A stretch of 64,000 nucleotides of DNA, from positions 62,001 through 126,000 of the forward strand of contig JANQOQ010000006.1 in NCBI GenBank assembly GCA_028285755.1. The letters are read 5' to 3'. How positions within the stretch are numbered: position 1 is the stretch's first letter; the number at the start of each line of letters is the position of its first letter. Source of the DNA: Puniceicoccaceae bacterium (GTDB lineage: Bacteria > Verrucomicrobiota > Verrucomicrobiia > Opitutales > JAFGAQ01). Of the stretch, positions 1 to 64,000 are shown piece by piece. The position numbers and the translations under genes were made by a program. The notes under the pieces were generated by a model. The model was not told the origin of the DNA. It did not search any database and was given only the letters and a program-made list of their open reading frames with translations.

Positions 1-1
1 A

Positions 2-3004
<3,003 letters not shown>

Positions 3005-3146
3005 ACTGCTTAGCAGGAAATCAACGCGTCTACTTTAAGTTGAGCTTAAAGCAGGCGCGACTCCCAGCATCTAAAAGCGCACTTGAGTTGGCCTACTGGC
3101 CAATCCGTCTGGTGAGCTGGTCACTACTCGCACTGACTAAAAAACC

Positions 3147-4226
3147 TCATGCCAATGAATCGGGGATAAACACAAACCCGTCCATCAGCTTGTTAGCGGT
3201 TCGGATTACACCGGCTTTATGCAGAAGCCATTGATCGTTCTTTTGTTCGATATCCAGTTCTATATCAATGTGACCAGAGGGGTGCTCCACTCGTACCGGA
3301 TTGCTAGCAAAGTCCTTGGCTTTCAAGCGATTTGCCACGGTGTCGTCTGTGCTAAAAGCTGTAGATATACCGATCGCTCCGGAAACCGCATGTGAAGGGT
3401 GGAGCTGGCTGGGTGTGAAATACTGCGAGCGAATGGCGCCTCCCTCTGTAGGTGGGGAGAGTAAGGCCATCTTAGGCAGAACCGAATCCGCCACATCTCC
3501 GAGCCCCATACCTTCCCCTACTTCCAATCGCATGTTTAGAAGGGTTTGGACGATTTCAGGGTGATTTTCAAAATGATCAGCTTTTTCGGTTCCCTTCAGG
3601 TTGAAATCGCTCGCTTTTGCAAGCATCATAACGGTCCCAATATCGATCAGGCTAACCTCATAGCCCTGAATGGTATCTACTGGACTGCCAGTGGGAAACA
3701 TTTTGCCAGTCTTGGCACCGACCTGATCAAAAAGATTGAGTATAATAGGGGCCGCACTTCCCGGAACTCCGCTGATTTGCGTATCTCCCTCATATTTGAC
3801 AACTCCCGCCGGAGTCCTGACAATCGCCTCAATCTTTGCTCGTGTATTGATGTTGTAGATCATCACCCGTGTTTCTTCTCCCTGAGCTGCGACCAGACCC
3901 CGCTCAATTGCAAAGGGTCCTACACCGGCCATCATGTTGCCACATGGCGGTGAAGTATCTACTATTGCCTGCCCTATGTCGATTTGTGCAAAAAGGTAGT
4001 CCACATCAATTCCGGGTCTGGAAGAGGGTTGGACCATTACTACTTTGCTCGTAACAGTTTGCGCACCTCCCAGGCCATCAATTTGCATCGCATCAGGCGA
4101 ACCCATCACCCGAAGTAGTAATCGGTTGCGCGCATCTTCGTTTTCGGGCAAGTCGCGCATATCGAAAAACGGGCCTTTGGAAGTACCGCCACGCATTAAC
4201 ATACAGGGGATTTTCTGGTAGGGCAT
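3147..4226 (-). CDS. PrpF-family isomerase (4-oxalomesaconate tautomerase / 2-methylaconitate isomerase type)
   Basis: The 359-residue protein has the PrpF/GalD signature: MRGGTSKG near residues 11-18, MGSPDAMQIDGLGG about 41-54, and the cysteine motif PPCGNM about 94-99. PrpF proteins have a diaminopimelate-epimerase-like fold and move a double bond or change cis/trans geometry in small unsaturated di- and tricarboxylates such as 2-methylaconitate and 4-oxalomesaconate. No signal peptide is seen, so it should be cytoplasmic. It is the last gene of a minus-strand operon and starts 5 bases after the TctA-TctB permease gene, so its substrate is probably the carboxylate brought in by that transporter. 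No gallate dioxygenase or methylcitrate gene is present in the window to settle which substrate. Family confident, substrate unknown. Confidence 0.88.
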   Translation of the reverse strand: MPYQKIPCMLMRGGTSKGPFFDMRDLPENEDARNRLLLRVMGSPDAMQIDGLGGAQTVTSKVVMVQPSSRPGIDVDYLFAQIDIGQAIVDTSPPCGNMMAGVGPFAIERGLVAAQGEETRVMIYNINTRAKIEAIVRTPAGVVKYEGDTQISGVPGSAAPIILNLFDQVGAKTGKMFPTGSPVDTIQGYEVSLIDIGTVMMLAKASDFNLKGTEKADHFENHPEIVQTLLNMRLEVGEGMGLGDVADSVLPKMALLSPPTEGGAIRSQYFTPSQLHPSHAVSGAIGISTAFSTDDTVANRLKAKDFASNPVRVEHPSGHIDIELDIEQKNDQWLLHKAGVIRTANKLMDGFVFIPDSLA

Positions 4227-4231
4227 AGCGA

Positions 4232-6184
4232 CTAAAAGAAGTTAAGGTTAAATAGGTAACCCTCGGGCATATATAGGTTTAGAAAATAATTAAAAAGAAG
4301 CAAGACTCCCACTGCTACACCTGTAAGCGTAAGCGTTTGCAATATGCTGGTTTTTGCACGTAAAGCCAGGAACGCGACAAAAAACAACAAGGTTGCGATC
4401 AGAAAACCAAACAATTGCGAGGCCAGATAGTAGATGCCTATCCATATCACTACACTATACACAGATCCACCAGGGCTCTCATCCAATTGCTCACTGTCAA
4501 ACACCACGCCTTGATCTGGGTCCCGCTTGAGTAAAAAGTAAAATACCCAGAGCCCTGCGGGAACCATCGCACCGGCGATTATCAACGGAAAGATTCCTCC
4601 CAGAAACGATTGTTTGAGACTATCAAAAATACTCACCAGAGCAATCACAATCAGCAAAACCATAAACATCAATTGGGGCCTGAAGCGATAGTTTGCCTTG
4701 AGTTTTTTTCCGCTGTGCTCGGAATTTTCGTCGACCGCTCCCTTGCGACTGTAATACATCGATACAAGTGAAATCAGAATGATGATCACAACACCCGGAC
4801 GCAAAAACATTTCCCAACCATAAAATTGAACCGCCATATTTAGGTAGGATTCCGCCTGCTGGGACAACACAAAGCCGATCAGGAAAGCAGGGCGTGACCA
4901 CCCGAAACGCTTCATATAAATGCCTATCAGTCCGAATATCAAAAGCACCCATAAATCCATCATATCCCGGGTGGCTTGATATGCAGCAAAGCTGATCACC
5001 ATAATCATGAATGGAGTCAACAGATTAAAGCGGATGGAGGTCAGTTGAGCCATGGGCTTGGCCAGCAAGATAGCAAGGCCCGCTCCGAGAATGTTGGCAA
5101 TCGCAAGCGACCAAATGATCGTGTAGGTAAGATTTATATCGCTTGTCACCATCGAAGGGCCGGCCTCAATACCGATCAAAACCATCCCTCCAAGGAAAAC
5201 CGCCATCGAACCGGATCCCGGAATACCAAAGAGTAGGGTAGGCACCAAAGCCCCGCCTTCCTTGGCGTTGTTCGCAGACTCGGGCGCGATCACGCCCCGG
5301 ATATCCCCTTTGCCAAAATTCGATTTATCCCGGGTGCTTTGTACGCCGTGCCCGTAAGCGATCCAGTCCACTACACTGCCTCCCATACCGGGGATTGCCC
5401 CTATCAGTGTACCGAGTCCTGAGCAACGGAGTGCAAGCCATTTATGTTGCAGAAGGTCTTTCAGGCCACGATACAGGCCTTTCCCAAGCTCCGCTTTTTG
5501 GGAGATGCTGCTGCCCTTACGAGACAGATCGCTGATTTCTGGTAGTGCGAAAATGGCAAGTGCAATAACCACTAGGGGCAAGCCATCAAACAGGTAATCA
5601 ACCCCATAAACCATACGAAACTCTCCGGTAGCAGGCGCCGCACCAATGCAGCCTACAATTAGCCCAAATCCACATGAAAGCATGCCTTTGACCAGGCTCT
5701 TACCGGATAATGCTCCGACCATGGATAAGCCAAAAATAGCCAGCATAAATAGTTCCGCAGAACCAAATACCAGAATTACAGGCCTGGCGATCTGGACAAA
5801 AAAGGTCAGGATTATCGCACCCAATATACCTCCGAAAAGGGACGCTGAGAAAGCAGCACCGAGTGCCCGGGAGGCTTGCCCTTGCTTCGCTAATGGAAAA
5901 CCATCGAGCACGGTTGCCTGGCTTGAACTGGAACCCGGTATACCCATAAGAATTGAGGTAAAAGTGGCGGAGGTTGGAATCACCGCAACCAAACCCACGA
6001 GTGTGGCCAGTGCAGACTCTTCATCCATTCCATACAAAAAGGGTAACAACAAAGAAAGGCCGGCTATACCTCCTAAACCCGGAAAAACACCAATAATCAA
6101 CCCCAGAACCACCCCCAGCATTAGGTAAATCAAGTGCTCAGGCGTCAGCAGGCTGCTTAAGGATTGTAAGACTATCTCCAACAT
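4232..6184 (-). CDS. Tripartite tricarboxylate transporter permease, TctA fused to TctB
   Basis: Inner-membrane permease of a tripartite tricarboxylate transporter (TTT). Residues about 1-490 are the large TctA subunit: a multi-spanning protein with the early G-x-F-P-G-L-G-G motif, A-T-F-T-S-I-L-M-G-I-P-G, and a second inverted-repeat copy around A-I-P-G-M-G-G-S-V. After a charged linker (about 490-510) come roughly four more hydrophobic segments (about 510-650) that resemble the small TctB subunit, which is normally a separate protein of about 150 residues. The fused form explains why no separate tctB gene is found. It lies 7 bases after the TctC lipoprotein gene. TTT systems bring in carboxylates using the proton or sodium gradient. 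The TctA part is certain; the TctB assignment rests on position and hydrophobic pattern. Confidence 0.9.
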   Translation of the reverse strand: MLEIVLQSLSSLLTPEHLIYLMLGVVLGLIIGVFPGLGGIAGLSLLLPFLYGMDEESALATLVGLVAVIPTSATFTSILMGIPGSSSSQATVLDGFPLAKQGQASRALGAAFSASLFGGILGAIILTFFVQIARPVILVFGSAELFMLAIFGLSMVGALSGKSLVKGMLSCGFGLIVGCIGAAPATGEFRMVYGVDYLFDGLPLVVIALAIFALPEISDLSRKGSSISQKAELGKGLYRGLKDLLQHKWLALRCSGLGTLIGAIPGMGGSVVDWIAYGHGVQSTRDKSNFGKGDIRGVIAPESANNAKEGGALVPTLLFGIPGSGSMAVFLGGMVLIGIEAGPSMVTSDINLTYTIIWSLAIANILGAGLAILLAKPMAQLTSIRFNLLTPFMIMVISFAAYQATRDMMDLWVLLIFGLIGIYMKRFGWSRPAFLIGFVLSQQAESYLNMAVQFYGWEMFLRPGVVIIILISLVSMYYSRKGAVDENSEHSGKKLKANYRFRPQLMFMVLLIVIALVSIFDSLKQSFLGGIFPLIIAGAMVPAGLWVFYFLLKRDPDQGVVFDSEQLDESPGGSVYSVVIWIGIYYLASQLFGFLIATLLFFVAFLALRAKTSILQTLTLTGVAVGVLLLFNYFLNLYMPEGYLFNLNFF

Positions 6185-6191
6185 GGCTAAT

Positions 6192-7349
6192 CTAAGGAAT
6201 ATTTAGGTCATATCGCTGCCTCAACCATGTTTTAACCCACTCCTTCTCCTCATGAGATATCTGGGTGGCAAGCTCAAAGAGGATTTCAGCCTGGTCTCCG
6301 ACTTCCTGGGTATACAGCCCGATCGCTCTATCCTTGCGTTCAATGTATTCCGTGTCCTGTCGCATTGCCAGAAATGCCTGCTGATAAGCTTCAACAATAG
6401 CTTCAGGGGTTTCCTGTGGAACCACCAGCAACTTCATTCCGCCGAAGCCCGCAGACATCAGCGCAAACCAGGCGTCCCACTCGATACCTTCCGTGGGTTT
6501 ACCGGTGAGCTGCTCATAGACTTCACCAAAGTGTGGTAAATCCGGGAAGCTCGGGTCGCGCACTAATTTGCGATTCTCATCCAACACCCCCCAACTCCAT
6601 AAAGGAATAGCCGACCCTTCCTCCACCAGCGGCAGTACATTGCGCAGATACCCGGCAGAAGTTTGATAATCTATGAGCACCTCACCACGCTCAAACGCGA
6701 GCCTTCCCGCGCTGCGACCCCGGAACCCGAAAACAGTCTTCACATCGAGCCCGAGTAAATCAAAAGCAAGCATCGGAACAATGTCCAGCGAAGTAGGTCC
6801 CTGACTCGCATACATCAGGCGGTGCTTCTCGTCGATGTTCTTGAGATCTGCAATTGAGCTCACATCCAGCTCTGGAGAGCAATACACGACTCCCCCGTTG
6901 GGGTAAGCGGCAATCACCTTCCAGTCCTGATAGGTATACTTGACTCGGGGATCATCCAGCAGATAAGGCAATTGTGTTGAACCCGAGGTTCCAAGTATCA
7001 TCAGACCATCGGGGCTTGCACGTTGGCTATATAGGTTTGCCCCTTTGATGGAGCCACCCCCAGGAATATTCCGAACGACCACTACCGGGTTACCGGGTAA
7101 ATACCGGGTGAGGAAAGTAGCATTAAAGCGTGCCCAGGTATCGCTGCCGCCTCCTTCTTTATACGGGATTATATACTCAATCGTCCTGCCAGCGAATAAT
7201 TCTTCACCTCCGTTGGTTAGTAGAGCTCCAGAGGATTGTCTGCAGCCAATTAGCAGAACTGCCAGAAGACTTATTGCAACAGTTGATAGTAAAAGCGATT
7301 TGCTACCGCTACTAGATAGCCGAGCCCACATATACTTAAAAAACATCAA
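6192..7349 (-). CDS. TctC/BugT-family solute-binding lipoprotein
   Basis: Periplasmic substrate-binding component of the TTT transporter encoded next to it. The N-terminus has a positively charged stretch, a hydrophobic core and a lipobox ending L-I-G-C at about residues 34-37, so the mature protein is probably a membrane-anchored lipoprotein. The mature part shows TctC family features: TIEYIIPYKEGGGSDTWAR, the V-V-R-N-I-P-G-G-G-S loop and the P-D-G-L segment. The start overlaps the stop of the upstream sulfatase gene by 4 bases (ATGA), and the permease follows after 7 bases, so translation is likely coupled. TctC proteins bind carboxylates; the ligand cannot be read from the sequence. Confidence 0.9.
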   Translation of the reverse strand: MMFFKYMWARLSSSGSKSLLLSTVAISLLAVLLIGCRQSSGALLTNGGEELFAGRTIEYIIPYKEGGGSDTWARFNATFLTRYLPGNPVVVVRNIPGGGSIKGANLYSQRASPDGLMILGTSGSTQLPYLLDDPRVKYTYQDWKVIAAYPNGGVVYCSPELDVSSIADLKNIDEKHRLMYASQGPTSLDIVPMLAFDLLGLDVKTVFGFRGRSAGRLAFERGEVLIDYQTSAGYLRNVLPLVEEGSAIPLWSWGVLDENRKLVRDPSFPDLPHFGEVYEQLTGKPTEGIEWDAWFALMSAGFGGMKLLVVPQETPEAIVEAYQQAFLAMRQDTEYIERKDRAIGLYTQEVGDQAEILFELATQISHEEKEWVKTWLRQRYDLNIP

Positions 7350-8710
7350 GGCTGCCAGGTGCCGAGGCCGTCATAGAAAGGGGGTTTCATTTGGGCTTTC
7401 CAAGTCTCAAGCTCAGCCTCCAGAGCGTCGGTTTTTTGGCGTTTCTGACTACTCAAGTCATGAGTCTCTCCCAGGTCATTGTTAAGATTGTAGAGAGCCC
7501 TTGTCCCATCTTCAGGCATAATGACCAGTTTATCTCCGCCTGAAGTCAAAATGGCACTACGATCTCGGTCATACATGTGCCAATAGAGGCGTTCATGAGG
7601 TGGATCATTGCGTTCGCCATTAATGTATGGAATGAGGTTAACTCCATCCAAAGGTCGGGTCGGATCAATGTTCACTCCTGCCAGATCAGCAATCGTACCC
7701 AAGATATCCAGGGCGCTTATCGGATAATTGTAGTCTACACCTGCAGGCACCGCTCCCTTCCAACGTAGCGCAAAAGGCACACGTACGCCTCCTTCAAATA
7801 CCTGACCTTTGAACGACCTGAAGGGTGCATTATTGGCAGCATTGATGCGGTAGGCAGCGCCCCCGTTGTCAGATAGAAAAAACACCAACGTTTTTTCAGA
7901 AAGATTAAGCGCATCCAGTGTGTCCAGCAGCATACCGACACCATCATCCACAGAACTCACCATGGCAGCATAAGTTCTCCGGTGTTCATCCTCAATATGA
8001 GCAAAGCGCTTAAGATACTTCTCACTGGCCTGCATGGGGGTATGGGGCGCGTTGTAAGCGAGATAGAGAAAAAAGGGCTTACGCTGATTACGCTGTACAA
8101 ACTTAACCGCCTCCTTGGATAACTCATCAGTCAGATATTCATCAATTTCGACGCGCTTCTCATTGCGCAGCAGTTTGGTATTATACCATCTGCCTGCGCG
8201 ATCTACAGATTCGATATCCGGGTAAGTCAAATTCTCGGGGAAGTAGTCGTGACCACCTGAGAGAAAGCCAAAAAACTCATCAAATCCGCGCTTGTTCGGC
8301 CGAAACCGTGGGTGCGTACCCATATGCCACTTGCCAATAATTCCGCTGTGATAGCCAACTGAGCCGAGAATCTCTGAGATAATCGGTTCTTCAAGCGGTA
8401 GGCCAGCCAAGGGATCGAAGGGGTTAAGCGTTGGGTTCCGTCGGAATCCAAATCGACCTTGATAACGACCCGTCAGTAAACCCGCTCGACTGGGGCCGCA
8501 GACCGGATAGGTGACATAACCACTCGTAAAACGAACACCCTCCTGTGCAATACGATCAATATGTGGGGTTGGAATCTCAGTAGAACCATTGAAGCCTACA
8601 TCGGCATAACCATGATCATCCGTCATGATAATAATCAGATTGGGCTTCTCAGCGCCCAGCAGATATACCGTTTGAGCTAATAACAGAAATACAGGCAGCA
8701 GTATTTTCAT
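7346..8710 (-). CDS. Secreted type I sulfatase (Cys-type, S1 family)
   Basis: Alkaline-phosphatase-fold sulfatase that removes sulfate esters from glycans. A signal peptide covers residues 1-20. The metal-binding start is I-M-T-D-D-H-G. The maturation motif is C71-G-P-S-R, where the cysteine is converted to formylglycine by an FGE enzyme that is not in this window. Further motifs are GKWHMG, the NAPHTP histidine and the SDNGG aspartate/asparagine pair, so all core catalytic positions are present. The 454-residue length is normal. It is third in an operon after GH36 and GH28 (5-base gap) and overlaps tctC by 4 bases. The sulfated sugar is unknown; the operon suggests a galactose- or uronate-containing chain. 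Confidence 0.95.
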   Translation of the reverse strand: MKILLPVFLLLAQTVYLLGAEKPNLIIIMTDDHGYADVGFNGSTEIPTPHIDRIAQEGVRFTSGYVTYPVCGPSRAGLLTGRYQGRFGFRRNPTLNPFDPLAGLPLEEPIISEILGSVGYHSGIIGKWHMGTHPRFRPNKRGFDEFFGFLSGGHDYFPENLTYPDIESVDRAGRWYNTKLLRNEKRVEIDEYLTDELSKEAVKFVQRNQRKPFFLYLAYNAPHTPMQASEKYLKRFAHIEDEHRRTYAAMVSSVDDGVGMLLDTLDALNLSEKTLVFFLSDNGGAAYRINAANNAPFRSFKGQVFEGGVRVPFALRWKGAVPAGVDYNYPISALDILGTIADLAGVNIDPTRPLDGVNLIPYINGERNDPPHERLYWHMYDRDRSAILTSGGDKLVIMPEDGTRALYNLNNDLGETHDLSSQKRQKTDALEAELETWKAQMKPPFYDGLGTWQP

Positions 8711-8715
8711 AGAGC

Positions 8716-10296
8716 TTATTGTAGGTTGTTGAATAGAATTACTTCACTGTCCATGGCACCGTCGGAAACTGCAAAGGGTGAATTAACACTCATAAAGTCA
8801 TTATCGCGCAGGACAATCTTTTCTGTCAAATCCCCTTCGATGGAAAAAAGCGTATCGACATCTACTATGCTATGATAATCCATGAAACGGACGTTTCGAT
8901 TGTTGATCAGACGAAAGGGCGGGCGGCCATCGCTGGGTAAGTCTGCCTGGATATTTTGCAACGTAGAGTCCAGCACATCATCAAATACGATAGCTGGCCT
9001 TAGATCCGGGTTGCGGAGCATTAATCGCATGTTTTCGAAATGAATGTTCTTGGCATGGCGAACATAGAATCCATGTGCGGGCAAGCTATCCCCATACATA
9101 CGATTTTCCGGGTAACCATCAATGTTTTGAGGCACCACACGATCGGCATGTTCGGCGGTGCCGGTGCCTTTAGTGTTAAAAATAACATCCCGGATCGTCA
9201 CGTTTTCCACATAGTGCCCGGGTATTCCGGTAATGGAACTGGTGATGCGGCTGACATCTGAGGCTACAATGTTGCTGATGATCACATTCTTAAGCGTGCC
9301 GACTTGATCTAACCCAGCTTCGTTGCGATCTCCAAGGCGTATGAATATGGGGGTTTGCACGCCGGTCATGGTGAGGTTGGATATCACGACCTGATCCATA
9401 AAGCCGCCGTCTACAACTTCAAGCGCTATACCTGATATGCCGTTCGGCTCTTCAGTTATACCCTCCATACGCGTATGCCAGGGGCGTGATATATGCTCTT
9501 TATCAGGAGCGGTTAGCACGCAATTGGTAATGGTTATATTGCGAAAGCCATAAGCGCTCCAAGTGCCGAATTTGATGAAGTTGCAAGTGCTCGCTATGCG
9601 GCAGTTACTAATCGTCACATTCTCTACGATGGTGCCTTCGTTCCAGCTTTTGAAACAAATTGCGTCATCTCCGCAGTCGATAATCGAGTTGGTAATAACC
9701 ACGTTGCTGGCATCAATATCGATGCCGTCATTATTGGTATTGGCGTGCGAATAGAGATTGATGTTATCAATGGTTATCCACTCTGACCTTTTAAGGCGGA
9801 TCACCCAGGTAGCTGCGTCCCTTAATTTAATGCCGGTTATACGCACATGCCTGGATTCTTCCACAAAGATCTGGTGAGGGCGGGGGAGCTTTACCTCGCG
9901 ACCGCGGTTATTGAAGTTGTCGTGCCAACCCTGCCCATTGATCGTACCGCCCCCACTTACACTCACATTTTCAGCCTGATAAATGTATAGGATGGCTGTT
10001 TTCTCATAGTCTTCAGGATTATTCGTACTCCCTAATAGCACCGCATTGTGCTCCAGGTGAAAGTCGACATTGTCACGCAGCCAAATGGTGCCTGTTAGAT
10101 AGGTTCCTGCCGGTACAATTACTTGCCCACCTCCCGATTCCGCACATGCATCGACTGCGCGTTGAAACGCTTCGGTATTCAATGTTTTACCATCCCCAAC
10201 CACACCAAAATCCGTCACCACAACGGTCTTCGCGCTAAGCGGGGAAAGCAAAAGAAAGAAAACGATACAAAGGCAGTAGAGTATGCGATAAGTCAT
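8716..10296 (-). CDS. Secreted GH28-family glycoside hydrolase (polygalacturonase-like)
   Basis: Right-handed parallel beta-helix enzyme of GH28, whose members cut galacturonic-acid-containing chains by inversion. The signal peptide is about residues 1-22. The N-terminus has D-F-G-V-V-G-D-G-K-T followed by a run of parallel-helix repeats. Catalytic aspartates lie in NNDGIDID (about residues 188-195) and CGDDAICFKS (about 208-217). The usual GHG histidine segment reads ASTCNFIKFGT here, a divergence seen in GH28 relatives outside classical endo-polygalacturonases, so substrate choice may differ. It sits 3 bases after the GH36 gene and 5 before the sulfatase gene. Fold and family are confident; activity on galacturonate rather than another residue is inferred. 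Confidence 0.88.
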   Translation of the reverse strand: MTYRILYCLCIVFFLLLSPLSAKTVVVTDFGVVGDGKTLNTEAFQRAVDACAESGGGQVIVPAGTYLTGTIWLRDNVDFHLEHNAVLLGSTNNPEDYEKTAILYIYQAENVSVSGGGTINGQGWHDNFNNRGREVKLPRPHQIFVEESRHVRITGIKLRDAATWVIRLKRSEWITIDNINLYSHANTNNDGIDIDASNVVITNSIIDCGDDAICFKSWNEGTIVENVTISNCRIASTCNFIKFGTWSAYGFRNITITNCVLTAPDKEHISRPWHTRMEGITEEPNGISGIALEVVDGGFMDQVVISNLTMTGVQTPIFIRLGDRNEAGLDQVGTLKNVIISNIVASDVSRITSSITGIPGHYVENVTIRDVIFNTKGTGTAEHADRVVPQNIDGYPENRMYGDSLPAHGFYVRHAKNIHFENMRLMLRNPDLRPAIVFDDVLDSTLQNIQADLPSDGRPPFRLINNRNVRFMDYHSIVDVDTLFSIEGDLTEKIVLRDNDFMSVNSPFAVSDGAMDSEVILFNNLQ

Positions 10297-10299
10297 AGT

Positions 10300-12135
10300 T
10301 TAGTGAAGTGTTAGTGATTTTCGTAAGGTTTCAAAATGCTCAGGACCTTCATAGCGATAGAGGTAAGATTTATAAGGTTCCAGCGTGATTTCGAATACTC
10401 CGTTATTTGCCCGGGCGGATTTTTCAGTGGTAAATTCCTCCAGTGCAGCAGGCTGAGAAAATCCGGATACACGCATAGCCCGCTCCTCATTGCTCCAATT
10501 GAAAACACCCAGTACAATCTCGCCCGCTTCATTATTCGCCAGGTAAAGTCGCGGCGCATCATTATTCGCACGGTAGCGATCCCAAAAATCGATCGGAACA
10601 TATTGGGTAAGCCATGGGCTTTCAAATGCACGCTTAAACAAGGCACGCTTAGGGGGAGTAAGCGTCGGCAACTTATCACTGTTGATCCGGGCGCTCCCTG
10701 TGATAACCACAAAATTACTCCACAGCTCTGTTTGATTATAATTCAAAGTGGAATGTTTTCCGGGAGAAAGGGATATGCTGTCATCCTCATCCTCTGAGGA
10801 ACGTATTATGTGGTAATCTGCGTCGTTCTGATACAAACGATTATGTGTAAACCAACTGCTGGCATTCTGAGCAGCCCGCTGGGTGATTTCAAGATACTGG
10901 GGTTTAATGTCCTTTGACGTTCTGCAGCCATCTACATAGCCGGTAACCGCTCCAAACAAGGCATTGCAGCCAAGGAAATAAGTGTCTTCCATCGCCTCGC
11001 GCATGACTTGAAGTCCCATATGGAAGCGTTCCAGGCGGGTGACCGGCAGGTGAGATTTTCCCTCAGGCAGCATGCCTTGAGTCATAAAATCTACTTTAAA
11101 GTAATCCACTCCCCATTGCTCCCGCGCATGCGTGATCACATTGCGGATGTACTCCCGCGTCCCAGGGTGGGAATAATCAAAATACACAATTTCGCTGTCG
11201 GGATGATCTGCAGGAATCACAAAGTAATCCGGATGCGCTTTAAAAATTTCCGAATTCCGGGTTGCCCGAAACCCGTCAAAATGCATTCCCCGTATAAAAC
11301 CAGCCTCATGGATGGAGTCCATGACCTCCTGCATTGGAGGAAAGCGCTCATTCGTCGTAAAATAGTCCCCCCGTTCTATCCACCAACTCCCATCGATCTG
11401 TATTAGACGCAGCGGATTTTCCAGAAACTCATTAAATTCAATCGCCCCGGCTATATTATCGAGGACATCCTCATAAGAGAAGTACTTGGTATAGTAGTCC
11501 CAAGTGCCCCAGCCAGACCACTGCTTGGATGACACACGGGCATTTTGGGCAGATGCCACGATCTCTGCATACCGTATCAGTAAATCCTGCCAGTGATCCC
11601 CATGCAGATAGACAATCGATTCGAAGGGTAATGATTCATCCTTACGAAGTGTGCGATTTTCACCATCTGCCTTTACGTGGATACTCCCGTCCTGGGTATA
11701 TAGCTCGCATAAAAAGATATCCCAGGATGATAAACCGACGAGTCGATAGTCATTGGCTCCTATTTTAAAGAGTAAATACTTAAGGCTCGATTTCAGGGAA
11801 TCCTCTTCGCCTGTTACATAGCGCTGCATGAAAAGGGGATCGGTTACCTCAGAAGCCATAATGTGACTGCCTGTCATATAGGGGATGCCATCGGGTATGG
11901 GCACACCCAGGTCTATGCGACCATGAATACGCTCAATCACAACGGGACGTTTGTCTTCAGATGAAATCTCAGTATGCCATGACCACTCATTCTTCCCCTG
12001 GATTGACTTATAATTAACCTGCGCTTCTACACCCCCCTTTGTCTCAATCTCAACGGAAAGCGTTGGAATATGGGCAAATAGGAGCGATGGACAGGCAGCC
12101 AAGGCAAATATGCAGTAGAAAAAAGAGTGTCCCAT
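10300..12135 (-). CDS. Secreted GH36-type alpha-galactosidase-like hydrolase (clan GH-D)
   Basis: First gene of the minus-strand operon. A signal peptide (about 1-21) is followed by a beta-sandwich N-terminal domain (to about 200) and a TIM barrel. The likely nucleophile is D349 in DYFKVDF and the acid/base D409 in GCRTSKD, matching the K-x-D and R-x-S-x-D motifs of GH27/GH36. A C-terminal beta domain (about 530-611) carries the typical VFNWSNEE and Y-K-S-Y-L-Y-R segments of this clan. GH36 enzymes release terminal alpha-galactose or related sugars; members from marine bacteria can act on other alpha-linked residues. The 611-residue length is shorter than the 700-plus residues of classical GH36. 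The gap to the GH28 gene is 3 bases. Confidence 0.85.
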   Translation of the reverse strand: MGHSFFYCIFALAACPSLLFAHIPTLSVEIETKGGVEAQVNYKSIQGKNEWSWHTEISSEDKRPVVIERIHGRIDLGVPIPDGIPYMTGSHIMASEVTDPLFMQRYVTGEEDSLKSSLKYLLFKIGANDYRLVGLSSWDIFLCELYTQDGSIHVKADGENRTLRKDESLPFESIVYLHGDHWQDLLIRYAEIVASAQNARVSSKQWSGWGTWDYYTKYFSYEDVLDNIAGAIEFNEFLENPLRLIQIDGSWWIERGDYFTTNERFPPMQEVMDSIHEAGFIRGMHFDGFRATRNSEIFKAHPDYFVIPADHPDSEIVYFDYSHPGTREYIRNVITHAREQWGVDYFKVDFMTQGMLPEGKSHLPVTRLERFHMGLQVMREAMEDTYFLGCNALFGAVTGYVDGCRTSKDIKPQYLEITQRAAQNASSWFTHNRLYQNDADYHIIRSSEDEDDSISLSPGKHSTLNYNQTELWSNFVVITGSARINSDKLPTLTPPKRALFKRAFESPWLTQYVPIDFWDRYRANNDAPRLYLANNEAGEIVLGVFNWSNEERAMRVSGFSQPAALEEFTTEKSARANNGVFEITLEPYKSYLYRYEGPEHFETLRKSLTLH

Positions 12136-12279
12136 ACTTTAAATGACGTCATCTGCTGCCTTAACCGTTACCTATTGGTTGTGGATTTCTATTTTTTGAA
12201 ATACCTAAAGATCAGTAAGTGATTTGTTTAGGAGCGACGTCTAGAATAAATAGACTGGGGATGGATACCCTCATTTTTT
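12136..12279. promoter_or_regulatory. Divergent intergenic region with two GACGTC sites
   Basis: This 144-base gap separates the minus-strand GH36 operon from the plus-strand TRAP operon and must hold promoters in both directions. ATGACGTCAT, a perfect 10-base palindrome, lies at 12143-12152, just before the GH36 start. A second GACGTC is at 12236-12241, about 40 bases before the TRAP gene, next to a short inverted repeat (GTCTA at 12239-12243, TAGAC at 12251-12255). A shared regulator binding both copies is possible. No regulator gene adjoins them. Confidence 0.4.
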
Positions 12280-13305
12280 ATGAATAAGCAGTTAATCTAC
12301 TATACGGCCGGATTTCTTTCCGGCTTGCTCCTCTGTATCTTCGTCTTTGCAGGCTTTCTCTCAGATCATATGCGTAATGGAGGAACTGAGACCTCATTAA
12401 AGTTCGCGCATGCATTGCCCACCAATCACCCCGTACATCTGGGTATCGAGTTTTTTGCTGAAAGAGTCGGTGAGTTATCGGGTGGGGATATAGAGGTTGT
12501 TGTTTTCCCTTCAGGTCAACTGGGGGATGAAACGAAATCGATTGAAAACATTCAGAACGGAACCCTGGATCTCACCAAAACCAGCACAGCAACATTAGGA
12601 AATTTCCTGACCATCATGAAACTGTTCAGCTTACCCTACTTGTTTGAAGATTCAGAACATTATTGGCAGGTGCTGAATGGGGAGATCGGCAACGAGCTGC
12701 TTGCTGCTATTTCAAAAAGAAACGACGGTGAATCCAGTGGGATCGTAGGTCTGGGTTATTTCGATTCCGGAAGCCGATGCTTTTACACAACACGTCCGAT
12801 ACGGACCCCTGAAGACCTGCAGGGCATGAAACTACGTGTCGCCAGAGACCCCGTGGCGATGGATATTGTGAGCGCCTTTGGCGCATCGCCTACACCCATA
12901 CCCTGGGGTGAGATCTATACTGCGTTAAAACAGGGTGTCGTCGACGGAGCTGAAAACAACCTGCCCAGTTTTTTTGCTGCCAGGCACTACGAAGTCTGTA
13001 AATACTTCACGTTTGACCACCATACCCGCATCCCGGATATCATTGTCATGAGTGAGGCAAGCTGGCAGAAACTCAATGATCAGCAGAAACAATGGATCAC
13101 CCAGGCAATGCAGGATGCAACTATCTATCAGCGTCAAGTCTGGCAGGAGGCTGAAGTGGAAACGATTGATGCCTTGCTTACAGCGGGTGTTGAGCTTATA
13201 GACGTAAATATCGATGCATTTAGAGCGGCTACCGGATCGGTGATTGAAAACTATGCAGAAGGTTCAGTAGCCACCTATTACAATCGGATTATCAGTATGC
13301 AATAA
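12280..13305 (+). CDS. TRAP transporter substrate-binding protein (DctP family)
   Basis: Periplasmic solute receptor of a TRAP transporter; such proteins usually bind sugar acids or dicarboxylates. An N-terminal hydrophobic segment (about 5-28) is a signal peptide or anchor. Family features are FAHALPTNHP (about 43-52), GGDIEVVVFPSGQLGD, the arginine of GMKLRVARD that contacts the ligand carboxylate, and the PWGEIYTALKQGVVDGAENN region. The 341-residue length is typical. No DctQ or DctM membrane subunit lies next to it, so it either uses permease genes elsewhere or serves another role. Its stop is directly followed by the SDR start, indicating co-translation with the dehydrogenase and the enolase-superfamily dehydratase. 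Confidence 0.92.
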   Translation: MNKQLIYYTAGFLSGLLLCIFVFAGFLSDHMRNGGTETSLKFAHALPTNHPVHLGIEFFAERVGELSGGDIEVVVFPSGQLGDETKSIENIQNGTLDLTKTSTATLGNFLTIMKLFSLPYLFEDSEHYWQVLNGEIGNELLAAISKRNDGESSGIVGLGYFDSGSRCFYTTRPIRTPEDLQGMKLRVARDPVAMDIVSAFGASPTPIPWGEIYTALKQGVVDGAENNLPSFFAARHYEVCKYFTFDHHTRIPDIIVMSEASWQKLNDQQKQWITQAMQDATIYQRQVWQEAEVETIDALLTAGVELIDVNIDAFRAATGSVIENYAEGSVATYYNRIISMQ

Positions 13306-14064
13306 ATGAAAATTGATCTGGAAAACAAACTGGCGTTGGTAACCGGTGGAGCGCGGGGTATTGGGCTCGGCATCACTAAGAGTCTTATCGAATGTGGAGC
13401 TCAAGTCGCAATTGTTGGAAGAGACGAAAATCAACTGATACTCGCCGAAACCGATCTGGGTGAAGCATGCAAAGGCTTTACACTCGACGTTGCAGATACG
13501 AGTGCTCAAGAGCCCGTACTGGGAGCAATTCGCGAACATTTTGACAAACCAATCGATGTACTGGTCAATAACGCAGGCAATCATCTGAAAAAGCCAGCAC
13601 TAGAAACCAGCGATGCTGATTTTGCTACGATTTTGAATACCCACGTTCATGCAGCATTTGCCCTGACCCGAGCAGTAATCTCTACGGATATGCTTCCCAG
13701 AGAATCGGGTAAAATAGTCTTTTTATCATCCATGGCCGCTTACTTAGCGATATCTGATATTGTCGCATACACCACTGCAAAAACAGCGGTCGATGGGCTT
13801 GTACGCAGCCTCACGGCTGAATTCGCGCCGCATAATATAAACATAAATGCGGTTGCTCCCGGGTGGATTGAAACTGATATGATGCGCCGTGCGGTCGAAA
13901 ATGATCCCGAGCGTTATGAACGTATCTTAAATCGAATCCCGGCAAATCGTTTGGGAAATACCAAGGATATCGGTCGTATAGTCACATTTCTTTGTTCAGA
14001 TTTCGCAAATTACATCCATGGAGTAACGCTACCCGTGGATGGCGGTGCGGTCAACAGCCTGTAG
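13306..14064 (+). CDS. SDR-family NAD(P)-dependent oxidoreductase
   Basis: Classical short-chain dehydrogenase of 252 residues. The cofactor loop is TGGARGIG (13-20), the structural motif NNAG (88-91), and the catalytic residues are S142, Y155 and K159 (Y-T-T-A-K). P-G-W-I-E-T lies near 185-190 and the C-terminus ends with a typical V-D-G-G-A. It is cytoplasmic. The start codon abuts the stop of the TRAP receptor gene with no gap, and the enolase-superfamily gene follows after 15 bases. In such clusters the SDR usually oxidises a sugar or keto-sugar acid, for example gluconate 5-dehydrogenase or 2-keto-3-deoxy-acid dehydrogenase types. The exact substrate is not visible. Confidence 0.93.
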   Translation: MKIDLENKLALVTGGARGIGLGITKSLIECGAQVAIVGRDENQLILAETDLGEACKGFTLDVADTSAQEPVLGAIREHFDKPIDVLVNNAGNHLKKPALETSDADFATILNTHVHAAFALTRAVISTDMLPRESGKIVFLSSMAAYLAISDIVAYTTAKTAVDGLVRSLTAEFAPHNININAVAPGWIETDMMRRAVENDPERYERILNRIPANRLGNTKDIGRIVTFLCSDFANYIHGVTLPVDGGAVNSL

Positions 14065-14079
14065 AACTGCTGGATCGTT

Positions 14080-15195
14080 ATGAAAATCAAAAAAGTAGAT
14101 ACTTTCATCCTACATGCGCCGGTTACCCGGGGAGGGATTGCCGATAGCCTCCATAGTATTAGCCATTGGGGTGCACCCGGGGTGGCGATCCATGCGGATA
14201 ACGGATTGATAGGCTACGGGTTTAGCGGCACCCATGCCCATTTGCCTACTGATAGACTGATCACAGATTGTATCTGCGACAGTTATGGTCCTTTACTGTT
14301 AGACAAAGATCCCAGAGAAACCCGTGGCATCTGGCAGCTACTCCATAACAATAGCCCCATTATGTGGGTGGGTAGGGCGAGCATCCCTCATCTGGCGCTC
14401 GGAGCAATCGATATTGCACTCTGGGACTTGAAAGCGAAATCTGCCGATCAACCACTATGGCGGCTTCTCGGCGGAAGCCCTAAGCAGGTGGAGGCTTACA
14501 ATACCGATGGGGGGTGGCTTAACTGGCCACTCCAACAACTCCTCGACGATTGTAAGCGACTGGTGGAAGTAAATGGCTATCGTGCCGTTAAGATAAAAAT
14601 AGGTTCCGATAATCCCGTAGATGATCTTAAGCGCGTCGAAGCTCTGAGAAACACTTTGGGGCCAAACATCCGTATCATGACCGACGTCAACGGGCGGTGG
14701 AATCTCGCACAGGCACTCCAATATGGGGGCCGCCTCGCAGATTTTGACATTACATGGATCGAAGAACCGCTGCGTTTTGATGACATAGACGGACATTCGC
14801 GTCTGGCCGCCTCAATCTCGACGCCGGTTGCCTTAGGTGAGCAGCTTTATTCAGCCTCAGATTTCAGAAACTTCATCCAAAAGCACGCTTTACACTATGT
14901 TCAACCGGATGTATGCCGTCTCGCAGGCATCACTGAGTGGTGGCAGGTTGCTGAACTGGCGCATGCGTATGGCTTACCCGTTGTCTCTCACGTGGGGGAT
15001 ATGGCTCAGGTGCATCTGCATACTGCAATTGCGCATCCGGCTTGTTCCCTTTTGGAGTATATTCCCTGGCTGAGCAACTGGATGAAATACCCCGTAAAAC
15101 CAAGCGATGGGTATTATGAGGTACCCACAGAACCTGGAGCAGGCACCGAGCCGACCCCAGAAGCGTTTGAAGCTATTGGAGTTAAGACTCGGTAA
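14080..15195 (+). CDS. Enolase-superfamily sugar-acid dehydratase/cycloisomerase (mandelate racemase subgroup)
   Basis: 371-residue enolase-superfamily enzyme, cytoplasmic. The base motif is K171-I-K173, metal ligands are D202 (DVNGRW), E228 (IEEPL) and E254 (GEQLY), and the second base is H304 (SHVGD), which fits the mandelate racemase/dehydratase subgroup. Such enzymes remove water from aldonates or isomerise anhydro-sugar acids, feeding 2-keto-3-deoxy acids to central metabolism. Together with the SDR and TRAP receptor upstream it forms a likely sugar-acid uptake and breakdown unit. Candidate substrates are galactonate, other aldonates or 3,6-anhydrogalactonate. The sequence alone does not choose between these, and no close match to L-fuconate dehydratase is apparent (that enzyme is encoded at 57.4-58.7 kb). 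Confidence 0.9.
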   Translation: MKIKKVDTFILHAPVTRGGIADSLHSISHWGAPGVAIHADNGLIGYGFSGTHAHLPTDRLITDCICDSYGPLLLDKDPRETRGIWQLLHNNSPIMWVGRASIPHLALGAIDIALWDLKAKSADQPLWRLLGGSPKQVEAYNTDGGWLNWPLQQLLDDCKRLVEVNGYRAVKIKIGSDNPVDDLKRVEALRNTLGPNIRIMTDVNGRWNLAQALQYGGRLADFDITWIEEPLRFDDIDGHSRLAASISTPVALGEQLYSASDFRNFIQKHALHYVQPDVCRLAGITEWWQVAELAHAYGLPVVSHVGDMAQVHLHTAIAHPACSLLEYIPWLSNWMKYPVKPSDGYYEVPTEPGAGTEPTPEAFEAIGVKTR

Positions 15196-15426
15196 AGACT
15201 TCGAGACTATTTAAAACTGGCTGTTGTGTAGTAAGTTTCTGGTTGCAGTTAGCCCATTATCGTTAGTCCAGCAATTAGGTGCTGCAAGTTAACTATTAAG
15301 GGATGTAATCACGACAATCTAGTTCGGTTACTCTAGCAAGTTATACTGATAATTATACAAAGTTAGATATCTTTTTGGGAATTTTCCATTATCAGGTGTC
15401 ATCTTACCGTTGCCAAAATAGTATAA

Positions 15427-15966
15427 ATGAAGGAACCCCGCCCTCAACACGACCTTTGGTTCGTTGACCAAATCTATCCCCATGAGAAGAAACTCAAGTC
15501 ATGGCTCATGCAGCGTTTTCCTGAGCTGAGCGAGCTCGATGATATTGTACAAGAGGCCTACTTTAAGGTATTAAAGGCACATGCCTCGGGCCCTATTATA
15601 AACCCCAGAGCCTACCTGTTCCTCGTGGCAAAAAACTTAGTCCTGAATCGTTTCAGGCATTTTAAGTATGAAAAGCCGCCAGGCGATACGGATTACGAAG
15701 TGGAGGAGATACTCGACGAAATAGACGACCCTCTCGAAGAGGTCACCAAGTCTGAGGAAATTCAGATTATGATACAGGCAATCAAGTCTTTACCAAAACG
15801 CTGTCGTCAGGTGGTTACACTACGCAAGATTTACGGGTATTCCCTGAGAGAAGTTGCCAAGACCCTGGGGATCTCCGTCAGCGCAGTGGACACGCAAAGC
15901 ACGATAGGTCTCAGAAAGTGTGCTGAGTATTATGAAGCCTACCAATTTAGAGGGGAAAACCAATGA
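15427..15966 (+). CDS. ECF-family RNA polymerase sigma factor
   Basis: 179 residues with the two sigma regions of ECF factors. Region 2 lies at about 30-80 (E-L-D-D-I-V-Q-E-A-Y-F-K-V and N-P-R-A-Y-L-F-L-V-A). Region 4 is about 120-170 with a helix-turn-helix (YSLREVAKTLGISVSAVDT). It starts a sigma/FecR/STN/TBDT cluster and overlaps the fecR start by 4 bases. The arrangement is that of FecI-type surface signalling: the TBDT senses an extracellular ligand and releases this factor through FecR. The 231 bases upstream hold its promoter; I did not find there the CAGGGT-N14-TCGTT promoter seen at the second sigma locus, so the two factors probably read different promoters. Confidence 0.95.
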   Translation: MKEPRPQHDLWFVDQIYPHEKKLKSWLMQRFPELSELDDIVQEAYFKVLKAHASGPIINPRAYLFLVAKNLVLNRFRHFKYEKPPGDTDYEVEEILDEIDDPLEEVTKSEEIQIMIQAIKSLPKRCRQVVTLRKIYGYSLREVAKTLGISVSAVDTQSTIGLRKCAEYYEAYQFRGENQ

Positions 15967-17009
15967 ACAAACGAAAATTAAGTATGCCTAAAACAGAGTT
16001 AGCAAAAATAAAGGATGAGGCCTCAAGATGGGTCATACTCAATGAAAAAGGATTAACTCCAAAACAGGAGCGCGAATTCAGTGAGTGGCTAAAGCTTAAT
16101 CCGAAACATGGCGAACATTATGCACGTCACAAATCTTACTGGAGCGACATGGATCGGCTTGCCGGGCTGCAACTGTATTTTAAGAAAAACGTGGACCCGG
16201 ATTTACTGGAAGATGAAGTCTTGCCTCATACAAAAAAGCGCAGAATCAAACCCTTGATCACAGCGATAGCGGGACTGGCCGCCTGCCTGCTCATTGTTTT
16301 CTCAATTTCATACTTTCGCCTGGATCGTTCACTGGTTGAACCAACCTTGGCAGACGAATTTAAAATAGAGCGAATCCAAAAGCTTGAGCTGGAAGATGAC
16401 TCTACCGTTTTCCTGAACCGCTCCGCATCCATCGTAACCCGATACAGTAGTAAGGAGCGGTTGGTAATACTAAACTCTGGTGAGGCCCACTTTGAAGTTA
16501 CCAAAGATTTCAAACGCCCTTTTATAGTAGATGTACAGGGCGTGAAAATCCGGGCGGTCGGAACCGCATTTAATGTCCACTATGATTATAACAAAGTGGA
16601 TGTTTTCGTGACTGAGGGAACGATCGCGGTACAGTCTCCAAAAACAAAAACCAACCAAGCTACCAAGGAATCAATCGTTGAGATCAACCAGCAGGTCATT
16701 GTATCGCTCGATCACAAAAAGCCGAAGCTTGAAGTAAATACGCTACAGGAAAAGCAAATTGAGGATATGCTGCTCTGGAAACCCCAGTTGATTGATTTCC
16801 AGAATACCCCCTTGGTTCAAATCATTGATGAATTTAATCGTCGCAACGATATTCAAATCATAATCCAGGATCCGGATATCGGTGATATCCGGATCAGTAG
16901 CGTGTTTTGGTCGGATAATTTAGGCGGGTTTGTGAGGTTATTGGAAGCACGCTTTGGAATAGTTGCCAGAAACCGGGATAACCAGGTAATCACTCTAAGC
17001 CGTTCTTAA
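15963..17009 (+). CDS. FecR-family anti-sigma/signal transducer
   Basis: Single-pass inner-membrane regulator of 348 residues. The cytoplasmic N-terminus (about 15-65, with ASRWVILNEKGLT and the EWLKLNPKHGEHY segment) binds the sigma factor. One membrane helix lies around residues 97-115. The periplasmic FecR domain covers about 130-240, with conserved VTEGTIAVQS and G-T-A-F-N-V. The C-terminal domain (about 270-345, starting F-Q-N-T-P-L) is an STN-like module of the DUF4974 type. It overlaps the sigma gene by 4 bases (ATGA) and is followed after 19 bases by the STN lipoprotein gene. It should hold the sigma factor until the TBDT reports ligand. Confidence 0.93.
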   Translation: MNKRKLSMPKTELAKIKDEASRWVILNEKGLTPKQEREFSEWLKLNPKHGEHYARHKSYWSDMDRLAGLQLYFKKNVDPDLLEDEVLPHTKKRRIKPLITAIAGLAACLLIVFSISYFRLDRSLVEPTLADEFKIERIQKLELEDDSTVFLNRSASIVTRYSSKERLVILNSGEAHFEVTKDFKRPFIVDVQGVKIRAVGTAFNVHYDYNKVDVFVTEGTIAVQSPKTKTNQATKESIVEINQQVIVSLDHKKPKLEVNTLQEKQIEDMLLWKPQLIDFQNTPLVQIIDEFNRRNDIQIIIQDPDIGDIRISSVFWSDNLGGFVRLLEARFGIVARNRDNQVITLSRS

Positions 17010-17028
17010 GATTGAGAAAAAGCCTGGT

Positions 17029-17364
17029 ATGATCCGTCTATTAACACGATACGCTGTCATGTCATTGCTCTTTCTGAGCCTGATTCCTATAGGAGCAGGT
17101 TGTCGGAGGGATAAGTTACGCGATTTTGATATTCCTGCAGGAAGCGCTACAACGACCCTCATGACTTTCGCGGATCAAGCTGAAGTAGAGATCATTCTGG
17201 ATGATCAGAATATAAGCCTGTATCGCACAAATTCAGTTAAAGGTAACATGACTCCCCTCAAAGCCCTCGAGCGTATGACGAAAAGTACCGGGCTTAATTT
17301 TACGCATGATCAGAGTAGCAATGCCTATGCTGTGAGCTCTGAACTGAGTCAGGAAACACAATAA
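17029..17364 (+). CDS. Stand-alone STN-domain (secretin/TonB N-terminal) lipoprotein
   Basis: 111 residues. A signal peptide ends in G-A-G-C at residues 22-25, a weak lipobox because position -3 is glycine. The rest is a single STN domain: FDIPAGSATTTLMTFADQAE, then L-K-A-L-E-R-M-T-K-S-T-G-L-N-F. The same fold and motifs occur in the first 110 residues of the next gene's receptor (FDIPAGQASETLRLFAMQ). STN domains normally form the periplasmic signalling part of a TBDT that touches FecR, so a free copy between fecR and the receptor gene is unusual. It could be a membrane-tethered competitor, adaptor or relay in the signalling chain. The function is inferred from domain identity only. Confidence 0.82.
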   Translation: MIRLLTRYAVMSLLFLSLIPIGAGCRRDKLRDFDIPAGSATTTLMTFADQAEVEIILDDQNISLYRTNSVKGNMTPLKALERMTKSTGLNFTHDQSSNAYAVSSELSQETQ

Positions 17365-17428
17365 AGAAATGATGTGCTAAGAATACCAGCCAAGTATATA
17401 GCAAAGCGCCCCCTAAGCATATCAGCCA

Positions 17429-20400
17429 ATGCAACCCCTCATTAAACAGAAACTTAAAACCTTACGTGAGACAATCGAAAGATTCAGGCAGAAAAGCAGC
17501 CTGAGTTTACTCCTTAGTTTCATTGTGCTCTCTTCATGGGCGAAGAGTTTGGATTTTGATATACCCGCGGGTCAGGCATCTGAGACATTGAGGCTCTTTG
17601 CAATGCAAAGCAACCAAAGCCTGATTTACACAATCGAGGATGTGAGCGGTGTGAATACACACCCATTGCACGAAAAAATGGAGCCAAGCGAGGCTCTCAA
17701 ACTAATGCTCAAGCACACCTCGCTTAGCTTTATTCAAGATGATTCAGGTGCATACGCAATTTTAAGGAAGGATGAATGTGAAACAGCACCTTCCAGGAAT
17801 CCCGAGAGCGCCAACTCAGAGGACTCCGCAAACGTAAACCCAAAACAACTAGGAAATAGTAAAATGAAAGATAATGAAACGAATCGCAAGACTCTAATGT
17901 CTCGCCTTGGACAGGCGTTTGGAGTCTTTTTATCTGCAGGCGTGGCGACCACTTCGTTGGCCCAGGATAGTATCACGGATGATGAGGGCGTCTATGAATT
18001 GTCTCCCTTTGTGATCAGTGAAGAGGAAAATGTGGGATATCTCGCAACCTCAACCCTTGCGGGAACCCGTCTGAATACCCCTCTAAGAGACGTAGGAGCC
18101 TCCATTTCGATTATGACTTCGGAGTTTTTTAACGATGTCGGTGCGACTGACTCTACTACCTTATTGTCCTACGCGCTGAATACGGAGACGTCCGGAGCCT
18201 ACGGTAATTTTGCCGGTGGTAATGATGCAGTGCAGGGAGGTGAGCGGGTGGACTTATCCGACTCACGAACCAATCCTCAAAGAGGGCAGCGGGTGAGAGG
18301 GCTGGCATCAGCGGATCTTACCCGTAATTACTTTGAGACAGATATCGCGTTTGACGCTTATAATACGGAGCGTGTAACGATCAATCGTGGACCGAATTCA
18401 CTCCTGTTCGGGATTGGCAGTCCCGGAGGCATTATCAATAACTCTACGATGCAGGCTTCGGTCTCCAAGAATTTTGGTGAATTCAGCATCCGCCTGGGTG
18501 AACGTTCCAGCCACCGTGAAACGCTAAACTACAATCGTGTGATTATTGAAGACCGTTTGGCAGTAAGGGTTGCGGGTTTGAACGAGAATTTCAATCATCA
18601 GCAAAGACCTACATACGAGGATAAGGAGCGTTTTTACGCTGCAGTGGAAGCGGTTTTGTTTGAAAACGAAAACAGCGACATACTCGACCGTACAGTCTTT
18701 CGTGCTAACTTCGAAACCGGCAGCTCAAGGAGTAATCCCCCGCAAATCACTCCTCCCGGTGACGGTATTTCAGCATGGTTCGACTTGCCAAGTGCTACCA
18801 AGGTTGCAGAGTTGGAAGCGATCACGGGCTCCACTTTCCCGGGGTTTTTTACAGATGGCTCGTTTCAGCCGAAGGCAACTTACGACCAGCGTAATCCGGG
18901 AACTGCACGCTCTGATTATAATAACGTAGTTGATATCCCCAACTTTATCCAAATCTCACTGATATACGAACAACTTGGCGGAAGTAGTGCTCCCGGCTTG
19001 ACGGGCTCTGACCTTGAAGCAAGTGTTATGCGTTCCCAATATAATCGTAATGGAGATTTCCCGGGACGTTTGGTGTGGGACTACTTTGTGGCCAGTTCGC
19101 TATTTAGTGCTGACTATGCGCCGGGCTTTGTTACCAAGTCGTTACCCAATTCTGTATTTGACAACGAAAAGATGGCACTGCATGGGAACACCAATTTGGT
19201 AACCCGTGACTTTGATGCCCAGAACTATACGCTGGAGCAGACTTTCTTCGGCGGTAAGGCGGGGGTAGAGCTTTCTTACGATAAGCAGAGTTACTCCACT
19301 TTCCGTCGTTTCCCATTCAACGCAGGCGGGTTCGCGATCGCGTTTAATGATATTCTGGTAGATATTCAGGAGTATCGCAATGATGACACTCCGAACCCCA
19401 ATGTGGGGCGTCTGATGGCGGTAAGCTCTCAGAGCGCATTACAAAGCATCCTCGGGGGGCAGTACGAAGATATTGAGCGTGATGCGACCCGCTTAACCGC
19501 ATTCTATGATTTGGATTTCCGTGATAATGACAAACTCAGTTGGCTGGGGCGACACATCATTACCGGAGTGATTAGTGAACAAAGCCGTGACATTACGAAG
19601 CGGGACGAAGGTGCGGCCTGGGAATCGGATGCTCTTGATATCGGAGGCCGTAACTTCCACTTTCATGATATCGACGGTAGCCGTCGTCAGGTGGTCTCGC
19701 AGGTTTATCTCTCAGATCCATTGCACAACAATTCATCGATCAATTCGATTAACGATCTGAAGATCAGTCAGTATGTAAACATTGATCTACCTCAAAACGG
19801 ACAGACCTACAATGTTGCAGTCTACGACCGCTTTAATGGAGGATTTCAGCATATTCCGGCAAGGACAGTTACCTACGACCGCACCTTCGAGCGTACCAAG
19901 CGCGAGGTTAAAACCCGTGTGATCAGTTTACAGAGCTATTTGCTGAATGATCACATTGTAGGGTTGGTCGGTTTTAGAACCGACGAACAAACCACCTTTC
20001 AGAATATTCCCAATGTGGAAAACGATGACGGTTCAATCAATATTCCATCATCCAATCAGTTGGATCGTTCGCGGGATGCTTTGACCGGCGAAGTGTTGGA
20101 TCCTGAAGAAGGGGACACCCTCACCTGGAGTATTGTTGCTCACGCTCCGGATAGTTGGACAGAGAAGTTCTGGGGAGCGCCGCGCTTAAGCCTCCACTAT
20201 AATGACTCTGAAAACTTCAATCCAGTAGGTGCCCGTACCGATATTGACGGCTCCAGCATTTCATCACCAGCCGGCAAGACTGAGGAGTATGGTTTCTCTG
20301 TTTCGTTATTAGAAAATCGATTCACCGCACGGGTTAACTGGTTTGAAACCACCATCTCCAATGACTCTGCGTCGATCAATCCGGATACCATTCATGGACG

Positions 20401-21319
20401 GATCGGCAACTGGCTGAGTCGGTGGCAGGAAGGTATCAACGACGAACAAACGATCCAGTGGATGCTTGCTCAAACGCCGGGGAATCCAGAGCCCAATCTT
20501 TGGAATTCCTATGAAGAAGCATTTAACGCATTCATCAACCTGCTACCTGCACGTACTCAATCCCTTTACAATTATCGTGTAGAGCCCCTAAATACAATTG
20601 GAGCAGATATTGAGGATAATAAGGATCTGTTCCCGAACTCTGCAGCAACCCGAGACTTCGTATCCAAAGGTTTTGAAGTGGATCTAATTGCCAATCCCAC
20701 ACGCAATTGGCGGGTCATGGTAAATATTGGCAAACAGGAGACCGTTCAGAGTAACATCGCACCGAGGACTGCAGCGGTTGCGGCTGAGATCGACGCGAAT
20801 TTGCGTGCATCCCGCTTTATCGACCTGCGTGATGCGCCAACATTGGGTGAAGCGTCTACCTTCCGTTCCCGCTGGGCAGGCACCTATGGCAACTTGCTGG
20901 CAGAGCTTGCGCAGGAAGGCACGGCTTCTCTGGAACAACGCGAGTGGCGTATCAATGCAGTCTCCTCGTATGACTTCACCGAAGGACGCTTGGCAGGTTT
21001 CGGTGTGGGAGGTGCGATACGCTGGCAAAGCGAAATCGCAACCGGATACCCACTGGAAGATCCCGACAATGATGGAATTAACACCCCTGATTTGACCCGT
21101 CCCTTCTTCGGGGATCCTGAGCTAAACGGTGATATCTGGCTGAGTTATAAGCGCAAAATATATGATGGTAAAATCGATTGGAAGATCCAGTTGAATGTGC
21201 GCAACCTCATCGGGGGTGATGACACTATTCCCGTAATTACCAATCCTGATGGCGAGCTAGCCGTATTCCGTAATCCACTCCCACAGGAACTGTTCTTAAC
21301 CAATACATTCTCCTTTTAG
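17429..21319 (+). CDS. TonB-dependent receptor with N-terminal STN signalling domain
   Basis: 1296-residue outer-membrane receptor. Residues 1-45 are a long signal peptide. STN domain about 46-115 (LDFDIPAGQASETLRLFAM). A low-complexity linker follows (115-145), then a second, signal-peptide-like segment (about 146-181, ending T-T-S-L-A-Q). A TonB-box-like YELSPFVI comes next, then the plug (to about 320; NRGPNSLLFGIGSPGGIIN) and a 22-strand barrel ending in phenylalanine (NTFSF). It imports a large ligand using TonB energy and, through the STN domain, should signal to the upstream FecR/sigma pair. The following GH5 and sulfatase genes point to an oligosaccharide ligand. The internal segment with its own Met146 and AGGA raises the possibility of a shorter product without STN. 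Confidence 0.93.
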   Translation: MQPLIKQKLKTLRETIERFRQKSSLSLLLSFIVLSSWAKSLDFDIPAGQASETLRLFAMQSNQSLIYTIEDVSGVNTHPLHEKMEPSEALKLMLKHTSLSFIQDDSGAYAILRKDECETAPSRNPESANSEDSANVNPKQLGNSKMKDNETNRKTLMSRLGQAFGVFLSAGVATTSLAQDSITDDEGVYELSPFVISEEENVGYLATSTLAGTRLNTPLRDVGASISIMTSEFFNDVGATDSTTLLSYALNTETSGAYGNFAGGNDAVQGGERVDLSDSRTNPQRGQRVRGLASADLTRNYFETDIAFDAYNTERVTINRGPNSLLFGIGSPGGIINNSTMQASVSKNFGEFSIRLGERSSHRETLNYNRVIIEDRLAVRVAGLNENFNHQQRPTYEDKERFYAAVEAVLFENENSDILDRTVFRANFETGSSRSNPPQITPPGDGISAWFDLPSATKVAELEAITGSTFPGFFTDGSFQPKATYDQRNPGTARSDYNNVVDIPNFIQISLIYEQLGGSSAPGLTGSDLEASVMRSQYNRNGDFPGRLVWDYFVASSLFSADYAPGFVTKSLPNSVFDNEKMALHGNTNLVTRDFDAQNYTLEQTFFGGKAGVELSYDKQSYSTFRRFPFNAGGFAIAFNDILVDIQEYRNDDTPNPNVGRLMAVSSQSALQSILGGQYEDIERDATRLTAFYDLDFRDNDKLSWLGRHIITGVISEQSRDITKRDEGAAWESDALDIGGRNFHFHDIDGSRRQVVSQVYLSDPLHNNSSINSINDLKISQYVNIDLPQNGQTYNVAVYDRFNGGFQHIPARTVTYDRTFERTKREVKTRVISLQSYLLNDHIVGLVGFRTDEQTTFQNIPNVENDDGSINIPSSNQLDRSRDALTGEVLDPEEGDTLTWSIVAHAPDSWTEKFWGAPRLSLHYNDSENFNPVGARTDIDGSSISSPAGKTEEYGFSVSLLENRFTARVNWFETTISNDSASINPDTIHGRIGNWLSRWQEGINDEQTIQWMLAQTPGNPEPNLWNSYEEAFNAFINLLPARTQSLYNYRVEPLNTIGADIEDNKDLFPNSAATRDFVSKGFEVDLIANPTRNWRVMVNIGKQETVQSNIAPRTAAVAAEIDANLRASRFIDLRDAPTLGEASTFRSRWAGTYGNLLAELAQEGTASLEQREWRINAVSSYDFTEGRLAGFGVGGAIRWQSEIATGYPLEDPDNDGINTPDLTRPFFGDPELNGDIWLSYKRKIYDGKIDWKIQLNVRNLIGGDDTIPVITNPDGELAVFRNPLPQELFLTNTFSF
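17851..17866 (+). other. Possible internal translation start inside the STN-TBDT gene
   Basis: AGGA at 17851-17854 lies 9 bases before an in-frame ATG at 17864-17866 (codon 146). The protein from that ATG begins with a charged stretch, a hydrophobic core and an A-Q cleavage-like end, which reads as a complete second signal peptide directly before the TonB-box region. Starting here would give a receptor without the STN domain. Alternatively it is a remnant of an STN cassette fused onto an older receptor gene. Confidence 0.4.
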
Positions 21320-21350
21320 TAGATCGATATAATATTATACTACACGTATT

Positions 21351-21410
21351 AGTTGGTCAGAGCCTGAACTTCATGGGATAGGTGAAAGTGCTCTGGCCAA
21401 CTATTCCTTT
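21351..21410 (+). terminator. Probable transcription terminator after the STN-TBDT gene
   Basis: A 13-base stem (21351-21363 with 21390-21402; AGTTGGTCAGAGC against GCTCTGGCCAACT, one G-U pair) with a 26-base loop is followed by ATTCCTTTTC. It lies 31 bases after the receptor stop. The U-tract is imperfect and the loop is long, so termination may be partial, allowing some read-through into GH5. Confidence 0.6.
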
Positions 21411-21473
21411 TCAAAAAATTCGGGCAGCTACTGAAAACGCTGCCTGTAAAATCAATAAATTAAATCAAAACCA

Positions 21474-22613
21474 ATGACTAATCTCACAAAAATCTCTGCG
21501 TTTATATTCCTATCCTTCATAATTTTGGTAACACTGCTTCAGGCAGAAGATAAATCCAAGTATGGCCGCTGGACTGAGGAACGTGCAAATCAATGGTATG
21601 CGGATACCGGATGGATCGTCGGGTGCAATTTTTTGCCAAGCACTGCAATCAACCAACTGGAAATGTTCATGGAAGAAACTTATGATCCCGAAACGATCGA
21701 TCGTGAACTGGGGTGGGCCGCTTCGCTTGGGTTTAACACGATTCGTGTCTACCTGCACGATCTTTTCTGGGTGCATGACCGTGAGGGATTTCTGGAGCGG
21801 CTCGATCATTTCCTCGACATTTGCGATAACCATAACTTAAAGCCCATGCTCGTGATTTTTGATGGAGTGTGGCATCCATTCCCCAAATGGGGTAAACAAC
21901 CGGAACCGATTCCTCATCTGCACAATTCCGGGTGGGTACAAAGTCCGGGAGTTGAAATCTTGAGCGATCCCTCCAAATACGACTCACTGAAAGGTTATGT
22001 GCAGGGTTTGATGAAGCATTTTAAGGACGATGAACGCGTGCTTGCCTGGGACCTTTTTAATGAGCCGGAAAACCGAAACATCCCGACTTACCGACGACAT
22101 GAACCCCTGAATAAGCACGATCTGGCTATGGAATTACTGGATAAAACCTTCAAATGGGCCCGGGAAGTCGATCCTTCGCAGCCACTGACTGCAGGCATTT
22201 GGCGTGATTATGAGGGCTTGGTGGAGAACTCAGAAATTTTTCAGCTCATGCTAAATGAATCTGATATTATTACTTTTCATAATTACCTGAATTTGGAGAA
22301 TGTTAAGAAGCATGTTACCATGATGAAGCGCCTCTTCAACCGCCCCATTATTTGCACGGAGTATATGGCACGAGGCACCGGTAATAAATTTGATCCTATA
22401 TTGGGGTATTTTAAGGAAAACAATATTGGTGCCTATAATTGGGGACTAGTGAATGGTAAAAGTCAGACTATTTATCCCTGGGAATCGTGGGAGAAAGTCT
22501 TCAGAGATGAGCCTTTCGAGTGGCATCATGACATATTCCGCAAAAACGGAGATCCCTATCGTGAAGCTGAAGTGAAGTATATCCGCAAACTAACCGGCAA
22601 ACACACAAAATAG
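21474..22613 (+). CDS. Secreted GH5-like glycoside hydrolase
   Basis: 379 residues with a signal peptide (about 1-24) and one TIM barrel. N-F-L-P-S-T-A-I-N near 52-60 and G-F-N-T-I-R-V-Y near 86-93 mark the start of a GH5/clan GH-A barrel. The acid/base is E197 in LFNEPEN and the nucleophile E296 in ICTEYMAR, the standard retaining pair. Such enzymes cut beta-linked glucans, mannans, xylans or galactans, and the subfamily cannot be set here. It lies downstream of the STN-TBDT terminator and 5 bases before a sulfatase gene, so the two are probably co-transcribed and act on the same substrate. Confidence 0.87.
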   Translation: MTNLTKISAFIFLSFIILVTLLQAEDKSKYGRWTEERANQWYADTGWIVGCNFLPSTAINQLEMFMEETYDPETIDRELGWAASLGFNTIRVYLHDLFWVHDREGFLERLDHFLDICDNHNLKPMLVIFDGVWHPFPKWGKQPEPIPHLHNSGWVQSPGVEILSDPSKYDSLKGYVQGLMKHFKDDERVLAWDLFNEPENRNIPTYRRHEPLNKHDLAMELLDKTFKWAREVDPSQPLTAGIWRDYEGLVENSEIFQLMLNESDIITFHNYLNLENVKKHVTMMKRLFNRPIICTEYMARGTGNKFDPILGYFKENNIGAYNWGLVNGKSQTIYPWESWEKVFRDEPFEWHHDIFRKNGDPYREAEVKYIRKLTGKHTK

Positions 22614-22618
22614 TTATT

Positions 22619-24229
22619 ATGAGCACGAAACGAATACTCTTCATCGCCAGCGCCTGGCTTCTGCTGATTCTTTTCTCAACAGCAGATACCCCGCCTGAAA
22701 GACCGAATATCGTCATCATAATGGTCGATGACATGGGCTGGTCAGATATTGGCTGCTATGGTGGCGAGATTCCCACGCCTCATATCGACAGTCTTGCGGA
22801 GGGGGGTATTCGTTTCACTCAATTCTACAACACATCCCGCTGTTGCCCCACGCGCGCTTCTCTTCTGACCGGCCTCTACCAGCATCAGACAGGTATTGGC
22901 CACATGACTACGGAAGGGCGGGCGGATTTTGACTTTGGAGTCGACGGTTTTCGTGGCCGTATGAACCTTAATTGCGTGACACTCGCCGAAGTTCTCAAGA
23001 CCGTAGGCTACAGCACCTGTATTACCGGCAAGTGGCACCTGGGCAGTGAACGCCCCTATGATCGCCCACTACAAAGGGGGTTTGATCAATTCTACGGAAG
23101 CCTTTCAGGCGCATTTAGTTTCTTCAAGCCGCATGGTGAGCGGGGCCTAATGCTTGGGAACCAGAGGCTTGAAGAGCCCGATCCCGAGGCTTATTACGCT
23201 ACAGATGCATTCAGCGATTATGCAGTGGACTTCGTTAATAAACAGAGTGGGGAAGCGCCGTTCTTTTTGTATGTGGCCTATAACGCACCTCACTGGCCTC
23301 TTCACGCCAAAGAAGAGGATATTGAGAAATTTGTCGGCAAATTCACTGAAGGCTGGGACGTTCTCAGACGCAAACGATTCGAACGACAGGTAGCGATGGG
23401 CATATTCGACGAAGATTTCGATATTGCTCCCCGAGATTCAAACGTGCGCCCCTGGAGTGAGGTAGATGCCCAACAAAAGAAGGACTCGGACTATCGGATG
23501 GCTGTTTATGCGGCACAGATGTATTCTGTAGATTATGGTGTCGGAAAGATTATGGATGCCATCCGGGATAATGGTGAGCTCGATAATACGCTGATTATAT
23601 TCTTGTCCGACAATGGGGCATGTGCCGAGCCTTACAATGAGTTTGGGGGCGGCGAAATGTCCGATATCAACGACCCCGATAACGGGGGAATCGTTTCCTA
23701 TGGACGCGGCTGGGCCAACCTGTCGAACACCCCTTTTCGGGAATATAAAAACCGACCCCAGGAGGGAGGTATCGCTACACCGATGATCGCGCATTGGCCG
23801 GATGGGATCAATTCCGATTTGGAGGGGGCTTTTGTGCGGGATGTTGCTCACATTATCGACTTTATGCCAACTGTTTTGGAGATCAGCGGTGCGGAGTATC
23901 CGAGAATTTATCGGAATGAGCTCATCCATCCTTATGAGGGTGAAAGTCTGACTCCGTTTTTCACGGATGGTGAGCGCGAGGCTCCTGAGTTTTACTTCTT
24001 TGAGCACTCTCAGAACTGTGCGGTGAGAATGGGAGATTGGAAGATTATTGGTCGCTATGCTGAATGGAATTGGGAGCTCTATAATATTGTAGATGATCGC
24101 AACGAGCTAAACAATCTTGCATCAAAACATCCTGAGATTGTGGATGAGATGGCACAGGCCTGGGAGCGCTGGGCGTTGCGTGTAAATGCAGCCCCACGAG
24201 GAGTCAGAACTCCCAATAGCTACGATTAG
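22619..24229 (+). CDS. Secreted type I sulfatase (arylsulfatase-like, C-C-P-T-R)
   Basis: 536-residue sulfatase with a signal peptide (1-22), I-M-V-D-D-M-G-W metal site, maturation site C75-C-P-T-R, GKWHLG lysine/histidine, the NAPHWP histidine and the SDNGA pair. The insertion after the active site and the G-G-E-I-P-T-P-H start resemble the Pseudomonas arylsulfatase-like subfamily. It should remove a sulfate from an oligo- or monosaccharide in the periplasm or outside; it needs FGE for formylglycine. It sits 5 bases after the GH5 gene and converges with the AraC regulator (4-base gap). Confidence 0.94.
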   Translation: MSTKRILFIASAWLLLILFSTADTPPERPNIVIIMVDDMGWSDIGCYGGEIPTPHIDSLAEGGIRFTQFYNTSRCCPTRASLLTGLYQHQTGIGHMTTEGRADFDFGVDGFRGRMNLNCVTLAEVLKTVGYSTCITGKWHLGSERPYDRPLQRGFDQFYGSLSGAFSFFKPHGERGLMLGNQRLEEPDPEAYYATDAFSDYAVDFVNKQSGEAPFFLYVAYNAPHWPLHAKEEDIEKFVGKFTEGWDVLRRKRFERQVAMGIFDEDFDIAPRDSNVRPWSEVDAQQKKDSDYRMAVYAAQMYSVDYGVGKIMDAIRDNGELDNTLIIFLSDNGACAEPYNEFGGGEMSDINDPDNGGIVSYGRGWANLSNTPFREYKNRPQEGGIATPMIAHWPDGINSDLEGAFVRDVAHIIDFMPTVLEISGAEYPRIYRNELIHPYEGESLTPFFTDGEREAPEFYFFEHSQNCAVRMGDWKIIGRYAEWNWELYNIVDDRNELNNLASKHPEIVDEMAQAWERWALRVNAAPRGVRTPNSYD

Positions 24230-24233
24230 TCAT

Positions 24234-25091
24234 TTAGCCGGGTCGCCTATACTTCTGCTTGCGGTAGAGGCTGGGGCTGGTCGCCTTTATTCGCTTAAAT
24301 TGCTTATTGAAATTGGATAAGTTCTTAAAGCCGCATGAAAGCGCGATGTCCAATATGGTGCGATCCGACTCTAACAGCGATTGTGAAGCTTGATGAATGC
24401 GATGCTGGATGAGGAACTCTTGAAAGGTTATACCAATATGCGTCTTAAAAAATCTGCTTACAGAATGAGGGTGTAAATTAGCAATTTTCGCAATTTCATC
24501 TCTCGTTATATCCCTATCCCAGTTTTGCTCCAGGTAATTAATCGTTTTTTTAGCTCTCTCAATACTGGGAAAACTAAAGCTTTGCTGGTAAGCAAGGCTT
24601 GTAACCGGCTTGCGGTCTTCACTGCTATGTAAGAGCCAAAGGAGTTCGATGAGTAGGGTTATCTTGCGCCATGGTTCCTGAACAACAAATATTTGACTCA
24701 TAACCGACGATACTGCCTTGAGAGTCTGTTCACCAAATTGAATACCCCTTTTAGCTGAAATGAAGAGATCATTCATCCAGAAAAATTCAGGCTTTACTAA
24801 AAGATCTTTGCCAAACACATCCGGTAGAAATTGGACGACCTTGGATACTGCCCGGGTTTTACCCAAGTTCATGTATTGATGAGGCACATTCGAACCAATC
24901 AGGGCAAGATTACCCGGTTCAAATGACTCTATGGAATCGCCAATGATCCTTTGGCCACTGCTTTTTACGATCCATGTGATTTCTATTTCGGGATGATAGT
25001 GATAGGGGTTATCAAATTCTTCCATGTCAAGATCCAGGCATGAAATGGAACTTCCCTCTTCGGGTTTGATGATCTCTCGCGAAATACTCAT
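24234..25091 (-). CDS. AraC-family transcriptional regulator
   Basis: 285 residues: an N-terminal cupin sensor (about 1-130, with HYHPEIEI and the N-V-P-H-Q-Y motif) and a C-terminal double helix-turn-helix (about 180-283; DITRDEIAKIANLHPHSVSR and the second helix around F-K-N-L-S-N-F-N-K-Q-F-K). It is divergently transcribed from the ferredoxin/P450/ADH/esterase genes across 140 bases and is the obvious candidate regulator of that module, probably sensing a sugar or methylated sugar. It ends next to the convergent sulfatase gene. Confidence 0.95.
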   Translation of the reverse strand: MSISREIIKPEEGSSISCLDLDMEEFDNPYHYHPEIEITWIVKSSGQRIIGDSIESFEPGNLALIGSNVPHQYMNLGKTRAVSKVVQFLPDVFGKDLLVKPEFFWMNDLFISAKRGIQFGEQTLKAVSSVMSQIFVVQEPWRKITLLIELLWLLHSSEDRKPVTSLAYQQSFSFPSIERAKKTINYLEQNWDRDITRDEIAKIANLHPHSVSRFFKTHIGITFQEFLIQHRIHQASQSLLESDRTILDIALSCGFKNLSNFNKQFKRIKATSPSLYRKQKYRRPG

Positions 25092-25231
25092 GGTAAATAA
25101 ATCACATTTATTGCTAAAAAAATATTCAAAAATGTGTTTTTAGCACTATTCTTGGTTACCTGATGCGTTGCAGGTCAATTCAAATTTTACTAATATTGCC
25201 GTGTAGAAAATCTTATTAGGCACAAGAGACT
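25092..25231. promoter_or_regulatory. Divergent promoter region between AraC regulator and P450 module
   Basis: A-T rich 140-base gap. It contains an inverted repeat of 8-base arms, GCTAAAAA at 25113-25120 and TTTTTAGC at 25137-25144, separated by 16 bases. This could be part of the regulator binding site. No convincing -35/-10 pair was picked out by eye. Confidence 0.4.
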
Positions 25232-25543
25232 ATGGCAAAAATTGCATTTATAACCCCAGACGGCGAATCGGTAGTCGTAAATAATGCTGAAGGCAACCTG
25301 ATGGAAATCGCCACTTACAATGAGGTGGAAGGCATTGACGCATCCTGTGGAGGGGTGTGCTCATGCGGGACCTGTCATGTGAGAGTAAATCCGAACTGGA
25401 TAGATCGTCTCGGTGATAAAACGGAAGCCGAGATTGATATGCTGGATTTTCAGCCCGGCGCGGATGAGCGAAGCCGCTTATGTTGCCAGATTGAAATTGG
25501 TTCAAACCACGATGGCCTCATACTGGAAGTAGACCCACTGTAA
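25232..25543 (+). CDS. [2Fe-2S] ferredoxin, putidaredoxin/adrenodoxin type
   Basis: 103-residue electron carrier. Cluster ligands are C39, C45 and C48 in SCGGVCSCGTCH plus C85 (or C84) in RLCCQI, the spacing of vertebrate-type/putidaredoxin ferredoxins that serve bacterial P450s. An extra cysteine (C43) lies inside the first loop. It is followed 19 bases later by the P450 gene, so it is almost certainly the redox partner. No ferredoxin reductase gene is present nearby, so electrons must come from a reductase encoded elsewhere. Confidence 0.95.
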   Translation: MAKIAFITPDGESVVVNNAEGNLMEIATYNEVEGIDASCGGVCSCGTCHVRVNPNWIDRLGDKTEAEIDMLDFQPGADERSRLCCQIEIGSNHDGLILEVDPL

Positions 25544-25562
25544 ATCAAAAAATTACATTATT

Positions 25563-26717
25563 ATGTCTGGATGCCCCTATGACCCGTTTAAAGAGCACCG
25601 CAAGAAAGGTGTGCTAAATGCAAAGCTTGATGGGGATGAAATTCCCATGATTTTGCGACACAAGGATCTCAAACTCAGAGCTAAAGATTGGGAGACATAT
25701 AGCTCAGATGCCCCATTTCGCGTGCCAATACCTGCAGAGGAGGATGTTCGTACGGTTCGCCAATTACCCCTAGAGGTAGATCCGCCCGAACACACTGAAT
25801 ATCGGGCAATCGCTGAACCGTTTTTTCGTAAACCGCTGCAAGCTGATTTTATTCAGAAGATTGAAAACCTGATCGAAGAACTGCTGTATGCCATAGGAAA
25901 CAACGAAGCGATTGAGATCGTGAGCCAGTTTTCGCTGCCTTTACAATCCAGAGCGTTAACCTACTTGCTGGGAGTTCCCGAATCCGAAGCGGATGAACTT
26001 ATCAGTTGGGGAACCCATGTTTTTAGAACAGGAGATGGTAAACAAAAAGGCGCGCAGATGGAAGCTTACATAAACGCCTGGCTCGATAAAGCCGAAGAGA
26101 ATCCGGGAGATGATTTTTATTCGGCGCTCACACAGGCTCAATATCGCGGGCGTCATTTAACGCGTGAAGAGATGGCAGGCTATTGTAATATCATGTTTGC
26201 AGGGGGGCGGGATACAGTCATTAACTCCGTTTCGTTTATTATGGGTTATTTTGCCCAGCACCCCGATAGACTTGATCAGGTTCGAGAAAATCCTTCGTTC
26301 ATTAAAACAGCAACGGAAGAATTTGTGCGCTATGTATCACCCGTAACGCATATTGGCAGAGTCTGTCCTGTGGAAACCGAAGTGCATGGGCATAAAGTGA
26401 AGGAAGGTCAAAGGATAACGCTCGGTTTCGCATCTGCAAATCATGATGAAACAGTCTTTGATTCCCCTGAGGAAGTGAGAATCGACAGGAAACCCAATCC
26501 CCACGTTGGTTTTGGCTTTGGTATTCACAACTGTTTGGGGGCTCATCATGCGCGCCTTATCATGAGAACGCTCATTAAAAAGTTATGCGAGCGCGTGGAG
26601 ACTCTCGAATGGGTGGATGCGAAGGAAAACCTTGAAGTGGAAGAAGATTACACCCGGACAGTCTCTTACGAGTCCCTCACACTTAAAGTGCAAACGAAGT
26701 CATTAGATGCCCATTAA
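25563..26717 (+). CDS. Cytochrome P450, candidate methyl-sugar O-demethylase
   Basis: 384-residue soluble bacterial P450. Seen: heme-ligand loop F317-G-F-G-I-H-N-C324-L-G, the E-x-x-R pair (E253, R256) and an I-helix A-G-G-R-D-T (213-218) with the acid-threonine pair. The short N-terminus MSGCPYDPF has no membrane anchor. Known: CYP236A P450s with a ferredoxin and reductase remove the methyl group of 6-O-methyl-D-galactose in porphyran-degrading marine Bacteroidetes, releasing formaldehyde. Inferred: same kind of reaction here, because the gene lies between its ferredoxin and a zinc ADH plus esterase able to handle formaldehyde, within a sulfatase/GH island. The ADH start overlaps its end by 11 bases. 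The CYP subfamily was assigned by resemblance of the N-terminus and context only. Confidence 0.85.
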   Translation: MSGCPYDPFKEHRKKGVLNAKLDGDEIPMILRHKDLKLRAKDWETYSSDAPFRVPIPAEEDVRTVRQLPLEVDPPEHTEYRAIAEPFFRKPLQADFIQKIENLIEELLYAIGNNEAIEIVSQFSLPLQSRALTYLLGVPESEADELISWGTHVFRTGDGKQKGAQMEAYINAWLDKAEENPGDDFYSALTQAQYRGRHLTREEMAGYCNIMFAGGRDTVINSVSFIMGYFAQHPDRLDQVRENPSFIKTATEEFVRYVSPVTHIGRVCPVETEVHGHKVKEGQRITLGFASANHDETVFDSPEEVRIDRKPNPHVGFGFGIHNCLGAHHARLIMRTLIKKLCERVETLEWVDAKENLEVEEDYTRTVSYESLTLKVQTKSLDAH

Positions 26718-27819
26718 AAGCAAATCGGCGATTACCGATGCGAACGGTTCATTGATTATAGATGAAGTCGAGATATATGAACCTCTGGCAGGCGAAGTGC
26801 TGGTGCGAATTATGGCATCGGGAATATGCCATACTGATTACGATTCACTCTCCTGGGGAAAACGTATAATCATGGGCCACGAAGGCTCGGGTATTGTTGA
26901 GCAGGTGGGTGATGGCGTCCAAAACGTAAGGGTGGGCGATCGGGTGATCCTGAATTGGGCAATCCCCTGTAATGAGTGTTTTCAATGCATGCATGGTAAC
27001 CACAATATATGCGAGAATAACAACCAGGTGACGGAGCGGATTCCCGGTTACGGCTCGGCTCATTCAGGAGCCTCAACATATAAGGGTACTCCGATAGGCA
27101 GATCTTTCAATATCGGAACTCTAAGCAATTATACGGTGGTTAAAAAGGAAGCGGTGGTACGTATTCCGGATGATGTACCCTTTGCGTCTGCATGTATTGT
27201 GGGTTGTGGGGTTATGACAGGGTATGGCTCTGTGGTGAATTGCGCGAAAGTGGAAGCAGGTAGCTCAGTCGCCGTCATCGGAACAGGTGGTGTAGGGCTG
27301 AATGTCATACAGGGTGCACGAATATCCGGTGCTGCAAAAATCATTGCTGTGGATATCAGTAAAAACCGGCTTAACCTCGCGAAAAAATTTGGAGCCACCC
27401 ATGCTGTTTTGGTCTCCAAAAAGGATGCGGGTTTAAACCAGGCATCTGAGCAAATCAAGGCGCTCTGCGCAAGAAGGGGCACTGATTACGCGTTTGAATG
27501 TACGGGCATACCGGCGTTAGGTGCAGCCCCATTGGCCATGATTCGCAATGGAGGTATGGCAGTACAGGTATCGGGGATCGAGCAAACAATCGAAATTGAT
27601 ATGAATCTTTTTGAATGGGACAAACTATACCTCAATCCCCTTTATGGCGGTGCTAATCCGGAATACGATTTTCCCAAATTGATCGAGCTGTATAAGCTGG
27701 GTGCCCTGAAGCTGGATGAGCTGGTTACCCAAACCTATAGCCTGGATGACCTGAATGTTGCAATCGAGGATATGCTTAATGGCAAGAATGCGAAGGGCGT
27801 TATCCTAATGGAGCATTAA
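26707..27819 (+). CDS. Zinc-dependent alcohol dehydrogenase (class III / formaldehyde-dehydrogenase-like)
   Basis: 370-residue medium-chain dehydrogenase. Catalytic-zinc cysteine in SGICHTD, G-H-E in MGHEGSG, four-cysteine structural zinc lobe (C-N-E-C-F-Q-C then C about 8 residues on), NAD-binding GTGGVGLNV. The overall pattern matches class III ADH and S-(hydroxymethyl)thiol dehydrogenases. It overlaps the P450 gene by 11 bases and precedes the esterase by 3 bases. Inferred role: oxidise the thiol adduct of formaldehyde released by the P450, or oxidise the sugar itself. The thiol (glutathione or other) is not identified. Confidence 0.9.
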   Translation: MPIKSKSAITDANGSLIIDEVEIYEPLAGEVLVRIMASGICHTDYDSLSWGKRIIMGHEGSGIVEQVGDGVQNVRVGDRVILNWAIPCNECFQCMHGNHNICENNNQVTERIPGYGSAHSGASTYKGTPIGRSFNIGTLSNYTVVKKEAVVRIPDDVPFASACIVGCGVMTGYGSVVNCAKVEAGSSVAVIGTGGVGLNVIQGARISGAAKIIAVDISKNRLNLAKKFGATHAVLVSKKDAGLNQASEQIKALCARRGTDYAFECTGIPALGAAPLAMIRNGGMAVQVSGIEQTIEIDMNLFEWDKLYLNPLYGGANPEYDFPKLIELYKLGALKLDELVTQTYSLDDLNVAIEDMLNGKNAKGVILMEH

Positions 27820-27822
27820 TCT

Positions 27823-28635
27823 ATGGACGATTCATACTTCAGAACGATTGAAACGGGCGATTTGGACCTTGGTATAGGCACATTGCAGATGATCACGGTA
27901 AAAAGCCCGTCGCTTAAGATGAGGTCTGATATCAGTCTCTACATTCCCGGTAACACACAACTCCCTGCTAATACACCCGTGGTTATCTTGTTGCATGGGG
28001 TCTACGGTTCGCATTGGGCATGGTTTCTAAATGCCAGAGCGCATGTCACTCTGCATAACTTGATCGAGTCAGGAAGAGTGCCCCCCATGATTCTTGTGGC
28101 CCCCTCCGATGGCTTATGGGGAGACGGAAGTGGTTACCTGAAGCATAAATCCAAAGACTTTGAAAAGTGGATCGTGGATGATGTACCCCGGGCAGTATCT
28201 GAAGTCACAGGCAATGCACCTGACGCTTCCCATTACATCGCCGGTTTATCGATGGGGGGATTCGGTGCACTGAGGTTAGGGGCAAAATATTGCCATCTAT
28301 TTAGGGCGTTTGCCGGGTTATCATCGATCACCGAATTTAGCCAGCTTACTCAGTTTATTGAAGAACCCCTCGGGGATTATGCACAAACTGATAATCCATC
28401 TGTCATCGAGGAGATTAAACAGCACTCTAAACAATCCCTTAAATTTCAATTTAACTGCGGTTTGGGCGACCCTCTAATTGAAAACAATAGGCGACTCCAC
28501 CATCAGCTAAACGAGCTGGGTATAGAGCATACCTACCATGAATATCAAGGTTCACATGAGTGGCCTTACTGGAGCGCGCATATTGGAGAAACCCTTCAAT
28601 TTTTCGCTGAGCATGAGAGCGTTCGGGAAAACTAA
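27823..28635 (+). CDS. Esterase-D-type alpha/beta hydrolase (S-formylthiol hydrolase-like)
   Basis: 270 residues, no signal peptide. Oxyanion segment L-L-H-G-V-Y-G, nucleophile serine in GLSMGGFG, aspartate in GDPLIENN and histidine in G-S-H-E-W-P-Y-W, the arrangement of the esterase D/antigen 85 family. In formaldehyde oxidation an enzyme of this family (S-formylglutathione hydrolase) splits S-formylglutathione to formate and thiol. Placement 3 bases after the zinc ADH gene supports that role. A sugar- or acyl-esterase role is the alternative. Confidence 0.82.
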   Translation: MDDSYFRTIETGDLDLGIGTLQMITVKSPSLKMRSDISLYIPGNTQLPANTPVVILLHGVYGSHWAWFLNARAHVTLHNLIESGRVPPMILVAPSDGLWGDGSGYLKHKSKDFEKWIVDDVPRAVSEVTGNAPDASHYIAGLSMGGFGALRLGAKYCHLFRAFAGLSSITEFSQLTQFIEEPLGDYAQTDNPSVIEEIKQHSKQSLKFQFNCGLGDPLIENNRRLHHQLNELGIEHTYHEYQGSHEWPYWSAHIGETLQFFAEHESVREN

Positions 28636-28781
28636 TTTGTTCGTTTCATACATTCTATTCCGAATGTCCTACTAATTAGATTGTTTAAAAATAGCTTCGA
28701 GAATTGGGGGGTATTGCCAGAATCAACGTCCTCGTTTTGAAGCTATTAAGGCGATCCATATCTCCACACACACTTATAAAA

Positions 28782-30215
28782 ATGCGCTTATATCTAATTA
28801 TTCTTACAATAATTTGCGGTAGTCTAACTGCGCGGCAACCCAATATCATTCTGATCTTATCTGACGACCACGGTTATGCCGATATGTCACACACCGAGTA
28901 TGATACCGGTGTTGATACTCCGCATCTGGATCGATTGGCGGCGGAAGGCATTCGTTTCACAAATGCCTATGCAACATCACCCATTTGCACCCCTTCACGC
29001 ATTGGCCTCGTCCTCGGGCAATATCAACAGCGATATGACAATTGGTGGTATAATAGCCCCGGATTACCCGAACGCGACATAGCGCCGACCATGGCCGAGA
29101 TCTTACAGGATGAGGGATATGCCACCTGCCTAATAGGTAAAATCCACTTTAATGCTAATTTTGGTCTTCATTTACGGAATCATCCACTCAACCATGGTTT
29201 TGATCGATTCTATGGCTTTAATGGCCCGGCCAAGCATTATCTGGTTCACAACAAGGAACGTCATGATGAGTTTATGGCTAAATTGAGAAAGCATGAGCCC
29301 GACCGCCATTACTTGCTCATGTTTATGGAACCCATGTGGGATGATCGCAAGCAAGTGGACGTTGAAGGATTCTCCACCGACCTCTTTCGGGACGAAACCA
29401 TTCGCTTTATTGATGATCACCGCGATGAACCATTCTTTATTATGCTCTCTTTCAATGCAGTGCACGACCAAACCCATCAATTGCCGCCAGAATACCTGAA
29501 GGAACAGGGTATTCCCATACCGGATGATTGGGACCCTGGCCTGGAAAGCTCGAGCGAGTGGATAAATCGTACCTTTTCAGAGGAGCTCAACCGTGCGTTT
29601 AGCATTGGCCATCTTTATTACATGGATGAGGCGATTGGCCGCATTATGGAACATCTTGATAATACCGGGCTGCGAGAGGATACATTGATTGTCTATACAG
29701 TGGATAACGGTGGTTCAGTCCCCACGGGAGGAATCAATACACCGCTCAGCGGGAGTAAATTCACCGTGCTCGAAGGAGGGTTACGCACGCCGTTTATCGT
29801 CTCATGGCCTGGAAGCCTCGAACAAGGCAAAATCCTGGACAATGTAGTCAGTGCGATGGATCTAATGCCCACCTTTGCCTCTTTGGCAGGTGCTGAGATA
29901 CCTGAAGATACCGATGGTCTGAATATCCTACCTCTGCTAAAAGGGGAAAATACCGATATTGGGCATGAAACCCTCTTTTGGGACATGGGACACTGGAATC
30001 AGTTTGCAGTGCGCCATGGTGACTGGAAATTACGATTCAGCGAACCCGCACCGCGACAGTATCGCTTGGGAGAAAAGCATGGCTTTTACCTGCATAATCT
30101 TAGCGAGGATATTGGCGAAAAAGTGAATTTGATTGAAGAACATCCTGAAAAAGTTTCCGAACTGAACGTTTTGCATCGTCAGTGGATCGAAGAAATACTC
30201 CGTAATTTACCTTAG
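28782..30215 (+). CDS. Secreted type I sulfatase (C-T-P-S-R)
   Basis: 477 residues from the ATG at 28782, chosen because it begins a clean signal peptide (RLYLIILTIICGSLTA). An upstream TTG at 28704 only adds 26 residues in front of it. Maturation site C69-T-P-S-R, S-D-D-H-G metal site, GK-x-H (GKIHF), NAVHDQTH histidine and VDNGG pair are all present. The G-K-W-H-x-G of other sulfatases is altered to G-K-I-H-F, which marks it as a different subfamily. It lies 146 bases after the esterase gene of the P450 module and converges with lacI. Confidence 0.92.
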   Translation: MRLYLIILTIICGSLTARQPNIILILSDDHGYADMSHTEYDTGVDTPHLDRLAAEGIRFTNAYATSPICTPSRIGLVLGQYQQRYDNWWYNSPGLPERDIAPTMAEILQDEGYATCLIGKIHFNANFGLHLRNHPLNHGFDRFYGFNGPAKHYLVHNKERHDEFMAKLRKHEPDRHYLLMFMEPMWDDRKQVDVEGFSTDLFRDETIRFIDDHRDEPFFIMLSFNAVHDQTHQLPPEYLKEQGIPIPDDWDPGLESSSEWINRTFSEELNRAFSIGHLYYMDEAIGRIMEHLDNTGLREDTLIVYTVDNGGSVPTGGINTPLSGSKFTVLEGGLRTPFIVSWPGSLEQGKILDNVVSAMDLMPTFASLAGAEIPEDTDGLNILPLLKGENTDIGHETLFWDMGHWNQFAVRHGDWKLRFSEPAPRQYRLGEKHGFYLHNLSEDIGEKVNLIEEHPEKVSELNVLHRQWIEEILRNLP

Positions 30216-30232
30216 TGCTTAAACGCGTTGGA

Positions 30233-31297
30233 TTATTGGGAAACCCCTGCACTTTCTACAGTCTGAGTAGTTTCACCCACAATCATCTCGCCATCTACGA
30301 GCATGTGTGCACGGCTTGCCAGAGGTCGGTCAATGCGACGCTTGATAGATATCATGCCGGCCATGCCGATTTCATGAAAGTTTGAGCTGTATGTAGTGAC
30401 TTGCTTCATGCCAACGGGCACCGGTATGCCGTCGTAGCCGGTAATTGATAAATCCTCAGGTACACGGATTCCTGCTTCACTTAAATTTCGAATTAACTCG
30501 TACGCCTGATGGTCGGCTGCACACATCAACGCAGTCATCCCTTGCTCCATTTGCTGTTTTATGAGCTCCACTGTATGCTTAGAATCTTTCGTAAGATCCT
30601 CATTCACACGAATAATACGACTCTGCTCGAAGGGCAAATCGAAACGATATAGGTGCTCGAAGTATGAACCGAGGCGTGTTTCCACCCAGGGGGTATCCAC
30701 GCGTTTATAATTCCAGCTGTAAAATCCAATCTTCTCATGTCCCTGATTCTTCAAGTGGCGCATCATTTTAGCTACCCCTCTGCCTTCATCAGGATTGATA
30801 CTGTCGATCTCCATTTCTTCATAGTTATCCAGGACAGAGGTAATATTGAAACGTTGAGACAGACTATCGACCGTGCTTTCTTTAAATGGAAAAATCAGTA
30901 CGATCCCTGCATAGTTATTATCCCTGGAGTTTGGAATAATCCGGCGGGATTTCATATTGGGATCAAAGCTTGATGGATCCACATGAAACAATTCTACCGC
31001 ATAGTTGAGAGTAGCTGCTTTTTGGGAAATACCCATAAAGATTTGCGCAGCAACGTTGGCAGCATCCGATAAACTCTCCGGGGCTCCGACGAGCACACCG
31101 ATCGTTCCGTTTTGGCCATGGGCCAGCTTCTTTTGATTACGGAACGGGCTGTATGAATAGCCAAGTTCGGCAGCCAGATTCAATACACTGGCGCGCGTTT
31201 CCGGGTTGATTTTTGGATGATTGGTGAAGCAACGAGAAACCGTGGTGATCGATATATCGAGTTTATCTGCGATATATTTCTGGTTAATCTTTGTCAT
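30233..31297 (-). CDS. LacI-family transcriptional regulator
   Basis: 354 residues: N-terminal helix-turn-helix (about 5-50; IADKLDISITTVSRCFTNH) with the hinge, then a periplasmic-binding-like ligand domain (about 65-345). Such proteins sense a sugar or sugar phosphate and repress nearby catabolic genes. It follows the TBDT gene on the same strand behind a terminator-like hairpin, and a large dyad in the divergent TBDT/phosphorylase promoter region is a candidate operator. It probably controls the beta-glucan genes at 31-43 kb. Confidence 0.94.
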   Translation of the reverse strand: MTKINQKYIADKLDISITTVSRCFTNHPKINPETRASVLNLAAELGYSYSPFRNQKKLAHGQNGTIGVLVGAPESLSDAANVAAQIFMGISQKAATLNYAVELFHVDPSSFDPNMKSRRIIPNSRDNNYAGIVLIFPFKESTVDSLSQRFNITSVLDNYEEMEIDSINPDEGRGVAKMMRHLKNQGHEKIGFYSWNYKRVDTPWVETRLGSYFEHLYRFDLPFEQSRIIRVNEDLTKDSKHTVELIKQQMEQGMTALMCAADHQAYELIRNLSEAGIRVPEDLSITGYDGIPVPVGMKQVTTYSSNFHEIGMAGMISIKRRIDRPLASRAHMLVDGEMIVGETTQTVESAGVSQ

Positions 31298-31314
31298 GTA
31301 TAATCACTATTGAA

Positions 31315-31360
31315 CAAAAATAAATCCGAAGTTTGCAACAAAATGCAAAGCTTCGGATTT
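31315..31360 (-). terminator. Hairpin terminator after TBDT, with TTTGCA/TGCAAA core
   Basis: On the minus strand a 16-base stem (31322-31337 with 31344-31360, one bulged base) has a 6-base loop and is followed by ATTTTTG, a good intrinsic terminator 60 bases after the receptor stop. The inner part of the stem is TTTGCA at 31332-31337 and TGCAAA at 31344-31349, the same half-site sequence as the dyad at 34436-34482. It also sits 18 bases before the lacI start, so an additional operator role is possible. Confidence 0.72.
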
Positions 31361-31419
31361 CATTAAATTACATTTCAACAATTCGATTCAATACAAAATC
31401 GAAGCAATTTGAAAGTGGA

Positions 31420-34377
31420 TTAGAACTCAAAAGTGGTCTGGAATCTCCAACTGAGCCCCGATTCATAAACGTATCCATACAGATCTTTGTCGTCCGTGAG
31501 ATTGTCTATATTCAACTGGAAGGATATGGGATTTTCCTTAATCTGAGTGTCATAGGCCACCATGCAGTTGAACAACCACTTCTCATCGGTGAATAGGTTG
31601 ATACGGTTACCATCAGCATCTCTTACTGCATTACCGCCTACTGTAAAACCCGTCAGGTATGCTCGCTCACTTTGATAGTCACCCCCGAAAGCAAGTCTCA
31701 AGCCTTCGAGCGGTCCTTCATCAAAACTATAGCTGCTCCAAAAGCCGAAATCATGCTCAGGGGTATCGTCAAGAGATAGCCCATTGGTAGATGCAGGGCC
31801 CCCTGTCCAGGTGGATGTATCCTGAGGATCAACGTAGGCCTCGTTGAGTGGCACTCCCTGTAGACCCCAGTTACCATCCGGGAAATACCAGATTGCCCAG
31901 CGATCCTGTGGATATGGATATTGAGGGAACTTACCTTGGTCAGTGATTTTACGCTCGGTGTTTGCGTAGTTCATGACGAGCTGCCAGTTGTCGGTAAGTG
32001 TGAACATGAACTGAAGCTCATATCCGGTTGATTCCTGTCCGCTAACCAGGTTAGCATCGAAGGTTCCGGCTGATCCTGCACCCCAGTCCATCGCGGCATT
32101 ATTACCGGGTGTATCCGAGAAATCGTTCGCAGCGTATAGCCATCCTGGCCAACCGTTTCCGGCGGCAGTCCATGCAAATACAGCATCCAGATAGGCAGCG
32201 CCTGCGGTGTCATTACCATTTGCATCAAGTACGGTCAGGTAAGTGATGCCGTCCTGCTCGAACACATTACCTGCTGCTACTGCGTTTGCATAGAGATCCC
32301 CGAGTGCTGCGTGTGCGCTATTGGTCTGTATGATATTGTTGATATCATAAACAGTGGGTTGGGTGGGGTCGTAACGCTCTTTAGCGGGAGCCGGTGTCCA
32401 CCAGGCAGGTAGGGTAGAGGCGCCGGTCACTTCAATTTTGTATGCGCTCGCGCTGGCTGCAACACGACCGTCAAAAAGTGTGAGCTTAATACCGGCTTCT
32501 TCACTTTCCGCAAAAGTCGCCGAAATCGCATTACCGTTACCATCCCGAAGTCCCGCGAAGTTGGGTTCGAGCCCCTCAGATTGCATGGCAAAGATACTTA
32601 CGCCCTCCAATATCTCCACATTGATACCCCATTGCCGAGTGGTTTCAGATTGGGGCGTTGAATCACGTAATTCTTCTTTCGTCAAAGAACCATCTTCAAA
32701 CGTAAACTCTGTAATACGCTGGTCATTACGGTCTCTACGCATACCATAGATGGCAGTGATACGGTCATTCCAGAAGCGTCCCTGCCAAACGGCATAATAG
32801 CCTTGATTGTAAGCGATGTTTTGGTCGCGCTCAGTTTGCAGAAGGGGTGAGAATCCGGCAAATCCATCGGGAGTGCCATTATCCTGAATGCCTTCACCAA
32901 ACCGAATCGGAGTCAGGTCGTTCGGATCTCTGTATAGCTGAGCACTTCTTGCTGCTGCACCCGAAACAAATACCTCTTCGGAACGATATCCGCGAAGATC
33001 AGACATCCCCAACAGGAAAGTATGGTTACTGCGGAGCATCGTAGAATCCTGAAATAGGTTTACCAGGTAGTTGAGTTCGATCTTAACTTCATCGCGCTCC
33101 TGGATAATGTCCTTTGTTTCCCATTGATAAGCTAATATCGCATCATTTAGCACCGTATTGTCACCATCAATGTTAGGATTGAAAATCTCACCGTCATAAA
33201 TGGGGTCTCCATTTGCAGCTTCAAAGGGTTCTACAAAAATAGTACTGCGCAAGTTGGAAGGACCTTCGCCAACGCTGAAAAGATTGTTAACGATATCGCG
33301 GGTAGCTACATCTACGTCCGAACGGTTGTATCCCACGAGCAAATTAAGCCCGCTAGTAATATTCTGCTCTACTTCAATAAGCAAATTAGTTGCGTCTGTT
33401 TCCACAAAAGTGTCGGGACCTGAGATACGGGCTGTGCGGTTGTCTACACCGTCAAAGACCACAAATCCAGCCTTGGAAAGTCGGTCCTGTTGGTCACCGC
33501 CTACCACTTGGTCAATACTTAGGTCACCCCGTGCACGCATTGTCTGAAAGCCTACACCGTTGGTTTTTTCGTTACCGATTTCAAAATCGAGTGTAATCTT
33601 GGTGCGCTCAAAGGGTTTGTATTCCAATACAGGGGAGAGAAACCATTTGTCCTTGCTCTGGTGATCAGTCCAGTGGTCTGCCTGTTCCCAAGCACCGGTT
33701 ACACGATACGAAAATTGATCGTTCACCGGAGCTGTTGTATCAATTGTAGCACGATATTGATTGTCAGAGCCTATTAAGGCTGCAATTTCAGTGCGTTCGA
33801 TATCCAAAGGTCGCTTAGGCAGGTAATTTACGATACCACCAAAGTTTCCAATACCATAGAGTAGGGCAGCGGGCCCGCGAACCACCTCCACACGATCAAT
33901 GTTAATGGAATCAGAGCCATGTTGCCGACGAAACCCTTTTCGCAGTGTAGATTCCGTTACAAAACCCCGAATCTTGATGGTCGTACCTGTCAGGTTTGCA
34001 GTGGCACCTGCGCCATTGTGAACACCTCCCACAACACCGTCCAAATTCGCACCCGCATCGTTTTGTGAATTTAGTATAACACCGGCAGAAAAGCGCAGTG
34101 ATTGCCGTAAGTCTGTCGCCCCTGTATCTTCAATAAACTCTGAAGTGATAACCTCAATAGGCATCGGCATATTTTGAAGTTCTATATCGATACGGGATCC
34201 GGAAATCGTATTACTTGCGTAATACCCTTTGTCATTTTCAGTACTAACTTCAAATGGAGACAAAAGGAAAATATTCTCTTCAGAATCTGCTTCGCTTTGC
34301 GCGAATATACCATTTGTCGACAATAAGCACAGGCATGCAATAACACCTGCGCAGCGTGTGAACCATTTTCTCTTCAT
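31420..34377 (-). CDS. TonB-dependent receptor (no STN domain)
   Basis: 985-residue outer-membrane receptor. Signal peptide about 1-26 (ending I-F-A-Q), TonB-box-like FLLSPFEVS, plug with VVRGPAALLYGIGNFGGIVN, and a barrel ending in WRFQTTFEF with the terminal phenylalanine used for outer-membrane insertion. It lacks the STN domain of the two other receptors in the window, so it should be controlled by the adjacent LacI regulator and not by sigma/FecR signalling. It is divergent from the phosphorylase/GPH/GH16 operon, so it probably imports beta-glucan fragments. Confidence 0.92.
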   Translation of the reverse strand: MKRKWFTRCAGVIACLCLLSTNGIFAQSEADSEENIFLLSPFEVSTENDKGYYASNTISGSRIDIELQNMPMPIEVITSEFIEDTGATDLRQSLRFSAGVILNSQNDAGANLDGVVGGVHNGAGATANLTGTTIKIRGFVTESTLRKGFRRQHGSDSINIDRVEVVRGPAALLYGIGNFGGIVNYLPKRPLDIERTEIAALIGSDNQYRATIDTTAPVNDQFSYRVTGAWEQADHWTDHQSKDKWFLSPVLEYKPFERTKITLDFEIGNEKTNGVGFQTMRARGDLSIDQVVGGDQQDRLSKAGFVVFDGVDNRTARISGPDTFVETDATNLLIEVEQNITSGLNLLVGYNRSDVDVATRDIVNNLFSVGEGPSNLRSTIFVEPFEAANGDPIYDGEIFNPNIDGDNTVLNDAILAYQWETKDIIQERDEVKIELNYLVNLFQDSTMLRSNHTFLLGMSDLRGYRSEEVFVSGAAARSAQLYRDPNDLTPIRFGEGIQDNGTPDGFAGFSPLLQTERDQNIAYNQGYYAVWQGRFWNDRITAIYGMRRDRNDQRITEFTFEDGSLTKEELRDSTPQSETTRQWGINVEILEGVSIFAMQSEGLEPNFAGLRDGNGNAISATFAESEEAGIKLTLFDGRVAASASAYKIEVTGASTLPAWWTPAPAKERYDPTQPTVYDINNIIQTNSAHAALGDLYANAVAAGNVFEQDGITYLTVLDANGNDTAGAAYLDAVFAWTAAGNGWPGWLYAANDFSDTPGNNAAMDWGAGSAGTFDANLVSGQESTGYELQFMFTLTDNWQLVMNYANTERKITDQGKFPQYPYPQDRWAIWYFPDGNWGLQGVPLNEAYVDPQDTSTWTGGPASTNGLSLDDTPEHDFGFWSSYSFDEGPLEGLRLAFGGDYQSERAYLTGFTVGGNAVRDADGNRINLFTDEKWLFNCMVAYDTQIKENPISFQLNIDNLTDDKDLYGYVYESGLSWRFQTTFEF

Positions 34378-34435
34378 TGTATAGGGTAAGTATTATTCTA
34401 ATCTATAGGGTTTTGTAAAACTGGCAACCATATAG

Positions 34436-34482
34436 AATGAAAAAAAATGCAAAGTCAATATATTTTTGCATTGATTTTCATT
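34436..34482. promoter_or_regulatory. 47-base nested dyad, candidate LacI operator
   Basis: Two nested inverted repeats share one centre (34459): inner arms AATGCAAA (34446-34453) and TTTGCATT (34465-34472), outer arms AATGAAAA (34436-34443) and TTTTCATT (34475-34482). It lies in the divergent region between the TBDT gene (minus) and the phosphorylase-like gene (plus). The short half-sites match the core of the hairpin before lacI. Confidence 0.55.
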
Positions 34483-34521
34483 TTATAATCTGCATGTCTC
34501 AGAGATACCCAAAGCGAAAAA

Positions 34522-37500
34522 TTGAAATTTTCTTACCCTATGCTTCATAATATAAGTAATCACCAAAAACTAAAGCATCTGTTAAATGAACCGTGCCAGG
34601 AGGTAGATGGAGTTGAATCCATAAAACCCTTCATTATGCATTTAACTTCTAGTAGTGATATCTGGGCTTTTATTGGGAGTAATCATTGCATCACGGCAGG
34701 TCGTAAGAACCCGGATCATGCTCTATTTCCTTACTATACTCAGGATAAACTTATCGATATGGTAGGTTCATGCGGCTCTTTGAGCGTAATCCGTTACCAG
34801 GATGAAATTTGGATCCCTTTTGAAGATTCACTGAATCCACCAACACATATCAGAAGATCTGTCATAAAGAGCATTAGCGGTACTAAGATCGCACTGTCTG
34901 AGTACAACGATCTCTTGAATTTAAAAATTGTGGTTACCTGGACTTCATCCAAACGATTTGGAATATTGCGCAATGTTCAATTGATCAACACCGGTATCAA
35001 TGTGATTCGACTGAGTCTGATCGATGGAATACAGAACATACTACCGCCATCCGTAGATGAACAATTTCAAAATCGGTTTTCAAATTTAGCCGATGCCTAC
35101 AAATATTCTGAGCGACTCGAAGATCAGTTAGCGGTTTATTCTTTAAGTTCGATACCCACGGATCGTGCCGAACCCAGTGAAAGCTTAAGTGCCACGACTG
35201 TATGGTCTGCGGGTGTATTGGTAACTAAACACTACCTGTCTAAGGACTCTATTGGGAAATTTGTATCCAATCAGCCCAGAGAATCGGATAGTGAGCTTCG
35301 GGGACGGCCGGGCTGTTACCTGATCGAATCTGAGTTGGAGATTGAGCCCGGATCTCTGCAATCCTGGTGGATCATCGCAGATGTTGATCAGTCGATCAGC
35401 GCAATTGAGAATCTACACGATTGGTTAGGAGAAGCCGATAACCCAATTCGGGAGCTGGAACAGTCTATCGATAGAAACACAACAGTATTAAATACTATGG
35501 TTTCTCAAGTAGATGGTTTTCAAAAATCGCATTCAATACGGGCCTCCTGGCGTCACTATTCCAATAGCCTGTTTAATATTATGCGGGGCGGAACTTTTCT
35601 CAAAGGCTATGAAGTGCCCACAGATGACTACAGAAAGCATGTTCAAAGGTCCAATAATGCCGTGTATAATAAAAATATCGAATGGCTTCAATCGCTGTCG
35701 TCGGGCATTTCGATCAAAGAATTAAAAGCCCTAACCCAAACAGTGGATGCCGATCTATATCGAATCACGAACGAATATCTGCCGCTCACTTTCTCTCGTC
35801 GCCATGGTGACCCAAGCCGCCCATGGAATCGCTTTAACATAGACTTAATTGATGAAGCAGGGAATCAAAGATATGCTTATCAGGGAAACTGGAGGGATAT
35901 TTTTCAGAATTGGGAGGCGTTGCTGCACAGTTATCCGCTATTTGCCAAATCAGTCATTTCGCGTTTTCTAAATGCGACAACCTGGGATGGCTATAACCCA
36001 TATCGAATCTCTCAAAATGGAATCGATTGGGAAAAGATTGAGCCTGAAGCCACCTGGTCAAACATTGGCTATTGGGGTGACCACCAGATTATCTATTTGC
36101 TGAAACTACTCGAGTTTTATCAAAAAGTAGATCCGCAGGGGATAGCTGAGGAGCTCAATCACAATGACTTCGTGTTTGCTCAGGTTCCTTATAGAATTAA
36201 GTCGATTGAGCATATTAAGCAAAATGCAGCGGACTCGATAGAATATGACGACGTTTGGTCAGCAGAAATTGATCGTGCAACAAAAGCCCTGGGGTCGGAT
36301 GGGCAACTACTGCATGACCCAAATGGCAAGATACGGTATGCCACTTTTTGCGAGAAGTTATTTATACCTTTATTAACCAAAGTTTCAAATTTCGTGCCCG
36401 GTGCAGGTATTTGGATGAATACGCAAAGACCCGAATGGAATGATGCAAATAATGCACTGGCGGGTTATGGGTGCTCAGTGGTTACCTTGGGTTATATGCT
36501 GCGGTATACACGGTTTTTGAAGCAGTTAATTGACGATTCCAGAATTGAAGCATTCTCATGGCATAAGGACTTGGTGGTTTTCATTCATTCACTTAAGAAA
36601 GCTTTGGATGCTCCTATCTCTCCTCAGGATAATTATCTAAGAGCACTTCTGCTAAATCAATTAGGCGAGGCCGGCAGTTTATATCGAAATTTGTATTATG
36701 ATAAATCTATCAGCGACCAACAAGTGACTATCGATGCCTCAACACTGTTGGAAGTGTTAAGTGGGTTTGAAAATCACATGGTGGCCACTCTGCAGGCGAA
36801 TCTCCGCGAGGATGGGCTTTATCATGCATATAATACCATAAACATTCAGGACGAGGATTCCGTCTTACTCAAGCGATTGCCTCTCATGCTAGAGGGGCAG
36901 GTTTCCATTATGTCCAGTAGCCTCTTGAGTGTTTCTGAATCCCTTAAACTAATTAAAAGTCTCAGGCAGAGCGAACTTTACCGTGAGGACCAAAAAAGTT
37001 ATCTGCTTTATCCAGATCAGGCTGCGAAAAGTGTCCTGGATAAAGGGCTGGTTATGAGAGATAACCTGAAAGATTGCCCCCAAATTTTGAAAGAAATCGA
37101 TGCAGGCAAATCTCCCTTTATCTCTAAGAGTAAAAACGGGAATTTGCGCTTCAAATCCAATTTCAGAAACCTGGAAGTATTAAAAAGCTATGCCGAGCAA
37201 CTTGATAAAGACTCTCTATATCTAAGCACGCTTTATAATACTTATGAAGAAACCTTCAACCATGCGGAATTCATAGGGAGATCCAGATCCTTTTTTGCTT
37301 ATGAAGGATTGGGCAGTATCTATTGGCATATGGTTTCGAAGCTTGTTCTGGCAGTGCAGGAAGTGGTTATAAAGAATGAAAACCAAAAATCCGCAGATTT
37401 AGATGAATTGGTTGAGCTTTTCCGTGAGCTCAAGGAGGGGCTTGGAGTGAATAAGGACCCACAAAGCTATGGGGCATTCCCTACTGACGCCTATTCTCAT

Positions 37501-37923
37501 ACTCCTGCGCATGCAGGTGCTCAACAGCCGGGCATGACCGGTCAGGTAAAGGAAGACATTATCATAAGGCTTGCAGAATTAGGGATAAGGATCACTGATG
37601 GCACCATCCAATTCAATGATACACTCCTCGATCGAAGCGAGTTGCTGGATGAAAGTGATGTATTTACATATTTTGATGAACTGGGAAACACCCGCTCCGT
37701 AGAACTGGAGCCTCATTCACTTGCATATACCTTTTGTGGGCTGCCAATAATCCTACAACATTCAGAAATTCAGGATTATCCTCAAATGTCGATTAAATTT
37801 AAGGAAAACGAAGTCACCAAAGATTTACTTTCACTTACTAAATCTGAATCAAAAGCGATATATGATCGTAATCAGGAAATTCAGAGTATAACCATAAAAT
37901 ACCCCATTAACCCCAAAGTATAA
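34522..37923 (+). CDS. Large GH94/GH149-like glycoside phosphorylase candidate (clan GH-Q)
   Basis: 1133 residues, no signal peptide, so probably cytoplasmic. Seen: an N-terminal beta-rich region (about 1-280) and a long helical part that reads as an (alpha/alpha)6 barrel. P-E-W-N-D-A-N-N-A-L at 637-646 resembles the W-N-D motif carrying the catalytic Asp of cellobiose phosphorylase (GH94); D641 is the candidate general acid. Known: GH149 enzymes of clan GH-Q are 1,3-beta-oligoglucan phosphorylases of about this size. Inferred: it splits imported beta-1,3-gluco-oligosaccharides with phosphate, because it leads an operon with a GPH sugar symporter (4-base gap) and a GH16 laminarinase-like protein. 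It could also be an unrelated large cytoplasmic hydrolase; confirm by profile search. Confidence 0.55.
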   Translation: MKFSYPMLHNISNHQKLKHLLNEPCQEVDGVESIKPFIMHLTSSSDIWAFIGSNHCITAGRKNPDHALFPYYTQDKLIDMVGSCGSLSVIRYQDEIWIPFEDSLNPPTHIRRSVIKSISGTKIALSEYNDLLNLKIVVTWTSSKRFGILRNVQLINTGINVIRLSLIDGIQNILPPSVDEQFQNRFSNLADAYKYSERLEDQLAVYSLSSIPTDRAEPSESLSATTVWSAGVLVTKHYLSKDSIGKFVSNQPRESDSELRGRPGCYLIESELEIEPGSLQSWWIIADVDQSISAIENLHDWLGEADNPIRELEQSIDRNTTVLNTMVSQVDGFQKSHSIRASWRHYSNSLFNIMRGGTFLKGYEVPTDDYRKHVQRSNNAVYNKNIEWLQSLSSGISIKELKALTQTVDADLYRITNEYLPLTFSRRHGDPSRPWNRFNIDLIDEAGNQRYAYQGNWRDIFQNWEALLHSYPLFAKSVISRFLNATTWDGYNPYRISQNGIDWEKIEPEATWSNIGYWGDHQIIYLLKLLEFYQKVDPQGIAEELNHNDFVFAQVPYRIKSIEHIKQNAADSIEYDDVWSAEIDRATKALGSDGQLLHDPNGKIRYATFCEKLFIPLLTKVSNFVPGAGIWMNTQRPEWNDANNALAGYGCSVVTLGYMLRYTRFLKQLIDDSRIEAFSWHKDLVVFIHSLKKALDAPISPQDNYLRALLLNQLGEAGSLYRNLYYDKSISDQQVTIDASTLLEVLSGFENHMVATLQANLREDGLYHAYNTINIQDEDSVLLKRLPLMLEGQVSIMSSSLLSVSESLKLIKSLRQSELYREDQKSYLLYPDQAAKSVLDKGLVMRDNLKDCPQILKEIDAGKSPFISKSKNGNLRFKSNFRNLEVLKSYAEQLDKDSLYLSTLYNTYEETFNHAEFIGRSRSFFAYEGLGSIYWHMVSKLVLAVQEVVIKNENQKSADLDELVELFRELKEGLGVNKDPQSYGAFPTDAYSHTPAHAGAQQPGMTGQVKEDIIIRLAELGIRITDGTIQFNDTLLDRSELLDESDVFTYFDELGNTRSVELEPHSLAYTFCGLPIILQHSEIQDYPQMSIKFKENEVTKDLLSLTKSESKAIYDRNQEIQSITIKYPINPKV

Positions 37924-37927
37924 TATA

Positions 37928-39316
37928 ATGAACGATTATAAAATACTCTCTACTGACAAAATTAAGGTGGGGGAGAAGATCGGATACGGTGCAGGTGATA
38001 CTGCCTCCAATTTCTTCTTTCATACCTTTAATATCTTTCTGCTTTATTATTATACGGATGTATTCGGTATTGCTGCGAACGCCGCAGCCACAATGCTCTT
38101 TATCACTAAGCTATTCGATGCTTTTACGGACATTATCATGGGAAGCATCGCAGACCGCACACAGACCCGTTGGGGCAAGTTTCGCCCCTGGATTTTGTGG
38201 GTAGCTATCCCTTACGGCATTATCGGTTACTCGATGTTTGCCAATCCAGACTTTTCAGATGGTGGTAAGCTGATTTACGCCTATGTGACTTACTCCCTTA
38301 TGATGCTGGCTTACACAGCGATTAATGTTCCTTACTCTTCTTTGCTGGGGGTTATCTCTTCAAAATCAGCCGAACGCTCTACTTTAGCAAGCTATCGCTT
38401 TGTTATGGCCTTTTTTGCGCAATTACTGATTTCTGCCTTTGTTTGGCCCTTTAAAGACATTCTCGGCGGGGGTAACGAGGCATTGGGATTCCAACTGACC
38501 ATGGGTATATTTGCAGTGCTCTCCATCATCCTGTGGCTCATTACTTTTGGAACAACGAAGGAACGCATTGTAGCCGTTCAGAAACCTAAAGCACTAAAGA
38601 GTGATTTAAAGGTTCTCTTCAAAAATGGCCCTTGGATCGCGCTCGTTTTCTGCGGACTATTTACCCTGTTAAACTTGGGGGTTCGTGGAGGTGCGACAGT
38701 TTATTACATGAAATATTTTGCCCAGGTCAGCGATGAAAAGCTGCTTTGGATTTTCGATGGGGTTGCTATATTCTTCATATCCGGAACTATTGCCATGATT
38801 ATTGGCTCTGCATTAAGCAAACCACTAACCATGCTGTATTCCAAAAAGAACCTCATGATGGTTCTTACCGCGCTCCATGGATTACTAATTGGTCTCTTCT
38901 TTTTTATCCCAGCGGATGCGTATTGGACGATGCTCATTGTCAATTTTTTTGCAACCCTGGCCATTGGGCCAACGCCTGCGATCGTCTGGGCGATGTATGC
39001 AGATTGTGCCGATTACGGGGAATGGAAGTTTAAGCAACGAACGACAGGGCTCATATTCTCAGGAGTTATATTCTCACAAAAAGTGGGTGCGGCCATTGGG
39101 GTTGGGATTGCTGGCTGGATACTGTATTGGTTTGGATTTGAACCCAATGTAGAGCAAACCGAGAGCGCGCTCCTAGGCATTAAGATTAGTTTTTCGCTCA
39201 TTCCGGCAGCGCTGCTATTCTTAGCCTCATTCTCAGTGATTTTTTATGGTATCACTAATAAAGTGTCTAAAGATATGGAAACCGAGCTGAATGCCCAAAG
39301 GTCTGAAGGTGCTTAA
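37928..39316 (+). CDS. GPH-family sugar:cation symporter (MFS type)
   Basis: 462-residue membrane protein with about 12 helices. The N-terminus carries the GPH signature E-K-I-G-Y-G-A-G-D-T-A-S-N-F followed by the R-W-G-K-F-R-P-W loop between helices 2 and 3. GPH proteins (melibiose/lactose permease relatives) carry oligosaccharides or glycosides with sodium or protons across the inner membrane. It is 4 bases after the phosphorylase-like gene and 4 bases before the preferred GH16 start, so it probably imports the oligosaccharides released by that GH16 enzyme for cytoplasmic phosphorolysis. Confidence 0.93.
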   Translation: MNDYKILSTDKIKVGEKIGYGAGDTASNFFFHTFNIFLLYYYTDVFGIAANAAATMLFITKLFDAFTDIIMGSIADRTQTRWGKFRPWILWVAIPYGIIGYSMFANPDFSDGGKLIYAYVTYSLMMLAYTAINVPYSSLLGVISSKSAERSTLASYRFVMAFFAQLLISAFVWPFKDILGGGNEALGFQLTMGIFAVLSIILWLITFGTTKERIVAVQKPKALKSDLKVLFKNGPWIALVFCGLFTLLNLGVRGGATVYYMKYFAQVSDEKLLWIFDGVAIFFISGTIAMIIGSALSKPLTMLYSKKNLMMVLTALHGLLIGLFFFIPADAYWTMLIVNFFATLAIGPTPAIVWAMYADCADYGEWKFKQRTTGLIFSGVIFSQKVGAAIGVGIAGWILYWFGFEPNVEQTESALLGIKISFSLIPAALLFLASFSVIFYGITNKVSKDMETELNAQRSEGA

Positions 39317-39320
39317 GTCT

Positions 39321-40133
39321 ATGAAAGACATGTATAAAAATCCCTTTAACTGGCTAATACTTACAATCGCTCTGCTCGCGCTTCTGCTTGGTTGCAAAGC
39401 TTCTACTGAGAGCATCTATACCTGGCAGGAAGAGTTTGATTACGAAGGGCTTCCGGATAGCTCTAAATGGACCTACGATGTAGGGGGTAACGGCTGGGGC
39501 AATAAGGAGCTGCAATACTACACTGACACGCGTATCGAAAATGCGTTTGTCAGTGATGGAACTCTGAAGATTCAGGTGATTCGCGAGAATATTGAGGGGA
39601 TGCAATACTCATCTGCAAGGCTGGTGAGTCGTGGTAGATATGACTTCGGTTATGGTCGCATCGATATTCGGGCGAGAGTTCCTGAAGGTAAAGGGACGTG
39701 GCCGGCACTATGGATGATGCCGAAGGACTGGAAATTTGAAGATGGCGGCTGGCCCACCGTAGGTGAGATCGATATTATGGAGCATGTGGGCTTTGAACCC
39801 GGTGTGATCCACGGTTCCACTCATTCGGAGGATTTTCAGTGGCAGAAAGGAAATCCGAAAACGGCCAAAATTGAAGTACCCACAGCAACCTCAGAATTCC
39901 ATGTGTATTCAATGGAAAGAACGGCAGACTACATCCGCATGTATGTGGATAATGAATTGTATTTTGAGTTTTTGAATGAGGATCTGCCCCTTAGCAGCTG
40001 GCCTTTTAACAAACCCTTTTACCTCATTATCAATGTAGCAGTAGGCGGCCTATGGGGTGGACAGCAAGGAGTAGATGACACCGCATTTCCTCAGATACTG
40101 GAGGTAGATTACATCCGATTCCAGGCTTTCTGA
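39321..40133 (+). CDS. GH16 beta-glucanase (laminarinase-like) lipoprotein
   Basis: 270 residues from the ATG at 39321. This start is preferred over the upstream ATG at 39291, which overlaps the symporter gene. A lipobox L-L-G-C25 anchors the protein. The GH16 active site E149-I-D-I-M-E154 (pattern E-x-D-x-x-E) has both catalytic glutamates, with G-N-G-W-G-N-K-E-L-Q-Y-Y and W-P-A-L-W-M-M typical of bacterial beta-1,3-glucanases. It should cut beta-1,3-glucan at the cell surface or in the periplasm, feeding the neighbouring TBDT and GPH symporter. Confidence 0.93.
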   Translation: MKDMYKNPFNWLILTIALLALLLGCKASTESIYTWQEEFDYEGLPDSSKWTYDVGGNGWGNKELQYYTDTRIENAFVSDGTLKIQVIRENIEGMQYSSARLVSRGRYDFGYGRIDIRARVPEGKGTWPALWMMPKDWKFEDGGWPTVGEIDIMEHVGFEPGVIHGSTHSEDFQWQKGNPKTAKIEVPTATSEFHVYSMERTADYIRMYVDNELYFEFLNEDLPLSSWPFNKPFYLIINVAVGGLWGGQQGVDDTAFPQILEVDYIRFQAF

Positions 40134-40204
40134 ACCGATAATATTCTACATTATATTTACCAACTACAGTAGTGGCTTGGGGGGTTCGGTACGTCTACCT
40201 TTCA

Positions 40205-41410
40205 ATGAAAGTTAGATTGCATATCGTTAAAATGATTGTGAGCGGGCTCTTCATTGCGCCGACCGTATTTGCTGATGTTAAGTTTGAAAAGCATACCTTG
40301 GTGAATGGAGAAGCCACTTATTGGTGGGCACGTAGCCATGCAGATGTGAACCAGGACGGTCTGCAGGATTTTTTTGTTATCAATGACTGTGCAAATGGTG
40401 GCTGGTTAGGCTGGTATGAGACTCAAGCGGACTATGGGGCTTCAAAATTGCATATAATTGCCGAAACCGATCCCGATGGTAATGAATTTGCAGCCGGGGA
40501 TTTGGATAGCGGTGATATTGATGGAGATGGCGACGTCGATGTGATCACCCAGGTGAGCGAGGGTGAATGGGTCGCAAGCCATAAGCCGAGCAAGGTCTAT
40601 TGGTATTCGAACCCGGAATGGAAGCCATACTATATTGGCACGTTTCCCTCGTTTGTTAAGGACTTTGATCTGGTCGATCTGAATGGAGACGGGTTACTCG
40701 ATTTAGTTGGTACCAGTTTTGATGCCCGAAGATTAGTGGTTTTCCGGCAGGATACTCCAGAAAACTGGATCAAAGTGGCAGACATCTATGTGCATAATCT
40801 GCACGAGGGACAACATGTGGGGGATTTGGATGGGGACGGGGACATTGATGTAGTGTCCACGGCATTCTGGTTTGATAATCCCGGAGGGGATATGAGCGCT
40901 GCCTGGAGAGTGCGCAATATCGACCCTTACTGGAATAGCGATGAAGGCCGGGATTGGGGCTATAATGCGACCAAAATCGTATGTGCGGATATCGATGATG
41001 ATGGCCGGGATGAGGTCTTTATCTCATGCTCCGAAAAGTTTCGTAATCTCATTGCATGGTATGATCTGGATCCTGAGGATAAGGATAACTGGACCCGCCA
41101 TGAGATAGGTATTAATTCCTATGCGCATACATTGCAGGTAGGCGATGTGGATGGTGACGGGGATCTGGATGTGCTCTCCGGTAATAACGGCGGGCAACAG
41201 TGGTCACATAACAGCCCGGTCATCCTCTTTCTATATAAAGACTCTGAGAATGCCTGGGAAAGATGGTCGGAGCAGCAGATTCTTACGCTTGAGGGCGCTT
41301 ATAATTCATACCTTGTGGATGTAGAAGGCGATGGAGACCTGGACTTTTTTCGCTACGCCGGGCATGGCGCAAAGGACTATGAACTGTGGATTAATCAGGG
41401 ATATGAATAA
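40205..41410 (+). CDS. Secreted FG-GAP/VCBS repeat protein
   Basis: 401 residues from the ATG at 40205 (preferred because it begins the signal peptide ending T-V-F-A; an upstream GTG at 40172 adds 11 residues). Repeated calcium-loop motifs such as D-L-D-G-D-G-D-I-D-V-V and D-V-D-G-D-G-D-L-D-V-L occur at least five times, indicating a seven-bladed beta-propeller of the FG-GAP type. No catalytic motif is recognised. It lies in the operon with GH16, so a surface glycan-binding or enzymatic role on beta-glucan is plausible. Confidence 0.85.
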   Translation: MKVRLHIVKMIVSGLFIAPTVFADVKFEKHTLVNGEATYWWARSHADVNQDGLQDFFVINDCANGGWLGWYETQADYGASKLHIIAETDPDGNEFAAGDLDSGDIDGDGDVDVITQVSEGEWVASHKPSKVYWYSNPEWKPYYIGTFPSFVKDFDLVDLNGDGLLDLVGTSFDARRLVVFRQDTPENWIKVADIYVHNLHEGQHVGDLDGDGDIDVVSTAFWFDNPGGDMSAAWRVRNIDPYWNSDEGRDWGYNATKIVCADIDDDGRDEVFISCSEKFRNLIAWYDLDPEDKDNWTRHEIGINSYAHTLQVGDVDGDGDLDVLSGNNGGQQWSHNSPVILFLYKDSENAWERWSEQQILTLEGAYNSYLVDVEGDGDLDFFRYAGHGAKDYELWINQGYE

Positions 41411-41445
41411 TCTCCCTAAACTCATTTAATTCTGGAGGAACATTT

Positions 41446-42636
41446 ATGAACGCTAGGATTTTCAAAGGACTTGGAAGTGCTGTGGCTATCGTATATGCAC
41501 TTTTACTACAGGCAAAATCAGACAACTGGACTTATGTAGAAATTGATAACGATCGCCAAAAGTGGGGTGATTGGGCGGAACCCGAATGGTTGCGTTATTT
41601 CGGCTTACATTCAGGCGATGTAAGTAACGACGGATACCCGGATATCGTTTCAGGAAGGTATGTATACCTAAACCCAGGAAAGGACCTTACGGGAGAATGG
41701 AAGCGGATTGATCTGGGGTTAAATACTGACGGCGCTTTGATCCTGGATATTGATGGAGATGAATATGCGGATATTATTTCGACTTCGCTTCCGAGCGTTT
41801 ATTGGTGGGAGGCGAGCGATACGGCAGGAACGCACTGGAAGAGCCAAATGATCGCCAAAATCCCTGAAACCGGACATGTAAACGGGCAAGGGTTTGGCGT
41901 TGCAGATATCATACAAGGAGGCAAAAAGGAAATCCTCATTGCTTCCGGCAAAGGTATCTATCTCCTGGCAAGCCCAACCGCCAAAAAACCCAAAAAATGG
42001 AAGATGTATAATATCGTTCCGGATGCTTCGGACGAAGGGTTTGCAGCCGGGGATATTGATGGCGATGGAGATTTGGATATCGCAGCTGCGGCCTTCGAAA
42101 AAGATGGGGAGGGTGTATTAAAGCGATTATTCTGGTGGGAAAACCCCGGTGAAGAGCAGGGGTTTGATACCGCTAAAATTCATTTTATACATGAATCTTT
42201 ACATGATATCGATCGTATAGAGATCGCTGATCTGGATGGGGATGGCAGAAACGATATTATTTACAGTGAAGAGCGCTATCCCGGACTTGAACCGGATGCG
42301 CACTTAGTCTGGCTGAAAGCGCCAAACCATGTAAAGGTGGACCGTTGGGTTGCCGAAAGCATTATTGAGCAATATTCAATGAATAATCTGGATGTGGGGG
42401 ATGTGGATCAAGATGGTGATATCGATATCGTAACCAATGAGCACAAAGGCGAAGCTCTTCACACTCAATTGTTGGTCAATGACGGCTCTGGAAAATTTGA
42501 AGTGAAGCTGATTGATACCGGTAAAGAAATGCACCTCGGAGCCCAGCTTATGGATTTTGATAACGATGGCGACCTGGATCTATACGGGCATGCCTGGGAT
42601 CGTTATCAATACCTGCATCTATGGAGAAATGATTAA
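41446..42636 (+). CDS. Second secreted FG-GAP/VCBS repeat protein
   Basis: 396 residues with a signal peptide (about 1-24) and at least four D-x-D-G-D-x-D type loops (D-I-D-G-D-G-D-L-D-I-A, D-L-D-G-D-G-R-N-D-I-I, D-V-D-Q-D-G-D-I-D-I-V, D-N-D-G-D-L-D-L). It has the strongest ribosome-binding site in the area, GGAGGA at 41434-41439, 6 bases before the ATG. It is a paralogue of the previous gene, 35 bases downstream. No known enzymatic domain is seen; a calcium-stabilised propeller that binds polysaccharide is the simplest reading. Confidence 0.85.
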   Translation: MNARIFKGLGSAVAIVYALLLQAKSDNWTYVEIDNDRQKWGDWAEPEWLRYFGLHSGDVSNDGYPDIVSGRYVYLNPGKDLTGEWKRIDLGLNTDGALILDIDGDEYADIISTSLPSVYWWEASDTAGTHWKSQMIAKIPETGHVNGQGFGVADIIQGGKKEILIASGKGIYLLASPTAKKPKKWKMYNIVPDASDEGFAAGDIDGDGDLDIAAAAFEKDGEGVLKRLFWWENPGEEQGFDTAKIHFIHESLHDIDRIEIADLDGDGRNDIIYSEERYPGLEPDAHLVWLKAPNHVKVDRWVAESIIEQYSMNNLDVGDVDQDGDIDIVTNEHKGEALHTQLLVNDGSGKFEVKLIDTGKEMHLGAQLMDFDNDGDLDLYGHAWDRYQYLHLWRND

Positions 42637-43483
42637 TCGATTCAAACTATTAGTCATTGGTAGCTGTACTGGCTTATGTATTTCGCAGTTAGCATACGCC
42701 GTTAGTATTAGTCGGGCGATCGATGAGGGTATGGAGTGCTTTCGTATCGAAACGGATTCTGCGACTTATTATTATCAAATAGAGGCAGGCGGCTTTTCGA
42801 GTATTCTGGATAAAGATGGCAATGACTGGCTGGGATACCGAAAGTCTGAAGCGGAGAGCTATCCAGCGTCAGCGGCATCCGATTTTCGAGGTTTGCCCAA
42901 TATGGTGTATCAATCCGCGGATGGTGGAGCAGGGCACCCGGGCTTCGATAAGTGCATATCCATTCAAATTGATAAGCGCACTATCCGCACATTCAGCAAG
43001 AGCGGCAAATGGCAGTGGTCATGGAAATTTACAGATACAGATGCAACTCTGACGGTTGAGGAGGTGGATCCCGAGCATGTCTATTGGTTCCTCTACGAAG
43101 GCCCCATCGGTGGTACATTTGATCCGGATAACCAATATTGGGGAAATAATAAGCAGGGTCCGATAAAGGAATTTGCAGATTATTACAAAGGCAAGGAAAT
43201 CTATGATCAATGGGATTGGGCTTACTTTGGCAGTCATGCCTTAGACCGCATTCTGCTTATCGAGCATTTAACTCCTGATGGTTTACCGGATACCATGGGG
43301 TACCTTGGTAACAGCGAAAAAGGTCTGGAATCCGATGACGGAATGGTAGTCTTTGGATTTGGGCGCTATAGGAACGCAAAACCCCAGATGAGCCGAGCCG
43401 ATAATCAGTTTCGCATACGATTTATGGAAAAACGCATCCAAAATTCTGCTGACCATCAGATGATCACAAAAACGATCAACTGA
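42629..43483 (+). CDS. Secreted protein of unknown function (beta-glucan operon)
   Basis: 284 residues from the ATG at 42629, which overlaps the previous stop by 8 bases and begins a signal peptide (INRFKLLVIGSCTGLCISQLA). Longer reading to 42512 would bury that peptide behind 39 residues and overlap the FG-GAP gene by 125 bases, so it was not used. The mature protein looks beta-rich. Recognisable stretches are YQSADGGAGHPGFDKCIS and WSWKFTDTDATLTVEEVDP. I do not recognise the family and see no known catalytic motif. The aromatic-rich middle (F-D-P-D-N-Q-Y-W-G-N-N) would suit glycan binding. Confidence 0.8.
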   Translation: MINRFKLLVIGSCTGLCISQLAYAVSISRAIDEGMECFRIETDSATYYYQIEAGGFSSILDKDGNDWLGYRKSEAESYPASAASDFRGLPNMVYQSADGGAGHPGFDKCISIQIDKRTIRTFSKSGKWQWSWKFTDTDATLTVEEVDPEHVYWFLYEGPIGGTFDPDNQYWGNNKQGPIKEFADYYKGKEIYDQWDWAYFGSHALDRILLIEHLTPDGLPDTMGYLGNSEKGLESDDGMVVFGFGRYRNAKPQMSRADNQFRIRFMEKRIQNSADHQMITKTIN

Positions 43484-43526
43484 TTAGATCCCGATACTGT
43501 TTGTTCTGGGGAACTATATAGCTATA

Positions 43527-44921
43527 TCAGTAGGCGAGAGGATCGTATTCGGGGTTTAGCTCAGATGGAAGGTCGGCTTTCGTTTCAGTTAACCAATCTT
43601 TGAGCAGATCGTATAACTCCCGGGCCTTTTGGGGCTTCGCTTTTAGCAAGTTGGTAGTTTCGCCAATATCCTCTTTCAAATTATAGAGTTCAATAGCGGC
43701 ATCCTCATAATAATAGTGTAGCTTCCAATCGCCCTTGCGGACTATGCTGCAGGGCCGTGAGCGAAAGAAACGATCCCGCTGCTCATCCACAACATTCGGG
43801 TAGGATTGCAGGTAAGCGGGAAAATGCCAGAATACTGCACGATTCGGGTCAATCTCAACTCCTTTCAAATGCGGCAAAAGGCTAATCCCATCCAATACTT
43901 GATCTACTTGTTTGATACCCAAAGCTTCTGCAATTGTAGGATAAATATCCACACCGGTTACAATCGCATCGGATTCGCCGGCAGGCTGTGAGACTCCCCT
44001 CCAGCGAATCACGAGAGGCACCCGGATACCACCCTCATAATAAGTGCCTTTGTAGCCCTTGAGTGGATGCATATCTGTAGCCGGACCATACCCTCCGTTA
44101 TCCGAAAATAGAATGACCAGTGTATCCTCCTCCAAATCGAGCGCTTTAAGCATGTCCAGTACTTTGCCGACCCCTTCATCCATCGCTTGCACCATGGTCG
44201 CATAGTTTACGTGATTGTGCAGTGAACCCGGTTCTTTGCTTTCGTATTTAGAAACATGTTCCTTTTTGGGATGCAGCGGAGTATGGACAGCAAAGTAGGT
44301 TAAGTAGAGCAACCAGGGGTTATCCTGATTCTGCTTAATAAAGGAAGCTGCTTCGGCGGATATCCGGTCGGTCAAGTATTCACCCTCAGGCGCGTCCTCG
44401 AGACCGGGAGCATTCGGGTGCGGCGGATAATAGCCGCGGGGAGGACTCCCGCTATGGGTTCCACCAATATTGATATCGAAACCATAAGGCAGCGGATCAT
44501 CACTCAGATGCCACTTACCCATTGAGGCAGTTGCATAACCCTGCTTTTTGGCAAGCTCTGCAAATGTAGTGATTTCTCTATCCAAAACATCGGTGCCGGG
44601 TACATGGAGCAGGCGACGATGCTCGGATTCACCGCGTGGGCCAGTACCCACATTGTAAACTTTATGCCTGGGGGTATATTGACCTGATAATAAAGACGCT
44701 CTCGCCGGGGCGCAATTTGCTGAAGCCGAATAGGCATTAGTGAAATAAATGCCTTCACTGGCCAGTCGATCAATATTGGGGGTTTCATAAAAATCAGAGC
44801 CCATATAGCCAACATCGCGCCACCCCCAATCGTCCACAACGATGAGCAAAATATTCGGTTTATCGGACGCTTTGAGCGTAGTAGTGAGCAAAAGGAGTAG
44901 TGTTACATTCAGTATTTTCAT
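43527..44921 (-). CDS. Secreted type I sulfatase (C-A-P-A-R)
   Basis: 464 residues with signal peptide 1-18, V-V-D-D-W-G-W metal site, maturation site C70-A-P-A-R, GKWHLS, the F-A-V-H-T-P histidine and SDNGG pair. Last gene of the 50-43.5 kb operon; its start overlaps the stop of the cytochrome c/PHM-like gene by 4 bases (ATGA), so they are translationally coupled. Needs FGE from elsewhere. Substrate unknown. Confidence 0.94.
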   Translation of the reverse strand: MKILNVTLLLLLTTTLKASDKPNILLIVVDDWGWRDVGYMGSDFYETPNIDRLASEGIYFTNAYSASANCAPARASLLSGQYTPRHKVYNVGTGPRGESEHRRLLHVPGTDVLDREITTFAELAKKQGYATASMGKWHLSDDPLPYGFDINIGGTHSGSPPRGYYPPHPNAPGLEDAPEGEYLTDRISAEAASFIKQNQDNPWLLYLTYFAVHTPLHPKKEHVSKYESKEPGSLHNHVNYATMVQAMDEGVGKVLDMLKALDLEEDTLVILFSDNGGYGPATDMHPLKGYKGTYYEGGIRVPLVIRWRGVSQPAGESDAIVTGVDIYPTIAEALGIKQVDQVLDGISLLPHLKGVEIDPNRAVFWHFPAYLQSYPNVVDEQRDRFFRSRPCSIVRKGDWKLHYYYEDAAIELYNLKEDIGETTNLLKAKPQKARELYDLLKDWLTETKADLPSELNPEYDPLAY

Positions 44922-47158
44922 AGGGATTGCATTAAAAATTCACGCCTTAATTTCTTCAGAGTTTCGAGTTCGGGAGAGTCTTCGGGATAGAACAGCTGAT
45001 TGATTGCATGTTCGCAAATCTGATAAGCACTGTAAGACCCCATCGTTTCATTCACCAGCTGAATCAGCATTTCTCTATATAAGAAACGATCCAATTTATT
45101 GAAGAGATCGTAGTATATATAATCATCAGGGCTGGTTATAGTCAGAAAATCCTGGATACTGTCTTTGAGTTTCTCACTACGATTCAATGTTTGGTAGCTC
45201 AAAATGAGCTCTTTATGCGGCTCATGCTGTTTTGGGGCAAGGCTTACCGCCTGTTGAAAATCACCCAATGCTTCAGCGGCTTTATTCTGCAAATTGAAAA
45301 TACGGCCCCGATATAAATGGGCAACCGCAAGATAGTTTTGCGCAGGCGAACCCGGTTCCTCTACCTGACTGACCTCAATAATCTCTGAGAGGAAAGTCAG
45401 CGATTCTATGTAATTATTCTGCTCAAAAAGAATGACCGCATATTCCACTTTTAATACCAGGCTATCAGGGAGCTCCGTGACTCCTTTTTCTATCCACAAA
45501 AATGCTTCAGCGGGTTGGTTAATACTTGAGTATAGGGCTGCCAGCTGGAGATAGGCATTTTCAATATCTGGATCGCTATCAATCAATTCTTTCAATATGT
45601 GCGCAGCCCTTTGCACATCACCCTGATTAGCTGCGATTTGCGCTAATAGCAGCTTTGGAGCGACTAACCGGGGGTTGTGATTCAAGGCAAGCTCAATTCG
45701 CTTTTCTGCTTTCACAATATCTCCAAACTGATAATCCAAAACACCCAGTTTGTAGTGGGCGGAAGCAAAGCTTTCATCCAGTACGAGCGCACGCTCGTAG
45801 AGACTGTAAGCACTTTGCAACAAATTCTGCTGCTCCTGATACGTGGCGAGATAGTATAGATAATTTGCCTCCCCACCTGCTGCGTCCACATCATAAGCGA
45901 TCTGGGCCTTTTCAAGGGTTCTCAGATCTGTTTCAGTCTCAACGATTACCTGAAAAACCGCCTCAGCCATTTCATCTTCAGATCTCCAGCCGCCTACTAC
46001 ACGCCGCGCAGGGTGGTTCGGGTTAAAAATATTCTCGTCGGAATTATCATATGTATAATCCATGACAAGCTTTGAGCCTGCAGGCACTCCAATCGGTTCC
46101 TTAAAACGATAGTCGCTTTGCCAGTTGAAGTCCCATTGCGGAATCCTAAGCACTGGGATCTTCTGACCTTCGCCAGTAATCGCAGAAAGCTCCATACTCT
46201 TCCCCAGATAATGCGCATGCGGGTATACCCCAATAATCTGGATATCTACCGGTACGTCCATCGTCTCATAAACCCGATAATTTTGCTCACCGGCAGGAAT
46301 ATCGATATCGAAGTTGCGAAGCTGCAAAATCATACTCAACAACTCGGGCGGTTTTTCACTAAAGTAGATGCCTACCTCGGGATCAATGGCTTCCGGTTTA
46401 CCGGTAGGCAGCATGTGTAATTGCAGCACAAGATCATCCCCGGGAAATAATTCCCAGGCGGTACCGGGATAGCATTCGTAAGGTACCTGGCCGGGTGTCC
46501 ACCCAATAAAATGCCCTGAAGGATTCTGGGCAGTTCCGATGCCCATACCGTCAAAACCCGGCTCCGGATCCAGCAGTTCCTGACTGCGCGAATGCTCGGA
46601 CTTGTCGATAGTGATGAGTGCGTGATGAATCGCCAGGCGAGTATTGGGGCGGATATCTAATGCGCGCACATAGCGCTTAACCTCTATTGGAAGCGGGATT
46701 ACAAAATTGCGGTAAACATCAATGCCTTGCTCCGAAAGGCTATAAGGCTCAGGAAGCTTTAATACCAGATCAGGCTCACCCAAAGCCCACTTATTATTAA
46801 ACACCGGGTATTTATAATCTTCAGGAGGTAATGATGAAGACGACTCCTGCTGGGCTGCCCACTCTCTAATGAGACTAATTTCATCGGTTGATAAAATGCG
46901 CTCGCCAATGATCCCGACTGAATAGTGAGGGTCCGTTTGCCAGGGTGGCATATAACCGGATTGAACCACTTCGCTCATTTGGCGGGCACGTTTGGTAATA
47001 TCCTCATAAGTTATCAGGCTGAAAGGACCGATGCCATCAGGATTATGGCACGTAGAACAGTTTTGATGAATGATAGGCGCAATCTCGTTAAACGCTATTT
47101 CAGCCGGAATCTGCAAATACGATCCTCCCGCAAATAGCAATAGACTGAGTTGTTTCAT
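44918..47158 (-). CDS. Cytochrome c / PHM-like copper monooxygenase / TPR protein
   Basis: 746 residues. Seen: short signal peptide (1-19); c-type heme site C34-S-T-C37-H38 with M70 in M-P-P-W as likely axial ligand; a PHM-like region about 120-400; then several TPR helices (about 430-740). All six copper ligands of peptidylglycine hydroxylating monooxygenase have counterparts at near-equal spacing: H178, H179, H248 (in LVLQLH) and H314, H316, M397 (in PHAH and DEM). Known: PHM hydroxylates C-H bonds with copper, oxygen and an electron source. Inferred: a periplasmic oxidase fed by its own heme. It is coupled to the downstream sulfatase gene and follows the GH43-like gene by 27 bases, so a glycan-linked substrate is possible. 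No assigned function is known to me for this architecture. Confidence 0.85.
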   Translation of the reverse strand: MKQLSLLLFAGGSYLQIPAEIAFNEIAPIIHQNCSTCHNPDGIGPFSLITYEDITKRARQMSEVVQSGYMPPWQTDPHYSVGIIGERILSTDEISLIREWAAQQESSSSLPPEDYKYPVFNNKWALGEPDLVLKLPEPYSLSEQGIDVYRNFVIPLPIEVKRYVRALDIRPNTRLAIHHALITIDKSEHSRSQELLDPEPGFDGMGIGTAQNPSGHFIGWTPGQVPYECYPGTAWELFPGDDLVLQLHMLPTGKPEAIDPEVGIYFSEKPPELLSMILQLRNFDIDIPAGEQNYRVYETMDVPVDIQIIGVYPHAHYLGKSMELSAITGEGQKIPVLRIPQWDFNWQSDYRFKEPIGVPAGSKLVMDYTYDNSDENIFNPNHPARRVVGGWRSEDEMAEAVFQVIVETETDLRTLEKAQIAYDVDAAGGEANYLYYLATYQEQQNLLQSAYSLYERALVLDESFASAHYKLGVLDYQFGDIVKAEKRIELALNHNPRLVAPKLLLAQIAANQGDVQRAAHILKELIDSDPDIENAYLQLAALYSSINQPAEAFLWIEKGVTELPDSLVLKVEYAVILFEQNNYIESLTFLSEIIEVSQVEEPGSPAQNYLAVAHLYRGRIFNLQNKAAEALGDFQQAVSLAPKQHEPHKELILSYQTLNRSEKLKDSIQDFLTITSPDDYIYYDLFNKLDRFLYREMLIQLVNETMGSYSAYQICEHAINQLFYPEDSPELETLKKLRREFLMQSL

Positions 47159-47185
47159 GAATTCCTCGCAAGCTGTTGTCTATAA

Positions 47186-48700
47186 CTATTTTGATAACAT
47201 CAAAGGCGCATCCCGATCGCAATACAGGTTCCCGTCATCGTCAATCTTGAGCTCGGCCATTTGCAGAACGCTTCTTCGGTTATAAAGCGACTGATTAAAA
47301 ATGCGGATGCCACTTTCATAGACTCGCCAGGGCTCCACATGATAAAAGATGAAAGCACGATCCTCAATAACTGCCACACTGCAATGTCTGGCCATATTGC
47401 CGTCTAAGAGCCGGTTGCCGCCTTCTCGCAGAATGGTTCCCTGAAAGTTCCAGTAGTTGCCGTCTTCACTCCAATAGACAAAGAGACCCAGATGAGGATC
47501 GGTGATCAGCCAATACTTATCCTGCCAAAAGAAAACATAAGGAGCTTCTTCGAAACCAGAGCCCGTCACGCTTTTGTTGAAAACATCACTTTGCGAAAAT
47601 CCATGAGTTTCCCAACTCTTAAGATCTTTCGACCGCATATAATATAATTCGTTCTTACCACCTCCAAGCGGTTTGCCCTTAAACCATAAGTGAAACCCTT
47701 CCTCATTTTTAAAGATGCTGGCATCAATAGTATCCATGTTACTGTCATGCATGAGACCATGCCTCAGCCAGCCCTGAACCGGATCGTCCATCGGCGCGCT
47801 GTAATGCACTATAAACCCCTGACCGCCCCATGCCCCCTTAATAGGCAGAAGATCTGGTTTCCAGGTAACAAACATGTGCAAACGTCCGTCATGCTTAATA
47901 ATAGCCGGAGCCCAATAAGTGGAACGCGCATAGGGCGAATTGTTGGGTTCTCCCAAGTTACAATATCCCAGAAACTCCCACTCCATTAAGTCCGGAGAAC
48001 GTATAACCCCCAGCGGCGTACCCAGAAAGGTGTTTTGCATATGGGGGCGACGGGTTGTATAGTAAATGTAGTAGTGTTTATCCCATGAGTTGTATACGAT
48101 TTCGGGATCACAGGAACCGTGAGTGTTCGGCTCTACGAATAGTGCTTCTTGGTCAGCATATTTCCTGAAGTCCTCGAGAGCTCCCTTGGATTTTAAATTC
48201 TCGATTATATTGAGTATGCTCGATTCGATATCATCACGGTTGGTGTTAAGCTCACAGAGGGTGATGAAGTGCGGATCGGTTAAGAGCTTCAAGAGCTCAT
48301 TTACTTTTTCCAAGCGTTCCTGCTGAATATCATGAAGCAATCTATCAGGGTTTAGCCGGATCAAACCAATGCGACTTTTCGGAAAGAGTTTTCGTAATTG
48401 TGCGAGGATTTTATCAATTCCGACTACGATGCTTTCTGCATCTGAATCCTCTAGATCGGCTACGCCAATATGGAGCAACAGGATGTCAGGTTTGGCCCTA
48501 TCATATTCCAGATCTTCAAGGCACGAATGCAGATCATCTATTCGTTCGGCTGCGATTAAGGTCTTTTCATGGATATTGCCCTCATGAGTAATATGCTCAA
48601 ATAATTCATCACCCAGCAGTAACACCTCAGAGTGTTTTTTGGCATCTGCAGTAAAACCTAAGCTTAAGCAAAGACAAAATTGGACTAACAGATACCGCAT
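47186..48700 (-). CDS. Pseudo-SGNH domain fused to GH43-like beta-propeller
   Basis: 504 residues, signal peptide 1-20. The N-terminal domain (about 25-165) resembles an SGNH/GDSL esterase but the catalytic serine position is glutamate (G30-D31-E32 instead of G-D-S) and G-x-N-D is G-V-A-D (79-82), so it is probably inactive or substrate-binding. The C-terminal part (about 190-500) is a five-bladed propeller of the GH43/GH117 group: D198 (S-C-D-P-E-I-V), D326 (T-I-D-A-S-I-F) and E385 (G-F-E-E-A-P-Y) fit the base, pKa modulator and acid. Such enzymes remove arabinose, xylose, galactose or anhydrogalactose residues. It is 6 bases after a sulfatase gene and precedes the copper protein. Confidence 0.78.
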   Translation of the reverse strand: MRYLLVQFCLCLSLGFTADAKKHSEVLLLGDELFEHITHEGNIHEKTLIAAERIDDLHSCLEDLEYDRAKPDILLLHIGVADLEDSDAESIVVGIDKILAQLRKLFPKSRIGLIRLNPDRLLHDIQQERLEKVNELLKLLTDPHFITLCELNTNRDDIESSILNIIENLKSKGALEDFRKYADQEALFVEPNTHGSCDPEIVYNSWDKHYYIYYTTRRPHMQNTFLGTPLGVIRSPDLMEWEFLGYCNLGEPNNSPYARSTYWAPAIIKHDGRLHMFVTWKPDLLPIKGAWGGQGFIVHYSAPMDDPVQGWLRHGLMHDSNMDTIDASIFKNEEGFHLWFKGKPLGGGKNELYYMRSKDLKSWETHGFSQSDVFNKSVTGSGFEEAPYVFFWQDKYWLITDPHLGLFVYWSEDGNYWNFQGTILREGGNRLLDGNMARHCSVAVIEDRAFIFYHVEPWRVYESGIRIFNQSLYNRRSVLQMAELKIDDDGNLYCDRDAPLMLSK

Positions 48701-48706
48701 TCTTTA

Positions 48707-50083
48707 CTACTGATTGCCCCAGGATACGACAGGGGAGGGCACATGTGCATCCTTGAAAATCGCTTCTGCCTGAGCAACGATATCCGGATGGTTACTGGCG
48801 ATGTTATATCGCTCACGCACATCCTTATCGAGATTATAAAGCTCAATCGCATAACCCCCTTTATCCATAAAGAGCTGCACGGCTTTCCAATCTCCGAAAC
48901 GCGTTGCCCGTTTTCCTCCTTGCTCATAAAATTCCCAGTAGAGATATTCGTGGATTGCCTGCTCTTCAGAATTTCCGAGCAGTGTGGGCAGGTAGCTGAT
49001 GCCGTTGATATTCTCTGGCACAGGTATACCGGCAATTTCACAGGCTGTGGGCAAGAAATCCCAGAAGGCGGAAACATGATTGCTGCTTGAGCCTGCTTGT
49101 ACCACGCCTTTCCAGGATACTACGTGGGGAACGCGTATACCGCCCTCGTACAGGTCTCTCTTTTCTCCCCGCAACATTCCATTGCCATTAAATAACTCGG
49201 CGTTATGGCCACCGGCGCTATGTGGGCCGTTGTCACTCGCGAAAAAGATGACTGTGTTTTCAAGAATACCCAAATCTTCAAGCTTCAATAAGATCTGCCC
49301 AATCTCCCAGTCTGCCCGGGCAATCATACCGGCCATAGTCGCAACCGGCTCTTCTTCGTATCGATAGTGCGCGTTTTTTGCATTAGGCACTTCCTTCCAA
49401 ATGCCACGATACGGAGCCTTGAAACGCTCTTCGGCCCAAAGCCCTGCATGGGGTAACTGCATCGAATAATGGAGAAAAAAGGGTCCCTTTTTTTCTGATT
49501 CGATGAAGCCTAAGACTTCTTTCAGAAGGATGTCCTGACTGTAGGTCTCTCCATTTTTGCCTTTATTGTCCGGATATTGAATGGCTTCACCATTACGATA
49601 CATCTTCTCCGGGAAATAGCGATGGGCTCCACGATGCGTGAGGAATCCAAAAAAGTAATCAAATCCATTATCCGCAGGGTTGCCAGGTTTACAGATACAA
49701 CCCGTGCTTGCTTTGCCGATCATACCCGTGGCATAGCCGGCTTGCTTTAAATAACTGGCGACCGTCATATCCAAAGGGTCTTTACGCAGTTGTATATCCT
49801 GATTCGCGCGAACATAGGTTTGCCCGGTATGCTGGCCGGTGAGCAGGCAAGAGCGCGAAGGAGCACAAACCGTACTGCCCGAATAATGCTGACTAAACCG
49901 CATACCCGAAGCGGCGAGTTGGTCGATGTTCGGAGTTTTAATAATGCGCTGCCCTTGGTAACCGACGTCCGCATAGCCGAGATCGTCTGCTAATATGTAT
50001 AAAATATTGGGAGAACTTTTGGATGCACTTGCCAGTAACAGGACGCTGAAAATTGAGGTGAGAATAATGGATAACCTATGCAT
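48707..50083 (-). CDS. Secreted type I sulfatase (C-A-P-S-R)
   Basis: 458 residues, signal peptide about 1-20, L-A-D-D-L-G-Y metal site, maturation site C73-A-P-S-R, GKASTG region, histidine in Q-L-P-H-A-G, SDNGP pair (ASDNGP). First gene of the four-gene operon after the TBDT terminator. Lysine is present in the G-K motif, but the usual following W-H is replaced by A-S-T-G-C, a clear departure from the four other sulfatases in this window. Confidence 0.92.
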   Translation of the reverse strand: MHRLSIILTSIFSVLLLASASKSSPNILYILADDLGYADVGYQGQRIIKTPNIDQLAASGMRFSQHYSGSTVCAPSRSCLLTGQHTGQTYVRANQDIQLRKDPLDMTVASYLKQAGYATGMIGKASTGCICKPGNPADNGFDYFFGFLTHRGAHRYFPEKMYRNGEAIQYPDNKGKNGETYSQDILLKEVLGFIESEKKGPFFLHYSMQLPHAGLWAEERFKAPYRGIWKEVPNAKNAHYRYEEEPVATMAGMIARADWEIGQILLKLEDLGILENTVIFFASDNGPHSAGGHNAELFNGNGMLRGEKRDLYEGGIRVPHVVSWKGVVQAGSSSNHVSAFWDFLPTACEIAGIPVPENINGISYLPTLLGNSEEQAIHEYLYWEFYEQGGKRATRFGDWKAVQLFMDKGGYAIELYNLDKDVRERYNIASNHPDIVAQAEAIFKDAHVPSPVVSWGNQ

Positions 50084-50205
50084 ACATTTATTTTTAATGT
50101 GAAATTATATGAGATAACAATCGGATAACGCGACTCTTGGAGGCCGTATAGTGAAACAGATTCTCACTTACATAGGCAAAACGCGTATGGAGTATGCTAT
50201 GATTT

Positions 50206-50243
50206 AAAAGAATGGTGAGGCAGCACCCCAAAGCTGCCTCACC
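50206..50243 (-). terminator. Intrinsic terminator after the second STN-TBDT gene
   Basis: A perfect 11-base stem, GGTGAGGCAGC at 50214-50224 with GCTGCCTCACC at 50233-50243, has an 8-base loop and on the minus strand is followed by ATTCTTTTAAAT. It lies 20 bases after the receptor stop and separates the sigma/FecR/TBDT genes from the sulfatase operon. Confidence 0.85.
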
Positions 50244-50263
50244 GCTACCAATTGACTTTTTAG

Positions 50264-53200
50264 TTAGAAACTAAAGGTTGAGCGAAGTGTCCAGGTGCGG
50301 CCTTCGCGCCAGATAGCAGAACGTACGCTACCATCCGGTTGAGTGCCAACAGCGACAACTTCACCATCGCTTAGGGCATTGCGGATATTGAGCTGAAGCG
50401 CCCAATCAATTTTGCCATCCCAGATTTTACGTTTGTAACCTACCCAAAGATCCACCCGAGTGATTGCATCGTCTGTGTAAGGATTGTCCAGATCGAAGAT
50501 CTCTACCTGTTGGCCATCAATCTCAGCCACTTTAACTGGATAACCGATCGCTTTTTCATCTTCCCAACGATAGGCACCTCCTACATTGAATCCCTTAAAC
50601 TTGGAATCATCAGCAAAACGATAGTTGGTGATAACATTGGTGCGCCATTCACGCAATTCAGGAACAAGCTGCCCATCCCTGGCAAGATTTGCATTCAGGG
50701 TGTTCAATAGCGTATCGTATACACGTATATTTACCGGCTGATCCGACTCATCCGCAATCAGGAAACCGGGACCTCCGGGAGTCGTATCCGTCCATTCATC
50801 AAATCGATATGTAAGATACTCACGTGTTGCGGGCAGTAGATTACTGCGTACGGCTTCCTGCTGGGCAATATTCCAGGATATGCGCCAATTCGATGTCGGG
50901 TTAAAGATCATGTCGATTTCACGACCCTTGGACAGGGTGCTTTGAGTATCATTCAGAGCAAAGGGAGCTCCATCCTGTTGTACATTAAAGCCACTTTCAG
51001 TATTGCCTTCTACAATACGCCATCCGGTTAAATCCTTATAGAACTGAGGCGGACCTTGATAACCGCTTGCTGCAATCGCTTCAGGTGAATTATAGCGGAT
51101 GATACGGCGATCGGTTTCAGTGAGGAATCCTGGATATCCCGCACGTACGTTATCTGATGTGGTTTCGAACTCATTATAGCGGATCACAAACTTTCCATCC
51201 AATAGATTGATTGTAAATCCATAGTCCTCAGTGGTACCACCCGGAGGTGTCAGAAGGTTCCCAAATATATCGATTGAAGGCGACGCAATTTGGAAATTCT
51301 CCGACTCACCCCAATGGAATGAAATATCGATACCATCGGGTAATGGCACAAAATCAGGTGTGTGCACTACAAGACCATAAGATCGTGTGATGGCCTCGAA
51401 AGGTTCTTCAGAAACTTCTTCATTCAAGCGCAGCTCTTCAAGGTCAATGAAGTCGAATTCATTGCGCGGTGTGTTTGAAGCAAACGACTTCACGCGATCC
51501 TTACGATAACCAAAAGTTCCGACGATCCATTCTGTATCAAACAGATATGCCTGATGTACGTATGCATAAGAGTCAGTGATCTGACGATTTACCGTTTTGC
51601 CATGAATACTGTTCCAGAAGTTATCATCATAGTCCGGACCCACAAATACGGGTGTATGTGTATAGTTTAACCAGGTATCGGATGGACGGTCATAATAATA
51701 ATGAGTAACGGGCTGGGGCGTGATGGTATCGCGCACTCCATAGATATTGCCTCCCTGGGGTCCGGATGCATTTGCAAAACTATCGCCCACCCATACGCGT
51801 GTGCGCATATTCGTAGGGCCACCGTTTAGATCCGTATTTCCAATAACGGTTTGCGCAAAATCAACGTCTCCATGGTTTCGTGCACTGTAGCTATTGGTAT
51901 CGCGCATAAATGTCTGCGCAAACACCGTACCTGAATGTCTGCCAAACCAATTGATCCACTGGGTTTCTGCATTTTTGAAATCGATTTCAAAAAAGGCGGT
52001 TCCACGGGATACCTCACGCTCGCCAATATTGGTCTGACGTTGATTTTGAGCAGCAATGAAGGGACGACCAAAGTTCGGGTTCGGATCTCCCCAATTCGTG
52101 GTCGTGTTAATATCTATATTAATGTTGTAACCCCGTGCGCCTTGGAACATATCAAACCAGCTGCGCTCAATACGCTCGTTGGAGTAAGTGAACTCATAAC
52201 CGGCTGAACCCCAGTCGAATGTGAATATCTGCTCCATGCTGAAGTTAAATACATCAAAGGTTTCCCATTCGTTCTTATTGGGACCATCGAGCATATTTTC
52301 CACCCAATCGAATACACTGCGATCCAGGAGCTCTTCATCCCCCCAGAATGAGCCGAATTCGATGCCATTGGCTGCTGCAGTTGGGGACTGATACCATTGC
52401 TCGCCTTTCGTGATCGATACCTGGTGGGTCCGAAAGCGTCGGCCTCCTCCCGGAAATGTAGTTTCCCAGGCGCGCGCAGAATAAAGCACTTCGCCTGTAT
52501 TACCATCGATTTGGTAGCCGGGCTGTCCAAACCATTCGCCCGGTGCGCGCACGATATCCCGGTCAATACGACCAAACTCAATATTCGCCGGATCATGAGT
52601 CACTTTGTTGAAGGCCGGGTGCCACCAGCGGGTAAAAGTATCACGCGGTGCATTGGGGCGTGGACGTCTTGCATCTACTTCACCACGCTCGTAACTGGCA
52701 CGAAATGTAACCCCTTCAAGCGGGTTAAATGTAACTGCAACCGTTCCTCGTTGAGTCTTGCTGTAAGAAGGATCCTGACGCCATTCGCGATCCTGATAAA
52801 CGCCCGCGACGCGAACCGCCAACATATCGTCTATAACGACCTTATTGATATCAAAATTTGCCCGATAGTTGTTAAAAGATCCAATACGAGCTGAAAATTT
52901 GTAGGCATCCCGATTGAGCCGTGCCTGAATGGTTTGGTGATTGATAATACCTCCGGGTGAACCCAGTCCGAATAGGGTGGAGTTCGGCCCGCGGTTCACA
53001 GCAACCCGCTCCACATTATAACCATCATAGACGATGCCTGTTGGCAGATAATTACGCGTGTTGTCCGCTCTTGCCAAACCACGGATACGGTTTGCATTTT
53101 GAGGATTACGGTTCTGACTGGTGAATGTAATGGTAGCAACACCATCGCCGCCTCCATAACTTCCATCCGGACCACCGGTTTCAATATTACCCAGGAAAGG

Positions 53201-53899
53201 GAGTAACTCAGACGGATTGTTGACATCAAGATCCGACATCAGCTCCTGGGTCGCGACTACGATTGAATTGGGCAAGTCACTGAGTTGGGTCTTAATACGG
53301 GTACCTGCAAGCGTATTGGTTGCAAAGTAACCCATCTCTTCGGTCGTTTCTACGACGAATGGAGAGAGCAACAGAACATCCTCAGTGTCCTCTTCAGTCT
53401 GCGCCTCAAGGGGAGTCGTAAACGTAGTAACCAATACTGCGGCAAGGGTAGCCAGAAAACTCTGTTCAGCTTTTCTGGTAGAATTAATCGTTTTGGGATT
53501 TTTCATTTCCATTGTGTATGTTTCGTTTTGTAGTTCCGAATCATCGCTCATGGACTCAGAAAGTTCCGGCTCGCTCTTTGATATAGCAAAGGCGCCATTC
53601 GCTTTTGCCTGCACAAAAGAAAGTCCAGTTCCCTCTAACATCAGATAAAGTGCTCTTGATGGAGTGTAATAACCATGCAAAGCATTGGTTATTACTCCCT
53701 CCACAAAAACATCTGAAAAGATAATTTGAATCCCACTTTGTTTCGCCGCCAGCTGCAGGTTTTCCCTGGCTTGACCTTGAGGTATTTGAAAGTGGAATTC
53801 GCTTTCTTCTATCTGATCCTCCGAACCCCAAAGACCGATTATCGTACATACGAAGAAAGCGCTCAATAGCGCTCCCCGAATCAAAGCCGGATTCGGCAA
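50264..53899 (-). CDS. TonB-dependent receptor with STN domain (start uncertain, likely one-base frameshift)
   Basis: 1211 residues as read from a TTG at 53899. Signal peptide, then STN domain about 35-105 (F-Q-I-P-Q-G-Q-A-R-E-N-L), linker, a second signal-peptide-like segment (about 132-166, ending P-L-E-A-Q), TonB-box-like LLLSPFVVE, plug with NRGPNSTLFGLGSPGGIIN and a barrel ending in TLRSTFSF. Upstream there is an ATG at 53933 that is out of frame by one base: removing one A from the five-A run after it gives M-K-I-L-N-L-K-L-N-R-T in frame with the receptor. As written, TGA stops the frame upstream of 53926, so only TTG (or another rare start) is available. The ECF-type promoter at 53954-53990 fits a start at 53933. 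It pairs with FecR and sigma at 54-55.6 kb. Confidence 0.88.
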   Translation of the reverse strand: MPNPALIRGALLSAFFVCTIIGLWGSEDQIEESEFHFQIPQGQARENLQLAAKQSGIQIIFSDVFVEGVITNALHGYYTPSRALYLMLEGTGLSFVQAKANGAFAISKSEPELSESMSDDSELQNETYTMEMKNPKTINSTRKAEQSFLATLAAVLVTTFTTPLEAQTEEDTEDVLLLSPFVVETTEEMGYFATNTLAGTRIKTQLSDLPNSIVVATQELMSDLDVNNPSELLPFLGNIETGGPDGSYGGGDGVATITFTSQNRNPQNANRIRGLARADNTRNYLPTGIVYDGYNVERVAVNRGPNSTLFGLGSPGGIINHQTIQARLNRDAYKFSARIGSFNNYRANFDINKVVIDDMLAVRVAGVYQDREWRQDPSYSKTQRGTVAVTFNPLEGVTFRASYERGEVDARRPRPNAPRDTFTRWWHPAFNKVTHDPANIEFGRIDRDIVRAPGEWFGQPGYQIDGNTGEVLYSARAWETTFPGGGRRFRTHQVSITKGEQWYQSPTAAANGIEFGSFWGDEELLDRSVFDWVENMLDGPNKNEWETFDVFNFSMEQIFTFDWGSAGYEFTYSNERIERSWFDMFQGARGYNINIDINTTTNWGDPNPNFGRPFIAAQNQRQTNIGEREVSRGTAFFEIDFKNAETQWINWFGRHSGTVFAQTFMRDTNSYSARNHGDVDFAQTVIGNTDLNGGPTNMRTRVWVGDSFANASGPQGGNIYGVRDTITPQPVTHYYYDRPSDTWLNYTHTPVFVGPDYDDNFWNSIHGKTVNRQITDSYAYVHQAYLFDTEWIVGTFGYRKDRVKSFASNTPRNEFDFIDLEELRLNEEVSEEPFEAITRSYGLVVHTPDFVPLPDGIDISFHWGESENFQIASPSIDIFGNLLTPPGGTTEDYGFTINLLDGKFVIRYNEFETTSDNVRAGYPGFLTETDRRIIRYNSPEAIAASGYQGPPQFYKDLTGWRIVEGNTESGFNVQQDGAPFALNDTQSTLSKGREIDMIFNPTSNWRISWNIAQQEAVRSNLLPATREYLTYRFDEWTDTTPGGPGFLIADESDQPVNIRVYDTLLNTLNANLARDGQLVPELREWRTNVITNYRFADDSKFKGFNVGGAYRWEDEKAIGYPVKVAEIDGQQVEIFDLDNPYTDDAITRVDLWVGYKRKIWDGKIDWALQLNIRNALSDGEVVAVGTQPDGSVRSAIWREGRTWTLRSTFSF

Positions 53900-53933
53900 T
53901 GTTCTGTTCAGTTTGAGGTTCAGAATTTTTCAT

Positions 53934-53954
53934 GGAGCAACAATTCGTTGCCCC
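53934..53954 (-). promoter_or_regulatory. Stem-loop directly before the TBDT ATG
   Basis: On the minus strand GGGGCAAC (53954-53947) pairs with GTTGCTCC (53941-53934) around a 5-base loop, with one G-U pair. The ATG at 53933 follows with no gap. It may affect translation start or be a DNA operator overlapping the promoter. Its first bases overlap the proposed -10 area, so part of it may not be transcribed. Confidence 0.35.
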
Positions 53955-53990
53955 TTCAACGATTATAAATCTATTTACCCTGAAAAAATT
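53954..53990 (-). promoter_or_regulatory. Candidate ECF sigma promoter of the TBDT gene
   Basis: Minus strand: AATTTTTTCAGGGT (53990-53977), a 14-base spacer, then TCGTTGAAG (53962-53954). The same two boxes with the same 14-base spacer stand before the sigma gene at 55624-55660. A transcript from here would start only about 15-20 bases before the ATG at 53933. Confidence 0.65.
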
Positions 53991-54031
53991 TAATAATAAC
54001 CATTAGAGAGAGATACATTCAGTGGTGTCAC

Positions 54032-55069
54032 TTAAATGTAGAGGTATATTCCTTGCGAATCTTCCCGATGTTGGATTCCCATCGTAATTTCAAGCAATTC
54101 AAGAAAATCATCCAGATTATCCAGACGAATTAAAATAGTCATCGTCAGCTGTTTTATAGCTTCGTCTTCAACGATAATGGGCTTCTGACCTTCAAAGCGC
54201 ATAAACTCAGCGACGATTTCTTCAATGGGTGCAGAAACCATTTCAATGATTTTGTTTTTCCAGGAAAATTGATCATCCAGTTCACTTTTAGTAAACTTTA
54301 TGATTTCAATATCGTCATTCGGACTATTCTGAGTCACTTTTTGGCCTGCGATTAATCGTATCGGTGATCTTTCAGGTGTACTTTCCACATGATTCGTTTC
54401 ATCAGCAGAGATGCTTTCGTCGACATCAACAATCCCTTCGGTAACGTATACTTCCCAGGTAAGCTCATCCTGCTTTACGGAAAAAGCAGTCCCTACTGCA
54501 GTAACCCGGCCACTGGGTGCTTTTACAATGAAAGGCCTTTCTGCATCACTTACGACATTGAAATAAGCCTGACCATGAAATATCTCAATATCTCTTTGGT
54601 TTTGAGTATACTCTACTTTTAACCGACTTCCTTGCTTCAGATAAAACGAAGAGCCATCTTCCAAAAAATGCCTTTCATTATTCTCAGCAAAATACTCCAC
54701 CAATTCGGCGCGTGGCTGTTCTTTAACCGAAACTGTAATCTGAGAAAAATAGACAAAACCAATCGCTAAAATAGCAGCGAGCCCGACTATAGGATACGTA
54801 AGTGCCTGCTTCAATTTCTTAGGTTTTTCGAACAAGTCCGCATTCGGCTCACTACTGTATTTGGGTTTCCAATCCTCGAGCGGATCGAATGTCCCCCAAA
54901 TGACGTTTTGCTCAAAATAACAATCCTCGTTCGAGGAATCTTCCTTTAACCATTGCTGGAATTCCAATTCTTCGCTTTGCGTGAGGCCACGTTCATGCTT
55001 AGCAACCCACAAGCTCGCTTGCTTTTTCTGCTTCTTTGAGAATTCCCAATTATGTTTATGCTTTTCCAT
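54032..55069 (-). CDS. FecR-family anti-sigma/signal transducer
   Basis: 345 residues: cytoplasmic sigma-binding part (about 10-60; ASLWVAKHERGLT, EFQQWLKEDSSNEDCYFEQ), membrane helix about 93-110 (YPIVGLAAILAIGFVYF), periplasmic FecR domain (about 125-235; G-T-A-F-S-V, VTEGIVDVDES), C-terminal STN-like DUF4974-type module (about 265-345). It starts 10 bases after the sigma gene and is followed by the STN-TBDT gene after a 98-base gap holding a separate promoter. Same role as the FecR at 16 kb, but no stand-alone STN lipoprotein is present in this locus. Confidence 0.93.
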   Translation of the reverse strand: MEKHKHNWEFSKKQKKQASLWVAKHERGLTQSEELEFQQWLKEDSSNEDCYFEQNVIWGTFDPLEDWKPKYSSEPNADLFEKPKKLKQALTYPIVGLAAILAIGFVYFSQITVSVKEQPRAELVEYFAENNERHFLEDGSSFYLKQGSRLKVEYTQNQRDIEIFHGQAYFNVVSDAERPFIVKAPSGRVTAVGTAFSVKQDELTWEVYVTEGIVDVDESISADETNHVESTPERSPIRLIAGQKVTQNSPNDDIEIIKFTKSELDDQFSWKNKIIEMVSAPIEEIVAEFMRFEGQKPIIVEDEAIKQLTMTILIRLDNLDDFLELLEITMGIQHREDSQGIYLYI

Positions 55070-55079
55070 CTTGATCCTA

Positions 55080-55598
55080 TTACTGTAGCTCCATGTAAAA
55101 CTTATTACACTTTCTTATCCCAATGGATATTTGTGTTTCGACTGTCTTTACAGATACACCGAGTTCTTCTGCGATCTGCTTTAGTGACATACCATAAACT
55201 TTGCGAAGTGTAAAAACCCGCCTACACTTTTTGGGCAAAGCCTGAATTGCTTCGTTCAATATATTAAGTTCTTCCTGCTGAATTAATTTATCAGGAATCG
55301 ATTTAGTATTGCTAGCGTAGGGAGTTGTTTCTTCTGCCAGCGATTCAAATTGAACGATACGCTTTCTTCTAATTATATCAACTGATAGATTATGAGCAGT
55401 GGAAAACAGGAACGCTTTGGGAGATTTCAGGGGGTTAATGCGATTACGCTTCACGGTTCGGATGTAGGACTCCTGAATGATATCCTCAACAGAATCGAGT
55501 ATAGAGAACCGCTTATTCAACCATGACCTTAACAGGTCTTCATGAGGCTGTATATGCTCATGAAACCAGTCCGCTTCGTTTTTATTAAATTTGGGCAT
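55080..55598 (-). CDS. ECF-family RNA polymerase sigma factor
   Basis: 172 residues with region 2 (about 30-75; V-E-D-I-I-Q-E-S-Y-I-R-T-V, S-P-K-A-F-L-F-S-T-A-H-N) and region 4 helix-turn-helix (about 115-165; MSLKQIAEELGVSVKTVET). It heads a sigma/FecR/TBDT unit. Its own promoter region carries the CAGGGT-N14-TCGTT pair found also before the TBDT gene, which fits a factor that activates itself and its receptor. Confidence 0.95.
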   Translation of the reverse strand: MPKFNKNEADWFHEHIQPHEDLLRSWLNKRFSILDSVEDIIQESYIRTVKRNRINPLKSPKAFLFSTAHNLSVDIIRRKRIVQFESLAEETTPYASNTKSIPDKLIQQEELNILNEAIQALPKKCRRVFTLRKVYGMSLKQIAEELGVSVKTVETQISIGIRKCNKFYMELQ

Positions 55599-55623
55599 TA
55601 TTGAAATCTATAGATTCGAAACT

Positions 55624-55660
55624 CTAAAACGAACAACCACGCATTAACCCTGAAAAATTT
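55624..55660 (-). promoter_or_regulatory. Candidate ECF sigma promoter of the sigma factor gene
   Basis: Minus strand: AAATTTTTCAGGGT (55660-55647), a 14-base spacer, then TCGTTTTAG (55632-55624), about 25 bases before the ATG at 55598. It matches the site before the TBDT gene (53954-53990) in both boxes and spacing. Confidence 0.65.
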
Positions 55661-55810
55661 TTAGCAACAGATTACAAAGCCAAAGCAAGTGATTGTCATT
55701 TAAATTTAAACCATGAATTTCCGATAGAATTCTATAAAAAGAAACCTCGATAAAATCGCCAGCATGTTATACTAAACGATAAACCCCGTAAACCTTAAAG
55801 GGTATACTCA

Positions 55811-56416
55811 ATGTGCCAATCCTACTCAAATAAAACCAAAAGAATGACAGTCACAAAAACTTCATGCAGATTAATAATGCCACTGCTATTGATCTTATGG
55901 TTACCTCTGCAAGCCATGGGTACAGTCAGGAACATGGAGGGTGAACAGATTGATCCATTTGATGATAATAGCCCTGCGCTCGTTTTCTATTTTGCTGCGG
56001 TTGAATGTCCCATAGCCAATCGATACCTACCCAGGATAAAGGAAATCTATGGCAGTCATGTAAATTCGGGATTTAAATTCTATGCCGCGTATACGGACGC
56101 GTCAGCTTCTATTGACAAAATCGAGCAGCATCGAATGGACTACAGTATTGAGTTGCCATTACTACTGGATTTTGAGCATGAACTCGTCAATCGCACCGGT
56201 GTAACTACAACACCTGAAGTAGCCGTATATTTTCGGGGCGAAAATGGTTATCTACAAGTTTACCGTGGAAGAGTTGATGACCGATATATTGATTTTGGAA
56301 AATTCAGAAAAAAGCCTACTCAAGAAGACTTAAAAGACGTTTTGCTCTCATTGGCAAACGGGAAACACGTCCAACCCTATACAACGAAATCTATAGGTTG
56401 TTATATAACCCGCTGA
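55811..56416 (+). CDS. Secreted redoxin/AhpC-like thioredoxin-fold protein
   Basis: 201 residues. AAAGGG at 55797-55802, 8 bases upstream, supports the start at 55811. A signal-peptide-like hydrophobic segment covers about 20-36. The redoxin core has F-A-A-V-E-C66-P-I-A-N-R-Y-L-P and a TTPEVAVYF segment typical of the thioredoxin cis-proline region. In Planctomycetota and Acidobacteriota this redoxin type with D-C-P-I-x-N-R-Y is often next to, or fused with, cytochrome c/PHM-like proteins, such as the one at 44.9-47.2 kb. A partner role is inferred from that. It is divergent from the sigma gene. Confidence 0.8.
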   Translation: MCQSYSNKTKRMTVTKTSCRLIMPLLLILWLPLQAMGTVRNMEGEQIDPFDDNSPALVFYFAAVECPIANRYLPRIKEIYGSHVNSGFKFYAAYTDASASIDKIEQHRMDYSIELPLLLDFEHELVNRTGVTTTPEVAVYFRGENGYLQVYRGRVDDRYIDFGKFRKKPTQEDLKDVLLSLANGKHVQPYTTKSIGCYITR

Positions 56417-56431
56417 ATAGGCCCGGATATC

Positions 56432-57430
56432 TTAATTGAGTTTATCCATGACTTTACTGACAATGTCTTGAATTACCTCAGAAGATTGGGTTGGGGTTTC
56501 AGAAGCGGTTTTTTTGCTTAGAGTTACCGCAAATCCGCATTCCTCAAGCATGCATGCGATTCGTTCTCTGAGCTCATTCAGATAATTCTTCTCATGGTCG
56601 GACAAAGGAAATCGGGGAGGGCCAGGCTCAAAACCACGCATTTCATAACCAATTCTAAATCCCCCAGGAAAATTGAGACCGTGAACCATAGTATTAAACA
56701 GTTCTAGGAGCTTAAATTGAAGTCTCTTCGCTTCATTTAAATTCCCATTAGAAGTCTCATGATATATTTTCATGATCGCTTCAGGAACCACTCCTGCAGA
56801 TGATAGTGTACCGCCGTCTGCACCCATCAGCAATGCGGGTACCATAATTTCTTCCCAACCAATCAAGAAAGAGAAATCAGGTCTTTGAGGCTTTATCTCA
56901 TTGAGCAGGTTGAGGAAGCGGCACATATCTTTGCTGCTATCCTTGGTTCCCACAATTCGGGGGCAATCCATTGCCAGGCGCTTTAGTATCGGAATACTGA
57001 TTTCATTTGCGAAGGCGGGGATATTGTAAACAACGATATCGATTGGGGATTGTGCGGCTATTTCGCGAAAATAGGCTTCGATACTGTCCTGACTGAGTTG
57101 ATAATAATACGGGCCTGTGATAGACACTGCACGGCAACCGAGCTCTGCACAATAAGCGCACATCTCCAAAACGGCTTCAACGTTGGCCTCAGCAGCTCCG
57201 GCCAGGATAGGCACACGGCCATCTGCTTCATCTGCTATAATACGAATGACCTCTTTACGTTCCTCGAAGCTGAGGCGAATAAACTCGCCCATACTTCCAT
57301 TGGGGTAAATGCCGCTCACCCCCTTATCTATGAGCCATGAGACGATGCGCCGCAGTTCAGCTTCATGGATGCGGTTTTTCTCAGTATAGGGAACGATGTT
57401 CGGAACAAAAATGCCTTCTAGTTTTCTCAT
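56432..57430 (-). CDS. DapA-family aldolase/lyase (2-keto-3-deoxy sugar acid type)
   Basis: 332-residue class I aldolase with a TIM barrel. Schiff-base lysine K163 (G-T-K-D-S-S-K), tyrosine Y135 (V-V-Y-N-I-P), and the G-S-M-G-E carboxylate-binding loop at 45-49. A C-terminal tail of about 20 residues is extra. Members cleave or form 2-keto-3-deoxy acids, N-acetylneuraminate or dihydrodipicolinate. The gene follows the L-fuconate dehydratase gene by 11 bases, so it most likely splits 2-keto-3-deoxy-L-fuconate to pyruvate and lactaldehyde. Confidence 0.9.
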   Translation of the reverse strand: MRKLEGIFVPNIVPYTEKNRIHEAELRRIVSWLIDKGVSGIYPNGSMGEFIRLSFEERKEVIRIIADEADGRVPILAGAAEANVEAVLEMCAYCAELGCRAVSITGPYYYQLSQDSIEAYFREIAAQSPIDIVVYNIPAFANEISIPILKRLAMDCPRIVGTKDSSKDMCRFLNLLNEIKPQRPDFSFLIGWEEIMVPALLMGADGGTLSSAGVVPEAIMKIYHETSNGNLNEAKRLQFKLLELFNTMVHGLNFPGGFRIGYEMRGFEPGPPRFPLSDHEKNYLNELRERIACMLEECGFAVTLSKKTASETPTQSSEVIQDIVSKVMDKLN

Positions 57431-57441
57431 CTCTCAGTGTA

Positions 57442-58746
57442 TTATTCATTTTTCCAATAGGAGCCTCCCGGAAAGATATAAGGCGCGATAGTATCTTCCT
57501 TCATTTGTGTTGAGTAGCCAGGTTTATCTGGCAACACATATGAACCATCCTTCATTCTAACAGGATCCGTAAAGTGCTCATGCAGATGATCCACGAATTC
57601 TGCGTAACGATCCGTTTGATCTGCCGTAAGCGCGATATAGTCAATAGCTACTAAATGTTGAATATGCTCACAAAGCCCGACGCCACCCGCATGCGGACAA
57701 ACGGGTATTCCAAATTTTGCACATAACAAGAGCACACAAAGCACTTCATTGACGCCTCCCAGGCGACAGGAATCAGGCTGGCAAACGGCGATGCCGTTTG
57801 CTTGCAACAGTTGCTTGAAGAAAATGCGGTTCATGCCGTGTTCACCCGTAGCCACGCCAATGCCTAGAGGGGCTAGTTCACGTGCAATGCGCGCGTGCCC
57901 CAGCACATCATCGGGGCTAGTGGGTTCCTCAATAAACCAGGGCTTGAACTCTGCCAGTTGGCGCATGTTTTCGATGGCTTCCTCTACTTCCCAAACCTGA
58001 TTGGCATCGACCATAAATCTACAGTCGTAGCCAATCTCTTCACGCATGATGCGTGCTCGGTATTTATCCTGTTCAATATCCTTACCTACTTTTAGCTTAA
58101 ATACACTCCATCCTTTTGCACGGCTTTCCCTGCAGAGGCGGCGAAGCTTTTCATCGTCATAGCCGAGCCAGCCCGCTGAAGTCGTATATGCGGGGATTCC
58201 TTCGCGTTCGAGTTGAGCGACTCGCTCAGCTTTGGTAGCTTCCTGCTTTTTGAGAATCTGCAGGGCCTCTTTAGGCGTCAACGCATCCGTTACGTAGCGG
58301 AAGGGGATGCATTTCACGAATTCCTCCGCCGTCATATCGCAGATAAGTTTCCATAGAGGCTTGCCTTCGACTCTTCCCCATAAGTCCCAAACGGCATTAA
58401 CAACCGCTGCGGTTGCCAGGTGTATCGCACCTTTATCCGGGCCTATCCAGCGTAATTGATCATCCCCGCAGATATAGTTCCAAAACGCACCCATATTCTC
58501 AGTAAATGACTCGAGGGTTTTCCCAACCAACATAGGTTTTAAAGCCTCAACTGCAGTTACGCAGATTTCTGTACCGCGGCCGCAGGTAAAGGTCATTCCA
58601 TGGCCGGAGTGCTCACTATTCGTTTTAATAACCACGTAGGCACATGAATAGTCTGGCGCCTCATTCATGGCATCGGAACCATCCAGCTCAAGGGAAGTAG
58701 GGAAGCGTACGTCTTTTACAGATACATCGGTAATTTCAATAGGCAT
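57442..58746 (-). CDS. L-fuconate dehydratase
   Basis: 434 residues from the ATG at 58746, preferred over a GTG 18 bases upstream at 58764. Enolase-superfamily enzyme that converts L-fuconate to 2-keto-3-deoxy-L-fuconate. Seen: R-F-P-T-S-L-E-L-D-G-S-D-A-M-N near the N-terminus and Y-T-T-S-A-G-W-L-G-Y, both characteristic of fuconate dehydratases; bases K217/K219 (F-K-L-K-V-G), metal ligands D247, E273, E302, and H352 (C-P-H-A-G-G). Cytoplasmic. The DapA-type aldolase gene follows by 11 bases, forming a fucose-acid branch, and an NRAMP-fold transporter gene is divergent. Confidence 0.92.
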   Translation of the reverse strand: MPIEITDVSVKDVRFPTSLELDGSDAMNEAPDYSCAYVVIKTNSEHSGHGMTFTCGRGTEICVTAVEALKPMLVGKTLESFTENMGAFWNYICGDDQLRWIGPDKGAIHLATAAVVNAVWDLWGRVEGKPLWKLICDMTAEEFVKCIPFRYVTDALTPKEALQILKKQEATKAERVAQLEREGIPAYTTSAGWLGYDDEKLRRLCRESRAKGWSVFKLKVGKDIEQDKYRARIMREEIGYDCRFMVDANQVWEVEEAIENMRQLAEFKPWFIEEPTSPDDVLGHARIARELAPLGIGVATGEHGMNRIFFKQLLQANGIAVCQPDSCRLGGVNEVLCVLLLCAKFGIPVCPHAGGVGLCEHIQHLVAIDYIALTADQTDRYAEFVDHLHEHFTDPVRMKDGSYVLPDKPGYSTQMKEDTIAPYIFPGGSYWKNE

Positions 58747-58910
58747 ATTAACAAGAGTAATCACATTCCGTAACTACATCAAATGAAATTCTTATACGTC
58801 CTGATATTTGATAATAGTCTTGAGTGTAGCTAGACGTACGTTTGAAATATAGAAGTCTTAGCTGGCTGACAATTGACTATCAATACCCCTTAATCTTATT
58901 TTAACTGACT

Positions 58911-60359
58911 ATGCCTTATCCGGAACCACCTCCCCAATTGAATAGGTTAACACCCTCCAATGCCATTCGGTTCATGGGTCCGGGGTTGATTGTTGCTTCA
59001 GTGACTATAGGAAGTGGTGAATTGGTCTGGGCGTCCCGTAGCGGAGCAATATTTGGGACTGCAATGCTATGGGTATTTTTGTTTGCAGGTATATTTAAGG
59101 CACTTCAGGTTTATTCCTCTGCCAGGCATTTTGTTTTGACTGGCGAGCATCCACTCAGTGCGTGGCAGCGAAACCCGCTCCTGCGCGGGTGGTTTCCCAT
59201 TGCATTGATCGCAGTACCCTCGATCTTTGCAATGCCATTGCTTTTTTCAGGAATTGCCGAAGCGATTGGCTTTTATTTACTGCAAATGCTCGGTTTCCCA
59301 GAAAGCGGACCCCGGGTCGCTGCATGGGCATACAATGAATTTGCAGGAAATGTGGCAGCTACCCTTATACTGGGTGGATGTTTGTTGCTGAGCATTGCCA
59401 CCTCGTTACGATTGTTGGAAAAAATATCCTCCGTCATTATCGCAATTTTGCTTATCAGTGTAAGCATTGCTGCGCTTTTTTACAGTCCGAACATCATTGA
59501 TATCCTCAGTGGGCTTGTTCCTTCATTTCCTGATTTTCAGCCCTGGGTGCAGGAAAAATATCCCGAATCCATGGGCAATAAAACGAGGTGGAGCGAGCTT
59601 GCACTGTATCTGATTGCTGTAGGTGGAGGCACCTATGATTATATAGGATATGTCGGCTTTACCCGTTATCACTGCTGGGGTCTTGCGGGTAATAAAATGT
59701 TCCGGCGAGAGCAGCTACAGGAAGCTATTGAAAATGACTCAAAGGTGATCCAGCGTGCAAAAATCTGGACGCGTGCACCGCTTATGGATGTAACGGTTTC
59801 ATTCACGCTGGTTATTGGTGCCACTATACTCTTTGCGATTCTGGGCTCAGTAGTGTTACATCCGCAACAAGTAATACCCGCCGGTAATGAGCTGCTGGGG
59901 CAGCAAGAAAATTTTCTGGCACAGTTGAATCCTCATTTGGTATGGATATTTCGTGTAGGTGTTATTTTCGCATTCATCGGCACGCTGTATGGGGCTTATG
60001 CGATATTCCGACAAACCGCAATAGAGGCACTATACGCTATTTTTCCAGAGAGAAGTACAGATAAGGCGATTGATTATACCAAACTGGCAACTAACCTCTA
60101 CTGCTTTTTCGGAGGTGTAATACTAATGTGGTTACCTCAAGCAGTCAGCGGAAATATTGCAGATCGAATCGTGTTGAGTGCGATCATTTGCGGTGCTTTT
60201 ACTTGCGGGATCTGGTGCTTTGCGATGTTGATCATTAATCGCACCGATCTACCCAAAGCATTGCGTATGGGTAGAAGTCTGTGGATATCTCTGCTAATTG
60301 CAGGCAGTATAATGAGCTACCTGGGACTGCGGTCTATAATCGAGTATTTTGCTAATTAA
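58911..60359 (+). CDS. NRAMP-fold membrane transporter with altered metal motif
   Basis: 482 residues and about 11 membrane helices. Helix 1 reads M-G-P-G-L-I-V-A-S-V-T-I-G-S-G-E, where canonical NRAMP metal transporters have D-P-G-N. The NRAMP fold (LeuT-like) is shared, but the metal-binding Asp and Asn are replaced by G34-S-G-E37, so metal transport is doubtful. It is divergent from the fuconate dehydratase/aldolase pair across about 160 bases. It may carry a sugar-related or another solute; the substrate is unknown. Confidence 0.82.
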   Translation: MPYPEPPPQLNRLTPSNAIRFMGPGLIVASVTIGSGELVWASRSGAIFGTAMLWVFLFAGIFKALQVYSSARHFVLTGEHPLSAWQRNPLLRGWFPIALIAVPSIFAMPLLFSGIAEAIGFYLLQMLGFPESGPRVAAWAYNEFAGNVAATLILGGCLLLSIATSLRLLEKISSVIIAILLISVSIAALFYSPNIIDILSGLVPSFPDFQPWVQEKYPESMGNKTRWSELALYLIAVGGGTYDYIGYVGFTRYHCWGLAGNKMFRREQLQEAIENDSKVIQRAKIWTRAPLMDVTVSFTLVIGATILFAILGSVVLHPQQVIPAGNELLGQQENFLAQLNPHLVWIFRVGVIFAFIGTLYGAYAIFRQTAIEALYAIFPERSTDKAIDYTKLATNLYCFFGGVILMWLPQAVSGNIADRIVLSAIICGAFTCGIWCFAMLIINRTDLPKALRMGRSLWISLLIAGSIMSYLGLRSIIEYFAN

Positions 60360-60371
60360 CAGTCGCTAATT

Positions 60372-61085
60372 TTACTTATCCAGCAACCATTTAACCGAGT
60401 TGTTGATCAAATTGAGAAATTGCTCATTCTCAAAATCATGAGGGTAACCGAGACTGCTATAAAATATCTTACGTCCGTCCACAATACGTGCCCACGCCAA
60501 CGGTTGCGATTCTGTTGCATCACTGTCTGATTCGAGTAAGAGAATTACATCCTTAGCGATTTCAGGGTTTCGGTAAAGTTTACCTAAACGCTCCCAGGGC
60601 TTAATGTCTTTTAGAATTGGGTGTGTCTTATTTTCCGGGATTTTGACCACCGACATATCTACTTCCTTTCTGATATGACCGTCGTAATCACCTCCCAGGA
60701 GCTCTTTATCGAATTCCTGATAAAACTGGAAAGCATGACTGGCTGTGCGCAGTGCCAGAATAGGTTTGCCTTTAGCTATCCAATTCATGACTTGCTCAGC
60801 CTGCTCCGGTACGAGCTCCCATCTACGGCAATAAACAACCAAAAGGTCTGCGTGCTTCAAGTGCTCCAGGCCTTCTACTTCGGTTGCACGATCCGGACCA
60901 TGTGTAACCGTGACATCATATCCTTTATTCTCAATCAGCCATTCAGCCCAAGCTCGCAGTGAAGGTTCGGATTGATATTCCTTTGAGCCTGAAAGCATGT
61001 GAATTTTAACCTTGCCTGCACTTGCAGGGAGGGTAGTGGCTGCCAGACATACGGCAGCGATTAGAAGTGTGATGATCTGCTTCAT
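60372..61085 (-). CDS. Secreted ThuA-like domain protein
   Basis: 237 residues from the ATG at 61085, preferred over 61196 because it opens a signal peptide (KQIITLLIAAVCLA...A-S-A) and avoids 110 bases of overlap with the Gfo/Idh gene. ThuA-like class I glutamine-amidotransferase fold: HMLSGSKEYQSEPSL, L-L-V-V-Y-C-R-R, and the KPILALRTASHAF segment with its histidine near the centre. ThuA proteins occur with Gfo/Idh dehydrogenases in 3-keto-sugar or trehalose-like metabolism. It follows the Gfo/Idh gene after one base and is last in the operon. Confidence 0.85.
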   Translation of the reverse strand: MKQIITLLIAAVCLAATTLPASAGKVKIHMLSGSKEYQSEPSLRAWAEWLIENKGYDVTVTHGPDRATEVEGLEHLKHADLLVVYCRRWELVPEQAEQVMNWIAKGKPILALRTASHAFQFYQEFDKELLGGDYDGHIRKEVDMSVVKIPENKTHPILKDIKPWERLGKLYRNPEIAKDVILLLESDSDATESQPLAWARIVDGRKIFYSSLGYPHDFENEQFLNLINNSVKWLLDK

Positions 61086-61086
61086 C

Positions 61087-62391
61087 TTAATATCCGGTTC
61101 TTTGAGGTCTGCTGAGCATTGCGTTTGCGTGGGTATCGTTAATGAAATGCTCGCGCTTGGCATCCCAATGTAGCTCGCGCTCAAGCTCGATGGCAATATT
61201 CGCCAAATGGCATAAAATTGCTGAACGATGCCCTACGTGGATTGAGGCATGCAAATGCTCCTTTTTACGGCTGAGAATACACTCGAACCAATTATTCAGA
61301 TGACTTCCGCGTGTGTGCTTCTGAGCATCTACTATATCTCGAGGAATCTCCTTCAGTAATCCTTCAGGGCGCAGCTCCAGAGTATTCCGGTTTACAAAAA
61401 GTCTACCGTTTTCACCGTGAATCTGGATGCCGTTTTCATTATCACTCTTAAGGTTCATGGTGAGCCCATCTTCAAATTCGTAATCGACATTGATGCCGTA
61501 GTAGCTGGTGTGAAGTGAGCCGGGTGGATTGCTCCTGCCGGCGCCCCAAACCCTTGTGGGTCCTGTGTCATCAAGGCTGAGAATCTGCTGCGCCGAATCC
61601 AGGAAGTGCGCACCCCAGTTGGTAATGTCCCCTCCGGAAAATTCGGGAACAAAGCGGAAATCATAATGTACTCTGCGCGGATGGTAATCTGTCCATAGAA
61701 CAGGACCATGCCAAAGATCGTAGTTGAGCTCCGGCGGGACAGGTTGAGGTGTCCATGGTTCCGCACTTCCGCCTCGGGTGCGTATGAATACGTCTACATG
61801 CTCGATTTTACCCAAGAGACCTGATTTCACTGCTGCCACTGCAAGCATAAATCGATCGGAAGAACGTTGCTGGGAGCCAATTTGAAGTATCTGGTCACTG
61901 GCATCGACAATGTCCATTAGCTCACGGCCTTCGGTAACAAAAAGTGAGACCGGCTTTTCCACATAGACGTCCTTCTTCGCCTTAATAAAGTCTTTGGACA
62001 TGGGGACGTGCCAATGGTCGGGTGTTGCCATGACAACAGCGTCAATTTTATCATTATTGAGCAGGTCGCGGTAGTCCTCATAGCCTTCGATACCCTCATA
62101 TTTGCTCACTCCGGTTTGCTCTGCATACTGCTGGCTGGCTTTATCGATGAATTCCTGGCGGATTTTGCTGTCGACATCGCATATGGCAACGACCTGGCAA
62201 AGATCCGAGCCTACCATGCTTGGCAGGTGGGTGCGCCCCCCCATGTTACGGGCACCGATAAGAGCCACCTGGATACGGCTATTTGCCGAGGCAGGTCGCA
62301 CGTTGGCCAGCGAGTTGAGTTTAAGGCCGTGGAGTGCGCTCAATGCACCTCCGGCGATTCCGGCCTTTTTAACAAAATCTCTTCTATTCAT
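61087..62391 (-). CDS. Gfo/Idh/MocA-family oxidoreductase with Tat signal
   Basis: 434 residues. Twin-arginine signal N-R-R-D-F-V-K-K-A-G at the N-terminus, then the NAD(P)-binding Rossmann domain starting V-A-L-I-G-A-R-N-M-G-G and the E-K-P-V motif with the catalytic lysine (Y-V-E-K-P-V). The C-terminal domain carries E-F-S-G-G-D-I-T-N-W-G-A-H. Periplasmic sugar or sugar-derivative oxidoreductase, bound cofactor expected before Tat export. It lies between the NRAMP-fold gene (6 bases) and the ThuA gene (1 base). Confidence 0.93.
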   Translation of the reverse strand: MNRRDFVKKAGIAGGALSALHGLKLNSLANVRPASANSRIQVALIGARNMGGRTHLPSMVGSDLCQVVAICDVDSKIRQEFIDKASQQYAEQTGVSKYEGIEGYEDYRDLLNNDKIDAVVMATPDHWHVPMSKDFIKAKKDVYVEKPVSLFVTEGRELMDIVDASDQILQIGSQQRSSDRFMLAVAAVKSGLLGKIEHVDVFIRTRGGSAEPWTPQPVPPELNYDLWHGPVLWTDYHPRRVHYDFRFVPEFSGGDITNWGAHFLDSAQQILSLDDTGPTRVWGAGRSNPPGSLHTSYYGINVDYEFEDGLTMNLKSDNENGIQIHGENGRLFVNRNTLELRPEGLLKEIPRDIVDAQKHTRGSHLNNWFECILSRKKEHLHASIHVGHRSAILCHLANIAIELERELHWDAKREHFINDTHANAMLSRPQRTGY

Positions 62392-62397
62392 AGTCGT

Positions 62398-63999
62398 TTA
62401 TTCTGAGGTTTTTTTCTTAAAGGAGCCCCTTGCAAAAGAGACTATCAGGAAAATAACAAAGAGGCTGAAGATTACCTTACCGATCGGGAAACCCAGGATG
62501 TATTTGTTCCACGCAATGGTGATGGATGCCGCAGTCGTGACGGTCAGTGAAAACAGTATCAGCACATTCCAAACAGAACGCAGCTTGGTAGAGACGATAT
62601 CCGCCCCGAGAATCTTTTTGGAATTGAACATCAGGTAGAATGCCAGGAAGGCAATGGGAATCATGGTGTAGCCCACGGTGGATGCGATCACAGCGAGATA
62701 CGCTTTCGAGCCACCTGCCCAGACAATCGGCCAGAATATACCGAGTATGGGAACCATCATACCGAGCCGATGCCACTTCGAGGCATACTTGACTCCAAAC
62801 GCCTCCATAATGCAAAAGCCCGAGATGACCATCATCAGTGAAGCAGATGAGAGCGCAACCGCCATCACACCCAGTCCAAAGACTTTTTGGGAAAGGAACT
62901 CGTTTTGAAATAACTGTTCAAGCGAATTTGCGAGGTCGAAGTTGTCCCGGTTAACCAGAGTAGCAGCGAGCACGGACTCCGAGCGGTCGAGGGGTAGCTC
63001 ACCAACTGCAGCTGTTCTGCGATCAAGGAAGCCGTCAATCTCGGCGACCCGTTTAGCAACGAGTGGATTATCCACCTGAATCTGACCCTGTGGATCGATG
63101 GATATTCCGTCCAAAGTTTTGCCATGGAACTGGGCTGCGGATGCAATAATGATGCAGCTTGAAGCAAAAACGAAGGGTATAAATAAACCCCCTGCGAGGT
63201 CGATAATTGCATACTCACGCTTGGATTTTCCCCAGCCCTTGGCAAGGAGAGAAAATGCCATGAGAAAAGTCATATTAATACCCACAGCTGCTGCTGCTGC
63301 GCCCAGTAAGACCTCGCGCTGCCGGGTGACTACCAGATCATTCCAGAATGCCCTGGCTTCTTCGGCGGGGATCGCGTCTAACAAGCCCTTGAACGTATCA
63401 TTTGCGACAAAGAAGTGCTGAGGCTGTGGAATAAAGCCAGCAAACATTCCGCCCCAATCCACACGATTATTGAGAGTGAGATATACCACCACCCCGAAAA
63501 AAGCCAGCATGATGCCAGCAACCACGGTTTTCATGATACTCTCATAGAGACGTGCGGTGAGTGTCTTTTGACCATAAGTCAGTGAAACGGCTGCAACCAG
63601 GCCAAATAGGAGCACTGAGATGCCGATACGGTATCCCATGTCATAGCGGATAGGCGTACCATCGACAGTCGTTTGGGAGAAGAAATCAGAAAACAGATTT
63701 TCCGTGAGTGCACCGTACGCGAGTGCGAACTGGGGAAGTGCCCAGACAATATTGGCGATGAGAGCAGCGATCAACCAAGACCAGGCCAGAAAAGGACTGA
63801 TCTGGTGACGGATGACCTGAAAGGGGGATTTTTCAAGGGTGAGGGTCACATAGGCGATGGTGGAGAGCATGATAATGCCCATGGCCATAGCTACCGGCTG
63901 CACCCAGAGCATACTGTAGCCGCCTAAGACGCCGAGAAACATGGAACTCGCAAGGGTGCCACCTCCGATCGACAGCGCTCCCTGTAGCCATCCGGGTCC
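62398..63999 (-). CDS. NRAMP-fold membrane transporter, 5' end cut by window edge
   Basis: About 533 residues visible. The frame continues to the right edge: upstream of the Met at 63942 it reads G-P-G-W-L-Q-G-A-L-S-I-G-G-G-T-L, which is the helix-1 region of an NRAMP-like protein, so the real start is outside the window. The D-P-G-N of metal transporters is G-G-G-T here. Multiple helices follow, with a long soluble loop (about 265-345). First visible gene of an operon with Gfo/Idh and ThuA. Such variants are common in Planctomycetota-Verrucomicrobiota genomes but their substrate is not established. Confidence 0.85.
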   Translation of the reverse strand, partial: GPGWLQGALSIGGGTLASSMFLGVLGGYSMLWVQPVAMAMGIIMLSTIAYVTLTLEKSPFQVIRHQISPFLAWSWLIAALIANIVWALPQFALAYGALTENLFSDFFSQTTVDGTPIRYDMGYRIGISVLLFGLVAAVSLTYGQKTLTARLYESIMKTVVAGIMLAFFGVVVYLTLNNRVDWGGMFAGFIPQPQHFFVANDTFKGLLDAIPAEEARAFWNDLVVTRQREVLLGAAAAAVGINMTFLMAFSLLAKGWGKSKREYAIIDLAGGLFIPFVFASSCIIIASAAQFHGKTLDGISIDPQGQIQVDNPLVAKRVAEIDGFLDRRTAAVGELPLDRSESVLAATLVNRDNFDLANSLEQLFQNEFLSQKVFGLGVMAVALSSASLMMVISGFCIMEAFGVKYASKWHRLGMMVPILGIFWPIVWAGGSKAYLAVIASTVGYTMIPIAFLAFYLMFNSKKILGADIVSTKLRSVWNVLILFSLTVTTAASITIAWNKYILGFPIGKVIFSLFVIFLIVSFARGSFKKKTSE

Positions 64000-64000
64000 T

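Follow-up and report, generated by a model that had tools for sequence, protein, structure and literature searches.

What does a block of four closely spaced genes for a ferredoxin, a cytochrome P450, a zinc-dependent alcohol dehydrogenase (ADH) and a serine esterase contribute to glycan use in a Puniceicoccaceae bacterium? We addressed this question on a stretch of 64,000 nucleotides of its genome (the window). A sequence-only reading of the locus had proposed a complete chain, in which the P450 demethylates a sugar, a class III-like ADH oxidises the thiol adduct of the released formaldehyde and an esterase of the esterase-D type sets formate free. The same block has already been described in marine Flavobacteriia (PMC10033563). 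Overall, we regard the block as a probable verrucomicrobial counterpart of the cassette by which marine Bacteroidetes oxidatively demethylate O-methyl sugars, with ADH and esterase serving a common oxygenase product.

A recurrent gene block in a probable glycan locus

All four genes are located on the forward strand and encode a [2Fe-2S] ferredoxin of the putidaredoxin/adrenodoxin type (25232..25543, 103 aa), a cytochrome P450 of the CYP236 family and predicted sugar O-demethylase (25563..26717, 384 aa), a zinc-dependent ADH orthologous to FoADH/ZoADH (26707..27819, 370 aa) and a cytosolic serine esterase of the CE1/esterase-D superfamily (27823..28635, 270 aa). Each product scores above the respective Pfam cut-off (Fer2, p450, ADH_N plus ADH_zinc_N, Esterase). 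According to the ORF coordinates, a 19-base gap separates ferredoxin and P450, P450 and ADH overlap by 11 bases and a 3-base gap precedes the esterase; ORFs and spacing over 25232-28635 are thus exactly those read initially. Divergent from the block lies an AraC-family gene with cupin and HTH_18 domains (24234..25091, reverse strand; Pfam HTH_18/Cupin_2), which also flanks the block in Rubritalea profundi and Pelagicoccus mobilis (45-46% identity) and in other relatives, and which likely encodes the regulator of the four genes. A promoter scan over the block gave fewer sites than shuffled sequence.

Four-gene blocks recur in related genomes. The same order is found in R. profundi, P. mobilis and an Opitutales MAG, so the arrangement is not due to chance, and at least six other verrucomicrobial genomes carry the full block. 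Base composition gave no signal of recent foreign DNA (GC 47.2% in the block, 46.6% in the window).

Sulfatases and a beta-galactosidase had been named as surroundings, and both are present in the window: sulfatase genes at 22619, 28704, 43527 and 48707, and a GH2 beta-galactosidase gene at 14-3004, 22 kb away from the block. Upstream on the forward strand (17429..24229) are encoded a large receptor-like protein, by reading of the TonB-dependent type, a GH-A clan glycosidase (GH5-like) and a sulfatase; these genes are probably the uptake and degradation part of the block's own glycan locus. ECF sigma and FecR genes are located at 15427-17009. Directly 3' of the esterase gene, after a 68-base gap, follows a further sulfatase gene (28704..30215, forward strand; Pfam Sulfatase), possibly in one transcription unit with the block. 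The genes at 34522-40133 resemble a laminarin set and were rejected as part of the block's substrate pathway.

The P450 and its methylated sugar

Prediction of the P450 as a sugar O-demethylase is well supported. Its best match among solved structures is the 6-O-methyl-galactose (G6Me) demethylase of Zobellia (ZoCYP, PDB 6g5o; E 3.4e-107), with the next different P450 in PDB at 4e-50. By convention, P450s share a family above 40% and a subfamily above 55% identity. We applied these lines to CYP236 and CYP236A, respectively, with 6g5o, which we take to be a CYP236A enzyme, as the reference. Over 369 aligned residues identity amounts to 47.2%, which places the window P450 in CYP236 and, as far as this single member is concerned, below the line for CYP236A. 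The motifs reported at the outset (A213-GGRDT-218, E253/R256 and C324) are intact. A family alignment of 14 sequences shows no variation at A213, G214, G215, D217, T218, E253, R256 and C324, and has either R or K at position 216. Bacteroidetes members of the family all belong to CYP236A (PMC9100364). The proposed phylogeny, computed on 94 P450s, gave the window P450 no well supported sister group, and the ADH-linked P450s are scattered over the tree with 6 changes.

The block P450 is the single P450 found in the genome (4.25 Mb). The neighbouring ferredoxin, whose best PDB matches are 3hui, FdVI and putidaredoxin, is by sequence the predicted electron donor; a ferredoxin gene adjoins the P450 in 16 of 87 related loci. 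Neither is there a ferredoxin reductase in the block, nor did a search for the Reductase_C type detect one in the window genome. The ferredoxin is presumably fed by a reductase encoded outside the block.

The known G6Me cluster of Zobellia galactanivorans and Formosa agariphila comprises a CYP236A P450, ferredoxin, ferredoxin reductase, FoADH/ZoADH and esterase. It shares with the window the presence of P450, ferredoxin, ADH, esterase and sulfatases in one locus, with the window ADH 63.5% identical to FoADH and the P450 47% to ZoCYP. The window differs in belonging to Verrucomicrobiota, in a block devoid of ferredoxin reductase, in a P450 below the 55% subfamily line and in a genome in which no porphyranase was found.

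The last difference bears on the sugar. Taking a GH86 or GH16 beta-porphyranase as the mark of porphyran utilisation, we searched the window genome (97% complete) and obtained neither a GH86 porphyranase domain nor a match to GH16 porphyranases, whereas the same searches were positive in block-bearing relatives (GH86 in five, GH16 in four). Since porphyranases occur in five relatives that have the full block, within 10 kb of it in two cases, and none turned up in the window genome, porphyran is probably not the methylated glycan of this organism, and G6Me from porphyran is an unlikely substrate here. The P450 might instead act by the same mechanism on another methylated sugar of a non-porphyran glycan, such as a methyl-fucose, a methyl-rhamnose or a 3-O-methyl-hexose, which we regard as only a little short of an even chance. 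The window organism and R. profundi both keep the block without porphyranases, the P450 family occurs in Verrucomicrobiota from habitats in which one would not expect red-algal porphyran (lakes, groundwater, soil), and 47% identity to ZoCYP is modest. However, polar residues of the B-C loop and the I-helix are common in the alignment to the window P450, porphyranase-associated P450s and ZoCYP, and G6Me could occur in other galactans too. This alternative concerns the substrate alone and is compatible with a demethylation cassette of the Bacteroidetes kind.

ADH and esterase as candidates for formaldehyde disposal

Searched against PDB, the window ADH matches FoADH (8h2a, E 5e-154) and 8h2b (E 3e-149). 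The zinc ligands Cys41, His58, Cys169 and Cys88/91/94/102 as well as Phe136, which mark the FoADH/ZoADH group, are all conserved, catalytic and pocket residues alike. The class III ADH/S-(hydroxymethyl)glutathione dehydrogenase model TIGR02818 reaches 249.9 bits, far below its cut-off of 543.95, and the S-(hydroxymethyl)mycothiol dehydrogenase model TIGR03451 reaches 237 bits (cut-off 512.9). Moreover, FoADH/ZoADH have no activity on formaldehyde, either without thiol or with glutathione, mycothiol, bacillithiol, cysteine, CoA or ergothioneine (PMC10033563). A class III-like ADH, as originally proposed, is thus not supported.

Formate release by an esterase D fares no better: the S-formylglutathione hydrolase/esterase D model TIGR02821 gives 21.6 bits on the window esterase (cut-off 281.7). 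In a model folded from four sequences (pLDDT 71), feruloyl esterases are the nearest fold (Z 22-24, closest 23.8), ahead of formylglutathione hydrolases (Z 20-21), and the closest feruloyl esterase shares 26% identity with the protein, as compared to about 17% for formylglutathione hydrolase. The motifs GLSMGG and HEWPYW are present. No signal peptide is visible by eye, and orthologs start directly at the mature domain.

The known glutathione- or mycothiol-dependent oxidation of formaldehyde (FrmA class III ADH or MscR with FrmB/esterase D) resembles the window in that a zinc ADH precedes a serine esterase which, by its modelled fold, would belong to the same superfamily, but it differs in that the window enzymes remain far below the curated cut-offs and orthologous ADHs are inactive with those thiols (PMC10033563). 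The complete chain, in which the S-hydroxymethyl adduct formed with a standard thiol is oxidised and esterase D liberates formate, consequently appears quite improbable, even if the P450-ADH-esterase gene order, the formylglutathione hydrolases within the modelled fold superfamily (Z about 21) and the lack of an RuMP synthase or a class III ADH over cut-off elsewhere in the genome speak for it. Bit scores, the feruloyl esterase-like fold and the inactive orthologs, together with the missing reductase in the block, argue against the chain as first written.

What, then, do the two enzymes handle? In Zobellia, a P450 knockout fails to grow on G6Me, and an ADH knockout grows on galactose and only poorly on G6Me (PMC10033563). 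FoADH/ZoADH prefer aromatic aldehydes and reduce aromatic and furan aldehydes (PMC10033563), which, along with the proximity of the esterase to CE1 feruloyl esterases, would fit a role for both enzymes on another recurrent intermediate, an aromatic or furan aldehyde or a glycan ester, linked to the oxygenase merely by shared decorated-glycan loci. We consider this unlikely, since G6Me is a monosaccharide without aromatic groups, the esterase has no visible export signal, and its orthologs adjoin an oxygenase-type gene in all nine cases, in loci with differing CAZymes (porphyranase; GH5 with rhamnose isomerase).

Under the favoured cassette reading, cleavage and desulfation of the methylated, sulfated glycan would come first. 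In the cytosol, the P450 would then receive electrons from its ferredoxin and oxidise the O-methyl group carried by a hexose monosaccharide, either 6-O-methyl-galactose or a sugar closely similar to it; collapse of the hemiacetal would yield free sugar and formaldehyde. ADH and esterase would be auxiliary enzymes for formaldehyde or its adduct, not for the sugar. Of this reading, the genes and their order, the family assignments, the recurrence and the presence of ADH-esterase beside two unrelated protein types are observed, and P450 activity on G6Me and the ADH requirement for growth on it are known from orthologs elsewhere. The exact sugar, the reductase and the ADH/esterase substrate are inferred; the last would require a thiol or carrier beyond the known ones, because these failed with FoADH/ZoADH.

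A putative second oxygenase context in Verrucomicrobiota

The P450 family is broad and widespread in Verrucomicrobiota, common in those of lakes, groundwater and soil, and mostly found without ADH or esterase. Since 79 of 87 related P450 loci (about 90%) have neither nearby, a demethylase needs no such neighbour, which counts against the favoured reading. Conversely, among 346 genomes of the order, all esterase orthologs (9/9) and ADH orthologs (7/7) adjoin either this P450 or a diiron-like protein. ADH orthologs are 62-69% identical to FoADH whichever oxygenase adjoins, whereas the P450s are just 40-50% identical to ZoCYP. In three loci (L167-L169) a diiron-like gene and a PaaE/GbcB-type reductase gene precede ADH and esterase, with rhamnose genes near in two of the three; in L168 the two leading genes are located at 7063-8511 and 8536-9633.

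The diiron-like protein (about 480 aa) is previously undescribed and unrelated to P450. It remains below the Pfam cut-off and has no significant PDB match. It resembles the ferritin-like diiron family DUF455 (PF04305) in that 16 of 18 diiron-like proteins match this family weakly, and in six invariant ligand-type residues (E276, E308xxH311, E356, E392xxH395), but differs from it in its length, its score and its reductase partner. It may be a sugar demethylase. The window GH5-like protein bears at most a distant similarity to the GH5 proteins encoded at those loci, so a shared substrate cannot be deduced.

Because the same pair adjoins two unrelated, putative oxygenases, ADH and esterase are suggested to serve a product common to both, probably formaldehyde; this repeated pairing lends indirect support to a C1-handling role. 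A bolder version, tentative and on balance somewhat doubtful, makes them a new oxygenase-independent C1-disposal couple with a novel thiol or carrier, which would serve P450-ferredoxin, P450-diflavin reductase and diiron oxygenase plus PaaE-type reductase systems, the last as a P450-free route for O-methyl sugars such as methyl-rhamnose.

Besides Brott 2023, a literature search found no paper linking Verrucomicrobiota to P450 demethylation, methyl-fucose or methyl-rhamnose, and a paper on methyl-pentoses (PMC8857213) mentions neither P450 nor demethylation. New here are the P450 family across Verrucomicrobiota and ADH-esterase beside a diiron-like protein with reductase. The ADH is needed for good growth on G6Me, though no relevant activity was found for FoADH/ZoADH; the diiron loci separate two hypotheses, a sugar-specific role and a common C1 product, and provide concrete loci. 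They also hint that a second enzyme class may carry out sugar O-demethylation. Sugar-demethylating P450s are hereby extended to many Verrucomicrobiota, freshwater and soil lineages included, and methylated sugars may slow glycan turnover in those settings.

The module and its P450

The four-gene module is real. Open reading frames encoding a ferredoxin (25232-25543), a P450 (25563-26717), a zinc alcohol dehydrogenase (ADH; 26707-27819) and an esterase (27823-28635) follow one another on the forward strand with exactly the spacing given by the sequence-only reading, and match Pfam Fer2, p450, zinc ADH and Esterase, respectively, above cut-off. An AraC gene (24234-25091) is divergent from the block, and Pfam places sulfatases on its flanks in the window. 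The window also holds a laminarin-type set (34522-40133) of a 1133-aa protein, an MFS transporter and a GH16 laminarinase; the first is without Pfam family and matches the beta-1,3-oligosaccharide phosphorylase 6hq6 (E 2e-258). Two ECF sigma/FecR pairs are found at 15427-17009 and 54032-55598. The former precedes a large receptor-like gene at 17429, which suggests sigma/anti-sigma control of glycan uptake.

The P450 is the only one found in this genome. Its top solved match is 6g5o/6g5q (E 3.4e-107; next different P450, E 4e-50), which we take from the PDB entry to be the 6-O-methyl-galactose (G6Me) demethylase of Zobellia galactanivorans (Robb et al. 2018). The P450 motifs noticed from sequence fall in columns invariant or nearly so in the family alignment. 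With 47.2% identity to the Zobellia enzyme, and by the naming convention of 40% for a family and 55% for a subfamily, the proposed comparison with CYP236A places the protein within CYP236 outside subfamily A. All Bacteroidetes members are CYP236A (PMC9100364). The proposed role as a sugar O-demethylase is very probable. Relatives at E 1e-60 or better occur in 68 of 373 genomes of the order and in none of the four other genomes of the same taxonomic family. A scan of GTDB genomes confirmed at least 570 relatives, the best 80 of which are nearly all from Verrucomicrobiota (three are planctomycete MAGs); judged by isolate names, many of these 80 are MAGs from lakes, groundwater and soil. The P450 therefore belongs to a large verrucomicrobial family and is no stray gene.

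Recurrence and the porphyran link

The neighbourhood count covers 87 P450 loci with sufficient flanking sequence, of which a few are duplicates of one another. A ferredoxin is adjacent in 16 of them, the ADH is found in eight and the ADH with the esterase in seven. The suggested check on recurrence was positive: P450, ADH and esterase occur together in Rubritalea profundi (L082), Pelagicoccus mobilis (L086), an Opitutales MAG (L037/L132) and loci L046, L048 and L049. An unusual redox partner, a diflavin reductase with flavodoxin, FAD and NAD domains, lies between the CYP236-like P450 and the ADH in L048 (7589-9547) and L049 (10576-12360), and is predicted to be an alternative electron supply for the P450. 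A 48% identical diflavin protein is encoded elsewhere in the window's genome (G000:C2:244906-246549).

A GH86-type porphyranase adjoins the L046 block, and beside the L037 block lies a natural fusion of a sulfatase and a GH16 porphyranase domain (L037:12212-15115; porphyranase B match, E 2.9e-56). GH86 porphyranase domains are present in the block-bearing genomes G363, G361, G111, G093 and G041 (5/5); the same search found none in the window's genome, R. profundi or G374, the last having P450 and ADH with no esterase seen. A GH16 porphyranase search of the window's genome also gave no match. The block is therefore linked to porphyran in several relatives and uncoupled from it here.

The alcohol dehydrogenase and esterase

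The solved proteins closest to the window ADH are 8h2a (E 5e-154) and 8h2b (E 3e-149), which we take to be the structures of FoADH and ZoADH, the Formosa and Zobellia ADHs of Brott et al. 2023. Compared with FoADH, all zinc ligands and the narrow-pocket Phe136 are kept, so that the window ADH would be expected to behave as FoADH and ZoADH do. The class III-like assignment is not supported, the 250 bits of the window ADH falling far short of the class III cut-off of 544. In Zobellia, a P450 mutant fails to grow on G6Me and an ADH mutant grows poorly; FoADH and ZoADH are inactive on formaldehyde with glutathione, mycothiol, bacillithiol, cysteine, CoA or ergothioneine, without thiol, and by dismutation (PMC10033563). 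Built-in formaldehyde oxidation is unproven, and its textbook form conflicts with these assays of the orthologous enzymes. The block holds no reductase. Searches of the genome found no Reductase_C-type ferredoxin reductase, and neither hexulose-phosphate synthase nor class III ADH gave a match over cut-off; the chain described as complete is therefore incomplete in that form.

Sequence and predicted fold put the esterase in the CE1/esterase D superfamily. Feruloyl esterases come closest (Z 23.8, 26% identity); formylglutathione hydrolases reach Z about 21 and 17%. With 21.6 bits, the protein lies far below the S-formylglutathione hydrolase cut-off of 281.7. No signal peptide is visible and its orthologs start at the same point, which makes a cytosolic role likely.

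P450, redox partners, esterase and ADH have already been described together in Polaribacter, Maribacter and Arenibacter (PMC10033563). The block shares P450, ferredoxin, ADH and esterase with that system and extends it by a new variant from Verrucomicrobiota.

A second putative oxygenase

The ADH (64% identical to that of the window) and the esterase (54-56%) also occur in three genomes of the order that lack a P450 of this family. In its place, ahead of both genes, stand a putative diiron (ferritin-like, DUF455-related) protein of about 480 aa (L168:7063-8511, L169:11672-13120, L167:12018-13190; 482 residues, the L167 copy seen in part) and a PaaE/GbcB-type reductase with NAD, FAD and [2Fe-2S] domains, as in PaaE, BenC and GbcB. 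Two of the three loci (L168, L169) have L-rhamnose isomerase and a sugar kinase of the FGGY type as neighbours. No Pfam family reaches its cut-off in the diiron-like protein, and a PDB search found no match; DUF455 is matched by 16 of 18 members (best E 3e-6). E276, E308xxH311, E356 and E392xxH395 are invariant in all 18, a pattern that matches the ligands of ferritin-like diiron enzymes. Two further genomes have the protein next to the esterase without ADH. At L203:9266-14120, two uroporphyrinogen-decarboxylase-like (methyltransferase-type) genes lie downstream of a diiron-like gene with a divergent AraC gene upstream, possibly another C1 context.

In 346 genomes, all nine esterase orthologs and all seven ADH orthologs adjoin either the P450 or the diiron-like protein. 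The ADHs are 62-69% identical to FoADH beside either putative oxygenase, while the P450s are 40-50% identical to the Zobellia enzyme. Read most simply, ADH and esterase would act on something that the two reactions share, and the obvious candidate would be formaldehyde or one of its adducts. The negative formaldehyde assays would be reconciled most easily by a carrier thiol beyond those assayed, a possibility already allowed by Brott et al. (PMC10033563). The wider context of the block makes the role of the ADH testable.

Follow-up and report, generated by a model that had tools for sequence, protein, structure and literature searches.

We found that a cytochrome c-PHM-like-TPR protein encoded in a 64,000-nucleotide stretch of Puniceicoccaceae DNA (the whole of which we call the window) belongs to a clade of the order Opitutales whose genes stand beside one particular subfamily of TonB-dependent receptors (TBDTs), in loci that mostly also hold carbohydrate-catabolic genes. 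To the reading that the protein would be a periplasmic, heme-fed copper monooxygenase of the PHM/DBH type, acting on what these receptors import at Opitutales uptake loci, we give an even chance.

The gene begins with an ATG preceded by a GAGGAA-like ribosome-binding site (Table 1). The ligands named in the first-pass annotation are all in place in the translated reading frame: a c-type heme site (C34-S-T-C37-H38, with M70 in MPPW) and counterparts of the six PHM copper ligands, H178-H179 and H248 for one site and H314-A-H316 and M397 (in S-E-D-E-M) for the other, in the superfamily order HH...H / HxH...M and with site spacings of 69, 66 and 81. A CxxCH attachment motif with an axial Met is the mark of a class I c-type cytochrome, and heme binding is accordingly predicted here, with the Pfam model PF13442 matching the domain below its cut-off (E = 0.0014).

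Table 1. Genes and domains of the PHM cluster, and two further gene sets of the window
Feature	Position in window	Strand	Basis or remark
Cytochrome c - PHM-like - TPR protein	44918..47158	(-)	Main gene, 746 aa
Cytochrome c domain, residues ~20-105	46844..47101	(-)	CSTCH 34-38 and axial M70 in MPPW
PHM-like two-copper domain, residues ~120-405	45944..46801	(-)	PHM profile match, PF03712, ligand conservation
TPR repeats, residues ~430-690	45089..45871	(-)	PF14559, PF07719, PF13428
Sulfatase (CAPAR motif)	43527..44921	(-)	PF00884 7.5e-57
SGNH-like/GH43 fusion	47186..48700	(-)	PF04616 2.6e-15
Second sulfatase (CAPSR motif)	48707..50083	(-)	PF00884 5.1e-61
TonB-dependent receptor (TBDT), PHM-linked subfamily	50264..53899	(-)	STN and plug domains
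FecR-type anti-sigma/sensor	54032..55069	(-)	PF04773
ECF sigma factor	55080..55598	(-)	PF08281, PF04542
Thioredoxin-fold partner (redoxin/AhpC-TSA type)	55811..56416	(+)	PF00578 1.6e-7
FecR/TBDT set	15963..21319		Heads a sulfatase/GH5-like group
Ferredoxin (Fer2)-P450-Zn alcohol dehydrogenase-esterase set	25232..28635		

PHM and DBH are familiar from textbooks for their part in making neuropeptides and catecholamines in animals; their superfamily has a double jelly-roll fold with copper sites ~11 Å apart and performs copper-dependent, ascorbate-driven hydroxylation. Taken alone, the window protein matches PF03712 (Cu2_monoox_C) at 23.1 bits (cut-off 23), and PF01082 matches just one of 24 relatives. 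A 24-sequence profile of the cytochrome-PHM part, compared with the PDB, matched rat PHM (E ~ 2e-9); HH, H and HxH all fall in the main aligned stretch, and the EM motif in a second one, weak by itself. The Pfam and rat PHM matches therefore establish, at the level of sequence, a kinship with PHM that is distant. The likeness to PHM/DBH (PF01082/PF03712) is one of homology, with two mononuclear copper sites in the same order and an SxDEM motif, whereas the window protein is bacterial, carries a fused cytochrome c and TPR repeats, and has no sign of ascorbate.

The substrate side is different. Only one cysteine is found in the PHM part (in PYECYPG), so the PHM disulfides cannot form. R240, N316 and Y318 of PHM hold the peptidylglycine carboxylate; their counterparts here are Y312, E399 and V401, and these columns are variable over the 101 members of the family alignment. 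Peptide amidation was rejected as a function because the PHM substrate residues are not kept. Judged by these residues, the protein is PHM-like in its predicted metal chemistry and is not PHM in substrate recognition.

The family sample comes from one pattern scan of a GTDB-based species-level collection, which gave at least 594 confirmed candidate stretches, the best 80 loci being examined. Since the pattern covered the W-D-F-x-W-Q motif and not the metal ligands, ligand conservation was not built into the sample. Apart from one or two in unassigned or other lineages, the 80 loci belong to Verrucomicrobiota, Planctomycetota, Acidobacteriota, Gemmatimonadota, Armatimonadota and Bacteroidota. 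In the alignment, which spans these six phyla, all 101 sequences have H316 and the heme ligands C34, C37, H38 and M70, and each of the other five copper ligands is kept in 99 of 101. One gene (L052) is truncated and ends before the Met ligand. Ten near-invariant metal ligands next to variable substrate-contact positions are the pattern to be expected where the substrates of an enzyme family change.

Two near-identical, full-length proteins (L118 and L120) are degenerate: in them RQ replaces HH, and R stands at the positions of both H248 and H314, but the heme site and the TPR repeats are retained. A scaffold of this kind can thus persist after losing most of its copper ligands, as would be expected if the family were not oxygenases at all but served in heme-copper electron transfer, sensing or copper handling. 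We consider this improbable, since just two of the 101 members are degenerate and all others hold both mononuclear sites in PHM order, and the surroundings of the two exceptions also differ, with neither a TBDT nor a sulfatase.

The closest relative of the window protein is its sister, the second copy that this genome (G000) carries at locus L113 on contig C2. Both lie in an Opitutales clade of cytochrome c-PHM-TPR proteins with full support (bootstrap 100, SH-aLRT 100); other branches of the family carry EF-hands or an N-terminal redoxin domain.

The window cluster runs ECF sigma factor, FecR, TBDT, sulfatase, GH43-like gene, PHM gene, sulfatase, all on the minus strand, with the thioredoxin-fold gene divergent at its head. 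The first-pass annotation had the PHM gene follow the GH43-like gene, which indeed lies 27 nt upstream, and had it translationally coupled to a sulfatase, which agrees with a 4-nt overlap of the PHM stop and the sulfatase start (CTATGA). The sulfatase/GH43 setting that it described is co-linear in the window, and a glycan context recurs at the second copy and in a genome from another family of the order (G251). At the second copy the order is sigma factor, FecR, a small STN-like protein, TBDT, PHM and redoxin (4-nt overlap), continuing with a sulfatase and with melibiase-like, GH28-like and GH29 genes. In G251 it is GH2, sulfatase, TBDT, PHM, GH59-like, GH43, sulfatase and TBDT; the GH43 is 49% identical to the GH43 part of the window fusion, and the TBDT 51% identical to the window TBDT. 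A third enzyme gene of this genome is preceded by a TBDT, and its locus also holds a GH78 rhamnosidase and a class II aldolase. Gene calls at relatives' loci are those of a simple script. A plasmid search gave no match.

A TBDT beside glycan-degrading enzymes, the mark of a TonB-dependent carbohydrate utilisation locus, is found in the window and also at L113 and L135. Some carbohydrate-catabolic genes are present at most of the Opitutales loci examined. Over the loci they include GH2/GH43/GH59-like, GH29/GH28-like and GH78 genes, sulfatases and a sugar symporter, and no single substrate stands out because the sugar genes differ from one locus to the next.

The association with glycan genes is real but specific to this clade. 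At 14 loci of sister cytochrome c-PHM-TPR proteins in other phyla we found no sulfatase or related TBDT nearby. Among the 70 neighbours there, no Pfam family recurs more than twice, and two are TonB receptors of the CarboxypepD type; nothing is recurrent among 89 neighbours in the other family branches. The glycan link proposed at first sight therefore fails for the family at large, where no glycan neighbours recur outside this clade, but holds within the Opitutales clade.

Within the clade, the partner that stands out is the receptor. Of the 17 different Opitutales loci that have context on their contig, 14 (the window, L113, L114, L116, L034, L119, L121, L135-L140 and L176) have a TBDT of the same broad family no more than three genes from the enzyme, where ~4-11% would be expected. 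With a simple background this gives P = 5e-18 to 3e-11, and after rough thinning for relatedness (10 of 12 loci) P ≤ 2e-8, although these background rates, like the E-values, rest on an assumption of independence to which related genomes conform only in part. Three loci (L037, L117 and L141) have no TBDT within three genes, which counts against the receptor-cargo reading. A sulfatase, by comparison, is found within three genes at 10 of 18 loci against a background of 20-31%, an excess of about twofold (P = 0.001-0.03). At least 112 sulfatases are encoded in six of the seven genomes tested (14 in the other, G125), as against 12-77 TBDT plug domains per genome. Sulfatase neighbours count for little in genomes most of which carry more than 100 sulfatases each, and the sulfatase-centred link, our first hypothesis, was demoted after this count. 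What stands of the glycan-gene link is thus a strong and specific partner in the TBDT subfamily, with sulfatases only modestly above background.

The same abundance of sulfatases, together with the lack of glycan linkage family-wide and the variation of sugar genes from locus to locus, would suit a copper monooxygenase with a non-carbohydrate substrate (a phenolic, a methylated amine, a peptide-like compound or an aglycone) that has glycan genes near it simply because they are abundant. PHM and DBH, its relatives, act on peptides and amines. We regard this as unlikely though by no means negligible: carbohydrate-catabolic genes are present at most Opitutales loci examined, and GH43, sulfatase and TBDT genes are common to two distant enzyme loci.

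The receptors that adjoin the enzyme form a distinct subfamily. Searching twelve genomes with the window TBDT gave 11 matches of at least 870 bits (≥48% identity), the next match being at 637 bits (36%). Nine of these matches share their contig and locus with a PHM-TPR gene. The tenth (G077, contig C273) continues the PHM contig C172 in the order of the syntenic G064 locus, and we infer from this synteny across a contig break that it is also PHM-linked, making 10 of 11; no PHM gene lies near the remaining match, on G235 contig C63. The receptor clade, L034 included, comprises 12 sequences (SH-aLRT 100), 11 of them PHM-linked. Pairwise distances of ten PHM/TBDT pairs are correlated (Mantel r = 0.49, P = 0.007), and the receptor and enzyme trees are partially congruent: G064, G077 and G098 are close in both, as are G235a and G251b, and G251a and G235b, while G322 is placed differently in the two.

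This pairing has a second possible meaning. The nearest solved relatives of the window TBDT are siderophore and pseudopaline receptors, which counts against import of a glycan cargo; an ECF sigma factor, FecR and an STN-bearing TBDT occur together in both the window and the second copy; and a copper enzyme needs copper. The receptor and its sigma/FecR genes might therefore serve, like a methanobactin receptor, to take up chelated copper for the enzyme, and would then say nothing of the substrate. We think this very improbable. Another FecR/TBDT set in the window heads a sulfatase/GH5-like group (Table 1), so the arrangement serves glycan receptors here; relatives of the EF-hand type and those linked to redoxin have no such receptor; and other TBDT subfamilies also adjoin the enzyme (L119, L121, L140 and L176).

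The list of operon partners in the first-pass annotation missed one that recurs throughout the family. Of 94 PHM genes across phyla, 20 have the gene of a thioredoxin-fold protein next to them, 12 carry it as a fusion at their front and 2 have it nearby. This protein has ~200 aa, with a conserved active-site Cys-Pro region, the motifs TPE and YRGRI[DN], and a C-terminal [IV]-G-C; the thioredoxin-fold protein of the window and its homologue inside the second operon (L113) are 34% identical. We had considered an SCO-type copper chaperone for this neighbour and rejected it on the Pfam assignment (redoxin/AhpC-TSA). That its gene adjoins the PHM gene in some branches and is fused to it in others argues for the two proteins working together, and its two conserved cysteines would fit a role in thiol redox or copper handling.

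On the receptor-cargo reading, the PHM-like protein would be exported to the periplasm and there be loaded with copper and heme with the help of the thioredoxin-fold partner, whose role would most likely be to maintain the loading or reduction of the copper or heme site. Electrons would pass from the respiratory pool to the c-heme and on to the two copper sites, the fused cytochrome c replacing ascorbate, while the TPR tail may dock partner proteins. An oligosaccharide or sugar derivative would enter the periplasm through the TBDT and be trimmed there by sulfatases and glycoside hydrolases, and O2 activated at the HxH/M copper site would be used to hydroxylate a C-H bond of this cargo, the putative substrate being a glycan or a glycan substituent. 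By analogy, the most likely outcome would be that an O-methyl group, or a blocking group like it, is released through alpha-carbon hydroxylation: PHM hydroxylates the alpha carbon of N-acylglycines and so begins an N-dealkylating chemistry, to which O-dealkylation of methylated sugars is the closest analogue. More tentatively, and with more doubt than belief, we suggest a new class of oxidative glycan processing, in which self-contained heme-to-copper enzymes of the PHM type, matched to a dedicated TBDT subfamily, would strip algal oligosaccharides of alkyl blocking groups after import into the periplasm. If true, this would be an enzyme class set apart from LPMOs and P450s, and would give the breakdown of algal polysaccharides, which is a large carbon flux, a further oxidative route; the bacterial family as a whole would then number hundreds of PHM-type oxygenases wired to heme, their substrates varying.

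LPMOs are copper oxygenases of polysaccharide breakdown, sometimes fed by a heme domain, and have one copper in a histidine brace, whereas in the PHM-like family a PHM-type domain holds two copper sites that are separate. Redoxin-cytochrome c-PHM-like bacterial proteins share the core and ligands of the window protein but have an N-terminal thioredoxin-fold domain, no TPR tail and neighbours that are not glycan genes. Planctomycete-specific cytochrome c (PSCyt) proteins of PVC bacteria also occur near sulfatases, with a suspected role in sugar breakdown (PMC5615132); the domains of the window protein are other than theirs, and the PSCyt Pfam domain gave no match in it at E up to 0.01. Reviews treat PHM as eukaryotic only (PMC7435645; PMC8812541). 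In the open literature searched, with subscription journals largely outside its scope, we found no study of bacterial PHM-like proteins and no experimentally assigned function for them, and open papers on "copper type II ascorbate" concern animals or fungi, as judged by title. The bacterial branch, which counts hundreds of candidate stretches, conserves nearly all metal ligands and has a heme domain in ascorbate's place, is open to direct functional tests through its receptor pairing, its thioredoxin-fold partner and its natural ligand-less proteins.

A P450 O-demethylase system acts on 6-O-methyl-D-galactose of porphyran (PMC10033563), and the ferredoxin-P450-alcohol dehydrogenase-esterase set of the window (Table 1) resembles it, so this organism probably meets methylated sugars. 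The two systems would be alike in providing an oxidative step in algal galactan use, but the P450 O-demethylase is a cytosolic heme-thiolate enzyme of an unrelated family. The P450 to which the first-pass annotation would add the PHM-like enzyme as a second oxidative route belongs to a separate gene cluster 18 kb away in the window.

Two near-identical, full-length relatives of the PHM-like protein, L118 and L120, retain the heme and TPR regions, and most of their copper ligands are gone (HH to RQ, H to R and HxH to RxH). A pyruvate:ferredoxin-oxidoreductase-like gene adjoins both in place of a TonB-dependent receptor (TBDT) gene. Judged from sequence, these proteins are natural pseudo-enzymes. 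A further relative, L125, is broken by internal stop codons and has a TBDT and several sulfatases as neighbours; this copy is in decay, in surroundings like those of the intact genes.

Only one TBDT of the PHM-linked subfamily, at L172, was found without a PHM gene close by; sulfatases and Gfo/Idh-type oxidoreductases adjoin it.

The GH43-like protein of the window begins with an SGNH-like domain, which seems to have lost its catalytic serine, since GDEL replaces the GDSL motif. The domain is absent from the homologue in G251, a genome from another family of Opitutales. A Pfam search at E up to 0.001 gave no match for the 1133-aa protein. The P450 set resembles the module with which marine Flavobacteriia demethylate the 6-O-methyl-galactose of porphyran; the genome that carries it here is probably of the Verrucomicrobiota (Opitutales).

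Features of the window and loci of relatives
Feature	Coordinates	Location or context
Ferredoxin, P450, zinc alcohol dehydrogenase, esterase	25232-28635	window
1133-aa protein	34522-37923	window; upstream of MFS sugar transporter and GH16
GH43-like protein	47186-48700	window
PHM-like relative	L118:8269-10530	G032
PHM-like relative	L120:8937-11198	G077
Broken PHM-like relative	L125:6193-10124	G032:C1 near 3203338
TBDT	L172:5518-9156	G235:C63

Follow-up and report, generated by a model that had tools for sequence, protein, structure and literature searches.

An ECF sigma gene and its TonB-dependent receptor gene share a predicted promoter word in a Puniceicoccaceae bacterium, with a second open frame at the start of the receptor gene

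A sigma–FecR–receptor module and its two matching sites

The window analysed here, a 64,000-nucleotide stretch of a Puniceicoccaceae genome, carries on its minus strand an ECF sigma factor gene (55080..55598, 172 amino acids), beside it a FecR-type regulator gene with a FecR domain (54032..55069, 345 amino acids), and then a TonB-dependent receptor gene (50264..53899), the product of which, 1,211 amino acids when read from a TTG codon, has a signal peptide, a FecA-like N-terminal signalling region and a plug. The sigma factor has ECF regions 2 and 4 and scores below the cut-offs of the FecI-specific models (65.4 of 260 bits). For the receptor, Pfam reports the plug and, at 1e-3, no STN domain; the FecA model covers residues 30–111 at 2.8e-6. 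The genes behind the receptor are, in order, a sulfatase gene (48707..50083, minus strand), a GH43-like gene, a gene for a TPR protein and another sulfatase gene and, judging by gene order, the first sulfatase gene is probably part of the receptor transcript. The closest named homologues of the sigma factor include Opitutaceae proteins; no homologue closer than 54% was found in the 372 genomes searched, so that footprinting of the two sites described below in orthologues is not possible. Its two nearest homologues elsewhere, at 54% and 53%, have TTTAAGGGA...ACGTT before their receptors.

A preliminary description of this DNA had pointed to two copies of the bipartite sequence CAGGGT-N14-TCGTT, and both are indeed present on the minus strand, at 55652–55628 and 53982–53958, with the same 14-base gap and differing spacer letters (TAATGCGTGGTTGT at the sigma site, AAATAGATTTATAA at the receptor site). 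A T-run precedes CAGGGT at each. The predicted sigma-gene promoter (55628..55657, minus strand) consists of a T-run at 55657–55653, the −35 word CAGGGT at 55652–55647, the 14-base spacer and the −10 word TCGTT at 55632–55628, and the ATG of the sigma gene follows 30 bases after the −10 word. The predicted receptor-gene promoter (53958..53988, minus strand), which sits between the FecR gene and the receptor gene, repeats this layout, with a T-run at 53988–53983, CAGGGT at 53982–53977, 14 bases of spacer and TCGTT at 53962–53958. The identical spacing, on which the description had also relied, is shared by both sites but is no private mark of the pair: among 28 receptor promoters measured, the words are 14 bases apart in 20, 15 in seven and 13 in one.

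The exact core occurs twice in the window, against 0.01 expected, and none of 100 shuffles held two; the copies lie 1.7 kb apart and both are start-proximal, one before the ECF sigma gene and one before its receptor gene. With up to two mismatches the core is common in the window (20 matches, 13.1 expected), which is barely above chance, so that only near-exact matches carry weight. As had been described, no such site precedes the other sigma gene (15427), its receptor gene (17429) or the third receptor gene (31420–34377, minus strand). The whole genome (4.25 Mb in 15 contigs) holds four exact cores and no match to the pattern read backwards; simple base counting predicts about two, so the other two matches may be chance. 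When TTT is required in front of the core, only the sigma and receptor sites are left without a mismatch in the whole genome. Across the order, the exact sequence TTTCAGGGT-N14-TCGTT is found in seven of 372 genomes, twice in the own genome and once in each of the six others; the same search read backwards gives five matches in the 372 genomes, and the sites outside the own genome are therefore background. A genome-wide scan of this kind had been proposed as a check, and it excludes many random matches for the full word.

A third exact core, at G000:C15:149856-149880 (L003:1501-1525), lies 180 bases upstream of a sulfatase gene, on the right strand and in the gap between divergent genes. This gene, 32 kb away, is a possible third target, an unproven candidate suggested by the position of the core. 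Two other sites were rejected as members of the regulon: the exact core at G000:C15:816326, which is located across from the start of a sulfatase gene and is oriented away from that gene, and a one-mismatch site at C15:674657, which falls within a gene encoded on the opposite strand.

The other module of the window has a small ORF between its FecR and receptor genes (approximately 17030–17362, plus strand), with a lipoprotein-like start and signalling-domain-like sequence. ORFs like it also occur in modules L091, L096, L097, L102 and others, and could encode a free-standing copy of the receptor signalling domain, a separate messenger. In L096 the small ORF ends at a stop and the receptor frame continues in the same frame behind it; the stretch ahead of the signal peptide contains none of the usual start codons.

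Predicted promoter words across sister modules

The genome contains 46 sigma matches and 40 FecR matches, 39 of the latter over the cut-off. We took 39 sigma loci, of which 38 are sigma–FecR modules (the genome has about 38 sigma–FecR–receptor modules), and scored every pair of a sigma-upstream and a receptor-upstream region by the best shared two-box match. Pairs from the same module score higher than foreign pairs, with p 5e-5 under fixed-gap scoring; with a free gap, the scores are 19.14 for own and 17.67 for foreign pairs, reached in none of 100,000 permutations, and with two sigma starts corrected they are 18.69 and 17.23, reached in one of 100,000. Modules ranked first or close to first in both directions differ in their word: TTCAGGGT/TCGTT in the window module, and TGAGTATA/CGTC, AGTTAGGG/ACGAT, TTTAGTGA/TTCAC, TGGTGAGT/GCTC, CTAGTGAG/GGGTC, GGTGGG/ACTCT and others elsewhere. 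The effect is weaker among relatives (31 modules; 183 of 100,000 permutations), where only L112 is convincing and the other best-scoring pairs look like chance matches. L112, from another genus and a relative of L074, has TTTGAGTA-N16-CGT at both places and repeats the GAGTA..CGT word of L074.

A receptor word could be named in 16 of the 38 modules and was searched for before all 38 sigma genes. Allowing at most two mismatches of 13, it stands before the module's own sigma gene in 10 of 16 cases and in 8 of 592 foreign tests; at no more than one mismatch the counts are 8 of 16 and 2 of 592. The six modules in which the word has no copy before the own sigma gene are L073, L076, L078, L079, L081 and L098. 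The module words behind these counts, and behind the correlations that follow, were selected by visual inspection, in some cases while both sites could be seen. Such a selection is biased towards pairing, a bias that does not affect the permutation tests.

The words also vary with the sigma factors. Over 28 modules from several genomes, similarity of the −35 words correlates with identity in sigma region 4 (r 0.375, p 2e-4) and hardly with identity in region 2 (r 0.148, p 0.056), a difference that recognition of the −35 word by region 4 would predict. Similarity of the −10 words correlates about equally with region 2 (0.234, p 0.004) and region 4 (0.234, p 0.004). The closest sigma relatives of the window module, in L171, L172, L073 and L075, go with AAGGG words, which differ from CAGGG by one or two letters.

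On the strength of these comparisons we read both sites as a private promoter recognized by the module's own ECF sigma factor, with a probability of roughly 85%. The module would then be a cell-surface signalling system of the FecI–FecR–FecA kind, in which the receptor signals through FecR and the sigma factor becomes active; the active factor would transcribe its own sigma–fecR operon, closing a positive feedback loop, as well as the receptor gene and the enzyme genes behind it. We infer from the sites that the sigma factor binds at both of them, that transcripts start there and that activation follows this order. The preliminary description had proposed this combination of autoregulation and receptor activation, and the sister modules, which pair their own words in both places with words that follow the sigma factor, support it. 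Because six of the 16 sister modules have no copy of the word before the sigma gene, autoregulation by this mechanism is predicted for only part of the family, common and not universal in this genome. With each sister module using its own version of the word, dozens of related sigma factors could work in one cell with little cross-talk.

Two other explanations of the sites have to be weighed against this reading. It is very improbable that the likeness of the two sites is chance: the short core with two mismatches is barely above chance in the window and two further exact genomic matches may be accidental, but an exact pair 1.7 kb apart, with both members start-proximal, is expected at only 0.01, and the pairing within modules recurs across 38 modules. 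Alternatively, the sites could be bound by another factor, for example a DNA-binding activator or the ECF sigma of a sister module, with the sigma and receptor genes merely co-regulated. Some 40 related sigma factors in the genome offer candidates for such a factor, and the six modules with a receptor word and no sigma copy imply that some sigma genes are driven otherwise. We nevertheless regard this as unlikely, given that the words follow the module's own sigma factor, with −35 words tied to region 4, that foreign pairings match in only 8 of 592 tests, and that a T-run, a −35 word, a fixed spacer and a CGT-type −10 word make up the anatomy of an ECF promoter.

The receptor leader and its second reading frame

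Three bases past the −10 word of the receptor site lies a stem-loop, GGGGCAAC-GAATT-GTTGCTCC (53934..53954, minus strand; −12.8 kcal/mol, z −4.7), which is predicted to form the 5′ end of the receptor message: it stands at a short fixed distance past the −10 word, as a transcript start there would imply. The sigma leader of the window module has no stem-loop. In the own genome, 11 of 38 receptor leaders and two of 38 sigma leaders have a best stem-loop that outdoes 95% of shuffles; in relatives the corresponding counts are seven and six (31 modules) and four and three (ten more). The stem letters vary between modules while both arms still match, and an ATG or GTG directly follows the stem-loop. 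In the window this ATG opens a frame of 125 amino acids (53556..53933, minus strand), one base off the receptor frame. The receptor transcript would open with a stem-loop, followed by two starts in different frames, one for the overlapping frame of about 125 codons and one for the receptor.

Among 26 stem-loop-plus-ATG matches, the receptor frame is +1 in 18, +2 in five and 0 in three. By eye, and in a sorting made after the frames had been seen, 17 of the 18 +1 matches follow promoter-like sequence, the exception being L138, and the eight matches in other frames have none before them, apart from L140, possibly a genuine exception. In an independent set of 40 modules, in six of which the receptor frame was not found, the remaining 34 gave nine stem-loop matches without any sorting, and all nine are +1. 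In modules L073 and L171, synthesis of the receptor may depend on a different start codon or on a frame slip. Stretches of ACCC or CCCC are common between the stem-loop ATG and the receptor's own start, for example in L074, L075, L081 and L116. As a general start signal CCCC/ACCC was rejected; flagged from 35 bases upstream of the start to 15 downstream of it, such stretches occur at 13 of 41 window genes, not clearly above background.

The second frame overlaps the receptor signal peptide and signalling domain and is open for about 70–165 codons in the 49 modules listed. In the own modules with a stem-loop, it contains six stops in 864 N-terminal codons, compared with 781 in 8,219 further down the same genes; for comparison, the FecR genes have 1,074 in 11,400. 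The third frame has no such drop (54 of 855 N-terminal codons, 307 of 8,219 downstream). The depletion results from synonymous codon choice. In NNY codons whose third-position T would create a stop, T is used in 11 of 163, compared with 1,025 of 2,070 downstream (Fisher 1.3e-30); at the other NNY codons its share is equal (467 of 811 and 3,059 of 5,467, p 0.40). The modules for this comparison were chosen by their stem-loop, and those for its control by a closed second frame; the nine own modules of the control show no effect (62 of 109 and 770 of 1,400, p 0.76).

Since these sets had been chosen by stem-loop or closed frame, the test was repeated without any choice of modules, by redrawing synonymous codons from each gene's own usage. 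The second frame then has 69 stops against 133.1 expected in the own modules (26 of 38 usable), 50 against 67.6 and 1 against 28.7 in relatives (20 of 31 and 7 of 10 usable), and 53 against 125.2, with a standard deviation of 9.1, in the independent set (32 of 40 usable). The third frame is undepleted throughout (166 against 145.1 in the own modules, 68 against 63.1 and 28 against 24.3 in relatives, 154 against 129.3 in the independent set). The window module taken alone has no stop in the second frame where 3.7 are expected (p 0.004). Eight own modules, L088, L091, L094, L096, L097, L104, L105 and L109, among them the other sigma module of the window, are without depletion; in these the receptor start lies far from FecR, and several have a small lipoprotein-like signalling-domain ORF in between. 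Selection against stops in the second frame is well supported by these codon statistics, which cannot be said of selection on the amino acids it encodes.

What the frame is selected for can be approached from its product. The predicted second-frame products are basic (pI 8.4–12) and poorly alike; Pfam and NCBIfam gave no match for those tested (three and one), and one single-sequence structure model of the 125-amino-acid product has low confidence (pLDDT 40). Four-fold sites differ less in the overlap than downstream between L111 and L174 (9 of 41 and 90 of 187), although the amino acids differ more there (17% and 3%), and the same holds for four-fold sites between L173 and L174 (13 of 32 and 100 of 139); L193 and L210 run in the opposite direction (15 of 38 in the overlap, 25 of 93 downstream), and among the few suitable pairs several are uninformative. 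On this evidence the frame may be translated and may have a role, with a made and useful product and a part in translation control about equally likely, and a +1 slip less so.

The chances seem evenly balanced that Opitutales-type bacteria have a widespread and so far unrecorded class of overlapping genes, in which receptor genes with their own ECF promoter and a 5′ stem-loop carry, directly behind the stem-loop and over the receptor's signal peptide and signalling domain, a translated second frame of about 105–135 codons. Selection would maintain this frame without stops across dozens of paralogues and different families, and it would be expressed under each module's private word. It is quite possible, if somewhat less probable, that the product has no function, the ATG being a decoy that lowers receptor synthesis and stops being avoided since early release harms the message. 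The poor likeness of the basic products, the lack of a known domain and the low model confidence (pLDDT 40) would fit such a decoy, but the lower rate of change at four-fold sites in the overlap in two comparisons, where receptor amino acids change more, speaks against it. Translation might instead begin at the ATG behind the stem-loop, with ribosomes then shifting by +1 to read the receptor frame; the second frame would in that case be nothing other than the receptor's start. In favour of a slip, every promoter-linked case has its receptor frame at +1 relative to that ATG; the stretch from stem-loop to signal peptide in L073 and L171 offers the receptor frame no ATG, GTG or TTG codon; and CCC-rich stretches lie between the two starts. 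A slip is rather unlikely all the same: stop avoidance extends about 100 codons past any early slip site, which weakens a +1 frameshift as the sole explanation, in most modules the receptor frame supplies a start of its own, and in L098 that frame is interrupted by a stop after the ATG and ahead of the receptor's own start.

Relation to known systems

The module resembles the FecI–FecR–FecA system for ferric citrate of E. coli in its order of sigma, FecR and receptor genes, in the receptor's own promoter and in the FecA-like N-terminal region. Its neighbours, sulfatases and glycoside-hydrolase-like genes, set it apart from that system, as does the perfect copy of the receptor word that the sequence reveals at the sigma gene: in E. 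coli, fecIR is described as read by sigma-70 under Fur and not autoregulated (PMC9249621). Three sources describe the best-known FecI-type sigma factors in general as not autoregulated (PMC3817407, PMC9249621, PMC12772443), and a survey of ECF promoters left out the six FecI-like subgroups for that reason (PMC3817407). The lack of sigma autoregulation is a habit of the studied FecI members, not a defining trait. In the autoregulated ECF operons of the same survey, the promoter of the sigma gene likewise copies the target promoter; unlike in those operons, the pairing here lies inside FecR-type modules and is module-specific within one genome. The kind of module is already known, and paired private words in FecR-type modules are a variant of its wiring.

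Many sets of sigma factor, anti-sigma factor and receptor for glycan use within one genome are also a feature of the ECF/anti-sigma/SusC-type systems of Bacteroidetes (PMC3878776), from which the present modules differ in phylum and in that their words were read by comparing modules; that source calls ECF promoter prediction a challenge that needs start-site data. Our literature search, with most subscription papers outside its reach, found nothing on ECF promoters in receptor modules of Verrucomicrobiota and nothing on an overlapping frame in TonB receptor genes.

Known same-strand overlapping genes in bacteria are mostly single genes. Like them, the frame described here is a further open frame within a gene, under selection to stay free of stops; unlike them, it recurs across numerous paralogous receptor genes from several families and is linked there to a promoter and a stem-loop. 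If borne out, it would amount to a recurrent receptor-linked second product, or a form of translation control, where annotation programs see one gene. If the private-promoter reading is true, one genome would list, in readable form, which promoter word belongs to which sigma factor, in a class usually called non-autoregulated. The ECF recognition code would then be testable pair by pair, and regulons would become predictable in bacteria that digest sulfated glycans.
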